Origin: Deltaproteobacteria bacterium
GTDB taxonomy: Bacteria > Desulfobacterota > Desulfobulbia > Desulfobulbales > Desulfurivibrionaceae
Reading direction: 5' to 3'
Assembly: GCA_026388735.1 (NCBI GenBank)
Contig: JAPLJG010000109.1
Span: 26,133-90,132 of the forward strand
Length of the DNA: 64,000 nucleotides
Positions 1 through 64,000 of this stretch are shown here, piece by piece. A program made the position numbers and the translations under genes. Every line of letters begins with the position of its first letter. Within the stretch, counting starts at the first letter, position 1. The notes beneath the pieces were generated by a model that ran no database searches, was not told the origin of the DNA, and saw nothing but the letters and a program-made list of their open reading frames with translations.

Positions 1-877
1 TCTTTTCAAGATCCTGGTTGGTTATGGCGATGATTCTGACATTGATTTTGCGAGTTTTGGTGTCCCCCAGGGGCTTTATCTCCTGCTCCTGCAAAACCCG
101 GAGCAGTTTGGTCTGGACCGAAACCGGGATATCGCCGATCTCGTCAAGACACAGACTCCCGCCGTCTGCTTCCACGAACAGCCCCGAATAATCCCGCTCT
201 GCCCCGGTGAACGCACCGCGCTTATGGCCAAACAACTCGCTTTCTAAAAGTTGTTCGGGAATGGCCGGACAATTGACCATGATCAGCGGACGGTTGCGCC
301 GTTTGCTTAAGTTGTGCACCGCCCTGGCTGCCAGCTCCTTGCCCGTGCCGGATTCGCCGCGGATGAGCACCGTATAGTCGGACAGGGCCACGGTCTTGAG
401 ACGCTCGCAAAATTGGCTCATAGCCGGACTCTGCCCGACAAAGGAGGCAAATGCCTCCTTCTGACAGACCTGTTCCTTTAAGGTAACATTCTCCCGAACC
501 AGCCGGTTTCTTTCCAGCCCTTTGTGGATCACGCGCAGGATGGTGTCCTTGTCAAAGGGCTTGGTGATAAAGTCGTAGGCCCCCTTCTTAATGGCGTTAA
601 CCGCCAGATCAATGCTGGCAAAAGCGGTCATCATGACCACGGAAAGCTCCGGGTCCTTGGCCCGTAGTTTCTCAAGCAGGGCAATGCCGTTCATCTCCGG
701 CATCATCACATCAAGCAAAGCAAGGTCGAAGGATTGCTCGGTTATTAGCCGCAGGGCATCGCTGGCCCTGGTGGACGTGACCACCTCAAGTCCTGGGATA
801 TTGCGCTCAATGGTTCTTTGCAGACCAGTGAGCATATCCTCTTCATCATCAACGATCAAAAGCCGATCAAACGACAT
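1..877 (-). CDS. Sigma-54-dependent response regulator (receiver + AAA+ domain), truncated by window start
   Basis: Own minus-strand translation from ATG at 877: MSFDRLLIVDDEEDMLTGLQ...; contains GESGTGKE Walker A and GAFTGA motif; open to window edge. Confidence 0.92.
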   Translation of the reverse strand, partial: MSFDRLLIVDDEEDMLTGLQRTIERNIPGLEVVTSTRASDALRLITEQSFDLALLDVMMPEMNGIALLEKLRAKDPELSVVMMTAFASIDLAVNAIKKGAYDFITKPFDKDTILRVIHKGLERNRLVRENVTLKEQVCQKEAFASFVGQSPAMSQFCERLKTVALSDYTVLIRGESGTGKELAARAVHNLSKRRNRPLIMVNCPAIPEQLLESELFGHKRGAFTGAERDYSGLFVEADGGSLCLDEIGDIPVSVQTKLLRVLQEQEIKPLGDTKTRKINVRIIAITNQDLEK

Positions 878-903
878 AGGCCCTGCCTCCCGCCGTATTC
901 TGT

Positions 904-3453
904 TTATGCGCCATGGAGCGGCAAAATAATGGTAAAGACAGCGCCCTTCCCTGGTTTGCTCTGGACATAGATTTCCCCACCATGGTCACGGATAATCCCG
1001 TAACTGAGCGACAGCCCTAGACCAGTGCCGTCCCTTGGTCCCTTGGTGGTGAAAAACGGTTCAAAAATCTTGTCTTGGATTTCCGGGGCAATGCCCGGAC
1101 CAGTATCACGCACCACGATCTTCACCTGACCCTTGTTCGGCAGGTAGTGGGTTTCAATGCCGATCTCCCCGTTTTCGCCGATGGCCTGGGCCGCGTTGAT
1201 GCACAGATTCATGAAAACCTGCTTCATTTTTTCCGTGTCCATCTCAAGAAGCGGGATGTTGGGGTCCAGCCTCTGCACCACGGTTATGCCCTGCTTTGCC
1301 AGTTGGCTGGCAACCATGGAAACCACCTGTTCGATGGCGGCATTGAGAGCTCCTGGCGCCCGCGTTGTCTCTTGGTTCCGGGCAAAGCTCAACAGGTCGT
1401 GGACGATGCGCTGGCAGTTTTTTACATGCTTTTCGATGATGCTCAGGTCTTCGACCTTGTCCGGCAAGCTGCCAAAGTCCTCTTTCAATAAATCGGTGTA
1501 GCAAAGAATGATCCCCAAGGGATTATTGATTTCATGGGCGACTCCGGCTGCCAGCTGCCCAAGGGCCACAAGCTTTTCCGTCTGCTGCATGCGGTGTTCC
1601 ACCTGTTTCTGCTGGGTGACATCCTTGGCGTAACAGACAATGTTTTTCAGCTCGCCGTGATCATCAAAAGCCGGATAGAAATGGGTCTCAAAAAGCTGAC
1701 CGTTGGGGAGTTGGCTAAAATCGGAAACAGACTCCAGCAGCTTGACTTGGGAAATGTGGCTGAACAGCGCAAAGGGAACCGGCTGCATCGCGGCCAGTTC
1801 TTCGATGTGATGGTTGAGGACCGTATCCGGGCTGAAATCATATCGAACCAGAAAAGCCTTGTTCACCATACGAAGAAATCCGTCCGGTGAAACCAGTACG
1901 ACAAGATCGCCTATGGCATCGAACACCGACTGGAGAAGCTCCTTGCTCTGCATCAGGCTTGTCATGTTCTGCAAACTTTCCATGGTAACGCCAATCTGAC
2001 GGCCAATGGAGAGAAGGAGCTCCCGGTGTCTGGGGTCAATCTCGCCGACATCATAGCCGGTGAAGGTCATGATCCCGAGAATCCTGTTCCGGCAGCAGAG
2101 CGGGATATTGAGGCATTTCCCCCTGGCGGTATCAGAGGTGAAGAAGTTCAGTTCTCCACAAACCGTCTCGCAGATCGTCGTGGAGGCGGAGGTGCCATCT
2201 GTGTCCGAAAGAATCTGGTGGGAGATCACATCGCAAGAAAGGGTTTCAGCAAGTTCTGGGGCGTTATCCTGGCACTGCAAAGAAAGCCCCTTGTGATCGG
2301 GGCGGAACAGATAAATCCCTGCGCCTTTTGCCGAAATCACCTCCAGGGTTTGCCGTAAAACCTTGGGGAGAATAGTGCGAAGATCCACGGACTGGGTGAT
2401 GAGTTCCGCGATGATGTTCAAGGTCTGGAGCTCGCGGTTCCTCTCCCGCATTTGCAGGTGCAACTGGTCTTGGGACTCTTGCAGCGCCCTGGTTCTTTCT
2501 TCAACCTTTCCCTCAAGGTTTTCGGCATAATCGGTGAGTTGTAGGCGGTTTTCCTCCAAATGCCGAGCAATGAGGGTGGCGGTTGCATTGAGTTCCTCTA
2601 TTTCATCCATGCTCTTAGCTTGTCTGTAGAGTTGTTCACCTCTTTGGTCGGTGAGGTTCAGACGAAAAATATCCAGCAGGGTGCGGATGTTCTGGATAAT
2701 GAGCTTGTTGAAGAAAAAAGCAATGATGGCGTATAGGACGAAAAAGGAGAGGAACACGGTGCTGAATACGGAGAGGGCAAATTCACCGATGCGACGCAAC
2801 CCTTCTCCCACGGGGATTCCAACACTGACCACGCTGCTTATCTGATCCGTCTTTTTGAAAAATCCCCCTGTTTTGCCATATCGTTCGACGATACTTCCTG
2901 GCGCATCCTCCGGCCTGCCGTGACAGTGCAAACAAGATTCATCGTAGCGAACCGGGCTGAACTTTACGAAATACTGTTCACCGTCAACCGTGCGGATTCC
3001 CTGCCATGATTCGGTCTGGGGATGATCGTTGAAATAGCGGATCATCTCCATTTCCCGCTGATTTGCCTCAAACTCCGGATTTTTAGCATTGATGGCGACC
3101 CGGCGGTAGGAAATATCAGGCAGGTCTTCCTTGAACTTCTCCATGACCACCCGACTCACGTAGGAAGTGGACATGGCCTCGATGACAAAACTGTCTTGGC
3201 CGAGCATTTCATACATCCGTGGCCGCAAAATCTCCTGAACATAGGCGCGGTTGGCGTCCACCGCCGCCATGACCAACTCGGCCTTGTGCAGCGCCTCCTC
3301 CTGCAAGCGTTTTCTCTGGTGCGTATAAATAATGGCGGACCAGAAAAGACAGAAGAGAAAAAGAATAACAGCAAGGCCGATCAGAAATTTCCCCTGTACC
3401 CCTGGGGGATCGATATTCCTCAGCAATTCTTTTGTTTTCTTACCAAGCGCCAT
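904..3453 (-). CDS. Membrane sensor histidine kinase with DUF3365/Tll0287-like CxxCH sensor domain, GAF, PAS, HisKA, HATPase
   Basis: N-terminal [26 protein letters not shown]-box, DTGPGIAPE / [12 protein letters not shown] ATPase motifs. Confidence 0.9.
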
Positions 3454-3500
3454 TTTTCAATCCCTGTGATGACCAAATGGTTTTCCAACAACCTGTTGTC

Positions 3501-3532
3501 GGCATAGTTTCATGTAATCATATAATTATGCC
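3501..3532. promoter_or_regulatory. Inverted repeat GGCATAgtt...aatTATGCC, possible activator site
   Basis: 6-bp perfect (9 bp with 1 mismatch) inverted repeat about 150 bp upstream of the sigma-54 candidate. Confidence 0.35.
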
Positions 3533-3680
3533 AGGTGTCAACTGAAGGCATCACTGGATACCAGAAGATACACTTTGCGGGCGTACTTTCTGCTTCTTCG
3601 TCAAAGACAAAACAGACGGAAAACAACCAACCCACTGTTATTGCGTTTTTTTATTTTCTTGCCACATCATCCATCCCACA

Positions 3681-3697
3681 CGGCATTCTCCTTGCAT
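3681..3697 (+). promoter_or_regulatory. Candidate sigma-54 (-24/-12) promoter for YeiH-like gene
   Basis: cGGCATTCTCCTTGCAt: GG-N10-GC spacing, matches TGGCAC-N5-TTGCA except 2 positions; 185 nt upstream of start codon. Confidence 0.55.
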
Positions 3698-3881
3698 TAA
3701 CCCAAAACAACGTACCCATTTGACAGCAGCAGCCACATTTACCCAGAGGAGGGAATAAGCACTCACAAGAATATCAGGCTTGCGTGTTGGATAACTGTAT
3801 GGCCATCCAGTGATTGTAGAGAAGGGACCGCTTCCCGCTCTCGCCGGTCACACCGTGCATGGTCAAAAAAAAGGGGAACAT

Positions 3882-5696
3882 ATGGACGAGAAAAAATTTA
3901 ATGAAGACAAACTGGCAGAGGGGCATTGCGATACAGAAGAAACCTGCAAAATCGAGGGAAAGAAGGGATGGTTGAGCGAAGACTGGCTTGCGCTCTGGTT
4001 GGGCCTGTTTATTTTTGTCCTTTCCCTTGGCGCATTCCAAGGGGCCGACATTCTGGGCTGGGGCGCATCAACGAGCGTCTGGAACGAAGTCAGCAAATCC
4101 ACCAAGCCCGTTTCAATCGCCTACCAGAACGTTAAGGGTGAAATCACCAAAATTGATGGCGCAAAGGTAACGCTCAAAAAAGCCGACGGAAAAGAGGTCG
4201 GCATCACCGTACAAACCGACACTGCCACCCTTGCGGTGGGGCAGACATACGAGCAAAAAGGCATTACGCCCTTGGCTTCGTTGTTTCTCACCTACTTTGT
4301 AATGCTGGTGATCATGGGCCTGGGCTCGACGATGATCGGGGCGAACTTTAAAAAATTCGCCATCGGCTTCACCCTGATTTTCTGGCTCAGTTATCTCTGT
4401 TGGATGCTGGGACACTTTGCCAATATCGCCGCGACCAAGAACGAAATGGCGAAGTTCGGCATCAACTGGACACTCAGCATGACCGGCGAGTTCGGCTTCA
4501 TCATCGCCTTGATTGCAGGGCTCATGGTCGGCAATCTCTTTCCCGGCCTGGCTTCGACCATGAAGGAAGCAGCCAGGCCTGAGCTGTATATCAAAACCGC
4601 CATTGTTATCATGGGCGCTGGTCTCGGGGTAAAGGCCGCCCAATCTTTCGGGCTGGCGAGCAACATCATGTTCCGGGGCTTCTGCGCCATTGTCGAGGCC
4701 TATCTGATCTACTGGGCAACGGTCTACTGGATTTCGCGCAGATATTTCAAATTCAGCCGTGAATGGTCGGCGCCTCTTGCCTCGGGTATCTCCATCTGCG
4801 GAGTTTCCGCAGCCATTGCCACCGGCGGAGCCATCCGCGCCAGGCCAATTATTCCCATCATGGTTTCCTCGCTGGTCGTAATCTTTGTGGCGGTTGAAAT
4901 GGTCCTTCTCCCCTTTGCGGCAAAGCTTTTTCTCTGGCAAGAACCGCTGGTCGCCGGGGCTTGGATGGGCCTGGCCGTTAAATCCGATGGCGGGGCCATA
5001 GCGAGCGGCGCCGTGACCGACGCCCTGATCCGGGCTCAGGCCATGGATATGGAGGGCATCAACTACGCCGAAGGCTGGATCACCATGACCGCCACCACGG
5101 TGAAGATGTTCATCGATATCTTCATCGGCTTTTGGGCGGTGATCCTTGCCTACATCTGGTGCGCCAAGATCGAATGCAAACCCGGGCAGAAAGTACGCCT
5201 CATTGAAATCTGGAACCGCTTCCCGAAATTCGTCCTCGGCTATATTCTCACCTTTGTTATTCTGCTTCTCATCTGCTGGCCATCGGTCAAGGCGATTGCC
5301 CCGGCAGAACACGAACTTACGGGTGTGAAGGTGCAGATATCCTCGCTGGAGAAACAAATCAGCGCCAGCAAGGATCCTGTTGCAACCGCAACCTTGGCGG
5401 CAACGCTCAAGGAAACCAAGGCCCATGAAAAAGAGTTGAAAGATTCAACCAAGGAACCCAACAAGCTGATCTCCAAGGCCAAGGCGGCAACGGATCAAGG
5501 CGATGTGTTCCGAAAGATATTCTTTCTCCTCTGCTTCTTCACCATCGGGGTGGTTTCAAACTTCAAAAAGCTGGCGCAGGAAGGGATCGGCAAGCTCGCC
5601 GCCGTGTATTGCATCTCCCTTTTCGGCTTCATCATCTGGGTCGGACTCGCTATTTCGTGGTTGTTCTTCCACGGGGTCAAACCACCAATTCTCTAA
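3882..5696 (+). CDS. YeiH/UPF0324-family putative sulfate exporter
   Basis: Multi-TM protein with conserved KTAIVIMGAGLGVKAAQ and GISICGVSAAIATGGAIRA motifs; start MDEKKFNEDK preceded by AAGGGGAACAT. Confidence 0.85.
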   Translation: MDEKKFNEDKLAEGHCDTEETCKIEGKKGWLSEDWLALWLGLFIFVLSLGAFQGADILGWGASTSVWNEVSKSTKPVSIAYQNVKGEITKIDGAKVTLKKADGKEVGITVQTDTATLAVGQTYEQKGITPLASLFLTYFVMLVIMGLGSTMIGANFKKFAIGFTLIFWLSYLCWMLGHFANIAATKNEMAKFGINWTLSMTGEFGFIIALIAGLMVGNLFPGLASTMKEAARPELYIKTAIVIMGAGLGVKAAQSFGLASNIMFRGFCAIVEAYLIYWATVYWISRRYFKFSREWSAPLASGISICGVSAAIATGGAIRARPIIPIMVSSLVVIFVAVEMVLLPFAAKLFLWQEPLVAGAWMGLAVKSDGGAIASGAVTDALIRAQAMDMEGINYAEGWITMTATTVKMFIDIFIGFWAVILAYIWCAKIECKPGQKVRLIEIWNRFPKFVLGYILTFVILLLICWPSVKAIAPAEHELTGVKVQISSLEKQISASKDPVATATLAATLKETKAHEKELKDSTKEPNKLISKAKAATDQGDVFRKIFFLLCFFTIGVVSNFKKLAQEGIGKLAAVYCISLFGFIIWVGLAISWLFFHGVKPPIL

Positions 5697-5708
5697 TGGA
5701 GATCGCAC

Positions 5709-5873
5709 ATGACTGACGAAAAATCAAAGATTGCCGAAGAGATGAAAAAAATGGAATATGAGCCGATCCTGCCGGCGGAAGTAGCTCTTGTCAAATGGAG
5801 TATTTGCCTTGGGGTCGGGCTTTTGGTGATGTTCTATTTAATCAGCCAGTGGCTCTTTCCCGGCGGCCATTAA
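5709..5873 (+). CDS. Small single-TM protein (54 aa) coupled to YeiH-like gene
   Basis: Own translation MTDEKSKIAEEMKKMEYEPILPAEVALVKWSICLGVGLLVMFYLISQWLFPGGH*; starts 12 nt after preceding stop with GGAG upstream. Confidence 0.75.
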   Translation: MTDEKSKIAEEMKKMEYEPILPAEVALVKWSICLGVGLLVMFYLISQWLFPGGH

Positions 5874-5877
5874 CAGA

Positions 5878-5916
5878 AAGGCGGGCTCTGGGCTTTACCC
5901 ACAGTCCGCCTTATTT
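5878..5916 (+). terminator. Rho-independent-like terminator
   Basis: AGGCGGgctctGGGctttaCCCacagtCCGCCT followed by TATTTACCTT. Confidence 0.55.
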
Positions 5917-5930
5917 ACCTTCTTTCAAAT

Positions 5931-5966
5931 AAGCGCCGTCTCCGCAAGAAGACGGCGCTTATTTGT
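5931..5966. terminator. Hairpin between convergent genes, likely bidirectional terminator
   Basis: AAGCGCCGTCT-ccgcaaga-AGACGGCGCTT, 11-bp stem with flanking A/T-rich sequence. Confidence 0.6.
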
Positions 5967-5986
5967 TGCCGCAAATTTCCTGCGCC

Positions 5987-6259
5987 TCAGCGCCTCAATT
6001 CATTGTAGGCTTCTTCATACTCCCGCAGACGCTGCTGCCAGGCAAGCAGCCCTTCATAGCCATTGCGCCACTCCTCCAGAGTCCGCGTTTCACCCCCGGT
6101 TTCCGGTATTTCCCCGGCGAGCAGCTGTTCCGTGGAAATGCCGTATTGCTTCTCGAATTGGGCGAGCTCTTTTTCTTGCCGATCGATCATGTTCTTGCAA
6201 ACAGTAATCTCCCTGGAAATGGATATACAGTACTCATCGGTCTGCAAGTCATCATGCAT
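5987..6259 (-). CDS. Small coiled-coil hypothetical protein
   Basis: ORF 5987..6358; internal Met at 6259 (MHDDLQTDEY) preceded by AGGTGAA. Confidence 0.6.
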   Translation of the reverse strand: MHDDLQTDEYCISISREITVCKNMIDRQEKELAQFEKQYGISTEQLLAGEIPETGGETRTLEEWRNGYEGLLAWQQRLREYEEAYNELRR

Positions 6260-6321
6260 TTGTAGTTCACCTTTTTCGGTTAAACCTGCCAGACAGTGAC
6301 CATACCCCTGCGCAGACTGCC

Positions 6322-7779
6322 TCAGACACCCAACAGATAGAGATCCCCTGCGATCCACTTGCCCTTTTCCTTGCGGATATTGGCAGATTGGGTGGCAAGG
6401 ATGCGAAAGCCATGTCGGGCAGCCACCGCTTCAATGTACGAAAAAGCGTGGGCATAGCGCCCGGATTGGCGCAATCGGTAACCCTGCCCGGTCAGTTGCT
6501 CGGTGGAAAAAAGGATTCTTCCGTTTTGGGCAATCCCTTTGGCCAAGGTGGCAAAAATTCGGTCCAACTCGCCCACATAGATGAAAACATCCGCCGCGAC
6601 AATCAGATCGAACGGCTCCTGGTTCTGCGCAAGAAAGGCCACGATCTCCGCAACCGTCAATTCATCGTACACCTTCTTGGCCGCAGCCGCCTCCACCATC
6701 TTCGGAGAAAGATCCACCCCGACCCGGTAGGTGCTTATCTCCTGGAAAATCTGCCCGACCAGACCGGTGCCGCAGCCCAGGTCCAGGAGCCGGGCAAAAC
6801 GCGAAGGCCCATCTGGGTCGGCACGCAGCAGATTTTTGAGCTCCCACGGGGTCTGGTATTCCAGATCAACCAGCAACCGCTCTTCAAAATGGTCGGAAAA
6901 ACTGTCGAACAGCTCGGCAATATAGGAAGAAGGGGCGACGTCGGTTGTCTCACCGGTAAGGGCCGCAAGAATATGTCGGGCCGAGACCGTGTTGTGATCC
7001 AGCTCTATAAGCCGTTTATAACAGGCAATAGCCTCATCCACTTTGTCCTGATCGAGATAGAGGACCCCAAGGTTGCCGTGGGCCGCGCCGTATTCCGGGC
7101 GCAGGGCAACAGCAATCTCCAGGGAGATGATGGCCTCGGCTTTATTGCCCAGTTTCTTATAGACCAGGGCCAGGTTGTAATGCACCTCTGCGTCATCCGG
7201 GGCAATCTCCATGGCGCAAAGATAGGATTGCCTGGCCTCATCCAGCCGCCCTGCCCTTTTGCAGGCCAGGCCGAGGTTGAAATGGATATCGGCATCCTGG
7301 GGATTGAGTTGCGCGGCCCGGTGATAGGCATTGATGGCTTCGCTCATGTTGCCTTGGGCCAGATGGGCGGTGCCCAGGTTGTAGGCCGCCTGCCAGTGCG
7401 TGTCGTCCAGAGCGAGAACCTTATGGAAATGCTCGATGGCCATCTGTTGCTGTCCCAGGGAATAACGGGTTATGCCAAGCTCATAGGCAATTGTCGCCTC
7501 ATCGGGCAACAAGGTGTGGGCGCGGCCAAACCAGAAGGCGGCCTCTTCCGCTGCCCCCATGGCGCGGTGGAGAAGGGCCAAATAGAAACAGGCATCCACA
7601 TGTTGCGGACACAGGTCGATGGCCTGCTGATACAGGGACAACGCCGGGTCTGCCTCACCCTGCTGGTGCAGGTCGAGAGCCCGGTGGAAAATATCGTCCG
7701 CATTGCTGGGGCATGGCTGGCCATCTGCGGCAGCCTGCCTGTTTGTCTGCACAGGGCATGATTCTGTGTTCATGGGCAT
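6322..7779 (-). CDS. TPR-repeat protein with C-terminal SAM-dependent methyltransferase domain
   Basis: Multiple TPRs (AAYNLGTAHLAQGNMSEAINAYHRAAQLNP) then LLDLGCGTGLVGQIF. Confidence 0.88.
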   Translation of the reverse strand: MPMNTESCPVQTNRQAAADGQPCPSNADDIFHRALDLHQQGEADPALSLYQQAIDLCPQHVDACFYLALLHRAMGAAEEAAFWFGRAHTLLPDEATIAYELGITRYSLGQQQMAIEHFHKVLALDDTHWQAAYNLGTAHLAQGNMSEAINAYHRAAQLNPQDADIHFNLGLACKRAGRLDEARQSYLCAMEIAPDDAEVHYNLALVYKKLGNKAEAIISLEIAVALRPEYGAAHGNLGVLYLDQDKVDEAIACYKRLIELDHNTVSARHILAALTGETTDVAPSSYIAELFDSFSDHFEERLLVDLEYQTPWELKNLLRADPDGPSRFARLLDLGCGTGLVGQIFQEISTYRVGVDLSPKMVEAAAAKKVYDELTVAEIVAFLAQNQEPFDLIVAADVFIYVGELDRIFATLAKGIAQNGRILFSTEQLTGQGYRLRQSGRYAHAFSYIEAVAARHGFRILATQSANIRKEKGKWIAGDLYLLGV

Positions 7780-7944
7780 CAAAAAGATGAAATTTAATGA
7801 TGTACAGCGGTCCAGTTCGAATTTATGATGATCGGGTAACGACGAGAAAATAACGCAATGCCACAAAGTCGCAAGTAAAAAGACAGCGCCAAGCCCAGAC
7901 CAGGCCGTTCAACGTCATTTTTTAAGTTCCGAGACAAAGACCCC

Positions 7945-9153
7945 ATGAAAAACCTGCCCATGCCCAACACGCAGCAGATTGCCTGGATGCGGGATATTCG
8001 CCGCCATCTCCACCGGCATCCGGAGCTGGCCTTTGCCGAGTTTGCCACCGCACGCTTTATTGCCAAGCAACTGGGGGAATTGGACATCCCCTGTCGAGAA
8101 CAGGTGGGTCGAACAGGCATCGTCGCCAGCCTGGGGAGCAGGAAAAAAGGCGCGGCCTGCGTTGCCCTGCGGGCAGACATGGACGCTCTGCCCATCACCG
8201 AACAAACCGGCCTGCCTTTTGCCTCGGAAACACCAGGGGTGATGCATGCCTGCGGCCACGACGGCCATGTGGCCATGCTCCTCGGCGCGGCCGCGCTTCT
8301 TAAGGCGAAGGAGGCGGAACTTCCTGGCCGGGTGGTCCTCATCTTCCAGCCCGCCGAGGAAGGCGACGGCGGTGCGCAGGGCATGATCGCCGACGGTGCC
8401 CTGGATGGGGTGAATGCCATCTTTGCCGGCCATATCGACCGCAATTACGGGCTTAACGAGATTGTCGTGCAGCCCGGGTTGATCTCTGCCTTTACCGATG
8501 AATTCACCATCGAGATTCGCAGCCAGGGCGGCCATGCAGCCAAGCCCCACGAAACCGCAGACAGCATCCTGGCGGCAGGTCAGCTCATCACCAGCATCCA
8601 GGGGATCGTCGCCCGCGAGGTCCATCCCTGCCTGCCCGCCGTGATCACAATAGGCAAAATCCATGGCGGCGATGCGGCCAATGTCATTGCCGCACAGGTG
8701 GTTCTTGAGGGCACCGTCCGCACCACCAGCCCGGAGACTCGGGCCGTCTGCATCGCCAGCCTGCAACGGATGACCCGGGCCATGGAGCAGCTGCACCGGG
8801 TGAAAACCTCTTTCTTCTTAAGAGAAGGGTACCCGCCGGTGGTCAACGATCCTATTGCTGCCCGCATCGCCACGGAGGTGGCCGCGGGAATCGTGGGCCA
8901 GGACATGGTGAAAGGCCAGCCCCTGCCCAGCCTGGGCGGAGAGGATTTTTCCTTCTTCCTGCAAAAAATCCCCGGCTGCCTGGTGCGCTTTGGCGCGAGG
9001 CACACCAAGCTGCACGATGCCCCGGCCCACAGCCCCCGCTTCGACTTTGACGAAAAAGCGCTGTCCACGGGCGCCCTCTTCCTGGCACAAACTGCGGTCA
9101 GCACTCTGGAGCGCATGAAAGAACTGCGCGGTCCGGCGCCCAACAGGGCATAA
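7945..9153 (+). CDS. M20 family amidohydrolase (N-acyl-amino acid / hippurate hydrolase-like)
   Basis: RRHLHRHPELAF, ALRADMDALPI, MHACGHDGH, GGEDFSFF motifs. Confidence 0.93.
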   Translation: MKNLPMPNTQQIAWMRDIRRHLHRHPELAFAEFATARFIAKQLGELDIPCREQVGRTGIVASLGSRKKGAACVALRADMDALPITEQTGLPFASETPGVMHACGHDGHVAMLLGAAALLKAKEAELPGRVVLIFQPAEEGDGGAQGMIADGALDGVNAIFAGHIDRNYGLNEIVVQPGLISAFTDEFTIEIRSQGGHAAKPHETADSILAAGQLITSIQGIVAREVHPCLPAVITIGKIHGGDAANVIAAQVVLEGTVRTTSPETRAVCIASLQRMTRAMEQLHRVKTSFFLREGYPPVVNDPIAARIATEVAAGIVGQDMVKGQPLPSLGGEDFSFFLQKIPGCLVRFGARHTKLHDAPAHSPRFDFDEKALSTGALFLAQTAVSTLERMKELRGPAPNRA

Positions 9154-9250
9154 CCAGGGCGCACAAGTTTCCAGGGAATTCAGCGACAATCCATGGTATA
9201 CACGGTTTTCAATCCTACTCTTCCCCTGCAACCCCTCTTTTTGGTAACTC

Positions 9251-9829
9251 ATGAAAAACGAAGAAAACGATATTTTTTTCAACATCATCAACCGGTTTGT
9301 CGGGTTTCACAGCCAAGATGCCGTCCGGGAAACCCGCAACAACACCGACTGTGAATATCCCTTTGTGGCCATGGACACCAGACAGGTCTTTGCCCAGATG
9401 AGTTTTGTCAGCGCCTTCCTCGAACTTGACCGGGAGAATCCCCCCGCCCCACCGCCCCGACTCCTCGATGTGGGCTGCGGGATCGGCAATGTGCTGCTCA
9501 TTGCCGAGCAGTTCGGCTTTGAGGTGTATGGCTTTGAAAAGGATGAATATCCTTACCGGATTGCGGCCAAGCTCATAGGCGAAGAACGGATTACTCAGGC
9601 TGATATCTGGACATACCAGGGCTACGGCGACTACGAGGTGATCTACTACTACCGGCCCTTTTCCGGGCGGGAACAGCAGCTGCGCTTTGAAAGGCTCATT
9701 GAAGACTCCATGAGGACAGGGGGAATCCTCATCGCCAACCACAAAAACAGCGACGCCATTGATCAGGATCGCCGTTTTGAGAGGCTCAGCCCCGCCCTGC
9801 CGATTTGGCGAAAAATCCTGGCAGCATAA
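9251..9829 (+). CDS. Class I SAM-dependent methyltransferase-like protein
   Basis: LLDVGCGIGNVLLIAEQFGFEVYGFEKD. Confidence 0.75.
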   Translation: MKNEENDIFFNIINRFVGFHSQDAVRETRNNTDCEYPFVAMDTRQVFAQMSFVSAFLELDRENPPAPPPRLLDVGCGIGNVLLIAEQFGFEVYGFEKDEYPYRIAAKLIGEERITQADIWTYQGYGDYEVIYYYRPFSGREQQLRFERLIEDSMRTGGILIANHKNSDAIDQDRRFERLSPALPIWRKILAA

Positions 9830-9832
9830 CGG

Positions 9833-10747
9833 CTATCCGGCAGAAACCACCTTATTGCGTCCGCCGTTCTTGGCAAGGTACAGGGCTTCATCCGCCCTTC
9901 TCAGTACAGCCTCAATGCCGGTATCGTCTTGCCGAAGATTGGTCACGCCGATACTGACCGTGAAGTGGACAGTCTGCTCCTCCACATACACCTTCAGGTC
10001 GGCGATGGTCTGGCGAAACCGTTCCGCAACGATCAATGCTCCTGACAAATCGGTTTCCGGCAGGATAATGGAAAACTCCTCGCCGCCGATCCGTCCCAAC
10101 ACATCGCTTTCCCGAAGAACCTCCAGACAATTGGCCGTAAAAGCCTTGAGCACCTCGTCGCCAACCGCGTGGCCATGGGTATCGTTTATTTTCTTGAAAT
10201 GATCGATGTCCATCTGGATCACGGAAAATACGTGGGAATAGCGTTGGGAGCGCAAAAACTCCTTGGTGACGAAGGCCATAAAGTAGCGGCGGTTATAAAC
10301 ACCGGTCAGCGGATCGGTGGAAGCCAGGCGTTCAAGCTCCCGGTTCTGGCCGAGAATCCTTTGCCGGTAGGCCTCAAGCTGCTCCACCATCCAGTTAAAC
10401 GAGAGGGAAAACTCCCCTAAAAATTCCACCCGCTGGGAAAAATCACCCTTGGCGATCTGCCCGGTCTGCCAGGTAAGATGCCGAAGGGTCGCCTGTAGAT
10501 TTTTGAGATGCTGGCTGGCCGGCAGTTTGGCGATGATCGGAACGTCCATATCGCCAATGGAGAGGTGATGGGCGGCATTGGCTAAAGCGAACAAGGCCTC
10601 GGTAAGGGTGTTGACAAATTCGCCCACCTGACGGATTTCGTCCTCTTGCTGTCCTGTCAGATCGAGAATCCCAGGCTGTTCGTTATGCAGCAACGCATGG
10701 AGATGGGCACTGATCCTGTCCAGCCTTTCGATGTCTTTGTGTTCCAT
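9833..10747 (-). CDS. Diguanylate cyclase (GGDEF)
   Basis: DPLTGVYNRRYFMAF... GRIGGEEFSIILPET; start at MEHKDIERLDR. Confidence 0.9.
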   Translation of the reverse strand: MEHKDIERLDRISAHLHALLHNEQPGILDLTGQQEDEIRQVGEFVNTLTEALFALANAAHHLSIGDMDVPIIAKLPASQHLKNLQATLRHLTWQTGQIAKGDFSQRVEFLGEFSLSFNWMVEQLEAYRQRILGQNRELERLASTDPLTGVYNRRYFMAFVTKEFLRSQRYSHVFSVIQMDIDHFKKINDTHGHAVGDEVLKAFTANCLEVLRESDVLGRIGGEEFSIILPETDLSGALIVAERFRQTIADLKVYVEEQTVHFTVSIGVTNLRQDDTGIEAVLRRADEALYLAKNGGRNKVVSAG

Positions 10748-10784
10748 GCGATTACCGGATGTATTTTTTTTAGGGGGGGGAAAC

Positions 10785-11315
10785 TTACGTTTTGGCGAGC
10801 ACGACCTCGAAGCGGCAGACCCGGTCGCCGGTGGACCAGCAGTCCGTCTCCCTTGCTGTGAATTGCCTGCCAAAATGGACGGAAAACAAAGCGGCGATAA
10901 AACCCTCATCAAAGGTGCAGACCAACTCTTCACTCATGGGTAGGCCAGAGCAGTCAAGGTCTTCAGCCACGGTGAGCACGAAACGGTGCGTGAGCAGGTC
11001 GGATGTCTCAATCCGCAGAACACCAATGGAGAGATTGCGTAATGTTTCCTGAAGCTCGGCAATAAACCCGTCAAAATCTTGGGTGTCGTGGAGCAGATGT
11101 TCATAAATCGCCTTTCCCGCGCTCTGGCCGGCGTCATAAAATATCCGGTTGGCCGTGGCCACATCGGTATGGGCAATGATCGCATCGCGCAGGGCGAACT
11201 GCATCAACCGATAAACCGCCACAGGGGTCTGGGGGCCAAGATTGGGGCGTCCCCATTCGATATTGCCAAGATGTGACCAGTCAAACCGCAGGGATTTCCG
11301 ATCTTCCTTAAACAT
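10785..11315 (-). CDS. V4R-like (4-vinyl reductase) small-molecule-binding domain protein
   Basis: IFYDAGQSAGKAIYEHLL ... ETDCWSTGDRVCRFEVVLA pattern typical of V4R. Confidence 0.65.
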   Translation of the reverse strand: MFKEDRKSLRFDWSHLGNIEWGRPNLGPQTPVAVYRLMQFALRDAIIAHTDVATANRIFYDAGQSAGKAIYEHLLHDTQDFDGFIAELQETLRNLSIGVLRIETSDLLTHRFVLTVAEDLDCSGLPMSEELVCTFDEGFIAALFSVHFGRQFTARETDCWSTGDRVCRFEVVLAKT

Positions 11316-11449
11316 CTCCGTGCCTCTTTTCCCTCTCGGAATAACCTATGACGTTCCTCCGCCGCATGTGACAATGCTAGCACATCGAGCGGACAAAAGG
11401 CAAAGGCAATGGACAACGGGCAGAAAAAAGAAGGTTCTACGATGAGAGG

Positions 11450-11677
11450 CTAAAAATAGGAGGCGTTGGGGAAAAGGTCTTCGGGAATATTTCCATTGCC
11501 ATGCTGTTTGGCGTAGGCATATCTGGCGCAGTCACGGAAATCGGCAAGGCAGTACTTTTCCTGTATCTTCGCGGGAAATTGCGGAACACTTGCCATAATC
11601 GTTACAAAAAATTCACAGGTTTTAAAAAATTCACAGCCTATATTCTTTCCAAGTGTGTGTGTCAAGGTGATCTCCAA
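11450..11677 (-). CDS. Small Cys-containing conserved-type protein
   Basis: CEFF...IQEKYCLADFRDCARYAYAKQHGNGNIPEDLFPN. Confidence 0.5.
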   Translation of the reverse strand: MEITLTHTLGKNIGCEFFKTCEFFVTIMASVPQFPAKIQEKYCLADFRDCARYAYAKQHGNGNIPEDLFPNASYF

Positions 11678-11775
11678 CGCTGGTCTGGGGGCTTTTCATT
11701 AGTATAGCCCAGAAACTGATCACTGCACAATACGGAAAAACTACGTAAAACATGAGCTATTCCCCCGGAGCTTCT

Positions 11776-12915
11776 TCACCGAAGATCTTCCAGACTTGCA
11801 AGCCGCACCCCGCCCAGGCCACCACCCTTGCTAGCAAGAACGCACTGATCGTATATCTGGAGGTCATTGCTCTTAATAAGCTGAGTCAGATCGGCAACGT
11901 AATCGCTTCCCCGGTTGGAATACTGGTACAAACCCTTGGCCAGAGCAAGGGAATCCATAGTTTCTCCCCTGATCTCCCGCAGATCCTTGTACGCAGGAAC
12001 CCGATTGATCATCAAGACATATGCGCGAACCGAATCAAGCAAGGAGGCATAGGCCGCTCCAGAGTAGGCTTTGCCATCCTCCCGCCCGTCAGAGGCACGC
12101 CCCGCCTTGTTCCAAGTCAAAACGCCAAAAAGGTTGTTTCTCTCCAGGGAAAAACGGGAACCGCCCCATGATGATTCCAGCGCACCCTGAGCCATGATCA
12201 AGCTTACCGGTACCGGACTGATGCGGCGACGCAGGTCCGCTACCTCATAGGCACGGTATTTGCGGCAAAGATTCTGCAAGAAAAAAATCTCATTTGGGGT
12301 CAGGGCAACGAGTCGCCCATAATCTTCCGCGCTCAGGCCAAACTCCAGACGCTTTGGGGGTTGCGCAAATTTCGTCAAAATCTTTTCAAAGGCGGCCCGT
12401 TCTTCACCCACCTCGGACAGGGCTATCATTGCCGCAGGAAGGAGAACGTGAAGAAAAGCCTTTTTCTGGGTGGCAGCGTCAAGGGACGACATATCCCCAG
12501 GGAACTTACTGACCAAAAAAGCAGGAACCTCTGAAAATGACTCCACTTCCCATAAATTATTGGCCTTGAGCTGCCTCAGCAGATCCTCGGCGGAATGGAC
12601 TTCAATGGTGGGAATGGCCTGAAAGCGTTGGGGAAAACGGATAAATACAGAGGAAGGCTGGAGCAATAGGGAAACAAGAAAGAAAAGCATGACCAAGGAC
12701 AATCCGGAAACCAACCGCACCATCCCGGAATCGACCGTTTTTTTGCCGAAATACATCGGGGTTTCATTTTGTTTTACTGCCACAACTTTGTCCTGCTCTA
12801 GGGTTACGTCCGGGGGACGGTGTGATGCAAGGCAGTCCATATAATATGTCCTCCACCTGTGCAACTGCATGACAAGAGAGCAAACGCCCATCCTTGACCG
12901 CTGCCGTAGTATCAC
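11776..12915 (-). CDS. Glucosaminidase-domain (Bax-like) protein
   Basis: LIMAQGALESSWGGSRFSLERNNLFGVLTWNK, N-terminal TM; exact start uncertain. Confidence 0.78.
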   Translation of the reverse strand: MILRQRSRMGVCSLVMQLHRWRTYYMDCLASHRPPDVTLEQDKVVAVKQNETPMYFGKKTVDSGMVRLVSGLSLVMLFFLVSLLLQPSSVFIRFPQRFQAIPTIEVHSAEDLLRQLKANNLWEVESFSEVPAFLVSKFPGDMSSLDAATQKKAFLHVLLPAAMIALSEVGEERAAFEKILTKFAQPPKRLEFGLSAEDYGRLVALTPNEIFFLQNLCRKYRAYEVADLRRRISPVPVSLIMAQGALESSWGGSRFSLERNNLFGVLTWNKAGRASDGREDGKAYSGAAYASLLDSVRAYVLMINRVPAYKDLREIRGETMDSLALAKGLYQYSNRGSDYVADLTQLIKSNDLQIYDQCVLASKGGGLGGVRLASLEDLR

Positions 12916-13296
12916 CTCTTCTAAAGTCTAAAGAGGTGGGCGAAGATACCCGATGCATCTTGAAAAGGCAAGCAAAACATCCTGATGGAAGCTCCCTAAA
13001 CCCCCACAGTACACTTTATGATGTATAGAAAAAAAAGAAAAACACAACAGATAGTTTTAATGAAGTATTTAAAATAATACCTAAACACCGGGGATTAGCC
13101 AACAATATCCAACGGTTTCCTCCATCGATTTTTTTTATTTTTTTGTCACAGACAAATTGAGCATTTCAAAATACGAAACACCATCCGGGAAAAACGAGGA
13201 CGAAAAAATACGACAAGGAAAGGGTCTGCATTGAGAAATAAAATGGGGATTGCGGGGAGTAACGGCAGGGCATCGTGTCCTACCGTTATTTTGGAC

Positions 13297-15360
13297 TTAT
13301 TCTTCCTCGATCTCAGGAGCCTCGTCTTCCACAAGCCCCGGAACTTCAACCGGTTTCTTACCAGCCTGCGGCGCAGCCTCACCCTCTTTGGCCGGAAAAA
13401 GGGTCGGTTGCACTTCCGGCAGTCCGGCGGGCTCTTTTTCGGAAGGCAACTCGGCAATCCGCCGCACCGGGCGATCGGAAACCCGTTTGCCAAGCGCGGA
13501 AGCCCCTTTGATCAGAACCTCGCTGAAGCTGCAATCCACATAATTGTGGCGGGCCCGCTTGGACGGGGCGAGATGCACCCGCACTCTGCCCCCGTCTCCG
13601 GTGCTCAGGAAAAGGATGCCGGAATTCTTATGCTCCGGGAAGAGGTGGTATTCCTTTTCTAAGATAAATTTCGGGCTCTGGAACCGTTTGACATAGCAAA
13701 AATTCTGGCTACCCTCGCGGTAGAGGATGTTGAACACCCGTTTTTCCTCGACCTTGCCGAACCAGAGCACGTCATGACCGACAAAAAGTTTGTCGGTCAC
13801 GTTGATGACCTTGTACATACCGTTTTGATAGATGAGCAGCAGCTTGTCGTATTCGGAACAGGGGAAACAGTCCTCAGACTTGGCCTTGACCTGATGGCCG
13901 ACAAAACCAGTTTCCCGATCATAGGCCATGGTCAGGTTGGAGAGCGCGACCTTGCGCACCTCCACCTCGCCGAAGGTGGCGATCTCAGTGCGGCGCGGGT
14001 AAAGATGGCCATAGCGATTCAGGAGATCATCCAGGTAATTGATGGTGTATACAACCATATCCAGCAGATGCTTCTCCACCGCCTTGATATTGTCCCGGAC
14101 CTCCTTGATATCCTTTTTCTTTTTGTCCAGATCATAACGGGAGATGCGCTTGATTCGGATCTCTAGCAACCGCTCGATGTCGTCATTGGTCACATCGCGG
14201 ACCAGCTTATCCCGGTAAGGCAGCAGGGCCTCAGCAATGGTATCGACCACCGCCTTGTAGCTTTTGCACTCCTCAATCTGCTTGTAGAGCCGTTCCTCGA
14301 TAAAGATCTGCTCCAACAGGTGGGCGTGGAGCTTTTCCTTGAGCCGGCCATGCTCGATGGTCAGCTCTTTTTCTAGGTCCCGGATCAGCTTCTCGGTATT
14401 CTGGCGCAGCACCTCGCTCACCGTGAGCACCGCCGGATTGTTGTCCAGGATCACCGTCAGGTTCGGGCTGATCGGCATCTCGCAGTCGGTAAAGGCGTAC
14501 AGGGCCTTGATGGTGTCTGCCGCGTAGATGCCGCGCACCAGCTTGATCTCGATCTCCACCTCTTCTGCGGTGTAGTCGTTGATGCTTAAAATCTTGAGCT
14601 TGTTGCCCCGCGCCGCCTTTTCCACGCTCTCGATCAAGGACTGGGTGGTGGTGCCGTAGGGAATATCCTTGATGGTGATGGTTTTTTCGTTCTTCTCCTC
14701 GATCCGGGCCCGGCAGCGCAACCGGCCGTTGCCGTCTTCATAACCGGAAACATCGATGGCTCCGCCGAGGAGAAAATCGGGATACAGAACAAAGGGCTCG
14801 TCCCGGAGGATATTCTTCTGCGCCTCCAGCAGCTCGCAAAAGTTGTGGGGCATGATCTTGGTGGCCATGCCAACGGCGATACCCTCGGCCCCCTGCATCA
14901 GCAAGAGGGGAATCTTGGCAGGTAGGGCAACGGGTTCCTGCATCCGACCGTCGTAGGACTCGGCAAACTCGGTGAGATCCTTGTTGAACATGGTCTCCCT
15001 GGCCAGGGGGGAGAGACGGCACTCGATGTACCGGGCCGCAGAGGCCTGATCGCCGGTGAAGATGTTGCCGAAGTTGCCCTGACGGTCGATGAGATAGCCC
15101 TTGTTGGCCAGATTGACCAAAGCGGAAAAGATCGAGGCGTCGCCGTGGGGGTGGAGCTTCATGCAGTCGCCCACCACGTTGGCCACCTTGTGGAAGCGGC
15201 CGTCGTCCATGTTGAACAGGGTCTGGAGAATGCGGCGCTGCACGGGTTTCAAGCCGTCGGCCACATCGGGAATGGCCCGCTCCCGGATGACGTAGGAGGT
15301 GTAGTCCAGAAAGTTGGTGTCAAAGAGCTTGTGCAGCTCGCCGTAATGGGAGGTATCCAT
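13297..15360 (-). CDS. parC: DNA topoisomerase IV subunit A-like
   Basis: TSYVIRERAIPDVADGLKPVQRRIL, HPHGDASIFSALVNLA, ARYIECRLSPLA. Confidence 0.9.
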   Translation of the reverse strand: MDTSHYGELHKLFDTNFLDYTSYVIRERAIPDVADGLKPVQRRILQTLFNMDDGRFHKVANVVGDCMKLHPHGDASIFSALVNLANKGYLIDRQGNFGNIFTGDQASAARYIECRLSPLARETMFNKDLTEFAESYDGRMQEPVALPAKIPLLLMQGAEGIAVGMATKIMPHNFCELLEAQKNILRDEPFVLYPDFLLGGAIDVSGYEDGNGRLRCRARIEEKNEKTITIKDIPYGTTTQSLIESVEKAARGNKLKILSINDYTAEEVEIEIKLVRGIYAADTIKALYAFTDCEMPISPNLTVILDNNPAVLTVSEVLRQNTEKLIRDLEKELTIEHGRLKEKLHAHLLEQIFIEERLYKQIEECKSYKAVVDTIAEALLPYRDKLVRDVTNDDIERLLEIRIKRISRYDLDKKKKDIKEVRDNIKAVEKHLLDMVVYTINYLDDLLNRYGHLYPRRTEIATFGEVEVRKVALSNLTMAYDRETGFVGHQVKAKSEDCFPCSEYDKLLLIYQNGMYKVINVTDKLFVGHDVLWFGKVEEKRVFNILYREGSQNFCYVKRFQSPKFILEKEYHLFPEHKNSGILFLSTGDGGRVRVHLAPSKRARHNYVDCSFSEVLIKGASALGKRVSDRPVRRIAELPSEKEPAGLPEVQPTLFPAKEGEAAPQAGKKPVEVPGLVEDEAPEIEEE

Positions 15361-15362
15361 GA

Positions 15363-17201
15363 TTACACGACCACCAGATGATCCATGATATATTCTTTCC
15401 GCTCAGGCGTGTTCTTGCCCATGTAAAAGGAGAGCAGCTTGGGCACCTCGCTTAGAGTATCAATATTCACCTGCTGCAACCGCATGTCCTCGCCGATGAA
15501 CTGTTTGAACTCCTTGGGAGAGATCTCGCCAAGCCCCTTGAAGCGGGTGATCTCCACCGCCTTCTTGCCCTTGCCGCCCAACTTCTTTTCCGCAGCCTGC
15601 CGCTCCTTTTCCGAATAGCAGTAGATGGTCTCCTCCTTGGTCCGCACCCGGAAGATAGGGGTCTCCAGGATGTAGACATGGCCGCGCCTGACCAAGGCCT
15701 CAAAGAAGTGCAGGAAATAGGTAAGCAACAGATTGCGGATGTGCAATCCGTCCACATCGGCGTCCGTTGCAAGGATCACCTTGTCGTAGCGCAATGCGTC
15801 CACCGAATCCTCGATATCGAGGGTCCGCATCATGTTGTACATCTCGTCGTTCTTATAGAGCAAGGTCAGGGGCTGGCCGTAGACATTCATCGGCTTACCC
15901 TTGAGGGAAAAAACCGCCTGGGTCATGGGGTCGCGGGAGCTGACAATGGAACCGGAGGCGGACTGGCCCTCGGTGAGGAAAAGCATGTTCTGGCGGTCCG
16001 GCCCTGAAGGCTTTTCCGCGCTGGGATGGTACTTGCAGTCCTTGAGCTGGGGAATCTTTAAGGCGACCTTCTTGGCCTTGGCCTTGGCCTCCTTGCGCAC
16101 GTGCTGGAGTTCCTTGCGGATCTTGGCGCTCTGCTGGATCTTGTCGATGATGATCTCGGCCAACTCGGTATTCTTGTAGAAGAAATCGCAGACAAAGTCC
16201 TTGACCTTGTTGACGATATCTCCCCGAACATCGGTGTTTCCCAGCTTGTTCTTGGTCTGGGACTCGAAAATCGGGTCCTTCACCTTGACGGCGATGGCGC
16301 CCACCACCCCTTCCCGCACATCCTCGCCGGAAAACTTCTTGCCGGAAAAATCGTTGATCCCCTTGAGTATTCCCTCGCGGAAGGCGGAAAGATGGGTGCC
16401 GCCCTCATTGGTATAGGTGCCGTTGACAAAGGAAAAATAGGTCTCGCCGTAGCCCTCGGTGTGGGAAAAGGCGAATTCCAGGGTGGCGTCCTTGGCGTGA
16501 ATCGGCGCGTAGAGCTGGGTGTCGGCGATCTCCTTGTCCAGCAGGTCAAGCAAGCCGTTGACCGAATGAAAGCACTCGCCTTCATAATAGATCTTGAGCC
16601 CGGCGTTGAGGTAGGCATAGCGCCAGAACCGCTTGCGCACGAACTCCCGCATGTAGTAATAGCCTTCAAAGGCATCTGGGTCCGGATGAAAGGAGACCAG
16701 GGTGCCGTTCTTTTCCGTAGTGTCGCCCTGCTCTTCTCCGACCAACTCGCCGTTGACAAAGGTGGCCCGGCCAAACTTGCCGTCGCGGAATGATGTTACC
16801 TCAAACCGGTCGGACAGAGCGTTGACCGCCTTGGTGCCCACCCCGTTCAAGCCCACGGAAAACTGGAAGACCTCGGTGTTGTACTTGGCCCCGGTGTTGA
16901 TCACGCTCACGCACTCAACCAGCTTGCCCAGGGGGATGCCGCGCCCGAAATCCCGCACCTTGGCCACGCCGTCCGCCCCGATATCCACGTTGACCCGCTT
17001 GCCCACCCCCATGATGAACTCGTCCACCGCGTTATCCACCACCTCTTTGAGGAGGATGTAGATGCCGTCGTCCGGATGGCTGCCGTTGCCGAGCCGACCG
17101 ATGTACATGCCGGGTCGCAGACGGATATGCTCCAGGGAACTGAGGGTCTTGATCTTGCTTTCGTCGTAGACGGCTGCGGAATCGGAACTGGGTGCGCTCA
17201 T
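15363..17201 (-). CDS. parE: DNA topoisomerase IV subunit B-like
   Basis: VDNAVDEF, GRGIPLGK, TEGQSASGSIVSSRDP, TDADVDGLHIRNLLLTYF. Confidence 0.9.
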   Translation of the reverse strand: MSAPSSDSAAVYDESKIKTLSSLEHIRLRPGMYIGRLGNGSHPDDGIYILLKEVVDNAVDEFIMGVGKRVNVDIGADGVAKVRDFGRGIPLGKLVECVSVINTGAKYNTEVFQFSVGLNGVGTKAVNALSDRFEVTSFRDGKFGRATFVNGELVGEEQGDTTEKNGTLVSFHPDPDAFEGYYYMREFVRKRFWRYAYLNAGLKIYYEGECFHSVNGLLDLLDKEIADTQLYAPIHAKDATLEFAFSHTEGYGETYFSFVNGTYTNEGGTHLSAFREGILKGINDFSGKKFSGEDVREGVVGAIAVKVKDPIFESQTKNKLGNTDVRGDIVNKVKDFVCDFFYKNTELAEIIIDKIQQSAKIRKELQHVRKEAKAKAKKVALKIPQLKDCKYHPSAEKPSGPDRQNMLFLTEGQSASGSIVSSRDPMTQAVFSLKGKPMNVYGQPLTLLYKNDEMYNMMRTLDIEDSVDALRYDKVILATDADVDGLHIRNLLLTYFLHFFEALVRRGHVYILETPIFRVRTKEETIYCYSEKERQAAEKKLGGKGKKAVEITRFKGLGEISPKEFKQFIGEDMRLQQVNIDTLSEVPKLLSFYMGKNTPERKEYIMDHLVVV

Positions 17202-17424
17202 CGGATAATTGGCTGCAAGGTTATGATTTAATGGTCAGGTTAAACAGGGGGAAAATTGATTTCCATTTGTATATCGCTCTTTGACTTCTGCCGCAATGAT
17301 ATTTTGCTAGAAGCCCGGCCCAGCATGGAACAAAAGGATAATGTGTTGAAAAGACGGGTATTGTCAGGTATTGAAATAGGTTACAGAAAATGGGCACAAA
17401 ATACTGAGCACAGGGAGCACAACC

Positions 17425-19197
17425 ATGAGCACCACCTTAAACGAACAGCTCGGCACCACCGAGATGCTTTGGCAACTGGCCGATCTGTACCTGGGCCTTG
17501 ATGATTCCAAGATCGAAACCGACATCGCTTGGTGCGAGCAGGAGGCTCAAGCCATCAAGGAGCAATTCGCAGGCAAGGTCGCAAGCCTTGCCGCGAGCGA
17601 GCTTCTCGCCCTGGTCTCGCGCCTGGAAAAGCTCGAAACCCTGATGGGCAGGATTGCCACCTTCGCCTTTCTCAACTTCACCACCCAGATCCAGAATGCC
17701 CCGGCAGGCGCTTTCCTGCAAAAAATCAAAGAGGCGGGCAGCCGAATCGGCCGAGAGACCGTATTCTTTGAGCTGGAATGGAGCAAGTTGGAAGACGGCG
17801 CAGCCAACACCCTGCTGGCCCATGAGACCCTGGCCCATTACCGCCATTACCTTGAGAGCATGCGACGCTATGCCAGGCATCTGCTCTCCATGGCCGAGGA
17901 AACCCTGCTCATCGAAAAAGCGCCGGTGGGCCGTTCCAGTTGGACCAACCTCTTTGAAAAGGTCATGGGCCATCTCAAGTTCGGGGAAAAACAGCGCAGC
18001 GAAGAGGAGGTCTTGACTGATCTCTACAGCCCGGAGCGAGCCGTCCGAGCCCAGGCGGCAGATGACCTCACCGCAGGACTTACCAGCCAGCTCCACATCC
18101 TGACCCATATCTTCAACACCCTGCTGGCGGAGAAGATGATCGACGACCGGCTCCGCAAATACGAATCCTGGGTCAGCTCCATGAACCTGTACAACGAACT
18201 GGAAGACCGGACCGTTGCGGTGCTGGTTGAGGCGGTCACCAGCCGCTACGACATGGTCCAGCGCTATTACCGCCTGAAAAAAGATATCCTCGGTTTAGAT
18301 ACTCTGTGCGACTATGACCGCTACGCTCCCCTGCCCCATCTGCCCACGACCTTGGTACCTTGGGATACCTGCAAAGACATGGTGCTCTCCGCATTCCACG
18401 ATTTTGCCCCAGAAATGGAGGAAATCGCCGGACAATTCTTTGATAAACGCTGGATTCACGCCCCGATCCTTGACGGCAAACGGGGCGGGGCCTTTGCCCA
18501 CCCCTGCGTACCCGAGGTGCATCCGTATGTGATGGTGAACTACACCGGCAGCCTGCGCGACATCTCCACCGTGGCCCATGAGCTGGGGCATGGGGTGCAC
18601 CAGTATCTGGCCGCCAAGAATGGCTATTACAACTCTTCCACCACCCTAGTCCTGGCCGAGACCGCCTCGGTGTTTGCCGAGTTGCTCCTGTTCAAATCCC
18701 AGGTCAAGCTTCTGACCGATCCGGCGGAACGTCGGGCCTTTATCTGCCAGAAGCTGGAGTCCATCTTTGCCACAGTCTTCCGCCAGGTCTCCATGAACCG
18801 CTTCGAGCATGCGGTGCACAACGCCAGACGAGAGAGCGGCGAACTCTCCCCGGAGCAACTGGCCAGCCACTGGCTCACCACCCAGCGGGCCATGTTCGCC
18901 GACTCCGTTGACCTGCGGGATGACTACGGAATCTGGTGGTCGTACATCCCCCATTTTTTAAGCACCCCGGGCTATGTGTATTCCTATGCCTTTGGCGAGT
19001 TGCTGGTTCTGGCTCTCTACAACCTTTACCAAGAAGACGGGGCCGCCTTTGTGCCGAAATACCTCGAGCTATTACGCGCTGGCGGCAGCAAGACCCCGGC
19101 CGAGTTGCTCAAACCCTTTGGCGTCAATCTGGATGACCCGGCCTTCTGGCTTGGCGGGCTCACCACCATTGACGGCATGTTACAGATGGTGGAATGA
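17425..19197 (+). CDS. pepF: M3 family oligoendopeptidase F-like
   Basis: VAHELGHGVHQYLA HExxH zinc site plus MNRFEHAVH. Confidence 0.9.
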   Translation: MSTTLNEQLGTTEMLWQLADLYLGLDDSKIETDIAWCEQEAQAIKEQFAGKVASLAASELLALVSRLEKLETLMGRIATFAFLNFTTQIQNAPAGAFLQKIKEAGSRIGRETVFFELEWSKLEDGAANTLLAHETLAHYRHYLESMRRYARHLLSMAEETLLIEKAPVGRSSWTNLFEKVMGHLKFGEKQRSEEEVLTDLYSPERAVRAQAADDLTAGLTSQLHILTHIFNTLLAEKMIDDRLRKYESWVSSMNLYNELEDRTVAVLVEAVTSRYDMVQRYYRLKKDILGLDTLCDYDRYAPLPHLPTTLVPWDTCKDMVLSAFHDFAPEMEEIAGQFFDKRWIHAPILDGKRGGAFAHPCVPEVHPYVMVNYTGSLRDISTVAHELGHGVHQYLAAKNGYYNSSTTLVLAETASVFAELLLFKSQVKLLTDPAERRAFICQKLESIFATVFRQVSMNRFEHAVHNARRESGELSPEQLASHWLTTQRAMFADSVDLRDDYGIWWSYIPHFLSTPGYVYSYAFGELLVLALYNLYQEDGAAFVPKYLELLRAGGSKTPAELLKPFGVNLDDPAFWLGGLTTIDGMLQMVE

Positions 19198-19353
19198 TGA
19201 GGTTTCAGAAATCAGCCGGCGGCTCCGGTATGGTATCCGATCACGCGGGGAGCCACAAAACAGGGAAAGCCAATGACCAAACGGTCACAGGGTGCCGCAG
19301 GTTGCGGCAAGCGGGACGGCGATGCGTACATTTGGTACATGAGCTGGACCGAA

Positions 19354-19378
19354 AGCGGCTTGAGGCGGATAAGCCGCT
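19354..19378. repeat. Perfect 8-bp inverted repeat AGCGGCTT-gaggcggat? arm AAGCCGCT upstream of GTTGGGC (19389-19395)
   Basis: Read directly from sequence. Confidence 0.5.
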
Positions 19379-19419
19379 CAACCGCATCGTTGGGCTCTAT
19401 ATCACCAAGGGAAGAAAGC

Positions 19420-20511
19420 ATGTTACTCATTCAACCCCCTTTTAAAAGAGATGAACTCGAGAAAATTGAGGAGATCAATAAAGAAGCAGACTTTATAATT
19501 TCGCCATACGACAAGAACATACTGAATCCTTACAGCATAGAGAGCTATCTTTTTCAAAAACATTTCCACAGCCACCAAATCAATGCCGTATTTGACAGTA
19601 ATATTATCATAGATCTTACAGGCTATGCCGAGGATATGGAAAAAGTTTCAACCACGACAATTAGCTCAGTTGCACTCTTAGCTTTTCTTCAAATTGCATT
19701 AGTAGAAATAGACCCAGGTATAGCCATTTCAGAGCACTGCACAACGTGTAAAAAACCATCTCCAAGTGAGAAATTATTTTTATTTCGAAATATTGACAAC
19801 TTTCCAACACAAGAGCTACTAGACTTGGTCCTCGGGAAAATTAAACATATTGATAGTTCCAATACTTTATACAGAGGGCCTATCAAAAAGATAATTCGAC
19901 CTGAAAGGCCAGAAGAATTACACAGATGGAAAGTTCAGTATATATATGCTTTAAAATTGTACATACTTGCAAACTCAGGCCTTAATAAATTTGATAAAGT
20001 TTATTCTTTTATCTACTGGATGTGGGAAAAATATCTTTCTGGTGCAGTCGCGTTCTCTTTTATGGCTGTATTTTTCTCAGAGAGATATAGCAATATGCTA
20101 AAAGGAGTTTTTTCTCCTAATTCCACAAATTCAATGCTTGGAGTTAAAAACGCGGCATGGGATATGACTACAACACATTATTGGTCTAGCTGTGTGGCAA
20201 AAAGAAAAGATAATGATCCTTTTTATATTTTCTGCACTGCTGACAAAGCATTAAAAGAAGTGGCTCGGCATATATTAGAGCATACAAACGTCCAACCAAA
20301 CAAAGAAAATTTGTTTCATAGCTTGTTCCACCATTATTTAAGCAAATCAGAAATTAAAGAACTTATTTCTTTAAAAGAAGATCTTGATGAGAGAGAATTT
20401 GACCCAATACGAAATGTTGAAAAACACAAAAAACACCCTGATTTTTTTGACAATTACCTGAAGGAATTAGAAAAAGAAGCAGAAATAATAATGATGGCAA
20501 AGCCCAACTAA
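19420..20511 (+). CDS. AT-rich orphan protein, divergent PIN-like nuclease candidate
   Basis: ORF 19273..20511; sequence turns AT-rich from about 19420 (MLLIQPPFKRDE); NAVFDSNIIIDL near N-terminus and FYIFCTADKALKEVA near C-terminus resemble PIN acidic motifs. Confidence 0.6.
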   Translation: MLLIQPPFKRDELEKIEEINKEADFIISPYDKNILNPYSIESYLFQKHFHSHQINAVFDSNIIIDLTGYAEDMEKVSTTTISSVALLAFLQIALVEIDPGIAISEHCTTCKKPSPSEKLFLFRNIDNFPTQELLDLVLGKIKHIDSSNTLYRGPIKKIIRPERPEELHRWKVQYIYALKLYILANSGLNKFDKVYSFIYWMWEKYLSGAVAFSFMAVFFSERYSNMLKGVFSPNSTNSMLGVKNAAWDMTTTHYWSSCVAKRKDNDPFYIFCTADKALKEVARHILEHTNVQPNKENLFHSLFHHYLSKSEIKELISLKEDLDEREFDPIRNVEKHKKHPDFFDNYLKELEKEAEIIMMAKPN

Positions 20512-20525
20512 ATAATTAACCACGA

Positions 20526-20562
20526 ATTAATTCCGGGGACATAATACCTATTCCCACGTAAG
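20526..20562. repeat. REP/RAYT-type remnant (AATTCCGGGGACATAATACC...)
   Basis: attaattccggggacataatacctattc resembles termini commonly seen next to REP-associated Y1 transposases. Confidence 0.4.
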
Positions 20563-20657
20563 CAGCACAAAAAAATTCATCTGGAACAGTACGGGAGGAA
20601 GTAACTCCTCATCCCCCCAACTCGCGCCACTTTACAAAATATTTGCTTGAGATAAAT

Positions 20658-21023
20658 ATGCGCAAAAAATCAGCCAACAATTCCGGTCTGGTCTACTCCA
20701 CGGAACACGGCCGGACCTGCCCGAACTGCGCCAGGCCTGTGGCCCAGTGCAGCTGCGGGCAGAAAAAGGCCACAGCAAAAAGCGACGGCATCGTCCGGGT
20801 CTCGCGGGAAACCAAGGGCCGCAAAGGCAGCGGCGTGACCCTGATCACCGGCCTGCCTTTGGCTGAGCCCGAGCTTGCCGCCCTGGCCAAACAGCTCAAG
20901 CAGCGCTGCGGCAGCGGCGGCACCGTGAAAAACGGGGTTATCGAGATCCAGGGCGACCACCGGGAGGTGGTGCTGGTGGAACTTATCCGCCTTGGCTACC
21001 AGGCAAAAAAGGCCGGCGGCTGA
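20658..21023 (+). CDS. yciH: SUI1/YciH-family translation initiation factor-like protein
   Basis: RKGSGVTLITGLPL...LKQRCGSGGTVKNGVIEIQGDHR. Confidence 0.9.
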   Translation: MRKKSANNSGLVYSTEHGRTCPNCARPVAQCSCGQKKATAKSDGIVRVSRETKGRKGSGVTLITGLPLAEPELAALAKQLKQRCGSGGTVKNGVIEIQGDHREVVLVELIRLGYQAKKAGG

Positions 21024-21307
21024 TGGCGGCCTCTCCCCCCAGTCAGCCCGCCTGGTTTGTCTATCTGGTTCGCTGCCGGGACGACACCCTCTATTGCGGG
21101 ATCGCCACAGACCTGGCCCGAAGACTGGGAGAACACAACTCTGCGGACAAGGGGGCGAAATACACCAGGGGGCGACAACCGGTGCAGCTGATCTACTCGG
21201 AAGAGGTCGCCTCCAGGGCACAGGCAACCCAACGGGAAGGCCGGATCAAGAGAATGAGCCGAGTCCAAAAAATGAGGCTCATACAAGACGGGATTTCCCA
21301 ACAATAA
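21023..21307 (+). CDS. GIY-YIG nuclease family protein
   Basis: WFVYLVRCRDDTLYCGIATDLARRLGEHN. Confidence 0.93.
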   Translation: MAASPPSQPAWFVYLVRCRDDTLYCGIATDLARRLGEHNSADKGAKYTRGRQPVQLIYSEEVASRAQATQREGRIKRMSRVQKMRLIQDGISQQ

Positions 21308-21337
21308 TGGACCCGCAACAACCCAACGCGGGATTCT

Positions 21338-21440
21338 GTCATTCCGGCGAAGGCCGGAGGTAAGCGAACGGAGCGAGACTCCGATCCAGTCTTTTCTGGC
21401 AGTTGCAGCAAGGCTGGACCCCGGCCTTCGTCGGGGTGAC
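21338..21440. repeat. Palindromic intergenic repeat (GTCATTCCGGCGAAGGCCGG...CCCCGGCCTTCGTCGGGGTGAC)
   Basis: Imperfect terminal inverted repeats, non-coding spacer between genes. Confidence 0.7.
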
Positions 21441-21508
21441 AAGCTGTTTCGATAGCCCATCAACCGTGGTTTTAAGCCAAACACGAAACGCCATCCCTGG
21501 AGGAATCC

Positions 21509-22423
21509 ATGAAAGTATTCATCGCAGGCGGCACCGGTTTTATCGGACAGGCTCTCATCCGCAAACTTATCCAAGAAGGCCATGCCGTCACCGCGCTGGC
21601 CAGAAACCCCGACAAACTCGGCGATCTCGCTGCACAGATTCGCATGGTTCCCGGCTCACCGCTCATCCCCGGCCCCTGGCAACAGAAACTGGCCAACCAT
21701 GAGGTGATCATCAACCTAACTGGCGCAAGCAGCTTCACCCGTTGGACGCCAGCGGCAAAAAAAATTATCCTGCACAGCCGGATTACAGCGACCAGAAACA
21801 TTGTCGAGGCCATCCCTGGCAAAGGCCCCTCCCCCGTCACCCTGATCAATGCCAGCGCCTCCGGGTTCTATGGTTTTTGCCAGGATGAGGAAAAATACGA
21901 GACAGCCCCTTCCGGCACGGGTTTTCTGGCCTCGGTCTGTCAGGCTTGGGAAAAAGAAGCATTACAAGCCCAGGGCAAAGCCAGGGTTCTCCTGCTGCGG
22001 ACCGGAGTCGTGCTGGGCAAAAACGGCGGGGCGCTTGCTGCCATGCTGCCCGCTTTCCGCCTCGGACTCGCGGGAAGACTCGGGCATGGCCAGCAATGGT
22101 TCCCCTGGATTCACCTAGACGATCTGACCAGCGCCATCATTTTTCTTATGGAAAACAAGGCGATTCACGGCCCGGTTAACCTGAGCGCACCCAGGCCTGT
22201 CCGCAACAAGGAGTTTACCAAATGCCTGGGGCAAACCCTCCACAGGCCGACGTTCCTCACGGTGCCGAGGTTCGCAATTCGCCTTGTTTTGGGGGAAATG
22301 AGTTCGGTATTGCTTGAGGGATGCAGGATGATGCCGGGCGTGCTGCTTGAAAACGGTTTCACTTTCCGCTTCCCGGAAGTCGCGCCCGCCGTTGAGGAGA
22401 TTGTTGAAAAAAACAAGGGCTGA
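21509..22423 (+). CDS. TIGR01777-type NAD(P)-binding epimerase/oxidoreductase
   Basis: MKVFIAGGTGFIGQALIRKL, INLTGAS, SRITATRNIVEAI. Confidence 0.9.
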   Translation: MKVFIAGGTGFIGQALIRKLIQEGHAVTALARNPDKLGDLAAQIRMVPGSPLIPGPWQQKLANHEVIINLTGASSFTRWTPAAKKIILHSRITATRNIVEAIPGKGPSPVTLINASASGFYGFCQDEEKYETAPSGTGFLASVCQAWEKEALQAQGKARVLLLRTGVVLGKNGGALAAMLPAFRLGLAGRLGHGQQWFPWIHLDDLTSAIIFLMENKAIHGPVNLSAPRPVRNKEFTKCLGQTLHRPTFLTVPRFAIRLVLGEMSSVLLEGCRMMPGVLLENGFTFRFPEVAPAVEEIVEKNKG

Positions 22424-22443
22424 AACGGTTATCGTTAGCCTTC

Positions 22444-22914
22444 TTATTTACTGGCCAGATTAGCCTCCAGCACAAAGGTGCCGCAGTCTGTCTCAAAGGG
22501 AATAACGATGATCGGCAAATCAGAGAGGTGATGAATTTCCACCCCCTTGCCAGTGACCATGGTCGGAGTGGCAAGGTTAAAGCTCATGCCAAGCTTGCCA
22601 AATTCCGCCTTGGCGCCGCCGCAGATCATGTTGGTGATCTCACCCACTGCATCGACAATGTCATTATCGATCTTGGTCTTGGGCTCTTCCATGAGCATCC
22701 TGGAAACGATCTGTAGGATACAGGCAGACGGGAAGCTGATGGTCATGCTGCCTTCAATGGTTTCCGAGGCCATGCCGATAATGCCGGTCACATCGCCATG
22801 GGTGCCCATGCCTTCCTTGAGATGCGGTTTCAGCCCAGTCAGTTTAGTGTGGGCCATGGTCTCCAACACATTTCTGGTAGCGTGTACAAAAGGATTCAGA
22901 TATTCAGCCTTCAT
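22444..22914 (-). CDS. CheX-like chemotaxis phosphatase family protein
   Basis: VSRMLMEEPKTKIDNDIVDAVGEITNMICGGAKAEF. Confidence 0.85.
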   Translation of the reverse strand: MKAEYLNPFVHATRNVLETMAHTKLTGLKPHLKEGMGTHGDVTGIIGMASETIEGSMTISFPSACILQIVSRMLMEEPKTKIDNDIVDAVGEITNMICGGAKAEFGKLGMSFNLATPTMVTGKGVEIHHLSDLPIIVIPFETDCGTFVLEANLASK

Positions 22915-23148
22915 AATTCCCCTATCACTCGTTCAGACATCCGGCCCAAAAAACCGGCGCATATTTTTCTCACCTGCTAAAAACCCTGATATGCAGGACA
23001 TCTCATCAACATCGTACACCAATATTAGGCGTGATCCTAAAAAAAAAGTCAAGAAAAACTGAAGACTTTTCGGGAGGTTGCAGAATCATGGCAAACAACC
23101 GCGACCACCAGGCTCAGGATTGCGCTTCCCGTTATGAAATTACTTGGC

Positions 23149-25497
23149 TTATTGCCGCGCTTTTTCCATTGCCTCAAGCCGTGTTGCCAATTCAGCCAGA
23201 TCAGCGATTGGCAGCTGACAACTGAAATTTTCACAGAGATACACCGTGCTTTTGTTCTCATCCTGGGGCAGCTCCGCCAGCATCGGTTGGTATTGCTTAA
23301 GAAATTCCTGTCCTGCCCCACCATCGGCCAGTAGCATGATCTTTCCGGGCAAAAAACGTTTGCGAATCATGGCGAGCATGATCTCGGTATCCGGTCGACC
23401 AAGTTTGCCGACAACCACGAACTGCCTGGGCTTACTGCCCTGAAACTCATGGGCCACAAGCATCTGCGGCAAGATGGGCGGATAGGCGTTCAGCCGCCCG
23501 CCAAAGGCATCGATTGTTGCCCCGGCTCTTTTGCGCCAATCATCATTGCCGGTTATCCAGGCAAGTCGGAGGAGATTGAGGGCGCTCACCGAGTTACCCG
23601 TGGGCTCAGCCCCGTCATAATCGGCCTTGGGGCGGACCAGCACGGAACGATCTGCCCCAGAGGTGTCGAAAAATCCGCCCTGGGTCTCGTCGGCAAACAG
23701 AGCAATCTGTTTTTCCGTCAAGGCCATGGCCAGTTGCAGCCAGATGATGTCAAAGGAGGCCTCATAGAGGTCGAGAAGGCCGTTGGCCAAAAAGGCATAG
23801 TCATCGAGCTGCCCGGCAAGCCCGGCCTCAGAATCCCGATAACGCCGGAAGAGCGTGCCGGAAACCGGGTCATACAGCTTGGCCCGGATAAAGCCAGCGG
23901 CCCGTTTGGCCGCAACAAGGTAACGCTTCTCGCCCAACACTTGGGACGCACGGGCAAGGGCGCTGATCATGTGGCCGTTCCAGGAGGTGATGACCTTGTC
24001 GTCAAGATGCGGCCGGGGTCTTTGCTCCCGCACTGCATGAAGCTTCTTCCGGGAGCGTTCAAGCAATAGGGACAGATCTTCCTCCGGGATGCGGAACCTT
24101 TTGGCGGTCTCGGCCAGGGGGTGGGCGACATAGAGGATGTTTTTTCCGGCGAATTCCTCCTGGGGGTCGGCAAGGGCATTACCCGCCTCCAACACACCGT
24201 AATGGAAAGAAAAGATCGCCCCGTGCTCTTTACCGAGGATGGAAACAATCTCCTCGCTGGTCCAGAGATAAAACAACCCTTCGCCATGCACCTCGGGTTT
24301 TCCCGCCTGGACGCTGTCGGCATCCTCCGCAGAATAAAAGCCCCCTTCCGGGCTAGTCATATCCCGCAGGACATAATCGAGAATATCCTGGGCAACATTG
24401 GCGTAAAAAGGGTCTTGCCCCAACTGGAAGGCCTCAAGATAGCTGACCGCAAGCTGGGCCTGATCGTAAAGCATCTTTTCAAAATGGGGCACCCGCCATT
24501 GTTCATCCACCGAATAGCGGTGAAAGCCGCCGCCGATATGGTCGTACATCCCACCTGCCGCCATCTTGCGCAGGGTCACATAGGTCATGTTCTGGGCCTG
24601 GGCCTCACCGGTGCGGGCGGCATGGCGCAGTAAAAAATTAAAGAGCACAGGCCGGGGAAACTTGGGCGCCCGGCCAAATCCGCCGAATTCGGCATCGTAC
24701 TCTGCGGCAATCTGTCGGAAGGCCTTAGCAAAGATATCCGCCTCGATCTTCCCGCCATCGGAATCCGTGGCCTTCTGGCGGATATGGTCGGTAATATTGG
24801 CCGCCGATTCAAAAATCTTTTCGGGCCGGTTACCCCAGGAATCGTGCACCGCAACAAGAACCTCGACAAAACCGGGCAGACCCTGCCGGGCCTCGGGCGG
24901 GAAATAGGTGCCCCCGTAGAAGGGCTGCAAATCAGGGGTGAGAAACACCGACATAGGCCAGCCGCCATGGCCGGTCAAAGCTTGCACCGCAGCCATGTAT
25001 ATCTGGTCAAGATCAGGGCGTTCCTCCCGATCTACCTTAATGCAGACAAAATATTCGTTGAGAAGCCTCGCCACCTCCGGATTCTCAAAAGATTCATGGG
25101 CCATGACATGGCACCAGTGGCAGGTGGAATAACCGATGGAAAGAAAAATCGGCTTGTTTTCTTTGCGCGCCAGGGCAAAGGCTTCTTCTCCCCAGGGAAA
25201 CCAGGCCACTGGGTTAAAGGCATGCTGGAGAAGATAGGGGCTTTTTTCGGTTACGAGTCGGTTGGGCTGTTTCCCCTGGGCCAATTGCTGGCCAACAAAG
25301 GTCTGGATGGTCGCGGTGGTAGTTGCCATTGATACCTCCCCTTGCCGGACAAAAAGCTCCGGCCTGGAACATGATGCTGACAGGAGCAACAGACAGACAA
25401 GACAGAGGGATCTTGCATGTTTTCCCCACATCCTGCCCAGCCCAGCGGACAGGCATCCTTTAAAGTTCAACGTACCGTTAAAGATGGGCGCCATCAT
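23149..25497 (-). CDS. DUF255 thioredoxin-fold + six-hairpin glycosidase-like protein (YyaL/SPATA20-like)
   Basis: [44 protein letters not shown]; alternative start at 25329 (MATTTATIQ) with GGGGAGG Shine-Dalgarno. Confidence 0.9.
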
Positions 25498-27511
25498 CGT
25501 TCAGACATCGAACGGATAGTAAGAGCCAAGGCGAAAAACGGTGCCAAAAACAGGGTGAGGACCACCATGCAGCTCTTCTGGGCATCGGGACTTTTCACCA
25601 GACGGACAAGATCTGGGTCAAGCACACCTGCAAGCGCGATGGTGATAATCGGCAAAGACAAAAAGGCGAACACGCTGAACACCAGCTCAGCCATAATCAG
25701 CTTCCTAAGAAAGATCATTAGGGTATCCAGAGCAAGTTTCACCTTCAGCATGCGGTCGACCAAGCCTGCCAGGATCTCAACCTGGTCCTGGCCTGCCTTT
25801 AGGCGCGTTCTGGACTCGGCCAAACTCTCGCCAGCAATGCTTCTGGCTTCGACAAACTTTCTCTTCCCGGCAAATAGAAAATTCTTAAAATCCCGAAAAA
25901 AAGACTGATAAGGATACTCCTGCCAGAAGATATTGTAATCCGCCCAAACGATGGCCGCCGCATCCACCTTAACATTCAAATCCTCAAGTCTTGTCTCGCG
26001 TAGACGGGGACAGGCCTTGCTCAAGGAATTGGCGCGATCCGCAACATCAAGAACATCATAGACGCCGTTTCGCCGAAACTGTTCTTCCAGATTGGCCAGC
26101 AGCGCAAGATTCGTCTGAAGTTCCGCATCTTCCTCCGCACCGAACCAAGCCTGCACCTGTTCCCAAGCCTCTTTCGCCTCGGCCAGGTTCTCCCCAGCCT
26201 CTTTATTTTTCTGTTCAAACAGTCCGGAAAGCACGTTCTCCACCATGCTGTTGGCGGCCAACAGGGCTGGGTCCATGAGGGCGATCATAAAATACCTGCG
26301 ATCTCCGGCCGCCAACTTACGGAGCAACTGCATCTGCTGCTGCCCGTGGCCTTCGTGGATATTCGCCTGAATAAGGCTGTACTGGATCTCAAAACAATCG
26401 ACATAGAGCTTGGCTATCGAGCTCAGCAGTTGCTCAGCCTTCCAGTGCTGGCCAGCCAGCCTATGAAATCTAGCAAAAAGAAGACTGATATATATCTTTT
26501 CTTTTTCCGTGCTGGCCGTACTGTTCGCCATTTCCAGAAAATGGGCCATATCCCCCACCCGTCCGCGCTCCAGGGCGATAAAAGCCTGGCCAAGGGTGGC
26601 GTAGAATTGTTTCCCTCCCAAGGCGTGGCTTTCTGCCTTCATAAAATCAAAAGCCTGCTTGTAGTGGCCAACCCGCAGGCAATCAAGACCGGCATGCAGA
26701 TTACGGCTGTCCACATTGACCCTGCTGGCTTTTCCGCCGCCGTCCCAGGACGAAAGCAGGGAAAAAGCAGAGTAGGCCAGGAAACGCGGCTGGTAAATGA
26801 GATACATGTCGAAATATGCGACGTACACCTGCAAGGCTGGATCGTTACGAATCTGGGCGGCGTCGATGTTTGTGGCCAGCAGCTCCGCCATTTTTTTCTG
26901 CTCGCCCATGGTCCGATTGAACAGATCGTCGATCTTTGGCAATTGGCCATGCCGCAGTAAAAACACTCCGAACAAGCTCCCTTGGTAGCCAGAAACCTGC
27001 CGGTAAAAAGCCGCTCGCGTTTCAATTCGCTGAGCTCGCCGGAAAAAACCAATTGGAACAATCCGTCTCCGGCATCCACAAATTGATGGGCAGGCAGCCG
27101 TTTTCCAGCAAAAAGCTGATTCCACTGAAGCTTCAACGCCCGGGTCACATGGGGGATTTCCTGCTGCACCACACCCCAGATCGGGGCGGTGGTCTCGCCA
27201 AAATCGACAGGCGGATCTTTTTTCCGGTGCAGATGCAAGATAACCTGAAGAGGAACCGCGCCCCAATCTGCTTGCCACTGGTGTTTTTTGAGAGACTCCA
27301 GACTTTCGATAAAGGTACTCAAGGCGGCAAAAGGCTCGTCATAATAAATGAGCATCAGCTCAGCAGTACTTTCCGGCGCCTCGATCCCCACCTGAATAAG
27401 AAGGTTGCGCAGGGCTTGCAGAAATGCAGGCCACCGTCCCTGAAGAATCTTTTCCCCCTGATATGACAGGGGCCGAATGGCCAACAGGGAGGAATGATCA
27501 ATTTCTTTCAT
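25494..27511 (-). pseudogene. Hypothetical TM protein split by a single-base frameshift (ORFs 26639..27511 and 25494..27278)
   Basis: Restoring one T in the coding-strand T5 run at 27005-27009 joins ELKRERLF to YRQVSGYQGSLFGVFLLRHGQ; C-terminal half ends in two TM helices. Confidence 0.7.
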
Positions 27512-27730
27512 ATTTTTTTTGCCCGAACGCTTTTTTTCCCTGTTACCGCAACGTCGCCATTACGACATTGTACGTTTTTTCCACTCGCATCACCACACCA
27601 GTTTTTCATCGGAAGGAAAAAAGCTGGCTGAGATTTCAAACAATGATTACCTTGCGAAAAATCAGGCGCTGACAACGCGCTTATTCCCCAAGACCCACAT
27701 TTTCAAAGCAACACACTGGGACCCACACCA

Positions 27731-28390
27731 ATGACCTCCGACCCGGAACTCCTCTCCGCCGACAATGTAAAACGATTCGATGATGCCGCCGCAGACTGGG
27801 AAGAAAAACCCCAACGCGTCGCCCTTGCCCGTAAGGTGGCCGAGGCGATCCAGCGGGCGATTCCCCTTGCCAGCACCATGCAGGTTCTCGAATACGGCTG
27901 CGGCACCGGCCTGGTCTCCCGGGCCTTGAGCCCGCATTTCGCAACAATCCTTGCCGTTGACACCTCACCGCAGATGCTGGAGGTTCTTCGCCAGAAGGCC
28001 AGGGATGAAAAGATCGGCAACATTGAAACCCTTGCCCATGACCTGACCAGACAGCCCCTGCCGAACAATAACTTTGATCTAGTAATGAGCAGTATGACCC
28101 TGCACCACATCCCCGATGTCGAGGCGCTGCTGACTCAGTTTTTCGCCGCGCTGAAACCAGGGGGCTATCTGACCGTGGCCGATCTGCTCACGGAAGACGG
28201 CTCCTTTCATGATGACAACAGCGGAGTCGCTCACTACGGAATCAACCCGGAAGAAATCCGGGCCATCCTGGCAAAAAACGGCGGTCTGGACATTGCCGTG
28301 CAAGAGATCCACACCATTGAAAAGCAGCAGGGAAACGGTGCCAAGCGAGGTTACCCTGTGTTTCTTGCCTGGTGCAGGAAGGGGAAATAA
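27731..28390 (+). CDS. Class I SAM-dependent methyltransferase
   Basis: VLEYGCGTGLVSRAL, SSMTLHHIPDVEALL. Confidence 0.9.
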   Translation: MTSDPELLSADNVKRFDDAAADWEEKPQRVALARKVAEAIQRAIPLASTMQVLEYGCGTGLVSRALSPHFATILAVDTSPQMLEVLRQKARDEKIGNIETLAHDLTRQPLPNNNFDLVMSSMTLHHIPDVEALLTQFFAALKPGGYLTVADLLTEDGSFHDDNSGVAHYGINPEEIRAILAKNGGLDIAVQEIHTIEKQQGNGAKRGYPVFLAWCRKGK

Positions 28391-28392
28391 AG

Positions 28393-29139
28393 ATGATAAC
28401 AACCATTGACGGCGATGCCCGTCATTTCAGTGATTTCGGCTGGCTTAAAACCTACTGGCTCTTTTCTTTTTCCGACTACTACGCCCCGAACAACATCCAG
28501 TTTGGTCCTCTCCGGGTGTTCAACGACGACGTGGTGGTTCCCGGCACGGGTTTCCCCACCCATCCCCACGAGGAGATGGAGATCATCACCATTGTGCTGG
28601 AAGGCGAGATAACTCACAAAGACAGCATGAACAACACCAGCGTCATCAAGGCCGGCGATGTCCAGCGCATGTCTGCGGGCACCGGCCTTACCCACTCGGA
28701 ATACAACGCCGGCAAAGCGCCGGTCCATTTTTATCAAATCTGGATCTATCCGGACAAACACGGTCTGCGCCCGTCCTATGACCAGCGCAGTTTCAAAAAA
28801 GAAGACTGGCAGAACCAACTGCTGCCCATCGCCTCGGGCCAACGGCATAAAAACGTGGTGCGTTTTCACAGTGGCGCCACGATCTACCGGGGTGAGCTTG
28901 ATCCTGGCCGGGCCATCAGCTACGACACCACCGATGACCGCCGCATTTTCCTCTATCTCACCTCCGGCGAGTTGGTGGTCAACCGAACCCGGTTGCTGCC
29001 AAAATACCAGGCCAGAATAGATATGGAGAAGAACCTCGTGTTACAGGCAGAAAAAAAATCAGATTTTATCCTCATCGACCTGCCTACCTGCCGGGGCTGG
29101 GGCTACGACAAAGAAACCCTGAGAGGCGGCCGCTTCTAA
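28393..29139 (+). CDS. Pirin family bicupin protein
   Basis: GTGFPTHPHEEMEIITIVLEGEITHKDSMNN. Confidence 0.92.
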   Translation: MITTIDGDARHFSDFGWLKTYWLFSFSDYYAPNNIQFGPLRVFNDDVVVPGTGFPTHPHEEMEIITIVLEGEITHKDSMNNTSVIKAGDVQRMSAGTGLTHSEYNAGKAPVHFYQIWIYPDKHGLRPSYDQRSFKKEDWQNQLLPIASGQRHKNVVRFHSGATIYRGELDPGRAISYDTTDDRRIFLYLTSGELVVNRTRLLPKYQARIDMEKNLVLQAEKKSDFILIDLPTCRGWGYDKETLRGGRF

Positions 29140-29165
29140 CAGGCTGTTAAAAAAGGAGATTTCCC

Positions 29166-29558
29166 ATGGTACGTAAAATCAGCGGAGCCTTCACCGGCGG
29201 AGCCATCGGCGCACTCATCGACAGCGTCAATATCTGGATCTTGGGTCAGGCCGGGATAACGGCCATGCTTGGCATCAGCCTGCGCCCGCAATTCACCGGC
29301 CTCTGGCTCTATCCTCGGCTGGTCTGGGGCGGCATCTGGGCCATGCTGCTGATCCTGCCGTTTTTCCGGCAAAAAACAGCCCTGCGCGGCATCCTCATGA
29401 GCCTGGTTCCCACCACCATGATGCTTGGCATGGTCTTTCCGGAAATGGGCATGGGGCTGCTGGGCCTCAAGGCCGGACTCCTGACCCCGCTTCTCGTGCT
29501 GCTTTTAAATTTCGTGTATGGCATGGTGGCATCTTTTTGGTACAAGAGTTGCGCGTGA
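29166..29558 (+). CDS. Hypothetical membrane protein
   Basis: Hydrophobic ORF starting just after GGAGATTTCCC. Confidence 0.65.
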   Translation: MVRKISGAFTGGAIGALIDSVNIWILGQAGITAMLGISLRPQFTGLWLYPRLVWGGIWAMLLILPFFRQKTALRGILMSLVPTTMMLGMVFPEMGMGLLGLKAGLLTPLLVLLLNFVYGMVASFWYKSCA

Positions 29559-29562
29559 TGAA

Positions 29563-30219
29563 ATGAAGGGAAAAATCTTTGCCATCGGCGACATCCACGG
29601 TTGCGCGGCCAAACTCGAGATTCTGCTAAACCGCCTCCCGTTTGACCGCGAACACGACACCTTGGTCTTTTTAGGCGATTATCTGGATCGCGGCCCTGAT
29701 GTCAAGGGAGTGCTGGACCAGCTCTGCCAACTAAAGGCCGATGGGGTGCGGATTGTCCCGCTCATGGGCAACCACGAGTATTTGCTGCTGGAATACCACC
29801 GAAGCGGCGATCAGACGCTGCTCCCCTATCTGAGACGGCTTGGCATGGAAAACACCCTGGAAAGCTACGGCGGAGCCAGCCTCAGTGCGCTTGCCGCCCT
29901 TGCGTTCATGCCCAGGGAACACCAAGATTTTCTCGCCTCTCTGCTGCCCTATTGGGAAACCGAAGAATATATTTTCGTACACGCCGGGCTGCGTCACGAC
30001 CAACCCTTGGCCGAACAGGACATCTCCGATCTCTGTGAGGTTCGGGAGCCCTTTCTTTCAGAAGAGCGGGACTATGGCAAACGCGTCATCTTCGGCCACA
30101 CCCCATTTGCCACCCCCCTACTCACGCCCTTCCGAACCGGCATCGATACCGGCGCGGCCTACGGCAATCTGCTTACCGCTGTAGAACTGCCGGGACTGCA
30201 CTTCCATCACGCAGCCTGA
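29563..30219 (+). CDS. PPP-type serine/threonine metallophosphatase-like
   Basis: AIGDIHGCAAKL, FLGDYLDRGPD, MGNHEYLLL. Confidence 0.93.
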   Translation: MKGKIFAIGDIHGCAAKLEILLNRLPFDREHDTLVFLGDYLDRGPDVKGVLDQLCQLKADGVRIVPLMGNHEYLLLEYHRSGDQTLLPYLRRLGMENTLESYGGASLSALAALAFMPREHQDFLASLLPYWETEEYIFVHAGLRHDQPLAEQDISDLCEVREPFLSEERDYGKRVIFGHTPFATPLLTPFRTGIDTGAAYGNLLTAVELPGLHFHHAA

Positions 30220-30231
30220 CCGTTCACCAAC

Positions 30232-32811
30232 TCACGGCGTGACCCGGTAATCTCCCTGTAAAAATCGTTGCGCCAAGGTGCGCACCATCTCGTCGGAATC
30301 GAGGCGTGCATCGAGTTGTCGGGTATAGCCGATCAACCGGCCGATCTGTTCGAGGATTCCCTCAATCTCCTCGCTACTCTGACCGGAAAGGCGGCCGACG
30401 AGAAGATCCCCCTTGGCTTTCAAGGCAAAGCCGTACTCAGCCAGAATCTGATCCATAAGGGCAATCCGGCGGGATCGATTGGTGATGGCAGCGGCTCCGC
30501 CCACGAAACGGAAGTAGATATGATTGTTGCGGGGGGTGTCGCTGCAGTAACAATCGAGCATATTAAAGTGATAGCCAAAACGCAGGCTCATGTTCACATA
30601 TACCGCACTCGCCAGAGCAACGTTTTCCAAAACAGCGGCGCCATCGCGGGTAAGATCCTCCGCCCTGGTCATGCCGGAAAGCAGGTCGGCGCCGCGCAGG
30701 GGCACCGCCTCATTCTGCCAGACCCCCGGGGAAAGCATGCCGGAAAGTACCGCCCGCAAAGGTACCGACGCTACCTCGGCAAACCCCATCTCCTTGCCGC
30801 CCCCCTCTCCGGACAAGCCGCCTCCCAGATCAATCACCTTGATCTGAACAGGAATGGGCAAAACAAGCAGATGCAAAGCACTTCGCCTATTGAAAAAACC
30901 ACCTGTCCCCCTTGTCCGCCCGGCATTGGCAACCAGGGTCTGCACCGATTTCTCATGCATGAAACGGACAAGATCATGCACGGTTTTGCATTTTTCCGGG
31001 GCGTATTCCTGCTCAAGGGGATTCACCAGATTGAGCGGCGCAATATAGCGCATTATGTATTTTTGCCGACGAAACTCATAGAGTTCCCGCAGCTTGGCCC
31101 CGGTCAGCCGCTCCTCCCGAAGCAAGCTCTGGACAATCCCTGCATAGACAACCACCTCGCCTCTCTCGCCAGCCTGTAGGGTGATTACCTGACCCTGCTG
31201 GAGGACCTCGGTGGCGGAGCCGGTATTGACCACGGTGGGGATATTGAACTCCCGACAAATCGAGGCCATATGGCTGGTGGGTACACCGATATCGGTGATG
31301 ATGGCGTTTAAGATGGGAATGGCCTGGACAAAATGCGAAGAATCATGCCGGGCGACCAAAATGCTGCCCTTGGGAATATGCTCCAGTTCGTCGATATGGC
31401 GGAGGATAAAAACCTTGCCCGCAGTGATGCCCCGTTGCACCACAATCCCCTTGTTTCGGAGCAGCACCGGATAGCCGGCCTCCACTGCCTCCATCCCCTT
31501 ATCCGAACCGTCAACTGTAGGCTCGTCCATCCGGAGACTCCGGGCCTGGAGGAAGTAGCAGCGGCCGGTGTTGTCCATGGCCCATTCGATATCCTGGGGA
31601 ATCTTGTAGTACCTTTCGATGGCCAAAGCCTGTCTGGCCAGTTCCAGTACCTCCGCTTCGCAGAGACAGGCTTGCCCCCGCAGCGCAACCGGGGTTTCTT
31701 GTGTCTCAACGCCGCTCGCCCCGGAGTTGACCACCATCTGCGCCTTAGAGCCGATGCGTTGCTCGATCAGACGGAGATCTCCCTCCTTGGCCACGGTATA
31801 CAGATCGGCGTCGGTTAAGCCATCTACCACCCCCGGACCCAGTCCCCAAGCAGCGCTGATCGCCATTTGGCTTCGGTCCTTGCCTGCCGCAGCCGTATAG
31901 ATGACCCCGCTTGCGCGCGCTTCGATCATGGCCACACAGCCAACTGCCATCTTCAACTTTCCCAGATCATAGCCAAGTTGGCGCTGGTAGCTCGTAGCGT
32001 TGGCCTGAAAAAGGCTGGCCAGAACCTCTTTATAGGCCCCCTGCACCGCCTCAACGGTACAGGGCACATTGAGTACCGTCTCAAACTGACCGGCAAAGGA
32101 GAAATCGCCGTCCTCCTCGTCGGCACTGCTGCGGACCGCAAGTTTGCCTTCTCTGCCAAGCCGGTGTCGCATCGTTTTTAAAGCAGCGGTGAGCGAAGCG
32201 CTGAAATCCTCGGGAAAGCTGCCGGCGAGGATGGCCGTGCGCAGTTCCTCCAAGGTCTCTTTATCGGCTGAGCCCAGCCCCACGAGCCTTTCTGCCAAGT
32301 CGTTATGGCGGATAAAATCGCTAAAAGCGGCGGTGGTGATGGCGAAGGCCTCAGGTACCCTGAGCTGTAAGATATTTGCCAGTTCGGCCAAATGATAGTT
32401 CTTGCCCCCCACCTCCTCGGCCAAATCCCAGGTAATCTCCGGATAAAATAACACCTGGCCCTGAAACACGGGCTCGCTGCCGGTCAGCATCCGCTGCACC
32501 AAACCGTCGATCCGGGTCAGAATATCCTTGAGTTGGGGATATTGCTGGTCGGTGAGGAGATTAAAATTGCGCAGGGAATCGGAGACAGCGGCAAACAGTA
32601 CATCGTAAGCGCTGCGGGTGTAATTGACGTCAAAGAGATAGTCACCGCCGAGCTTTTCCCCCATCTCGGTCATGGCTTCCAGGGTGCGGTTGTTGCCGTC
32701 AAGCACCGCCTGAAAAGCGCGAAAACGCGTTGCCAGATCGGAGGCAGCACCATGGTCGCGGCCGAGCAGCTCTTGAACCCTGCGGAAAAAAGTGTTTGGC
32801 ATTGTCAGCAA
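30232..32811 (-). CDS. PEP-synthase-like protein 1 (helical N-term, PPDK ATP-grasp, phospho-His domain, novel C-term)
   Basis: KLAVRSSADEEDGDFSFAGQFETVLNV, QDIEWAMD, TDIGVPTSHMASICREFNIP, C-term YHFNMLDCYCSDTPRNNHIYFRFVGG. Confidence 0.88.
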   Translation of the reverse strand: MLTMPNTFFRRVQELLGRDHGAASDLATRFRAFQAVLDGNNRTLEAMTEMGEKLGGDYLFDVNYTRSAYDVLFAAVSDSLRNFNLLTDQQYPQLKDILTRIDGLVQRMLTGSEPVFQGQVLFYPEITWDLAEEVGGKNYHLAELANILQLRVPEAFAITTAAFSDFIRHNDLAERLVGLGSADKETLEELRTAILAGSFPEDFSASLTAALKTMRHRLGREGKLAVRSSADEEDGDFSFAGQFETVLNVPCTVEAVQGAYKEVLASLFQANATSYQRQLGYDLGKLKMAVGCVAMIEARASGVIYTAAAGKDRSQMAISAAWGLGPGVVDGLTDADLYTVAKEGDLRLIEQRIGSKAQMVVNSGASGVETQETPVALRGQACLCEAEVLELARQALAIERYYKIPQDIEWAMDNTGRCYFLQARSLRMDEPTVDGSDKGMEAVEAGYPVLLRNKGIVVQRGITAGKVFILRHIDELEHIPKGSILVARHDSSHFVQAIPILNAIITDIGVPTSHMASICREFNIPTVVNTGSATEVLQQGQVITLQAGERGEVVVYAGIVQSLLREERLTGAKLRELYEFRRQKYIMRYIAPLNLVNPLEQEYAPEKCKTVHDLVRFMHEKSVQTLVANAGRTRGTGGFFNRRSALHLLVLPIPVQIKVIDLGGGLSGEGGGKEMGFAEVASVPLRAVLSGMLSPGVWQNEAVPLRGADLLSGMTRAEDLTRDGAAVLENVALASAVYVNMSLRFGYHFNMLDCYCSDTPRNNHIYFRFVGGAAAITNRSRRIALMDQILAEYGFALKAKGDLLVGRLSGQSSEEIEGILEQIGRLIGYTRQLDARLDSDEMVRTLAQRFLQGDYRVTP

Positions 32812-32838
32812 TTCCGCAGGAGCATTACCTGACCGGGA

Positions 32839-33207
32839 TCATGCCTCTCCCAGGGCTCTTTTAACGGAGGCCTTTAATTCCTTGATCTTGACCGGCTTGG
32901 GGAAAAAATCGTGAACATCGTCCCGCAAAGCCTCGATGGCCACATCCAGGTTGGCGAAGGCGGTGATCATGATCACTTTGATGCCGGGGTACAATTTCTT
33001 GACCGTGCGCAGCACTTCAAGACCATCTATCCCCTTCATCTTCATGTCGGTTACCACCACATCAAACCGCTTTTCCTGCAGCCGTTCCAGAGCAGACTCA
33101 CCGTCCAAAAAGGTTTCCACTTCGTAGCCATCCTGCTCGAAGGAGAGTTTTGCCATATCCCCCACGATCTTCTCATCATCAATGAACATAATGCTATGCT
33201 TCGTCAT
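32839..33207 (-). CDS. Stand-alone receiver (CheY-like)
   Basis: IMFIDDEKIVGDM, VVVTDMKMKGIDGLEVL, IMITAFANLD; no output domain. Confidence 0.93.
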   Translation of the reverse strand: MTKHSIMFIDDEKIVGDMAKLSFEQDGYEVETFLDGESALERLQEKRFDVVVTDMKMKGIDGLEVLRTVKKLYPGIKVIMITAFANLDVAIEALRDDVHDFFPKPVKIKELKASVKRALGEA

Positions 33208-34615
33208 CCGTACACCTCTTTAACTTTTTGCAACTGGGCAGGGTTATAATAAAAGTTGTGCCAATTCCTATCTGACTTGTCACCCGGATGTTCCCCTGGT
33301 GGTTTTTGATAATCCCGTAGCTGACCCACAGGCCGAGGCCGGTGCCGCTATCCCCCTTGGTGGTAAAAAACGGATCAAAGATGTGGTCGAGAAATTCCGG
33401 GGCAATACCTTTACCCTTGTCACCGATCTCGATCTCGATTTCGTCATTATCGGGTAAATAGCGAGAGCCGATGTACAACTCGCCGCCCTTGTCCATGGCC
33501 TGAATGGCGTTGGTGGCCATATTGACCAGCACCTGCTGGATCTGATGCTCGTCGATGTAGATATACGGCAGATCCTCAGCTAAAACGAGCTTGATTTTGA
33601 TATTGGAAATATCGAGCATATTCTGAACCAGAGCAAGGATTTTCTGGATGACCTGATTGGTGGTCGCCTTAGCCAGATGCTGCTCCTTGGGTTTTGCATA
33701 ATCGAGTAGATTGTGGATGATCACCCGCAGACGCTCCACCTCCTCATCGACCCGCTCCATAAACCCTATCCTATCCTCCTTGCCGAGCCCGTCGTACACC
33801 TCCGCATAGGTCTGGGCGAGCATGGAGATATTATTCAGGGGGTTATTGAGCTCATGGGCCACCCCAGCTACCAGGATCCCGATGGAAGCGAGACGTTTTG
33901 ACTGGACAAGTTCCTTTTCACGATTATGGAGTTCGTCGGCCATGACGCTGATGGCGCTGATCACCGCGCCCATTTCGTCATTGGAGGGTTTCTCCTCTAT
34001 TTTCGGGTAGTTGCCTTTGGAAATCGCACGGGTAAGATCAACAACCTTGCGCAACGACTTACCGATATTGCGGACAATGAGATTACTGAAGAGAAAGGCA
34101 AAGAGGACCACCGCCCAAAAAGAATAGAGCAGGATGTTCTTGGAGCGGACAATGATCGCCTCTATCCGATCGCTTTCAAGGGTGGTTATATTCTCAGAAA
34201 AGGTTTTCAGTTTTTGCCCTGCCTCCCGCAGCTTTTTCTGGGCCGCTGCATCCCGATGGCGAGCCGTGCTGATAGATTCAATCAACTGCGTATAGACATG
34301 GAGATTATCTTGGAGTTCAGAGTACTTCTCCGCTCCCACGGCCCGGGTAATATCCCTCCGGACCTGGAGCAGGGTATCGCTGGTCTGGTTGATCCTGCCC
34401 CTGATATTGTCCAGGGCAGTATCATCGCCATAGAGGAAATAATTTTTTTCCGCCAGCCGCATCTCCAGAAAATTAGCATTGAGCCCTTCGGCGATCACGG
34501 TAAAACGAAACTTGGTCAGAATCTCATTGAGATTCTGCAGAGCAAAGATCCCGATCAGGACGATGAGCAGGATATGAACCGCGTTGGAAAGATATATCTT
34601 ATGTTGTATTTTCAT
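33194..34615 (-). CDS. Membrane sensor histidine kinase
   Basis: Two TMs, HAMP-like region, [27 protein letters not shown]. Confidence 0.93.
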
Positions 34616-34621
34616 TGCCTT

Positions 34622-35758
34622 TCACCCCGCCAGTACGGCACTCCGTGTTCTCGGCAGCTCTGCCTGTTCTTTGCGTACCGGCAGATACCAGAGTCCCCCA
34701 TCGATGATCATTAACAAACCGATAATAATCAGGATTGCGTCAAAGAACGTTTTGAGCTCCAGGCCGAAATACCCGATCAAGCCGATCCCGATGCTCATAA
34801 AAGCAACGCCGGTGCGGATGAAGGCCAAGCCGGTCCGCGCCCGGGCGTAGATGTTCCGGTAACAGCCGGCAATGGTGCGTTGGGCGGCAAGGACATTGCG
34901 TTCCCGTGCCAGATGCGTGCGTTCCCGACTGGGGGGTGAAGGGTACAAAATGGTGCAGTAGTTGCCGAGCAGGTCGCCTAGCCGCGCCAGCATGGTTTCC
35001 TTGGTTCGCTTTCCCTGTTCTTCCTGCTTAAGGTTCTGGTAATTTTCCAGAAAACTCAAGGTGGCGCCTGTCACCTCAACCAGGGTCTGATCCCTGGGCG
35101 GACTTAGCCGTGAGCGCCGCACCCGAAGATAGGTGGGCAGGGAGGCGACAAGAAGCAGCAGGCCGGTGGCCAAGGTAACAGAGGCAAGCATGGGATGATC
35201 GGCATATCTTTGGCTGCTCGAAAGGGTCCGAAAGATGGCAACCAGAGCGAGTCCCACCCGGACAAAAGCCAAGGCGGTACGGGCGCGGGCCAGATCTGTT
35301 CGGTAGCAGGCCAACCGGGTCCGCCAATGACCCATGGTATTGCGCCAAAAGGCCAGGCCAGTGCGTTCGGTGCCGATGAGCAGCCCGGGCTTGGCATGAA
35401 GAAAATCCTGAATATACCAGGAGATGTCATCTGGCAGAGCCACTCGAAATTCATAGGGAGCCGACCCAAAAACCCCCTCAACCTCGGAGCGCATGGAAGA
35501 GTCCGATGGGTCGTGGGCGGCAATAACGATGGTGCCGTCACCGTCCTTAATCACCGGAAACCAATCGCTTAAGCCAAGCTGGCTGGCCAACACACCGTTG
35601 AGTAATTCAGGAGGGATGGGAAGACGCTCGTCGTATTCGATGGAAGCCGGCACCCCGCGCAATACCGCAGCTTGAGCTGCTTTAGCAAGCAACCCTGGCC
35701 GGAAGAGAGCAATCCCGGAGAAAGGCTGCATCAATGTCTCTGGATCAAGCTGCATCAT
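34622..35758 (-). CDS. Membrane protein with MshEN-like N-terminal region and two DUF202-like modules
   Basis: RTGLAFWRNTMGHWRTRLACYRTDLARARTALAFVRVG and RTHLARERNVLAAQRTIAGCYRNIYARARTGLAFIRTG; start MMQLDPETL overlapping upstream stop. Confidence 0.75.
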   Translation of the reverse strand: MMQLDPETLMQPFSGIALFRPGLLAKAAQAAVLRGVPASIEYDERLPIPPELLNGVLASQLGLSDWFPVIKDGDGTIVIAAHDPSDSSMRSEVEGVFGSAPYEFRVALPDDISWYIQDFLHAKPGLLIGTERTGLAFWRNTMGHWRTRLACYRTDLARARTALAFVRVGLALVAIFRTLSSSQRYADHPMLASVTLATGLLLLVASLPTYLRVRRSRLSPPRDQTLVEVTGATLSFLENYQNLKQEEQGKRTKETMLARLGDLLGNYCTILYPSPPSRERTHLARERNVLAAQRTIAGCYRNIYARARTGLAFIRTGVAFMSIGIGLIGYFGLELKTFFDAILIIIGLLMIIDGGLWYLPVRKEQAELPRTRSAVLAG

Positions 35759-37286
35759 TGCTGAACACCACGGTTTTCCAAAATCGGGCAGGCTTGCCGT
35801 AATCGGGAAGAGTAATTTCCATATCACCGTAACAATAGGGAAACTGACGGCGCGTCCGCTCGGCCGGAATACTCCAGACAAAGCCGTCTCCCACAAGAAA
35901 GAGGCCTGACACTATCATTAGGTAGTTGAAAACCTCCCAGCCAATCCCACCGCTATCGTTAAAGAAAAACACAAAGACCAACCCGATGGAAAAGAGGCTG
36001 AGCCCGGTGCGGACAAAGGCAAAACCGGTACGAGATCGAGCCATGACCGTACGCAAACGGGCCATGACATTGCGGCGCTCGGCCAGTACGGTCCGCTCCA
36101 AGGCAACCCCTGTGGTCGCCCAGATTCCTGGAGCATGGGAGCTTTTCACCGGCAGGGTCATGGAGTTTGTGACAACACCCGGCATGGCATGGCTGTGGGG
36201 GAAAAAGTTATCCCAGATGGTGGGCATGCCGGTTTTTTGCCGCACCGACTTCTGCCCTTCCACCCCGGCCCGCCGGCCGCGCAAATACCAGAAAAAACCT
36301 TCCAGGGCCATAACCGTACCGATGACGATGAGGCCAAGATCCAAGGCCAGCCAGCGACTCGCCTGAAATTGACGCAACAGACCAAGACCGAGGCTGATAA
36401 AAGCAAAGCCGGTGCGAGTAAACGCCAGGCCAGTTCGGACCTTGGCCATCCTGGTTCTAAAACAGGCAAGCACCGTCCGCTCTTCGGCCAGATCGGTCCG
36501 ATCGCTAGCCAAATAACGCCGCCGCATCACCGGCGACAGAGCGGTCCAGCCTTGCCGTTGCGCTTCGGCTCCTGGCACCACCTGGCTGCGGCGAAACTCC
36601 GGGGCAATGTACTCGTTATATGCCTCGAGCACGCTGGTTCCACCGGTGGCGCCGGTATCGACGCAGGGAGGAAGCGTGGCGTAAATCGCTCGGGCCGGCA
36701 GATACCATTTGAGGCCGTCAAAGACCACGATGAACCCGCTTATCAAAAGGGGTATCTCCAAAAGCAGGTAATACCCGGCGCCAGCCAAACGGAGAAAGAG
36801 CAGCGCAATGGTGACAAAGGAAAGACCGGTCCGAATAAAAGCCAGGCCGGTACGGCTCTTAGCCAGCAGAGTCCGGTAATGGGCAAACAGGGAACGACGC
36901 CCTGCCAGATAGGTACGGACCTTGGCCAGGGGGGTTCGCCCGGCAGTGGGCGGAAAGCCAGGGTTGAGATCCTGATTATGCTCGAAAATCCGAGTGAGAT
37001 CGTCGGGCAGGGTGACCTGAAACTCAACTTCCTGCACACCAAGAATCTTGCGGACCTTGTCGGCCAAAGCAGGACTGGGTGCGGTGGCAACCACAGTTGC
37101 CCGGCCATCGGTGACAATCCGCGGAAACCAGCCTTCCATCCGGAGCTGGACCATATCCAGTTTCCATAAGAGCAACTGGGGGCCAGTCACCGACTCCTGA
37201 TACTCCACCCACGGGCAGCCATGCCGATCACCAAGCGCCGACAAGGCCTGAAATTTCTCTAATCCTAAGCTCATCCCATTGCTCAT
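35745..37286 (-). CDS. Membrane protein with three DUF202-like modules
   Basis: Three copies of the RTxxAxx heptad array followed by TM helices. Confidence 0.78.
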   Translation of the reverse strand: MSNGMSLGLEKFQALSALGDRHGCPWVEYQESVTGPQLLLWKLDMVQLRMEGWFPRIVTDGRATVVATAPSPALADKVRKILGVQEVEFQVTLPDDLTRIFEHNQDLNPGFPPTAGRTPLAKVRTYLAGRRSLFAHYRTLLAKSRTGLAFIRTGLSFVTIALLFLRLAGAGYYLLLEIPLLISGFIVVFDGLKWYLPARAIYATLPPCVDTGATGGTSVLEAYNEYIAPEFRRSQVVPGAEAQRQGWTALSPVMRRRYLASDRTDLAEERTVLACFRTRMAKVRTGLAFTRTGFAFISLGLGLLRQFQASRWLALDLGLIVIGTVMALEGFFWYLRGRRAGVEGQKSVRQKTGMPTIWDNFFPHSHAMPGVVTNSMTLPVKSSHAPGIWATTGVALERTVLAERRNVMARLRTVMARSRTGFAFVRTGLSLFSIGLVFVFFFNDSGGIGWEVFNYLMIVSGLFLVGDGFVWSIPAERTRRQFPYCYGDMEITLPDYGKPARFWKTVVFSNDAA

Positions 37287-39901
37287 GTGGCGGCCTGCGC
37301 GACTTTTTCGATATTCATCAAACCGGAGAGAGCATAATCCCCCTCCATAAAGGCACGAGCCACGGCGGGAATCATCGCGTCATCGCCCATGGCTGCGTCC
37401 AGCAGCCGGGTAAAGCCCAAAATCCTGCCGACCATCACCAGTTTGTCCTCGATGGCCTCCCTGGCTGCCCCCTGTAGCGAGGCGTTGACCAGATCCTCCC
37501 TGACATCAACGGAAAAACCATACTGTTCAAAGATCTCCCCGATGCACAGGGCGCGCCGCCGCCGCCGTTCAAGACTGGTGCCGCCGCCCTTAAAGCGGAA
37601 TTTGAGATGGTTGCTGCGCGGCTCTAAGGATGCCACGGCGTCGATCATGATGAAGTGAAAATCCATGCGGGCGTTCATGTTGCAGTAGTCGCGGCTGACC
37701 ATGGCGTAATTGGGCATGCCGATGGGTCGCTCCGACTTCTGATCGGTGATAAAAGAGGACATCACCGAACCCATGGGCGTTCCGCCAGGCGGCGGCCCCC
37801 AATGCAGGCCAGGGGTAGTAATCCCCTGCCACAGCGCCTGAAAGGGCCGGGAGATTACCGATTCCGGCGGAATTCTGCGCCGTAACGGCCCGGCCAACGC
37901 CAAGCCCCCGCCCATGTCGATGACACTAACCAAAAAAGGCACCGGTGAGTCGATGGCATGCACAATGCCGAGGTTTTCTTCCAGCATCTCGTCTCCGGCA
38001 TGGAACATGGACAGCACCGCCTTTTCGTGGACAAAGCGGACGATATCGTGGAGCGAGGTGCATTCGACAATGGAGAAAGTGGGGCCGTAGGCGTCTGTGA
38101 GATGCAGCACCGTAACCAGCTCCTGCAACTCACGGTGCAGGGGAGGCAGAGGCACGCGCAGCATACGGACCGCAGGCGGGCCAGACTTCCAGGCCTTTTC
38201 CGTGATGCCGATCTCTTCGGCGCTGGCCGCAAACACCCTGCCGTGGCTGCCGTCCACCGTGATCCACTGCCCGTCTTGCAAAATACTGGATGCATCGTGC
38301 AAGCCACAGACCATGGGCGTTTCCTGTTCTCTGGCTACGCAGGCCAAATGATCGGCCGGGCTACCCAACTCCACCAATACTGCCGCAACTTGGCCCAAGA
38401 GGTTGGCCGCTTCGACAAAGCTCTGCTGCATGACCAGCACCACAGGTTCGCTGGGAATATTTTCAAAATCCTTCCTACCTTTCACCACCAGTACCCGCCC
38501 GGTGGCTCGTCCTCCTGAGGCGATTATCCCGTGAGCCAGAACCGGGGAATGCCCCTGCCATCCGTCCGTGGCCTGGATGCCCATGGAGGTCATGGGCCGC
38601 ACCTGGAGAATGACCACCGCTCCCGCGCGGTCCACCGCCCATTCCAGATCCAGAGGCATACCCTCGCGCCTTTCCAACTCCCTGCCCCAACCGGCCAAGG
38701 ACTGCAGTTCCGCCTCACTGAGCACCGGCTGCTGACGGGCCTCCGGGGCAAGCTCACGCCAAGCCACCCCGCCCGTCTCCTCGCAGACGAGGAATCTCTC
38801 TTTGCTGGCAATGGTGGAACGCGGCCAGTCCACCCTGCCATCCGCTCCGACCAGATAGAGATCCGCGGCAACGCTGCCGGAGACCGCAGCCTCACCAAGG
38901 CCGGGCACCGCACTGACCAGCATCAACCCGCTTTCCGGCTCCTGGGGAGAGCGGGTCAATAGAACGCCTGCGGCACGGGCCTCCACCATCTCCAGACAAA
39001 GAACAGCCATATCAAAGCGCAGGGGGTCCAACCCGGCGTTAAGCCGGTAGGCCAGACTGCGGGGGTTGAAATTGCTGGCCACCACCACCTTGAACGCCTC
39101 CAGAAACTGCGCCTCATCGCGGACATTGAGCACCGAGCTGAATTGCCCGGCAAAGGAATGATGGCTGCCATCCTCGCTGATGCTGCTGCTGCGCACCGCC
39201 AGGGTTTTGCCTTTTTTGAAAAAAGCCCGGGCTGCAGCGATGATTTCCTCAGCCAGGGCCGAAGGAATCACCGCCCCGGTGATCAAACCCTTCACCTGGG
39301 CGGCGGTGGCGGCGGAGACATGTTTTTCCTTGTCCGCGCCGTGGCTGGCAAGAAGATGGACCAATTCGAGTGAGAGTCCTGTATGTTCGAGAAAAAAACG
39401 ACAACCGGCCAGGGTAATCACAAAGCCATCCGGCGTCGGCAGGGCATTCTTGCGCAAATCTGCCAGGGCTGCCGCCTTGTTGCCGGTTTGTCCCTTAAGA
39501 CCTCCGTGAATCTGGCCAAGCGGCAGCACACAAGGAAGATGTTCGGATGAGGAAAAACGGGCAAGCGTATCCGTAATGCGTTGGGCTATTGCCTGATGGG
39601 CGACCAGCAGCCCTCTGTACCGACTGTTGGCCAGAGTTTCCAGCCGGGCGATCATCTCGGCGGTTTCTTCGATGAGCCGGTGAACCAACTGGGCAAGGCC
39701 TGCCGGATCACCCTGCATCCGCAGGTGGATGCTGATTTCCGTTAGGCAATCCACGGCTCGATTGTTGCTGGCCAGAAGAGAGCGGAACACATGGTAGCGG
39801 GCCTTGATCAACTGCTGCGAATCGGTCTTCCGTTGCTGACGGGCCTCCCGGAATCTGCCAAGCTGCTTGCCGAACTGTTGGCTGAGCCAGCGCCGCATCA
39901 T
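37283..39901 (-). CDS. PEP-synthase-like protein 2
   Basis: LAVRSSSISEDGSHHSFAGQFSSVLNV, DLEWAVD, VELGSPADHLACVAREQETP; start MMRRWLSQQF overlaps upstream stop (ATGATGA). Confidence 0.85.
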   Translation of the reverse strand: MMRRWLSQQFGKQLGRFREARQQRKTDSQQLIKARYHVFRSLLASNNRAVDCLTEISIHLRMQGDPAGLAQLVHRLIEETAEMIARLETLANSRYRGLLVAHQAIAQRITDTLARFSSSEHLPCVLPLGQIHGGLKGQTGNKAAALADLRKNALPTPDGFVITLAGCRFFLEHTGLSLELVHLLASHGADKEKHVSAATAAQVKGLITGAVIPSALAEEIIAAARAFFKKGKTLAVRSSSISEDGSHHSFAGQFSSVLNVRDEAQFLEAFKVVVASNFNPRSLAYRLNAGLDPLRFDMAVLCLEMVEARAAGVLLTRSPQEPESGLMLVSAVPGLGEAAVSGSVAADLYLVGADGRVDWPRSTIASKERFLVCEETGGVAWRELAPEARQQPVLSEAELQSLAGWGRELERREGMPLDLEWAVDRAGAVVILQVRPMTSMGIQATDGWQGHSPVLAHGIIASGGRATGRVLVVKGRKDFENIPSEPVVLVMQQSFVEAANLLGQVAAVLVELGSPADHLACVAREQETPMVCGLHDASSILQDGQWITVDGSHGRVFAASAEEIGITEKAWKSGPPAVRMLRVPLPPLHRELQELVTVLHLTDAYGPTFSIVECTSLHDIVRFVHEKAVLSMFHAGDEMLEENLGIVHAIDSPVPFLVSVIDMGGGLALAGPLRRRIPPESVISRPFQALWQGITTPGLHWGPPPGGTPMGSVMSSFITDQKSERPIGMPNYAMVSRDYCNMNARMDFHFIMIDAVASLEPRSNHLKFRFKGGGTSLERRRRRALCIGEIFEQYGFSVDVREDLVNASLQGAAREAIEDKLVMVGRILGFTRLLDAAMGDDAMIPAVARAFMEGDYALSGLMNIEKVAQAAT

Positions 39902-42444
39902 CCATCCACTCCGGCTTGTTCCTGCTTGATGCTTACGAGAAAACGCTGAAAGAACTCCTCGATGGCCGCCTCGTCGCGCATCCGCACATCGAGTTGGCGG
40001 GTGAAGGAAATCAGCTCGCCCAGTCGGCCCAATACCCGCTCCATTCTCGGAATGTCGAGATTTCTGGCCTTGGCAATCACCAGGTCGCCGGTGCGCTCCA
40101 CCTTGAAATAGAGGCCTGAGAGAATGGCGCTGATCAAGCGGGCCCGCCACTCACGCTTGGCCTTTTCGGCCATCCCTCCGGCAAAGCGGAAATAGATGTA
40201 GTTGTTATCCGGGTCCGGCGACATGTAAGCATCCACCACGTTCAGGTGGTAGCCCAGGCGCAGACAGAGGTTGCAATAGTGTTCGGCAATGATCCCCAGG
40301 TTGTCCCCCGGATAGGCTGGCCCGGTGAGCAGGGCCAGCGGCTTGCTGATCCCGGAAAGGATATCCCTAAACCCCAGCGATGCAGGCTCCTTACCCCCTT
40401 GGTCATCCTTGAGAAAGCCTTGGAGAATAGCGTTGAGCGGTCTGCTGTTCAGCATCTCCATGCTGATTTCGCCCTTTTGGGGGGCCTCAGGCCTGATTCC
40501 CGCACCCAGGTCGATGACCCGCAACTTAAGAGGGATCGGCAAGCGCACCGACCGACTCAGCTCTTCCTGGGAGCCGCTCTGGTCGGCATGGAAATGGATC
40601 AGGGCGTCAATCGCCTTTTCGTGGGCAAAACGGAGGATGTCATGAAAGGTGCTACAGTTTTCCGCCTTGAACCCAGCGGAGGTTGGATCAGCCAGGGTGA
40701 TGGGCGCTACCCAACGCAAAATACGGCGCAAAATCCGCAACTCCTGGGAGGAGCGGTAGTCATCCTCTTCCGAGACCTGCAACTGGACCAGACCCTCGAT
40801 GATCCCCTGGTAGACCTGCTTGTTTTCCACGTCCACCGTGACCTCCGCCCCATCCGCAAGGAGGCGTAGGGCGTCACCGGTTCCGAACAGGGCCGGGGTC
40901 CGGTATTCACGGGCAATGGTGGCCAGATGCCCGGTGGGGCCGCCGATTTCGGTAATCATTGCGGCGGCCCGCCAGACAATGGGGCTTAGTTGCGGGCTGG
41001 GGAAGCGGGCCACGGCGATGGCGCCCACTGGGAACTGCTCCGAATCGGTGTTCTGGTCCACATGCACCACTCGGCCTGCGGCAATGCCAAGATTGGCAAC
41101 CTGTCCTTTCCCCGACATGAGCGGGATGGCGGCGGCCAACTCGGCGGCCAGCTCGCCGGGAAGCGGCGGCGGCTTGGCCGGCAGGGACAGAGGGCGGCTC
41201 TGCAAGATCACCGGCTCGTCTCCCAAGGCCCACTCGATATCCTGGGGTTCGCCAAAGGTCTTTTCCAACAGCAGAGCCTGCTCGGCAAGCTTGGCCAGCT
41301 CCTTGGGCATTAACGTCGCAGAGCCGCGCCGTAGACCGCTAGGCAACTGGTCGAACGGTTCTCTGGTGGAGGGAAATGAATCCGGCACAACGATCTCGCT
41401 GGTCAGCGGGGTAAAAGGCCAAGCCCGACTCATGACGAAGCGGTCTGCCTGTCTGCGGCCAGACACCAGGTCGTGGGCCGCACCGCGCAGGGAAGTGATG
41501 AGCAGCTGGTTCTTCTCTGGGGATTCTGGATCGCGGCTGTACGTCACCCCGGCAACCCGAGATTGGATCATCGGTTGCACCCCCGCAGCCATTGGAATCT
41601 CCCGACTGCTTGCCTTTGGCCCAAGATACTCCAGGGCCGCGACTGAAAAGCGAGAACCGATCACCTGCCGGTAAGCGTCGAGCACCGAGGACAACTCGGG
41701 CCGCACCTCAAGCACCGAGTGAAACTGCCCGGCAAAACTGCGGGTTTCGGCATCCTCGCCCACCCCGCTTGAACGGACCGCCAAGGGCACCGGCCCGCCT
41801 GCCCGCTTGAGCAGTTGCGCCAGCTCGTCTTGCACCGCCGTCACAAGTTGTTCCGGAAAACGGGCCTGATCGAGCAGACGACTGATGCCCTCCGCACGAT
41901 CCCGACTGGAGCCAGGCCCGGCACAGATGGCATCGATGGCGACAAAAAGGGTGTTTGCCTCCATGAATTCGCGGTAAGCAGCAGCGGTGATGGCAAAACC
42001 GTCCGGAGTCCGCAGGTGCAGACGGTTGCGGATCTCGCTCAAGGTGGCATTTTTGGCCCCCACCAGTTCCTCGAAATCGCTATCGATCAGATCATAGGCC
42101 AGGGTGAAATTGCGGTCGTACGGCCCGGCATATTCCAGGGCCAGCCCGGAAAGTTTTCCGGCAATCTCCTCGTAGCGGTCATACAGGTCGAGGTAACGGT
42201 TGCTGGTCAGGCTGCCCAGGCAGGAGACCACCTCCCGCACCAGCTCGTTCAACGCACCCACGGCTTCGCTTAAAAATTTTCGATCAAAGACATATTCTCC
42301 GGCCAGGGCCCCTTCCATGCGGCCGATCTTTTCCAACACCGCGTTGTTCAAGAAAAGCAGCCGACGGAACAACCGAAAGGAGGCGGCAAACGAGGACGGT
42401 TCGTCCTTTGCCGCGCGGTAGAATGGATTAGGGGGTAAATGCAT
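39898..42444 (-). CDS. PEP-synthase-like protein 3
   Basis: LAVRSSGVGEDAETRSFAGQFHSVLEV, TEIGGPTGHLATIAREYRTP, YHLNVVDAYMSPDPDNNYIYFRFAGG. Confidence 0.87.
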   Translation of the reverse strand: MHLPPNPFYRAAKDEPSSFAASFRLFRRLLFLNNAVLEKIGRMEGALAGEYVFDRKFLSEAVGALNELVREVVSCLGSLTSNRYLDLYDRYEEIAGKLSGLALEYAGPYDRNFTLAYDLIDSDFEELVGAKNATLSEIRNRLHLRTPDGFAITAAAYREFMEANTLFVAIDAICAGPGSSRDRAEGISRLLDQARFPEQLVTAVQDELAQLLKRAGGPVPLAVRSSGVGEDAETRSFAGQFHSVLEVRPELSSVLDAYRQVIGSRFSVAALEYLGPKASSREIPMAAGVQPMIQSRVAGVTYSRDPESPEKNQLLITSLRGAAHDLVSGRRQADRFVMSRAWPFTPLTSEIVVPDSFPSTREPFDQLPSGLRRGSATLMPKELAKLAEQALLLEKTFGEPQDIEWALGDEPVILQSRPLSLPAKPPPLPGELAAELAAAIPLMSGKGQVANLGIAAGRVVHVDQNTDSEQFPVGAIAVARFPSPQLSPIVWRAAAMITEIGGPTGHLATIAREYRTPALFGTGDALRLLADGAEVTVDVENKQVYQGIIEGLVQLQVSEEDDYRSSQELRILRRILRWVAPITLADPTSAGFKAENCSTFHDILRFAHEKAIDALIHFHADQSGSQEELSRSVRLPIPLKLRVIDLGAGIRPEAPQKGEISMEMLNSRPLNAILQGFLKDDQGGKEPASLGFRDILSGISKPLALLTGPAYPGDNLGIIAEHYCNLCLRLGYHLNVVDAYMSPDPDNNYIYFRFAGGMAEKAKREWRARLISAILSGLYFKVERTGDLVIAKARNLDIPRMERVLGRLGELISFTRQLDVRMRDEAAIEEFFQRFLVSIKQEQAGVDG

Positions 42445-42445
42445 C

Positions 42446-43948
42446 TCAGGCGTTCCTGAACAGACGGGGGAAGGTGATCGTGAAGGTTGTGCCCCTGCCC
42501 GGTTCGCTTACCACCTCGATGTCGCCGCTGTGGTCCTTGACAATGGCGTAGCTCAAGGAAAGGCCAAGGCCGGTCCCCTCATTTTTGGTGGTAAAAAATG
42601 GATCGAAGATATGGGTCAGGGCTTCGGATGTGATCCCTGCCCCGGTGTCGCTGACCACGATCCGCGCCTCTTTGCCCTGGCCACTCACGGCGAGATCAAG
42701 ACGACCATCCGGCTGCATGGCCTGAACCGCGTTGAGCATCAAATTGACCAGCACCTGCTGCAACTGGTTGGGATTGCCGCTGATCAGCACCGGCTGATCG
42801 GGATGGTCGTAGCGGTAGATGATCCCCCCAAGGCGAAATTGATTCTTCACCAGGGTAATGGAATTCTCCATCAGCACCACCAGGTTCACGGGTTCCATGA
42901 TATTGGACTTGCGGGTCCGGGAAAACTCAAGCAGATGGTGCACCACCTCCCTGGCCCGGTCCGACTGGACCAGGATATCGCGCACCATGTCCATCCGTTC
43001 GCTGCACGCCAGGTTGGGAAGATCCTCCAGCAGCACCTCGGCGGTGAGCGAGATATTGTTCAGCGGGTTGTTGATCTCGTGGGCGATACCCGCCGTCACC
43101 TTGCCGATGGCCGCGAGCTTTTCCGACTGCACCAGCTGGTTTTGTTTAGCATTGAGGGCCTGGAGCATGAGATTCAAGGAATTGACCAGCTCTATTCCTT
43201 CCACCGAACAAAGAACCTCATCACTTATCGGAATGGAGTTCATCTCTCCCTGCATGATCCTGGCCGAAGCCTCGCGGATAGCCTTGAGGGGCAGCATGAT
43301 CCAGCGCATCATATACAGAATCAGCACAGCACCAAGCCCCACCGCCAGAGCGAGAATAAACACCGCAGTCTTCTGGTAACCCGCAACTTGGCGTTCCACC
43401 CGAACCCTCGCCCTGGCGTCCATATCAAAGATACTCTTGGTGATATCCTGGCCGTGTTTGCGCAGGGCATTTTCCAGGGCTTGCTTGTTTCGTGGATTCA
43501 GATCGTCTTGCAAAAGCTGGCGGGAAATGGCCTCATACTGGCCAAGTTCCTTGTCATACAGGGATTCCAGCTCACTTTTATTTTCAAGGAGAACCGCCTT
43601 CACCGCTGCAATGGAGGCCCGGACCTGGTCCACATAATCAAGGGCGTTCAGCAGATCTTTTCGGTCATTGAACAGAAAATAATTCTTCTCATAGCGCCTG
43701 ATTTCGAGCACCTTCTGGTTCAACTCGTAAAACGATTCGATGATCCGAATTTTATCTTCCATGCGCCAGAGGGCAAAGGTGGCAGTAGCGATGGCTATCA
43801 TGCTCAGGCCCGCGACAATGCCGATCATAACCAGGAGCTTTCCCCGAATGGAACGGATTCCCGGAAAAAGAAACCGGCAAGGCGGCGAACCGTGTGCGCC
43901 TTTCGCTGTTGCCTGCGTCGTTTGGGGCGTAGGAAGGTTTGGGCTCAT
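42446..43948 (-). CDS. Membrane sensor histidine kinase
   Basis: [40 protein letters not shown]. Confidence 0.93.
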   Translation of the reverse strand: MSPNLPTPQTTQATAKGAHGSPPCRFLFPGIRSIRGKLLVMIGIVAGLSMIAIATATFALWRMEDKIRIIESFYELNQKVLEIRRYEKNYFLFNDRKDLLNALDYVDQVRASIAAVKAVLLENKSELESLYDKELGQYEAISRQLLQDDLNPRNKQALENALRKHGQDITKSIFDMDARARVRVERQVAGYQKTAVFILALAVGLGAVLILYMMRWIMLPLKAIREASARIMQGEMNSIPISDEVLCSVEGIELVNSLNLMLQALNAKQNQLVQSEKLAAIGKVTAGIAHEINNPLNNISLTAEVLLEDLPNLACSERMDMVRDILVQSDRAREVVHHLLEFSRTRKSNIMEPVNLVVLMENSITLVKNQFRLGGIIYRYDHPDQPVLISGNPNQLQQVLVNLMLNAVQAMQPDGRLDLAVSGQGKEARIVVSDTGAGITSEALTHIFDPFFTTKNEGTGLGLSLSYAIVKDHSGDIEVVSEPGRGTTFTITFPRLFRNA

Positions 43949-44331
43949 TCTTTCGCTCGATCAGGTTCCATGGCTCGATAAATGACCTGTTTCAATTCGT
44001 CCAGCCGGAAAGGCTTGGCCAGAAAGGCGAAAACCCCTTCCTGTTGCGCCAGTTCCGCAGTATCCGGCGAGGCGTAGCCGGTGATGATGATCACCCGGGT
44101 CTGAGGGTTCATGGCCCGAACCCTTTTGAGCACCTCGATGCCGTCAATCCCCTCCATCTTAAGATCGGTCACCACGATGTCAAAGGGTTTTTCCGCCATG
44201 GCCGCAAGGGCTGCGGCAGAATCGGTATAGGTCTCGATCTCAAAGCCGATCTTGCCGAATACCTGTTTGAGCCGCTTGCCAACAATGGGTTCGTCATCCA
44301 CCACCAGCAGTCGTATGTTTGTTTCGCTCAT
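43945..44331 (-). CDS. Stand-alone receiver (CheY-like)
   Basis: RLLVVDDEPIVGKRL, VVTDLKMEGIDGIEVL; start MSETNIRL. Confidence 0.92.
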   Translation of the reverse strand: MSETNIRLLVVDDEPIVGKRLKQVFGKIGFEIETYTDSAAALAAMAEKPFDIVVTDLKMEGIDGIEVLKRVRAMNPQTRVIIITGYASPDTAELAQQEGVFAFLAKPFRLDELKQVIYRAMEPDRAKE

Positions 44332-44350
44332 TGCACCTTCCTCCCTGCTA

Positions 44351-46939
44351 TCAGTTACCGGCAACAATGCCGTAATCGCCCATGAGAAACGCCTCGGCAT
44401 ACCGAGCCACAGCCTGGTCGTCCGTCATCTGCACATCCAACTGTCTGGTGAAGCCGATCAGGCGGCCAAGGATATCCAAGGTGCGCTCCATTTCCGGCTG
44501 TGAAAGATTACTGGTCCGGGCGATGACCAGATCCCCCTTGGTCTGGATGCTGAAATCAAACGCCTCCAAGATGGTGGCGATGAGGGTCGCCCGCCGGGAA
44601 CGCTTGGCAATATCCGTGGCCCCGCCCAAAAAGCGGAAATAAATATGATTGTCGCGCTCCACGTCGTGACAGAAGGCGTCGATGATATTGAAATGATACC
44701 CGAAGCGAAAGCACAGGTTCACATAGGTTTCGCTGATGATGGCGATGTTGTGCCCGGTATACTGCCCGGAAAGGGTGTCCTGCGGGGTGGTCATCATGCT
44801 GTGCATCATGTCGCGGAAGCTCACCGACATGGCCTCCTGATGCCAAGCACCGGGGAACATCATGCCCTGGAGGATGGCCCGGAAGGGAATCGAGCGGATG
44901 GCAGAAAATGGTATTTGGTCTCGCGGGGCGTCCGGGGCAATGCCGCCGCCGATGTCAATGGCAAGGATACCTGCCTGAATGGGCAGGTCCAGCCGTCTTG
45001 CCAGGCCGCCTGGCAGACAGCGGTCATCCCGGCCCAGCTCCACCAGATGAAGCACTGCGGTTTCATGGATGAAGCGCAGTACGTCGTGGAAGGTTCGGCA
45101 CCCTTCGGGTCTAAATTCCTGCATCAGCGGATCAACCAGATTCAACCGGGAAACCTCCCGAAGAATGCGGCGCAGCATGCGAAACTCCGGAGCCATGTGC
45201 AGGTCCATGGTGGTGGTGGCCTGATAGGTGAGAAGTTCCACTACCCTGCCCCGGTAAATCCGACGGTCCTCGGCGTCCACGGTTATTTCCTCGCCGGGAA
45301 CTACCTTGACCATGATGTCTGGAACCACGACCAAGCAAGGAACCCGCAACTCACGGCACAATGTGGCCATGTGGCTCGCCGGGGTGCCAACCTCGGTGAC
45401 AATGGCTGCAGCCCGGTGCATGACCTGGACAAATTGAGAGGAATCGCGGTGGCTTATAAGTACCGCACCCTCGGGAAAATCCTTGAGATCGGCCAGGGTT
45501 TCGACCCAAAAGGCCGGACCAGCGCCGATGCCCTGCTGGGCCACCCGTCCTGCATCCACCGCGATAAGTTCATAGCCTTCGAGTTTTTCGGAAAGCTTCG
45601 GTTTTCCCCTTTCGCTCTCCGTGATCAACAAAGGTCTGGACTGTAGGATATAGAGAGCGCCCTGGGGGTCTAAAGTCCATTCGATGTCCTGGGGCCGTTT
45701 GAAAAATGTTTCCAGATGAAGAGCGATTCCGGCAAGTTGCAAAAGGGTCTGCTCGTCAAGACAGGGGGCCTCGACCTGCCCGTTCGGCACCACTCGCATC
45801 GCCAGCCCGCCATCGGCCATCCCTGTCGAGCGCAGGGCTTCATGTTTTGCTGCGATTACCCGCTCAATGATCTGCGGCGGCTCAGCCTTGCTGAGCCGGA
45901 AAAAATCCGTGGGCACCTGTCCCTCGACCACCGCCTGCCCCTGTCCCAGGGCGCCGACCGCGACCATGCTCTGCGAACCGGGCTCCATGGGATCAATGGA
46001 ATAGATAATCCCGCTGGCTTGCGCCCGGATCATGCGCTGGCAGCAAGCAGCAATGGACATGGGACTGCCTTCGGGGAAGACCTGCCGCCGATAGCGGATA
46101 GCCTTGGCGCCAAAGAGACTGGCCGCCACCTGCAGATAGGCGCGATACACCGCCTCGGCCTGCGGAGGAACCTGCAATTCGGAATGAAACTGTCCGGCAA
46201 AAGAGAAATCCATGTCCTCTTCCTGGGCACTGCTGCGGACCGCGAGAAAAAGCGGGGGTTCGCTGCTGGCCGCAAGCCTGGTAATGGACTCGGTCAGGGT
46301 CTCAAGAAAACCGGATGGCGGCTCAGCGCGCAGCACCTTTTCCTGGAGAATACGACGCAACGCCTCAAGCCCTTCCTCGTCGGGAAGATGCTCGGAAAGC
46401 AGCAGATCAAACCGATCAAACTCCGGCCTTAGCCCGTTCAAATCAAGCAGATCGTGAAACAACCGGGTGGTGATGACAAACCCTTCCGGCACCCTAACCT
46501 TGGGATTATGGAGTAGCTCGGAAAGATGCGCCGCCTTGCCGCCAACCAGGGGCCAGTGCCTGGTCTCAACCTCGGCAAGCCAAAGCAAGGGGGGGCCTTC
46601 CCGGTCATCCCGTTTGTTGAGGATCGCCCGGACCCGGGCCTCCATGGGGGTAAATACCTCATGCAGCGCCACACATTTGTTTTGGGTCAGGATGTTGATT
46701 GCGGTAAGGGCACGACGCATGGCGGCGATCATCTCCTCAACCGTGGCTTCCACATAGCGGAGATCAAAAAGATACTCGCCGCTCAGTTTCTCCCCCATGT
46801 CGGCGATGAGTTCCAGGGCCTGGTTGTTTGCCTTGAGCACTTCGCGGAACTGGGAGAATATCAAGGGCAGAGGCCGACAGGCCTTGGGCGTGAACCAGCG
46901 TGGGGCGGAGAAACCTTTCAGGAGATCACGGAGAGCCAT
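44351..46939 (-). CDS. PEP-synthase-like protein 4
   Basis: LAVRSSAQEEDMDFSFAGQFHSELQV, TEVGTPASHMATLCRELRVP, YHFNIIDAFCHDVERDNHIYFRFLGG. Confidence 0.88.
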   Translation of the reverse strand: MALRDLLKGFSAPRWFTPKACRPLPLIFSQFREVLKANNQALELIADMGEKLSGEYLFDLRYVEATVEEMIAAMRRALTAINILTQNKCVALHEVFTPMEARVRAILNKRDDREGPPLLWLAEVETRHWPLVGGKAAHLSELLHNPKVRVPEGFVITTRLFHDLLDLNGLRPEFDRFDLLLSEHLPDEEGLEALRRILQEKVLRAEPPSGFLETLTESITRLAASSEPPLFLAVRSSAQEEDMDFSFAGQFHSELQVPPQAEAVYRAYLQVAASLFGAKAIRYRRQVFPEGSPMSIAACCQRMIRAQASGIIYSIDPMEPGSQSMVAVGALGQGQAVVEGQVPTDFFRLSKAEPPQIIERVIAAKHEALRSTGMADGGLAMRVVPNGQVEAPCLDEQTLLQLAGIALHLETFFKRPQDIEWTLDPQGALYILQSRPLLITESERGKPKLSEKLEGYELIAVDAGRVAQQGIGAGPAFWVETLADLKDFPEGAVLISHRDSSQFVQVMHRAAAIVTEVGTPASHMATLCRELRVPCLVVVPDIMVKVVPGEEITVDAEDRRIYRGRVVELLTYQATTTMDLHMAPEFRMLRRILREVSRLNLVDPLMQEFRPEGCRTFHDVLRFIHETAVLHLVELGRDDRCLPGGLARRLDLPIQAGILAIDIGGGIAPDAPRDQIPFSAIRSIPFRAILQGMMFPGAWHQEAMSVSFRDMMHSMMTTPQDTLSGQYTGHNIAIISETYVNLCFRFGYHFNIIDAFCHDVERDNHIYFRFLGGATDIAKRSRRATLIATILEAFDFSIQTKGDLVIARTSNLSQPEMERTLDILGRLIGFTRQLDVQMTDDQAVARYAEAFLMGDYGIVAGN

Positions 46940-46966
46940 GCGTTGCGGTCCTGAAAAGAAAGAATC

Positions 46967-47006
46967 GGCGTGGGGCAGAACAGGTTTCCCTGTTCTGCCC
47001 CACGCC
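46967..47006. promoter_or_regulatory. Perfect 18-bp stem / 4-nt loop hairpin inside the operon
   Basis: GGCGTGGGGCAGAACAGG-tttc-CCTGTTCTGCCCCACGCC; T-rich run downstream on minus strand. Confidence 0.75.
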
Positions 47007-47029
47007 TCGGAAAAAAGCGGGGAAATAAA

Positions 47030-47824
47030 TCAGTGGCTGCCGCCACCTTTTTTGAAGATGGCACCCACGGCCAAGCCCGCGAGCAAGGCGATGACTACCG
47101 CCATTATGCCATACAATCCAGCCTGATCAAAGGCCATTTTTGACAGGGCCGCAACCATCCCGGTACTCTTGACCTCAAGATGGGTCGAGGCACGATCAAC
47201 CACCTTGCCATCCCTGACCGCAAGCACATCCACGGTGTAGATGCCAGGAGGTGCCTGATACGGCCAGGCAACGTCCACTTTGTACGTGTTACCAGCCTCG
47301 CCATGCGTCCGGACAACGGTCCCTTCCTGCATGTCGTAAACATTTTCCTGTTTCTTGAACTTAAGATATTCGTCGAACCATTTTCCGTCCGCAGGATTCC
47401 CGGCGCTGTCTTCAATCCGGATGTGTCCACGCAGGGCGTCAAAGCCAAGCAGATTCTTGTTGAGTTCTGCCGCGTCCAGTATCCGACTCAAGTCGGCAGT
47501 GCTGTGCAACAAATACACACGGGGCGCATCCTTGAACTCAAGGGAGCCTTTTTTCATCCAGACCAAACCACCGACCTTTTCCTTGTACTTAAGAGCAGTA
47601 TCAACCGGTTCGCTGGTGATGGTGACAACCAGATCATCGGTGCTCGCGCTCTGACCGGTGATGGAGAGCTGGGCTCCATGATAGGTGAAGGTTATGGGAA
47701 TATTGTCCGGGGTGACCGAGCAGGTAAGTGCTTGGGCCGCAGGGACAGGCAGGATGGCAAGGCCAAGCAGAACAAAGGCCGCCACGGCAAGATACCGGGG
47801 AGAATTCATAAGGGTGCGTTTCAT
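47030..47824 (-). CDS. TIGR02186-like exported/TM protein
   Basis: Signal peptide, beta-rich domain, C-terminal TM; adjacent to TSUP transporter as typical. Confidence 0.65.
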   Translation of the reverse strand: MKRTLMNSPRYLAVAAFVLLGLAILPVPAAQALTCSVTPDNIPITFTYHGAQLSITGQSASTDDLVVTITSEPVDTALKYKEKVGGLVWMKKGSLEFKDAPRVYLLHSTADLSRILDAAELNKNLLGFDALRGHIRIEDSAGNPADGKWFDEYLKFKKQENVYDMQEGTVVRTHGEAGNTYKVDVAWPYQAPPGIYTVDVLAVRDGKVVDRASTHLEVKSTGMVAALSKMAFDQAGLYGIMAVVIALLAGLAVGAIFKKGGGSH

Positions 47825-47825
47825 C

Positions 47826-48755
47826 TTAGTGGCCTCCCGCATAGGAAAGAAGAATGGAAGGCTCCATCACCAGCTCAAGAACAATCTTGACGGTAACCGC
47901 AAGTACGATGATGGAAAGCAGAATTTTCAGCTGGTCGCCATGGAGCTTGCGCCCCAGAACGGTACCGATCTGCGCGCCAAACACCGAACCAATCAGGAGA
48001 AGCAAGGCCAGCATGAAATCAACGGTATGGTTGGAGTAGGCTTGGAGATAGGTAACCTCGATGCAGGTGAAGAGGATCTGAAAGAGGCTGGTGCCAACCA
48101 CGACATGCATGGGCATCCGCAGCATGTAGATCATCACCGGCACCATGAGAAAACCGCCGCCGACCCCCATGATTGCGGCAAGGACCCCGACAAAGGTGCC
48201 AAGGAAAAGCGGAACCAGGGCAGAGTGGGTGACTCCGGATTTCTCGAAGTAGGTCTGCATGGGCAGGGCCGCGAAAAAACCGCCCTTCTTTTGTTTCGGC
48301 GCGGCAGTCGGTGCGGCTGCGGCCGGAGCCTTCTTGCTTTTGTGCATGGCGTTGAGACTTTCAACGAACATAAAGCTGCCGACCAGACCCAGCATGACCA
48401 CATAGGTCATCTTGATAAGGAAATCCGCGCCGCCGGAGGCACGCAGAATCTTGATCACCTGTACCCCCGCCGCTCCGCCGGCAAAACCGCCGATCAGGAG
48501 ATAAAGGCCCATCTTGAAATCCACGTTGCCGAGGCGCCAGTGGGAAATGGTTCCGGAAGCGGAAGCCGCCACGATCTGGTTGGCATCCGTTGCCGCCGCG
48601 ATTGTCGGCGGAATGCCGATCATCATCAGAAGCGGGGTCATGAGAAACCCACCGCCCACACCAAAGAGGCCGGACAACAGGCCGACTCCAAGTCCCAGGC
48701 CCATTACCACCAGATAATTCACGCTGGTGAGGGCTATTGGCAGATACATGTACAT
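47826..48755 (-). CDS. TSUP (TauE/SafE) family transporter
   Basis: GLLSGLFGVGGGFLMTPLLMMIGIPPTIAAATDANQI and second repeat GVLAAIMGVGGGFLMVPVMIYML. Confidence 0.9.
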   Translation of the reverse strand: MYMYLPIALTSVNYLVVMGLGLGVGLLSGLFGVGGGFLMTPLLMMIGIPPTIAAATDANQIVAASASGTISHWRLGNVDFKMGLYLLIGGFAGGAAGVQVIKILRASGGADFLIKMTYVVMLGLVGSFMFVESLNAMHKSKKAPAAAAPTAAPKQKKGGFFAALPMQTYFEKSGVTHSALVPLFLGTFVGVLAAIMGVGGGFLMVPVMIYMLRMPMHVVVGTSLFQILFTCIEVTYLQAYSNHTVDFMLALLLLIGSVFGAQIGTVLGRKLHGDQLKILLSIIVLAVTVKIVLELVMEPSILLSYAGGH

Positions 48756-48767
48756 CGTGCTCCTCCT

Positions 48768-49325
48768 TTACTCTTTCTTGTTGTGTTGCAATACTGTTGA
48801 GAAAATGTCGTTCCTTTCACAGTCCGCCAGGGAAAATTCCCCCGGTTTCGAAGATTCAGGCCCGGCTGTTAACTTTGGAATAGCGCGTTCAAGGGTTGAT
48901 GCGTCCCATGGAGTCATGATAACAGACCACAGGTCAGGCAGATACCAATTTTCACTGGACTGAAGCTGCTTGCGGAGCAGGTTTACCCAGACGGTTTTGC
49001 GCTCGAACCCTTTCCGGTCATTAACCCCAAGCACCAGACAGAATATCCGGTGCGCGCACAGAAAGCGGATCAGGGGTTCACCCGTCAACCTTTCCAGAAT
49101 ATGCGTATGAACTTTTACCCCTTCCTGGTTGCCAAGCCTGGTTGCCAGAGAAACAAATTGTTCCTGTGTCTCTCTAGCCGCCGATCTCTTTCTCTCACCC
49201 TTCTGATCAGCCTTGCAAACGGTATGCAGAATTCCGGTAGTTCGCCGGGCAAGTGCAACGGCATGGATGGTGGCGGAAAGATCAACGCTGGCGCCAGTCA
49301 GGAGGAGTGCGATACCAGCTTCCAT
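48768..49325 (-). CDS. USP-like hypothetical protein
   Basis: MEAGIALLLTGASVDLSATIHAVALARRT; GAGGAG Shine-Dalgarno; weak family resemblance only. Confidence 0.55.
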   Translation of the reverse strand: MEAGIALLLTGASVDLSATIHAVALARRTTGILHTVCKADQKGERKRSAARETQEQFVSLATRLGNQEGVKVHTHILERLTGEPLIRFLCAHRIFCLVLGVNDRKGFERKTVWVNLLRKQLQSSENWYLPDLWSVIMTPWDASTLERAIPKLTAGPESSKPGEFSLADCERNDIFSTVLQHNKKE

Positions 49326-49370
49326 GGACGCTCCTCAGATGCCTTGTTCGGCAATCATTGCCGGAGCGTA

Positions 49371-49388
49371 AAGCATTTAGCGTGCCAC
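49371..49388 (-). promoter_or_regulatory. Sigma-54 promoter candidate for the ~19-kb operon
   Basis: Minus-strand TGGCACGCTAAATGCTT: GG-N10-GC, near consensus TGGCACG-N4-TTGCW. Confidence 0.8.
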
Positions 49389-49462
49389 TAAACCTATCTT
49401 GCTGTTTACAGGTTATTTTAACTGATTTACCGGAACAACGGCGATGACTTGGATGTTCATTA

Positions 49463-49539
49463 TTGAAACAACATTTTTGCAACCAACTGTAATTCAATGG
49501 TTTTTAACAGTTGAAACAACTGTTCACCATTGAAACAAC
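49463..49539. promoter_or_regulatory. Three TTGAAACAAC repeats, likely enhancer sites for the sigma-54 activator
   Basis: Copies at 49463-49472, 49511-49520, 49530-49539; the middle one in perfect palindrome AACAGTTG-AAA-CAACTGTT (49506-49524). Confidence 0.7.
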
Positions 49540-49579
49540 ACCACTGCGGAGTCAGAAAAAACAGGGAGGAAGGAGATGA

Positions 49580-51034
49580 CTACTTCTCGGAAAACAAATT
49601 AAGTTCCTTGAGGCGCCGCCATAAGGTGGTGCGGGAGATGCCGAGCAACCGGGCGGTCTCTGTCTGGTTGAAACCGGTGCGGCGATACACCTCGGTTATG
49701 TGTTCCTGTTCCAAGACCTTCAGGTGGCTGGCGTTTTTTTCCGGAACAGGGGGCTGGATTTCCGCAAAGAAAATATCCGGGGGAAGATCAGTGCCCGTGA
49801 GCACCGGCTCACGGGAAAGAGCAACCGCCCGCTCCACGATATTTTGCAGCTCCCGGACATTGCCGGGGAAGGTATACGAAGAAAGCGCCGCCAGAAAATC
49901 CGCCCCGATTTCCGGGACGGGCTTACCGAACTGTGTGGCAATGAGGGTAACAAAATGCTCCACGAGCAGCGGAATATCTTCCTGCCGCTTGCGTAGCGGC
50001 GGGATATCGATCATCACCACCTTCAAACGGTAGAAAAGATCCTGACGAAACTCGCCTGCGGCGATCATCTTCTCGATATCCCGGTTGGTTGCAGCAATGA
50101 GCCGCACATTGATGCTGACCGGGGCGACTCCGCCCACCCGAAGCAAGGTCCGCTCTTGAATAACCCGCAGCAGCTTGATCTGCATGGGGATGGGCATCTC
50201 GCCAACCTCATCAAGAAAGACGGTACCGCCGTTGGCCGCCTCAAGCAACCCCAACTTGGTACTCACCGCGCCGGTAAAGGCGCCTTTTTCATGGCCAAAG
50301 AGCTCGTTGGCCACCAGCTCTTCACTGAATGCCCCACAATTAAAGGGAATAAAAGGGTGCTGGCCGCGACCGCTGGTGCTGTGAAGGGCCTTGGCCACCA
50401 GCTCTTTGCCGGTGCCGCTTTCCCCCTGGATAAGCACGTTACAGTTAAGCGGCGCGATCTGACGGATGGTTTTAAAAATCTCTTGCATAGTCGGGGAGTT
50501 CCCGATGATCCCGGCAAAACGATCGACAGGGCCTGGGTCCGCAAGTTCAGTGGCGGATTTGCCGGAATCACGCAAGGCGTCGCTGATGGTGTTGCGCAAT
50601 TCCTCAAGCTTAAACGGCTTGGCCAGGTAGTGGAAGGCCCCGGCCTTCATGGCCTGGACCGCATGGTCAACAGCCGCGTAACCGGTCATCAGGATGACCT
50701 TTGTCTGGGGGGCCAGCATGGTGACCCGCTGGAGAATTTCCATGCCGTCCGCGTCGGTAAGCCGGACATCTGTGACCAACACCTCGGGCGGATGTTCGCT
50801 AATCCTGACCATTGCCTCACCGGCGGAAATAAAACCTTCCACCTCGTAGCCGTCCTTGGCCAGGGCCTGAACAAGGCGACGGACCGTGACGATTTCATCA
50901 TCAAGGATATAGACGCGGGGCTTTGGCGAGGCGTTATCTGACATGGCAAAGATATTCCGAAAAAAAGTTGGAGCCGAGGCTGCGGGAATCTCTTCCCTGA
51001 AATGACCATGCCAACCTAGCATGCTCCCCTCCAC
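49580..51034 (-). CDS. Sigma-54-dependent response regulator (receiver, AAA+, Fis-type HTH)
   Basis: VYILDDEIVTVRR, GESGTGKELVAKALH, GAFTGAVSTKLG, C-term NQTETARLLGISRTTLWRRL; likely start MSDNASPKP at about 50944. Confidence 0.95.
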   Translation of the reverse strand: MEGSMLGWHGHFREEIPAASAPTFFRNIFAMSDNASPKPRVYILDDEIVTVRRLVQALAKDGYEVEGFISAGEAMVRISEHPPEVLVTDVRLTDADGMEILQRVTMLAPQTKVILMTGYAAVDHAVQAMKAGAFHYLAKPFKLEELRNTISDALRDSGKSATELADPGPVDRFAGIIGNSPTMQEIFKTIRQIAPLNCNVLIQGESGTGKELVAKALHSTSGRGQHPFIPFNCGAFSEELVANELFGHEKGAFTGAVSTKLGLLEAANGGTVFLDEVGEMPIPMQIKLLRVIQERTLLRVGGVAPVSINVRLIAATNRDIEKMIAAGEFRQDLFYRLKVVMIDIPPLRKRQEDIPLLVEHFVTLIATQFGKPVPEIGADFLAALSSYTFPGNVRELQNIVERAVALSREPVLTGTDLPPDIFFAEIQPPVPEKNASHLKVLEQEHITEVYRRTGFNQTETARLLGISRTTLWRRLKELNLFSEK

Positions 51035-51360
51035 CTTGCAAATCGATTTTTTTCGTAACTGTTCAGCACCACCGCATCTACTTTGTCATCGGCCTGCTTA
51101 TGTGCAATAGCACACTTTGCAGGCCTCTTCCGCGCATCTGCGGCACTGCTGAGCAGTTCTAGTCATGACCCTTAGTTTTTTTTGCCTTAGGCTGGATAGT
51201 TACTTTTTTTCTTCACCGTCAGGGCAACAAACGCACAGCCCTCCCCGAGGCCCGCAGAAAAAGCCTATGGCAACTTTGGAGGTTGACGATCCCTCCGGAA
51301 AGTTTCATATTCCACCATTATGCCTGCGCAATCATAAAAAAAATCGGTCACAGTGAACCT

Positions 51361-51588
51361 ATGCCTCCTGCCAACCAATCGAACAACCCCGCCGCAACCG
51401 ATTACCCGGAACTTCGTCTTGTCTGCCTCTTCTGCAGGGGCGAAGCAGTCCTGTCCGGACGCTGACACAACGCCACAGTGCTCTGCACGGCGTGCGGAAT
51501 GGAATCTTCGGCAAAACTTTATCGGGAGCAGATCGAGCGCTGGCAAGAGGGTGTCTGCAGCTGCCTGGACCACAGAGGGAAGCCATAA
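51361..51588 (+). other. Small zinc-ribbon ORF interrupted by in-frame TGA at 51463-51465 (Sec candidate or nonsense mutation)
   Basis: Own translation MPPANQSNNPAATDYPELRLVCLFCRGEAVLSGR-[TGA]-HNATVLCTACGMESSAKLYREQIERWQEGVCSCLDHRGKP*. Confidence 0.5.
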
Positions 51589-51668
51589 CCGGGGCAAACG
51601 CCCGGCAAGAAGATCGGGAGAACTAAATTTAAAATAAGAAGAGGCGAGGCAGGACTCGGCGGGGGATG

Positions 51669-51887
51669 TCAGATTTTATAACGCTGATAAATTTCCAGTC
51701 TTATTGGGCAATCACAGGTGTGCAAACTGCCGTATTTTTTCTTGTAAGAGCACTCTTCATCGCCGTGGCCGACAAAATAAAAATTGTCCCCATCGATGGG
51801 AAAAGCCGGTCGGCAATAGGTATGGTCCTCGCGGCAGGCATAGGCCCTTTTGCACAGCGGGGCCAGGGATTTATTTTTGTCAGTCAT
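51669..51887 (-). CDS. Small Cys-rich hypothetical protein
   Basis: MTDKNKSLAPLCKRAYACREDHTYCRPAFPIDGDNFYFVGHGDEECSYKKKYGSLHTCDCPIRLEIYQRYKI. Confidence 0.5.
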   Translation of the reverse strand: MTDKNKSLAPLCKRAYACREDHTYCRPAFPIDGDNFYFVGHGDEECSYKKKYGSLHTCDCPIRLEIYQRYKI

Positions 51888-51981
51888 TGTACTTTTCCTG
51901 CCACTCGGGCTATAAAGCATGAACCCTATCATATAGCAGGCATACAACACAATACGGAAAAAATACGGAACTGCGCGCGAC

Positions 51982-52593
51982 CTATCCCTTGCTGGCAGGA
52001 GTAAAAGTTTCCATATCCTGCATAAATTTCTCGTAACAATTCGGACAATAGCCATGCGACAGCCGCAACCCTCCCGCTCTGCGCATATATTCATCAATAC
52101 TCATCCAATCCCCGTTACCAGGCTCCTGCCCTTTGTCGTTTCTAATTTTTTTACATACCGAGCAGATGGAGAGAATATCTTCATAGACCTTCAGCCGTTT
52201 TTTTAGCTCCTGTTTTTCAAGACAGTTCCTGAGACGCAAGGCCAGATCCTCATAGGCATAGGGCTTGAGCAGATAGTCATCAGCGCCGTTGCGCAAGGCC
52301 TCAATGGCGGAAGAGATGTCCCCAAATCCGGTGAGGATGATCACCCCGATCTCCGGGCTCCTCGCCTTTGCCCCCTTAAGGACTTCTATTCCCGAAATCC
52401 CTTCCATACGCAGGTCTGTTAGCACCAGATCGTAATAATGCTCCTGCAAGACGGCAAGCGCGGTTTCCCCATCGGCAACAGCGGTGGCGCTATACCCTAT
52501 TTCCTCGATATCCCGACGCAGGGTCCGCCGAATGAGCTCTTCATCATCGACCAAGAGTATACTTTTGCGCCATTGACCCGCTTCTGCCATCAT
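51982..52593 (-). CDS. Response regulator with C-terminal Cys motif domain
   Basis: ILLVDDEELIRRTLRRDI, VLTDLRMEGISGIEVL; CSVCKKIRNDKG...GYCPNCYEKF. Confidence 0.9.
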   Translation of the reverse strand: MMAEAGQWRKSILLVDDEELIRRTLRRDIEEIGYSATAVADGETALAVLQEHYYDLVLTDLRMEGISGIEVLKGAKARSPEIGVIILTGFGDISSAIEALRNGADDYLLKPYAYEDLALRLRNCLEKQELKKRLKVYEDILSICSVCKKIRNDKGQEPGNGDWMSIDEYMRRAGGLRLSHGYCPNCYEKFMQDMETFTPASKG

Positions 52594-54583
52594 GTCCGTC
52601 CCTCCACCGGCAAAAGAACCGTAAAGGTGGAGCCGATGCCGGGTGTGCTCTCAAACTCGATTGTTCCACCATGCCTGGTCACGATGCCGTAGCTTACCGA
52701 TAGGCCAAGGCCTGTGCCCTTGGCCGCTGACTTTGTGGAAAAAAACGGCTCAAAAATCCTTTCCTTATTCTCCGGCACAATCCCATAACCACTGTCTTGA
52801 AACTGCACCGCAACATATCCCTGCCTCACCTCTGTCCGCACGGTTATTGTGCCAGTTTCTGCGGTAATAGCCTCCTCGGCGTTGGTGAGAAGATTGAGAA
52901 AAACCTGTTTAATCTGATCCTCCACCGCCTGTATCCCTGGCAACGACGGAGCAAATTCCTTGACCAGGGAAATCCTCTTGTTTTTTAAATTCTTTCGGCA
53001 GAGCAGCAGAATATCCTCCAGGGCAGCATGCACATCCACCAAGGTCTCTTTTCCGCTGGTCGGACGATTAAAGCTCTGTAGATCCTTGGTCAGCCTAGCA
53101 ATCCGCCCGCATTCCCGAATGGCGAGATCGACCATCTGGAGATCCTCGCCCTCGAGCTTGGCCCGCCGTTGCAAACCGTCCAACACATTACGGATGCCGC
53201 AGATCGGATTATTGAATTCATGGGCGATGGAGGCGGCCAGCTTACCCACCGCACTCAACTTCGCCGAATGCAGCAGCTGGCGGTGGACCTTCTCCAGCTC
53301 CGCTGTACGCTGGCTGATCCCTTGTTCCAGCAATTCTCGCACTTCCCGCTCCCGGGCCTCATTGTTCTTCCGTTCCGTGATATCCGTGACGATACTGAGC
53401 TTTGCCCGAATATCCCCCATCCACTTGATGGCCCGATCATGATGTTCATACCATTCATGGGTCACGGTGTTCTGATGTTCCCAAACATACACGTCGCCCA
53501 GACCTCGCTTGGCGGCATTGTCGGCCAGCACCTTTTTATTGCTGCAAAAATTACAGGGACCATCCTGACTGCACTGCATAACCGTCCAGCATATCCGACC
53601 AGTGCCATCCCCAAAAATCTCCCGGGCATGACGATTCATAAAAAGGATCTCATAGCTGGCCATGTTGACCACATAAATAATCACGTCAAGACTGTCGAGC
53701 ACCATGAGCAGCCGCCGGTGCGCCCTGGCCAGACTCTTTTCGACCTTGACCCGCTCGGCGATTTCCGTGTGCAGCTGCCGGTTTGCCGTGGTCAGGCTGT
53801 GGGTCCGTTCCTCAACAAGTTTAGAGAGCTGCTCGCCATGCTCCCGCATCCGCGCTTCATCCTCCTTGCGCTTGGTGATATCGCAAACCAAGGCAAGGAT
53901 GGTGCCACTCTCGTCTTCCGGGATGGAGAGAAAATTGAGCAGCAACCGCTTTTCGCCAAAAAAAATCGCCTCCTCAAAAGGCTTTCAAAAAAATTCGTCC
54001 CCAAAAGTTTCTCTTCGGGTTGGCCGAACAAGGCAATGGCGCTGGCATTCACATAGATGATCTTCTGGGCGCTGGTAAAATGCACCACCCCTTCGGACAT
54101 GTGGTCAAGGACCAACTCAAGATGCCTTTGCGAACGCAACAGCTCCTTGGTGACTTCACGCTGATAGATACCATCAAGCCCAAAAATCCTTGGCTCCCAC
54201 TCGCGCGTTCCCCGTTTGTTGGATTCCGCGATAAGCTCTTGAACATGGAAAAAGATATTTTTGACTGACCCCTTGGCAATGCAGGCATCAGCACCGTAGG
54301 AAAGAAAATCAGTTTCGCCCTCGCTGGCAATGGCGGAAAGGATTACGATAAACACCTCGCGCAGGTGGGGCATACTGCGGACAATGCGGCACAGCTTATC
54401 CCCGCTGATATTGGGCATAACCAGGTCGACAAACATGATATCCGGGACAAACCCCTCAAGAACATCAAGAGCGGAAAGGCCGTCCTTGGCGACGCGCACC
54501 TCATGCCCCTCCTTTTCCAGGAAGCTGGACATAAGCTCAAGGATAAGCGGTTGGTTGTCCACCAACAGAATCTTTTTGGGCAT
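52590..54583 (-). pseudogene. Receiver-PAS-PAS-histidine kinase hybrid split by single-base frameshift (ORFs 53792..54583 and 52590..53945)
   Basis: Adding one T to the coding-strand T4 run at 53976-53979 gives continuous GTNFFESLFEEAIFFGEKRLLLNFLSIPEDESG. Confidence 0.82.
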
Positions 54584-54702
54584 GGGGGCTTCCCTCTCTT
54601 TGACAAACGCTGGAGGTTGGTCTTCCCTTTCTGGAAAAATTAAAGAATGAAGACCTTCTATTATTTATCGCAGATTCCAAATCAAAGTGCAACGCATCTA
54701 GA

Positions 54703-56484
54703 TTATTGCTCCCCAGAGGCAGCAGACACCGGCCCGCTCCGCTCATTGATCCCCCGCCGGACTATCTCCTTATTGTAGGCAGCGATGGCCTCGCGACGCT
54801 TGAGCATCCCCACCACCCATCGGTTGTCCTCCGCCTCCACCACCGGAATCTCTTCCAGACCTTTGGCATCAAACAGGGCCATGGCAGTGTGGAGATTGTC
54901 TTCCGGGGTGAGCACCACAACCTTACGGGTGCAGATATTCCCCACCCGGGCGGAAAGCCGTAGCTCCTCGTCGTGCAGAATGCTTTTCACATCTTGTAGC
55001 GAGACAACCCCTGTCATCCTGCCGCTTTCATCCACCACTGGAAAATAAAAACTATCCCTGGCCATGCTGAAGATGGTCAGCAGCTGGTCCACGTTGGCCT
55101 GTTCACTGATAAAATCCACATCCTCGCTGATTACCCTGCCGACCTTGATGGATTTCATTACCGAAACTTCTCGGCCCTCGTGGATATCTATGCCGTCGCG
55201 GCTGAAATCCACGGTGTCGATGGAATCAGGATTTAAGCGAGCAGCCACCACTGTGCCGATGATACTGGAAAGCATGATCGGGATGATGATGAGATAGTTT
55301 CCGGTCATCTCAAAAAGCAGGAAGATGGCGGTGAGGGGCGCATGGGTGGCAGCGGCAAGAAAGGCGCCGATGCCCACTGCGGCATAAGCGCCGGGATTGG
55401 CAGTATGCTGGGGCAACAGGGTATGGGCCACGCTACCAAATGTGCCGCCGGTCACCGCGCCAATAAAAAGCGCCGGGGCAAACACCCCGCCCGCCCCGCC
55501 AGAGCCTAAGGTAAGGGCGGTTGCTGCGATCTTGAAGAAAATCAGGGCAGCCATTACCCAGAGTACGCCATGCCCGGCCAAAACCTCCTCCAAATAATGA
55601 TACCCGTCTCCCATGATCTGGGGAAAGCCCATGGCCAGGATGCCAAGGGCCAGGGCGCCCAACAAGGGCTTAAGCTGCGGATGCAGGCCGAGCATGGCAA
55701 AGCGGTCGCGGATCGTATAAAAGACATGAATGTGCAACACCGCCACCAGGCCCATAACCACGCCCATCAGCGAATAGAGCGGGATCTCGACCAAAGAGTT
55801 GACCATCTCATAGGCAGGAATTGGAAAAGCCGGAGAAGCGCCATAGTAGCCACGGGAGACCACGGTGGCCATGGCCGAGGAAATTACCAGGGCTGCAAAG
55901 GAGCCGATTTCGTAGGTACCCAGCAGGACGATCTCGGCGGCAAAAAAGACCCCGGCAATAGGGGCATTAAACATGGCCGCCACCCCGCCAGCACACCCAG
56001 CGGCGATAAAAATCTTCATCCTGCTCCCGGAAACCCTGAAGAACTGCCCGAACTGGGAGCCCACGGCCCCACCCACCTGGGCAATGGGTCCCTCGACCCC
56101 GGCAGAGCCGCCGGTGCCGATGGTCAGGGCACAGGAAACAATCTTGAGGAATATGGTGCGAAAGCGGATGATCCCGCCTTCCAGATTGACCTGACGCAGA
56201 AATTTCGGGAAGCCGTAGCCGTTGATCTCGCCGGGGAAAAGCAGGGAAAGGGGGATAAGCAGTACCATGCCGCAGATGGGAATCAGGGGAAGAAGCAGGA
56301 GATGCAGCCCCCCCTGTGCCAAGCCGAGCAGGGCTGAGCCACCGACAAAGACATAGTCGTGCACCATAGAGACAGTGGTGCGAAAGAGGATATTCGCCGC
56401 CCCAGCCATCAGGCCGATACAGGCGGCAATGGCGATCACCCTAAAACTCTCGCCCGGCAGGATTCTTCTGATCTTGGTTTTCAT
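54703..56484 (-). CDS. ClC-type chloride channel with C-terminal CBS pair
   Basis: GTGGSAGVEGPIAQVGGAVGS, GSGGAGGVFAPALFIGA, CBS repeats. Confidence 0.93.
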   Translation of the reverse strand: MKTKIRRILPGESFRVIAIAACIGLMAGAANILFRTTVSMVHDYVFVGGSALLGLAQGGLHLLLLPLIPICGMVLLIPLSLLFPGEINGYGFPKFLRQVNLEGGIIRFRTIFLKIVSCALTIGTGGSAGVEGPIAQVGGAVGSQFGQFFRVSGSRMKIFIAAGCAGGVAAMFNAPIAGVFFAAEIVLLGTYEIGSFAALVISSAMATVVSRGYYGASPAFPIPAYEMVNSLVEIPLYSLMGVVMGLVAVLHIHVFYTIRDRFAMLGLHPQLKPLLGALALGILAMGFPQIMGDGYHYLEEVLAGHGVLWVMAALIFFKIAATALTLGSGGAGGVFAPALFIGAVTGGTFGSVAHTLLPQHTANPGAYAAVGIGAFLAAATHAPLTAIFLLFEMTGNYLIIIPIMLSSIIGTVVAARLNPDSIDTVDFSRDGIDIHEGREVSVMKSIKVGRVISEDVDFISEQANVDQLLTIFSMARDSFYFPVVDESGRMTGVVSLQDVKSILHDEELRLSARVGNICTRKVVVLTPEDNLHTAMALFDAKGLEEIPVVEAEDNRWVVGMLKRREAIAAYNKEIVRRGINERSGPVSAASGEQ

Positions 56485-57650
56485 ATCTTCTCCGGGGTTT
56501 CGCACCCTAAAACCCTTGCCTGGCGGAGAAAATAGGCATCGGTCATCCCGGCGATAAAATCCCGGGCCATCTCAGCTGGCTGCTGACCCGCGACATACTC
56601 CTGCCCCTGATCGTGTAAAAAATTAGCATACATTTCCGCCTGGCGTTCCTGCCTGGCAAACTGGTCAAGGCAGGAGGCGAACAACACTCGATAACAATCG
56701 GTGATCTTGGCAAGCCCCTTCTTGATGGCAGGGTTCAGATAGATCCGCTCATAATTAAAGGCCTTCAGCTCCTTAAGCCCCTCGGAAACCTCCTCGCTGA
56801 AGGCGATGGCCCCCTCTTCAAGACCACCTGCGATCAGATCGGTCACCAGGCGGTAGACAATACTGCCGTTGGTCCGGCCAAAAATCTCCTGGCAGCGAGC
56901 AGGGATCTCATCCCGACTGATAAGCTTAAGCTCGATGGCGTCCTCGATATCCCTGCCGATGTAGGCAATGGTGTCCGCAAAACGGACCACGCAGCCCTCC
57001 AAAGTCATGGGGACCAATTCCTGACGCCGGTCAAGACCCTTGGCCACCGCCTCACGGTCAAAATCGGCAAAAATCTTGCCAGGCTGGGGCGCAAGTCTGC
57101 GGTTGTGGATCTCCCCATCGTGGCACATGATGCCATCCAGGGTTTGCAGGGTCAGATTCCAGCCCCTTCCCTGGCGCTCGATGCCTTCCAGAAACCGAAC
57201 ACTTTGCAGGTTATGCTGAAACGAGGGCAGCCCATGCCCACGGCAGAGTGCGTCCAAAACCTTCTCCCCGTCATGGCCAAAGGGCGGATGCCCGATATCG
57301 TGGCCCAGGGCAATAGCCTCGATGAGATCCTCGTTCAGCCGCAGATAGCGGCCAATGGTCCGGGCGATCTTTGCCACCAGCTGCACATGCAAAACCCGGT
57401 GGGTGATGTGGTCATTCTCGACCATGTAAAACACCTGGGTTTTGTCGATGTAGCGCGTATAGGCCCGCGAATGCAAAACCCGATCACCGTCCACGGCAAA
57501 GGACTGGCGGTGATCCTCATCATCCCCCTCCTCTGGTTGCCGCCGAACTCCCTCCCGGCTCAGGCTGGCAAGCGGCGACAAACGCTCGGCCTCAAGGGCA
57601 TCCAGCTGGTCTTTCAAGGCAAGTAAACTGGGATTGGTCAGATGGCGCAT
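56481..57650 (-). CDS. dgt: dGTPase-like HD-domain triphosphohydrolase
   Basis: RAYTRYIDKTQVF, EAIALGHDIGHPPFGHDGE, RFADTIAYIGRDIEDAI. Confidence 0.9.
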   Translation of the reverse strand: MRHLTNPSLLALKDQLDALEAERLSPLASLSREGVRRQPEEGDDEDHRQSFAVDGDRVLHSRAYTRYIDKTQVFYMVENDHITHRVLHVQLVAKIARTIGRYLRLNEDLIEAIALGHDIGHPPFGHDGEKVLDALCRGHGLPSFQHNLQSVRFLEGIERQGRGWNLTLQTLDGIMCHDGEIHNRRLAPQPGKIFADFDREAVAKGLDRRQELVPMTLEGCVVRFADTIAYIGRDIEDAIELKLISRDEIPARCQEIFGRTNGSIVYRLVTDLIAGGLEEGAIAFSEEVSEGLKELKAFNYERIYLNPAIKKGLAKITDCYRVLFASCLDQFARQERQAEMYANFLHDQGQEYVAGQQPAEMARDFIAGMTDAYFLRQARVLGCETPEKI

Positions 57651-57994
57651 GGCGATATGGTCCAATGGTGTGTGGGTAAAGAGATCATAAAGTATATCCC
57701 AGCAATCCCATCCGCACAATGCCTGTCGTATTTAGGAGCCGTTGCCGAATAACCATTGCAGTTCCAGTGACCATCGCCATTCACAGCAGCGTGAGTAACG
57801 CTTCTTCGCTACGGCTCCCTTATGCCATTTTTTTAGCCCTGCTATTCCTGCTATACTACGACGGCTTTTGCACGAATAGACCTGCCAGTTCCCAGCGTAT
57901 CATTTTCCCCGTGCGATTTTCAGATAATTAGGTAACAATACCTAGAGTAAAAACGGCTGATAGCTCTGCAATCTTCTTCCAATAAGGATGCCCG

Positions 57995-58966
57995 GTGCCT
58001 TTCTCCCGCCCGATAGCCATTATCACCCACCCCCACTGTCTTGCCCACGACACCGGCGGCGGCGAGCATCCGGAAACCCCGGACCGCCTCACCGCCTTAC
58101 TGGCAAGGCTGGAGACTCTGCCGATCAAGGACCGGCTCAGTTTTCTTGAGCCCCGCAAGGCGGAACGGTGTTGGCTGACAACCTTTCACGATGAGCATTA
58201 TCTTTTTCGCCTGGAAGAGTCCGCCCTTTCGGGCAAAACGTATCTGGACCACCGGGACAACCAGCTCTGCTTTGAATCTTACGAGGCAGCCCTGCTCTCG
58301 GCAGGCGCTGGACTCACCGGCATCGATCTATTGGAAGGCGAGGAAAATCTGGTGTTTTGCGCGGTGCGGCCGCCTGGCCATCACGCCGAAAGCAATCTGG
58401 CCCTGGGTTTTTGTTTTTTAAACAACTGCGTTCTGGCCGCCCGGTACTGGCAGCAACAATACGGCCGGAGGAGGATTCTGATCCTCGATTTCGACGCCCA
58501 CCACGGCAACGGCATCCAGAGCGCCTTTGAGGAAGACCCGGAGGTTTTTTACCTCAGCCTGCACGAACATCCCACTTTCAGCTTCCCCGGCAGCGGCTAT
58601 GCAGAAGAGATGGGCACCGGCCCAGGCCGAGGGGCAACCCTGAATATCCCCTTGCCCCCTAGGGCCGACGACCAGATGGTACTCAACGCCTTGGTTAAAA
58701 GAGTCGAACCAGCACTTGCCGCCTTTGCCCCGGAACGGATCATCGTCGCCGCAGGCTTTGACGGACACCGCGACGACGACATGTCCGGCCTTGCGTACTC
58801 CACGGAACTCTACGGCAAGTTTGGCGAATACCTGGCTGTCTGGGCGGAACAATTCTGCCAGGGCAAGCTGTTGTCCATTCTCGAAGGCGGCTATCACCTG
58901 GAAAGCCTGGCCGCTGGCGCGGCTGCCTATCTCACGGCCTTAAGCAACTACAGTACAGAGGAATAA
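57995..58966 (+). CDS. Histone-deacetylase/AcuC-like family protein
   Basis: VRPPGHHAESNLALGFCFLNNCVLAARY, ILDFDAHHGNGIQ, AAGFDGHRDDDM. Confidence 0.93.
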   Translation: MPFSRPIAIITHPHCLAHDTGGGEHPETPDRLTALLARLETLPIKDRLSFLEPRKAERCWLTTFHDEHYLFRLEESALSGKTYLDHRDNQLCFESYEAALLSAGAGLTGIDLLEGEENLVFCAVRPPGHHAESNLALGFCFLNNCVLAARYWQQQYGRRRILILDFDAHHGNGIQSAFEEDPEVFYLSLHEHPTFSFPGSGYAEEMGTGPGRGATLNIPLPPRADDQMVLNALVKRVEPALAAFAPERIIVAAGFDGHRDDDMSGLAYSTELYGKFGEYLAVWAEQFCQGKLLSILEGGYHLESLAAGAAAYLTALSNYSTEE

Positions 58967-58968
58967 TT

Positions 58969-59634
58969 ATGTTCATTACCCAGCACATGACCAGAAACCC
59001 AGTGACCATTTCTCCGGAAGCCACCCTTCCCGAAGTGCAAAAAATTCTTCAAAACGGCAAATTCCGCCATCTGCCTGTGGTGGATAAGGCAAACCACCTG
59101 GTCGGCATTGTCACCGATCGGGATCTGCGCTCGGCCTCCCCTTCCTCAGTGCTCTCCGAAGAGCGGATCAAGGCCTGCCATGCGGATTTCGACCAAACCC
59201 CGGTCAGCGCCATCATGAGCCGCGCCTTTTTCACCTTAACCCCAATGTCCACCCTGGACGACGCCCTGATCCTCCTCGACCGGGAAAAAATCGGGGCACT
59301 GCCTGTGGTGGACGAAGAGCAGCGGGTCATCGGCATGTTTTCCATGCGCGACCTCATGGCCGCTTACCGCCGGCTTTTCGGCCTTGGCGAAAGGGGGAGC
59401 GCCATGATCGTGGTGGAGCATGACGGCAAACGCAAACCGCTTTCCCGCATCGCCAAGGTGCTCGAAGAACACAACATCCGCTTCACCCGCCTCCTCCGCA
59501 CCGAGGCGGAGGAGGGCGCAGCGGAACGCATCTATCTGCGGGTCAACACCTACAATATCAGCGCTGTGCACCAGGCCCTTGATGAGGCGGGATTTTCCGT
59601 GGTCCTGCCGGAAATTCCCGACTTTGGTGTGTAG
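58969..59634 (+). CDS. CBS-CBS-ACT protein, AcuB-like
   Basis: MTRNPVTISPEATLPEVQKIL, VDKANHLVGIVTDRDLR, ACT-like C-terminus. Confidence 0.85.
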   Translation: MFITQHMTRNPVTISPEATLPEVQKILQNGKFRHLPVVDKANHLVGIVTDRDLRSASPSSVLSEERIKACHADFDQTPVSAIMSRAFFTLTPMSTLDDALILLDREKIGALPVVDEEQRVIGMFSMRDLMAAYRRLFGLGERGSAMIVVEHDGKRKPLSRIAKVLEEHNIRFTRLLRTEAEEGAAERIYLRVNTYNISAVHQALDEAGFSVVLPEIPDFGV

Positions 59635-59665
59635 CCGACCCTCACTCCCTTCACAGGAAAACACC

Positions 59666-61771
59666 ATGCTCACACCGCTTTTCTATCCGAAATCCATCGC
59701 CGTGCTCGGCGCTTCCCGTACTCCGGGTAAGGTCGGCCACGATATTGTCGCCAACCTGCTGGCCAGCGGCTATGCCGGACGGATCATCCCGGTGAATCCA
59801 GCGGCCCCGGAGGTTCTGGGGTTGCCCTGTCTGGCTGAGATCAAAAAGACGAAAGAAAAAATCGATCTCTGCATCATCGCGCTTCCCAGCGGTCTGGTTC
59901 TGGAGGCGGTGCGGGATTGTCTGGAGGCCCAGGCCAGGGCCATCACCGTGATCAGCTCCGGCTTCAAGGAAACGGGGAAGGAAGGCGCAGAAATCGAACA
60001 CCGGATCGCCGAGCTCTGCCAAAGCCACAAGGTACCTCTGCTTGGCCCCAACTGCCTGGGGCTCATCAACACCGAGCACCGGATGAACGCCTCCTTTGCC
60101 AGCCACATGCCGCAACCGGGCTGCATCTCGGTGATCTCCCAGTCCGGGGCCATCTGCACCGCCCTGTTGGACCTGGCCGCCGCCCGCCACACCGGCATCG
60201 CCAAAATGATAAGCATGGGCAACAAGGCCGACCTCAACGAGGGCGACCTGTTGGTTGCCCTGGCCGCCGACCCGCAGACCAAGGTGATTGTCGCCTATCT
60301 GGAAGACATTGCCTGCGGGGACGAGTTTGTTAAGGCCGCCACCGAGGCCTCGAGCAAAAAACCGGTGATCATCCTCAAAGCCGGCACCACCGTGGCCGGG
60401 CAAAAGGCAGCCTCCTCCCACACCGGAGTGCTGGCCGGGGCAGAGATCGCCTACGGCGCGGCCTTCATGCGCTCTGGCGTCATCCGGGCCGACAACTTCG
60501 AGGCCCTGGCCGATTATGCCGCCCTCTTTGCCATGCAGCCCCTGCCCAAGGGCAAGCGGGTGCTGATCATCACCAATGCCGGCGGCCCCGGCACCATGGC
60601 CGCCGATGCCGTGGAAAAATCCGGCATGACCGTGGCCACCCTCGCCCGCAACACCGCCTCGGCCCTGCGCCAAAAACTGCCCAAAGCAGCCAGCATCGGC
60701 AATCCCATCGACGTGCTGGGCGACGCCGAACCGGACCGCTATGTGGCCGTTCTGGAAGCAGCCCAGGAAGACGAGGCCGTGGACGCGGTGGTCATCATCC
60801 TCACCCCCCAGGCCATGACCAAACCAGCGGAAACCGCCCGGGCCATTGCCGCCTGCCATAAGGGCGACAAACCCGTGGTGGTCGCCTTCATGGGCGGGGC
60901 CGATGTCATGCCTGGTCGAGATGAGCTGGTGGCAGCGGGATTGCCCGACTATCCTTCGCCGGAACGAGCCGTGGCCGCGCTCAAGGCCCTGGTGGAATAC
61001 GCGGCCTGGCGCAAGCGCCCGCCCCGGATGGTGGCCCGCTTTCCGGTAAACCGGCGCAGGGTGGAACGCATCATCACCCGGCGCTTGCGAACCAACCGCT
61101 TGCAGATCGGCGAGGTCAAGGCAAAGAGCATCTTGCAGGCCTACGGCTTTCAAATTCCCCAGGGCTATCTGGCCACCAATGTCGGCGAGGCCGTCGAGAT
61201 CGCCGAGCGCATCGGCTATCCCGTGGCCATGAAGATCGTCTCCCCGGACATCATCCACAAGTCAGATCTGGGCGGGGTCCGCCTCAACGTGACCAGCGGC
61301 GAGGCCGTGGAGGACGCCTACGATCTCATGATGCTCCGCATTGCCCAGCGGGCGCCGGAGGCCTGGATTGAAGGAATCTACGTGGAAAAAATGCTCAGCC
61401 GGGGCTTAGAGGTAATCATCGGAATGAGCCGCGACCCGCAATTCGGACCCATGCTGATGTTCGGCCTGGGCGGCATCTTTGTCGAGGTCATGAAAGACGT
61501 CACCTTCTACCTGGCACCCATCACCAACGATGAGGCCGTCCAAATGCTGATGAGCACCCGCTCCTACGAAATCCTCAAGGGAAAACGCGGCCACAAGGGC
61601 GTCGATCTGGCAGGCATTGCCAACGGCTTGCAGCGGATCAGCCAATTGACCACCGATTTCCCGCAGATTGCCGAGCTGGACATCAATCCCTTCATTGTTG
61701 GGGAGACAGGCACCGAGCCGGTGGTGGCGGACGCGAGAATGACCTTGCAGATCACGGGGGTGGCGCGATGA
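59666..61771 (+). CDS. ADP-forming acetate--CoA ligase (alpha-beta fusion)
   Basis: LFYPKSIAVLGASRTPGKVGHDI, ISQSGAICTALLD, GNPIDVLGDA, C-term ATP-grasp KIVSPDIIHKSDLGGV. Confidence 0.92.
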   Translation: MLTPLFYPKSIAVLGASRTPGKVGHDIVANLLASGYAGRIIPVNPAAPEVLGLPCLAEIKKTKEKIDLCIIALPSGLVLEAVRDCLEAQARAITVISSGFKETGKEGAEIEHRIAELCQSHKVPLLGPNCLGLINTEHRMNASFASHMPQPGCISVISQSGAICTALLDLAAARHTGIAKMISMGNKADLNEGDLLVALAADPQTKVIVAYLEDIACGDEFVKAATEASSKKPVIILKAGTTVAGQKAASSHTGVLAGAEIAYGAAFMRSGVIRADNFEALADYAALFAMQPLPKGKRVLIITNAGGPGTMAADAVEKSGMTVATLARNTASALRQKLPKAASIGNPIDVLGDAEPDRYVAVLEAAQEDEAVDAVVIILTPQAMTKPAETARAIAACHKGDKPVVVAFMGGADVMPGRDELVAAGLPDYPSPERAVAALKALVEYAAWRKRPPRMVARFPVNRRRVERIITRRLRTNRLQIGEVKAKSILQAYGFQIPQGYLATNVGEAVEIAERIGYPVAMKIVSPDIIHKSDLGGVRLNVTSGEAVEDAYDLMMLRIAQRAPEAWIEGIYVEKMLSRGLEVIIGMSRDPQFGPMLMFGLGGIFVEVMKDVTFYLAPITNDEAVQMLMSTRSYEILKGKRGHKGVDLAGIANGLQRISQLTTDFPQIAELDINPFIVGETGTEPVVADARMTLQITGVAR

Positions 61772-63639
61772 GCAGCCCAGCAACCTACGATCCCGACTGG
61801 CAGGAAAAATACAGCGACATGATCGCCACGCCGTATCAGGCCGCAGCCAAAATCAAACCGGGTCAGCGGGTCTTCATCGGCACGGCTTGCGCCGAGCCGG
61901 TGCTGCTGGTCAAGGCCCTTACCGAGCGGGCCCACGAATTGGCCGACGTGGAGATCATCCAGCTGCTCACCAAGGGCGACGCCCCCTACGCCAGCCGCAG
62001 CCTGGCCGACTGCTTCTCGGTGAACAGCTTTTTCATCGGCGCCAACATCCGGGAGCATATCCAACAGGGACTGGGGAACTACACCCCCACCCTGCTCTCC
62101 GACATCCCCATGCTCTTCAACTCCGGCCAGCTTCCCATCGATGTGGCCCTCATCCAGGTGACTCCACCGGACGAGCGCGGCAAGGTGAGCTTGGGCGTCT
62201 CGGTAGACATCGTGAAAAGTGCGGCGGAGAACGCCTCGCTGGTGATCGCCCAAGTGAATCCGTTGATGCCCAAAACCCTGGGCGACAGCTTTCTTGACAT
62301 CTACGATCTCGATATCCTGGTGCCGGCGGCAAGCCCGATCATCGAACGGGAATCCACGCCGGTGTCGGCGGATACCCGCCGCATCGGGGAGCACATCGCC
62401 GCCCTGATCGAAGACGGGTCAACAATAGAATTCGGCATCGGCCGCATCCCCCACGCTCTGGTGGAATTTCTCCACCACAAAAAAGACCTGGGCATCCATA
62501 CGGAGATGCTCACCGACTCCATCATCGACCTGGTGGAATCGGGCGCCGTTAACGGCCAGCGGAAAACCACGGACAAGGGGCGAATCACGGCCAGCTTCTG
62601 CATGGGCACCCAGCGGCTCTACGACTACATCGACAACAATCCAAAATTCTGCTTCCGACCCACGGAATACGTCAATGACACCCACATCATCGGCAGGCAG
62701 CACAAGATGGTGGCCATCAACATGGCGCTGGAAATCGACCTCACCGGCCAGGTCTGCGCCGACTCCATTGGCTCGCTCTTTTATTCCGGCATCGGCGGCC
62801 AGGTGGATTTCAACCGGGGTGCGGCCCGCTCCATCGGCGGCAAACCCATCATCGCCATGGAATCAACGGCCAAAGACAAAACCATCTCCCGCATCGTTAC
62901 CCGCCTGACTCCAGGAGCCGGAGTGGTCACCACGCGAGGCGAGGTGCATTACGTAGCCACGGAGTTCGGCATCGCCTACCTGCACGGCAAAAGTGTGCAG
63001 GAACGGGCCTTGGCCCTGATCAGCATCGCCCATCCCAAGTTCCGGGAGCAGCTGTTCAAAGAAGCCATCGAGGCCAAGTATCTTCGCCAGGATCTCGCCG
63101 ATGTGGAAGGCCGCTTCATGATCGCCTCCAAGGAAATGAACACCACCATGCTCCTCGAAGACGGCACTCAGATCAATTTCCGGCCCGTGCATCTCACCGA
63201 TGAACCCCGGATGCGGGATATCCTCTATGCCCTTTCCCAGGAGACCCTGTACTACCGCTTCATGACCCACAGCCAACGCTTCGGCCATAAGCAGATCCAG
63301 AATTTCGTCTACATCGACCACCGCAAGGATGCGGCCATTGTCGGCACCTTGCCGGAGGTGCACGGCGAGGAGATCATCGCCATTGGCCGCTACTACCTAG
63401 ACGAAAAAACCAACCGGGCCGAAGTGGCCTTTATTGTCCGCGACGAATGGCAGAACAAACGGATCGGCTCCTTTCTTTTCAAACACCTGGTCACCATCGC
63501 CAAGAAAAACGGCATCGCCGGTTTTTCCGCCGAAGTGCTGCGAGAGAACAAACGCATGCAGGCGATCTTCCTCCATTGCGGCTTTACCGTGAAGAGCAGC
63601 CTGGAGGAAGACGTTTACAGCTTCCAGATTGATTTCTAA
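61768..63639 (+). CDS. Acetyl-CoA hydrolase/CoA-transferase fused to C-terminal GNAT domain
   Basis: FIGTACAEPVLLVKAL, GIGGQVDFNRGA; C-term AEVAFIVRDEWQNKRIGSFLFKHLVTIAKKNGI. Confidence 0.92.
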   Translation: MSSPATYDPDWQEKYSDMIATPYQAAAKIKPGQRVFIGTACAEPVLLVKALTERAHELADVEIIQLLTKGDAPYASRSLADCFSVNSFFIGANIREHIQQGLGNYTPTLLSDIPMLFNSGQLPIDVALIQVTPPDERGKVSLGVSVDIVKSAAENASLVIAQVNPLMPKTLGDSFLDIYDLDILVPAASPIIERESTPVSADTRRIGEHIAALIEDGSTIEFGIGRIPHALVEFLHHKKDLGIHTEMLTDSIIDLVESGAVNGQRKTTDKGRITASFCMGTQRLYDYIDNNPKFCFRPTEYVNDTHIIGRQHKMVAINMALEIDLTGQVCADSIGSLFYSGIGGQVDFNRGAARSIGGKPIIAMESTAKDKTISRIVTRLTPGAGVVTTRGEVHYVATEFGIAYLHGKSVQERALALISIAHPKFREQLFKEAIEAKYLRQDLADVEGRFMIASKEMNTTMLLEDGTQINFRPVHLTDEPRMRDILYALSQETLYYRFMTHSQRFGHKQIQNFVYIDHRKDAAIVGTLPEVHGEEIIAIGRYYLDEKTNRAEVAFIVRDEWQNKRIGSFLFKHLVTIAKKNGIAGFSAEVLRENKRMQAIFLHCGFTVKSSLEEDVYSFQIDF

Positions 63640-63753
63640 CAGGACAATCTGCAAATTTTAAGTTTGCAAAACACAGCCCCACCCATCTATCATGAAGAAA
63701 AGCATAGAACACTCAGGGCATAGACATTTCCTCCTGCGAGGCCTTTGACTGAT

Positions 63754-64000
63754 ATGGAAGCCCCCCCGATTATTACAGCGCCGAACATCGCTATGCTTAC
63801 CCGTAAGATTGAAATCCTGGAGTCGGAGGCGATTGGCCTACGCCTGAAATATAAAGAAGCGGCACACAAATGTACCGTCCTGACGCAGAATCTGTCGGAA
63901 GCCAACATATGCCTCGAAGTCATGCTGAAACAATATGAGCTGAACAAAAAATCACTCGAGCAACAGATACTCAGGAACCTGTCGGAAAAAATATCTCCGA
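63754..64000 (+). CDS. Coiled-coil sensor/LuxR-type regulator N-terminus, truncated by window end
   Basis: MEAPPIITAPNIAMLTRKIEILESEAIGLRLKYKEA...LSEANICLEVMLKQYELNKKSLEQQILRNLSEKISP. Confidence 0.45.
   Translation, partial: MEAPPIITAPNIAMLTRKIEILESEAIGLRLKYKEAAHKCTVLTQNLSEANICLEVMLKQYELNKKSLEQQILRNLSEKISP

Follow-up and report, generated by a model that had tools for sequence, protein, structure and literature searches.

A family of PEP-synthase-like proteins with a new C-terminal domain, found almost exclusively alongside dissimilatory sulfite reductase

The window, the whole stretch of 64,000 nucleotides of desulfobulbial DNA analysed here, contains four paralogous genes, A to D, whose products resemble PEP synthase over part of their length. 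All four lie on the minus strand and have intact ORFs: A at 30232–32811 (likely ATG start 32802), B at 37283–39901 (872 aa from the likely start at 39901; the mechanical ORF start is 40150), C at 39898–42444 and D at 44351–46939. Pairwise identity among them is 29–39%. In Pfam searches, all four matched PF01326 (PPDK_N; E 4.5e-56 to 1.3e-74) and PF00391 (the PEP-utilisers mobile domain; E 2.1e-14 to 5e-17), and the first ~115 and last ~290 residues gave no credible match. Each protein consists of a helical N-terminal part, an ATP-grasp domain, a central swivel domain carrying the His (within residues 472–637 depending on the protein) and a C-terminal domain of ~290 aa; in D, the His is H523 and the C-terminal domain spans about residues 574–862. 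The helical part, common to A–D, is an extra ~115 aa relative to PpsA, and no PDB relative of it was found. The swivel His lies in TSHMA in A, ADHLA in B, TGHLA in C and ASHMA in D, and these motifs, like those of the ATP-grasp domain, are where an earlier note on this DNA had quoted them; its description of four PEP-synthase-like paralogues also holds.

We compared the family with the canonical PpsA encoded in the same genome (contig C115), which matches the TIM-barrel family PF02896 with E 7.5e-57. Neither A–D nor a fifth family member of this genome (contig C80) matched PF02896 in Pfam. A profile of 79 homologues, less than 80% identical to one another, aligned with this PpsA at Prob 100 over D residues 114–567, ending where the swivel domain ends (~573); the C-terminal profile alone aligned with the canonical barrel in hhalign at Prob 0.1. 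The full-length AlphaFold model (pLDDT 89, pTM 0.84) has an alpha/beta C-terminal domain and not a barrel, and the isolated domain was modelled with pLDDT 83. These results bear out the statement of the earlier note that the C-terminus lacks a PEP-binding TIM barrel. That A–D are ordinary but diverged PEP synthases, as the Prob 100 alignment of the ATP-grasp and swivel domains would allow, is scarcely credible given the missing PF02896 match, the last 290 aa that do not align to the barrel, the separate canonical PpsA, the alpha/beta model, and NCBIfam scores of 284 bits or less against a PEP_synth (TIGR01418) cut-off of 739.75, with the best alignment running to ~566 of A. For the fold, this explanation was rejected on the profile tests and the AlphaFold structure.

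When the C-terminal model was compared with the PDB and BFVD by Foldseek, there was no match with E <= 1e-3; nothing fell below E 0.02, and TM-scores were low. Arginine kinase, RecJ and AlaRS C-Ala appeared there as weak listings and were taken as noise rather than as fold relatives. For this domain, scattered weak matches were all that came from Pfam searches with the 79 members and from a profile search of the PDB, and no credible match was found in NCBIfam or among PDB sequences. The full-length model matched RPH (best), PEP synthase and PPDK via its ATP-grasp and swivel domains, and the whole-chain alignments to RPH, with an rmsd of about 18 Å, were not read as likeness of the C-terminal domain. 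The PDB sequence relatives of A were PEP synthases, RPH and HpeI, with pyruvate kinase for the swivel domain, and in every case the best-scoring stretch lay within the ATP-grasp or swivel part. What follows the swivel in A–D is a new conserved domain, not a PEP-binding TIM barrel.

We checked 17 residues of the ATP-grasp and swivel domains, among them K135, R235, E420, Q433, R435 and the swivel His, H523, and found each of them to be the same in A–D, the fifth copy and canonical PpsA. The best reading of these sequences is that A–D are catalytically competent ATP-to-His phosphotransferases. In the C-terminal domain, the 79 homologues share an invariant set (H618, D619, R622, H625, E626, D662, H749, D754, N764, R769, G772, G773 and R783) that includes the motif HDxxRFxHE and is mostly missing from canonical PpsA; the fifth copy deviates from it at two positions (D754E and R769Q). 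Nearly all of the C-terminal blocks quoted in the earlier note are strongly conserved in these homologues, far beyond chance. We infer from its many acid, amide, His and Arg side chains that the set may bind a metal and an anion. The combination proposed in that note, a phospho-His dikinase-type module with a C-terminal domain predicted not to bind PEP, is upheld by the profile, family and structure tests.

By analogy of mechanism, A–D would belong with the PpsA/PPDK/RPH dikinases, although they fit the definition of none of these. With PpsA (PF01326-PF00391-PF02896) they share the ATP-grasp domain, the central phospho-His swivel, the domain order up to ~573 and the catalytic positions checked, but in place of the barrel they have an unrelated alpha/beta domain, and they carry the N-terminal helices in addition. 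In NCBIfam, scores were about 50 bits or less for pyruvate phosphate dikinase (TIGR01828, cut-off 843.45) and 205 bits or less for rifampin phosphotransferase (NF041857, cut-off 999). RPH (5hv1, 5fbs) resembles A–D in its ATP-grasp domain, its swivel His and an acceptor other than pyruvate; its order is ATP-grasp, RIF-binding domain and C-terminal His (PMC4844700), whereas in A–D the His is central and the predicted acceptor domain comes last. No PDB match with E <= 1e-3 revealed a RIF-binding fold in the C-terminal model, in a library that holds RPH entries. The analogy with RPH drawn in the earlier note holds for the mechanism, but not for the domain order or for the acceptor domain, which has no credible similarity to the RIF-binding one. 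HpeHI, CreHI and phenylphosphate synthase PpsAB, small-molecule dikinases that appear to share the mechanistic type, are split on two polypeptides and have an RPH-like acceptor domain, whereas A–D are single chains with a different one. Glucan, water dikinase also combines an ATP-grasp and a His domain and has an acceptor other than pyruvate. Several Nitrospirota copies of 1060–1100 aa end in an additional lectin-like stretch, with a weak match to PF21708 (E about 0.002), which recalls that enzyme only faintly. The authors of the RPH work described a large, largely unexplored group of dikinases. The mechanism class of the present family is already known, but our searches of libraries and papers turned up no family with this acceptor domain, domain order and operon, a combination that appears to be new. 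Nor did they reveal an assigned function, which by the earlier note would have refuted its reading, and our search of the freely accessible literature found no paper naming the family.

In PpsA, PPDK and RPH, the swivel domain shuttles between the ATP site and the acceptor site, and the acceptor is held by the third domain (PMC4844700, PMC12167813). Because of the analogy with this shuttling, we propose a path from ATP to His to an acceptor at the C-terminal domain, in which the swivel His (H523 in D) would receive phosphate from ATP at the ATP-grasp domain and, as the swivel moves, would deliver it to an acceptor sitting on the new alpha/beta domain. Autophosphorylation on His is very likely, and it is quite likely that the phosphate then passes to whatever the C-terminal domain binds. 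The acceptor would most probably be a small anionic metabolite other than pyruvate, and the context points to a sulfur-related one; we give a small molecule rather than a protein about an even chance.

The context is an operon on the minus strand, which the earlier note had overlooked, as it had the fifth copy and the gene for a receiver of 122 aa. The first gene encodes a universal-stress-protein-like small protein (48768–49325; assigned by position and conservation, the name being tentative and Pfam giving no match), and it is followed by genes for a TauE/SafE (TSUP) membrane transporter (47826–48755; PF01925, E 4e-49; usually 60–99% identical in homologous loci), an Alph_Pro_TM membrane protein (47030–47842; PF09608, E 2.5e-51), D, its cognate CheY-like single-domain receiver (43945–44400; PF00072), the membrane histidine kinase HK1 (42446–43948; HisKA and HATPase_c), C and B. 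Then come two membrane proteins recognised by domain search, MshEN with three DUF202 stretches (35745–37286) and MshEN with two (34622–35896; start uncertain), the membrane histidine kinase HK2 (33194–34615; HAMP, domain search), the 122-aa CheY-like single-domain receiver, an open frame at about 32839–33207 that has the same place in homologous loci, and A. A contig scan found 256 relatives; the best 80 were fetched and come from Desulfurivibrionaceae/Desulfobulbia, Thermodesulfobacteria, Candidatus Desulfofervidaceae and Nitrospirota. The conserved order in the fetched loci, kept with rearrangements and losses, is usp-like gene, TauE/TSUP, PF09608, dikinase, CheY-like receiver, histidine kinase and further dikinases, then the MshEN/DUF202 pair, second kinase, second receiver and dikinase. 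Forty loci are 18 kb or longer; in 35 of these there is a TauE gene with 60% or more identity to that of the window, and 35 contain a PF09608-type gene.

A putative sigma-54 -24/-12 element, TGGCACGCTAAATGCT (49372–49387, minus strand, 1 mismatch), lies upstream of the usp-like gene, and a sigma-54-dependent response regulator (receiver, AAA and Fis HTH; PF00072/PF00158/PF02954) is encoded at 49580–51034, also on the minus strand, with a homologue near the dikinase in most loci. Within the window, 1-mismatch matches to the motif are overall no commoner than chance. Across homologous loci, an element with at most 1 mismatch precedes the first gene in 22 of 50, versus 0.18 expected from shuffles, mostly 60–85 nt ahead of that gene; the motif is absent from most TauE-first loci, and none was found upstream of those of the Nitrospirota type. 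These sequences suggest that the operon often stands behind a sigma-54 promoter. The DVU2957-2964 operon of D. vulgaris, with TSUP DVU2958 and sigma-54 activator DVU2956 (PMC4641369, PMC5840216), is similar to the window operon in outline.

Of the dikinase genes, 108 could be scored for their neighbours: 57 have a single-domain receiver gene beside them on the same strand, 57 have a paralogue beside them and 3 have neither. The receiver of D conserves DD, the phospho-acceptor D79, T107 and K129 in 82 homologues, and the type of receiver and kinase that goes with D-type enzymes differs from the one that goes with A-type enzymes. This arrangement speaks for a protein acceptor, with the swivel phospho-His giving phosphate to, or taking it from, the adjacent CheY-like receiver and the dikinase serving as an ATP-charged two-component input. 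We consider that rather unlikely, since each cluster already contains histidine kinases able to phosphorylate the receiver, several paralogues (B and C) have no directly adjacent receiver, and the invariant polar set of the C-terminal domain would fit a substrate pocket and be superfluous for simple His-to-Asp transfer. A swivel-His enzyme that phosphorylates, or is discharged by, CheY-like receivers would be a new kind of phosphodonor linking sulfur respiration to anion export, which we regard as distinctly improbable.

The location of these genes among sensor kinases, receivers and sigma-54 activators, together with four or five paralogues per genome that resemble sensory diversification, could also mean that the C-terminal domain senses a sulfur anion or some other cue and thereby controls the ATP-grasp/His module, which would then function as an ATP/AMP/Pi switch or a receiver output and phosphorylate no bound substrate. 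This is unlikely in that every copy checked retains all catalytic residues and the third domain is the one that holds the acceptor in the known enzymes (PMC4844700, PMC12167813). We hold it on balance probable that A–D are ATP-dependent phosphohistidine phosphotransferases of the PEP-synthase/PPDK/RPH type with a new acceptor domain and with two-component and TSUP-exporter partners. As the enzymatic part of a sigma-54-driven operon, they would be controlled by its membrane sensor kinases and CheY-like receivers, so that their activity would keep pace with a TSUP-family exporter in bacteria that carry out dissimilatory sulfur metabolism. A functional tie to sulfur anion handling is likely; the term sulfur anion rests on context, because the substrate specificity of TSUP proteins is not predictable from sequence (PMC5840216).

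We next turn to the distribution of the family. The C-terminal domain occurs in 146 of 395 genomes whose phylum we read as Desulfobacterota and in 55 of 198 Nitrospirota genomes, mostly in an ORF of about 830–970 aa together with the ATP-grasp part. With dsrA defined by a strong match (E < 1e-100; split genes counted for Nitrospirota), 190 of the 395 Desulfobacterota genomes carry dsrA (188 above the curated cut-off), as do 139 of the 146 that contain the family; of the seven exceptions, five are genomes with a completeness of 62–80%. In Nitrospirota, dsrA is present in 49 of 55 family-positive genomes versus 87 of 198 overall. The Fisher odds ratios for family versus dsrA, uncorrected for shared ancestry, are 77 (Desulfobacterota) and 23 (Nitrospirota). 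The family thus occurs almost exclusively where dissimilatory sulfite reductase is encoded too, and because 51 dsrA-positive Desulfobacterota genomes lack it, it is accessory and not part of the core pathway. PF09608 was found in 73 Desulfobacterota genomes, 72 of which also have the dikinase domain. The neighbours of the long Nitrospirota variants differ, which, like the missing sigma-54 motif at TauE-first loci of the Nitrospirota type, we count against the favoured explanation.

Each of the four paralogues groups with relatives from other loci in a separate clade of 27–42 members. The four-fold set is thus ancient and has been retained, a pattern that speaks for different roles. The fifth copy represents a second cluster type (L116 6746–11890), in which it is accompanied by another TauE-type gene (437 aa) and by genes for a membrane protein of 233 aa, a receiver and a Cache histidine kinase; this copy and one Nitrospirota relative lie near other TauE genes, kinases and receivers.

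These proteins form a large family, with a domain undescribed in the libraries searched, that is present in about a third of the sampled Desulfobacterota genomes and tracks dissimilatory sulfite reductase. It would give the dikinase superfamily one more kind of acceptor domain, and it points to a phosphorylation step that would be linked to a TSUP-type exporter and be under the control of a two-component system. Annotations as "PEP synthase" in sulfur bacteria may be wrong and call for caution.

Several minor observations concern the surroundings. A link to anti-phage defence was sought, and PADLOC gave no match. Long Nitrospirota members (e.g. L118 6797–9985 and L120 7026–10286) have gene surroundings without the TauE-PF09608 pair. 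The MshEN/DUF202 membrane pair (window 34622–37286) accompanies the operon as far as Nitrospirota; c-di-GMP is the ligand of MshEN domains in other proteins. A calcineurin-like phosphoesterase gene (window 29518–30219) is convergent with A, an arrangement kept in related genomes. At window 59420–63639, an ADP-forming acyl-CoA synthetase-like gene adjoins an acetyl-CoA hydrolase/transferase-GNAT fusion.
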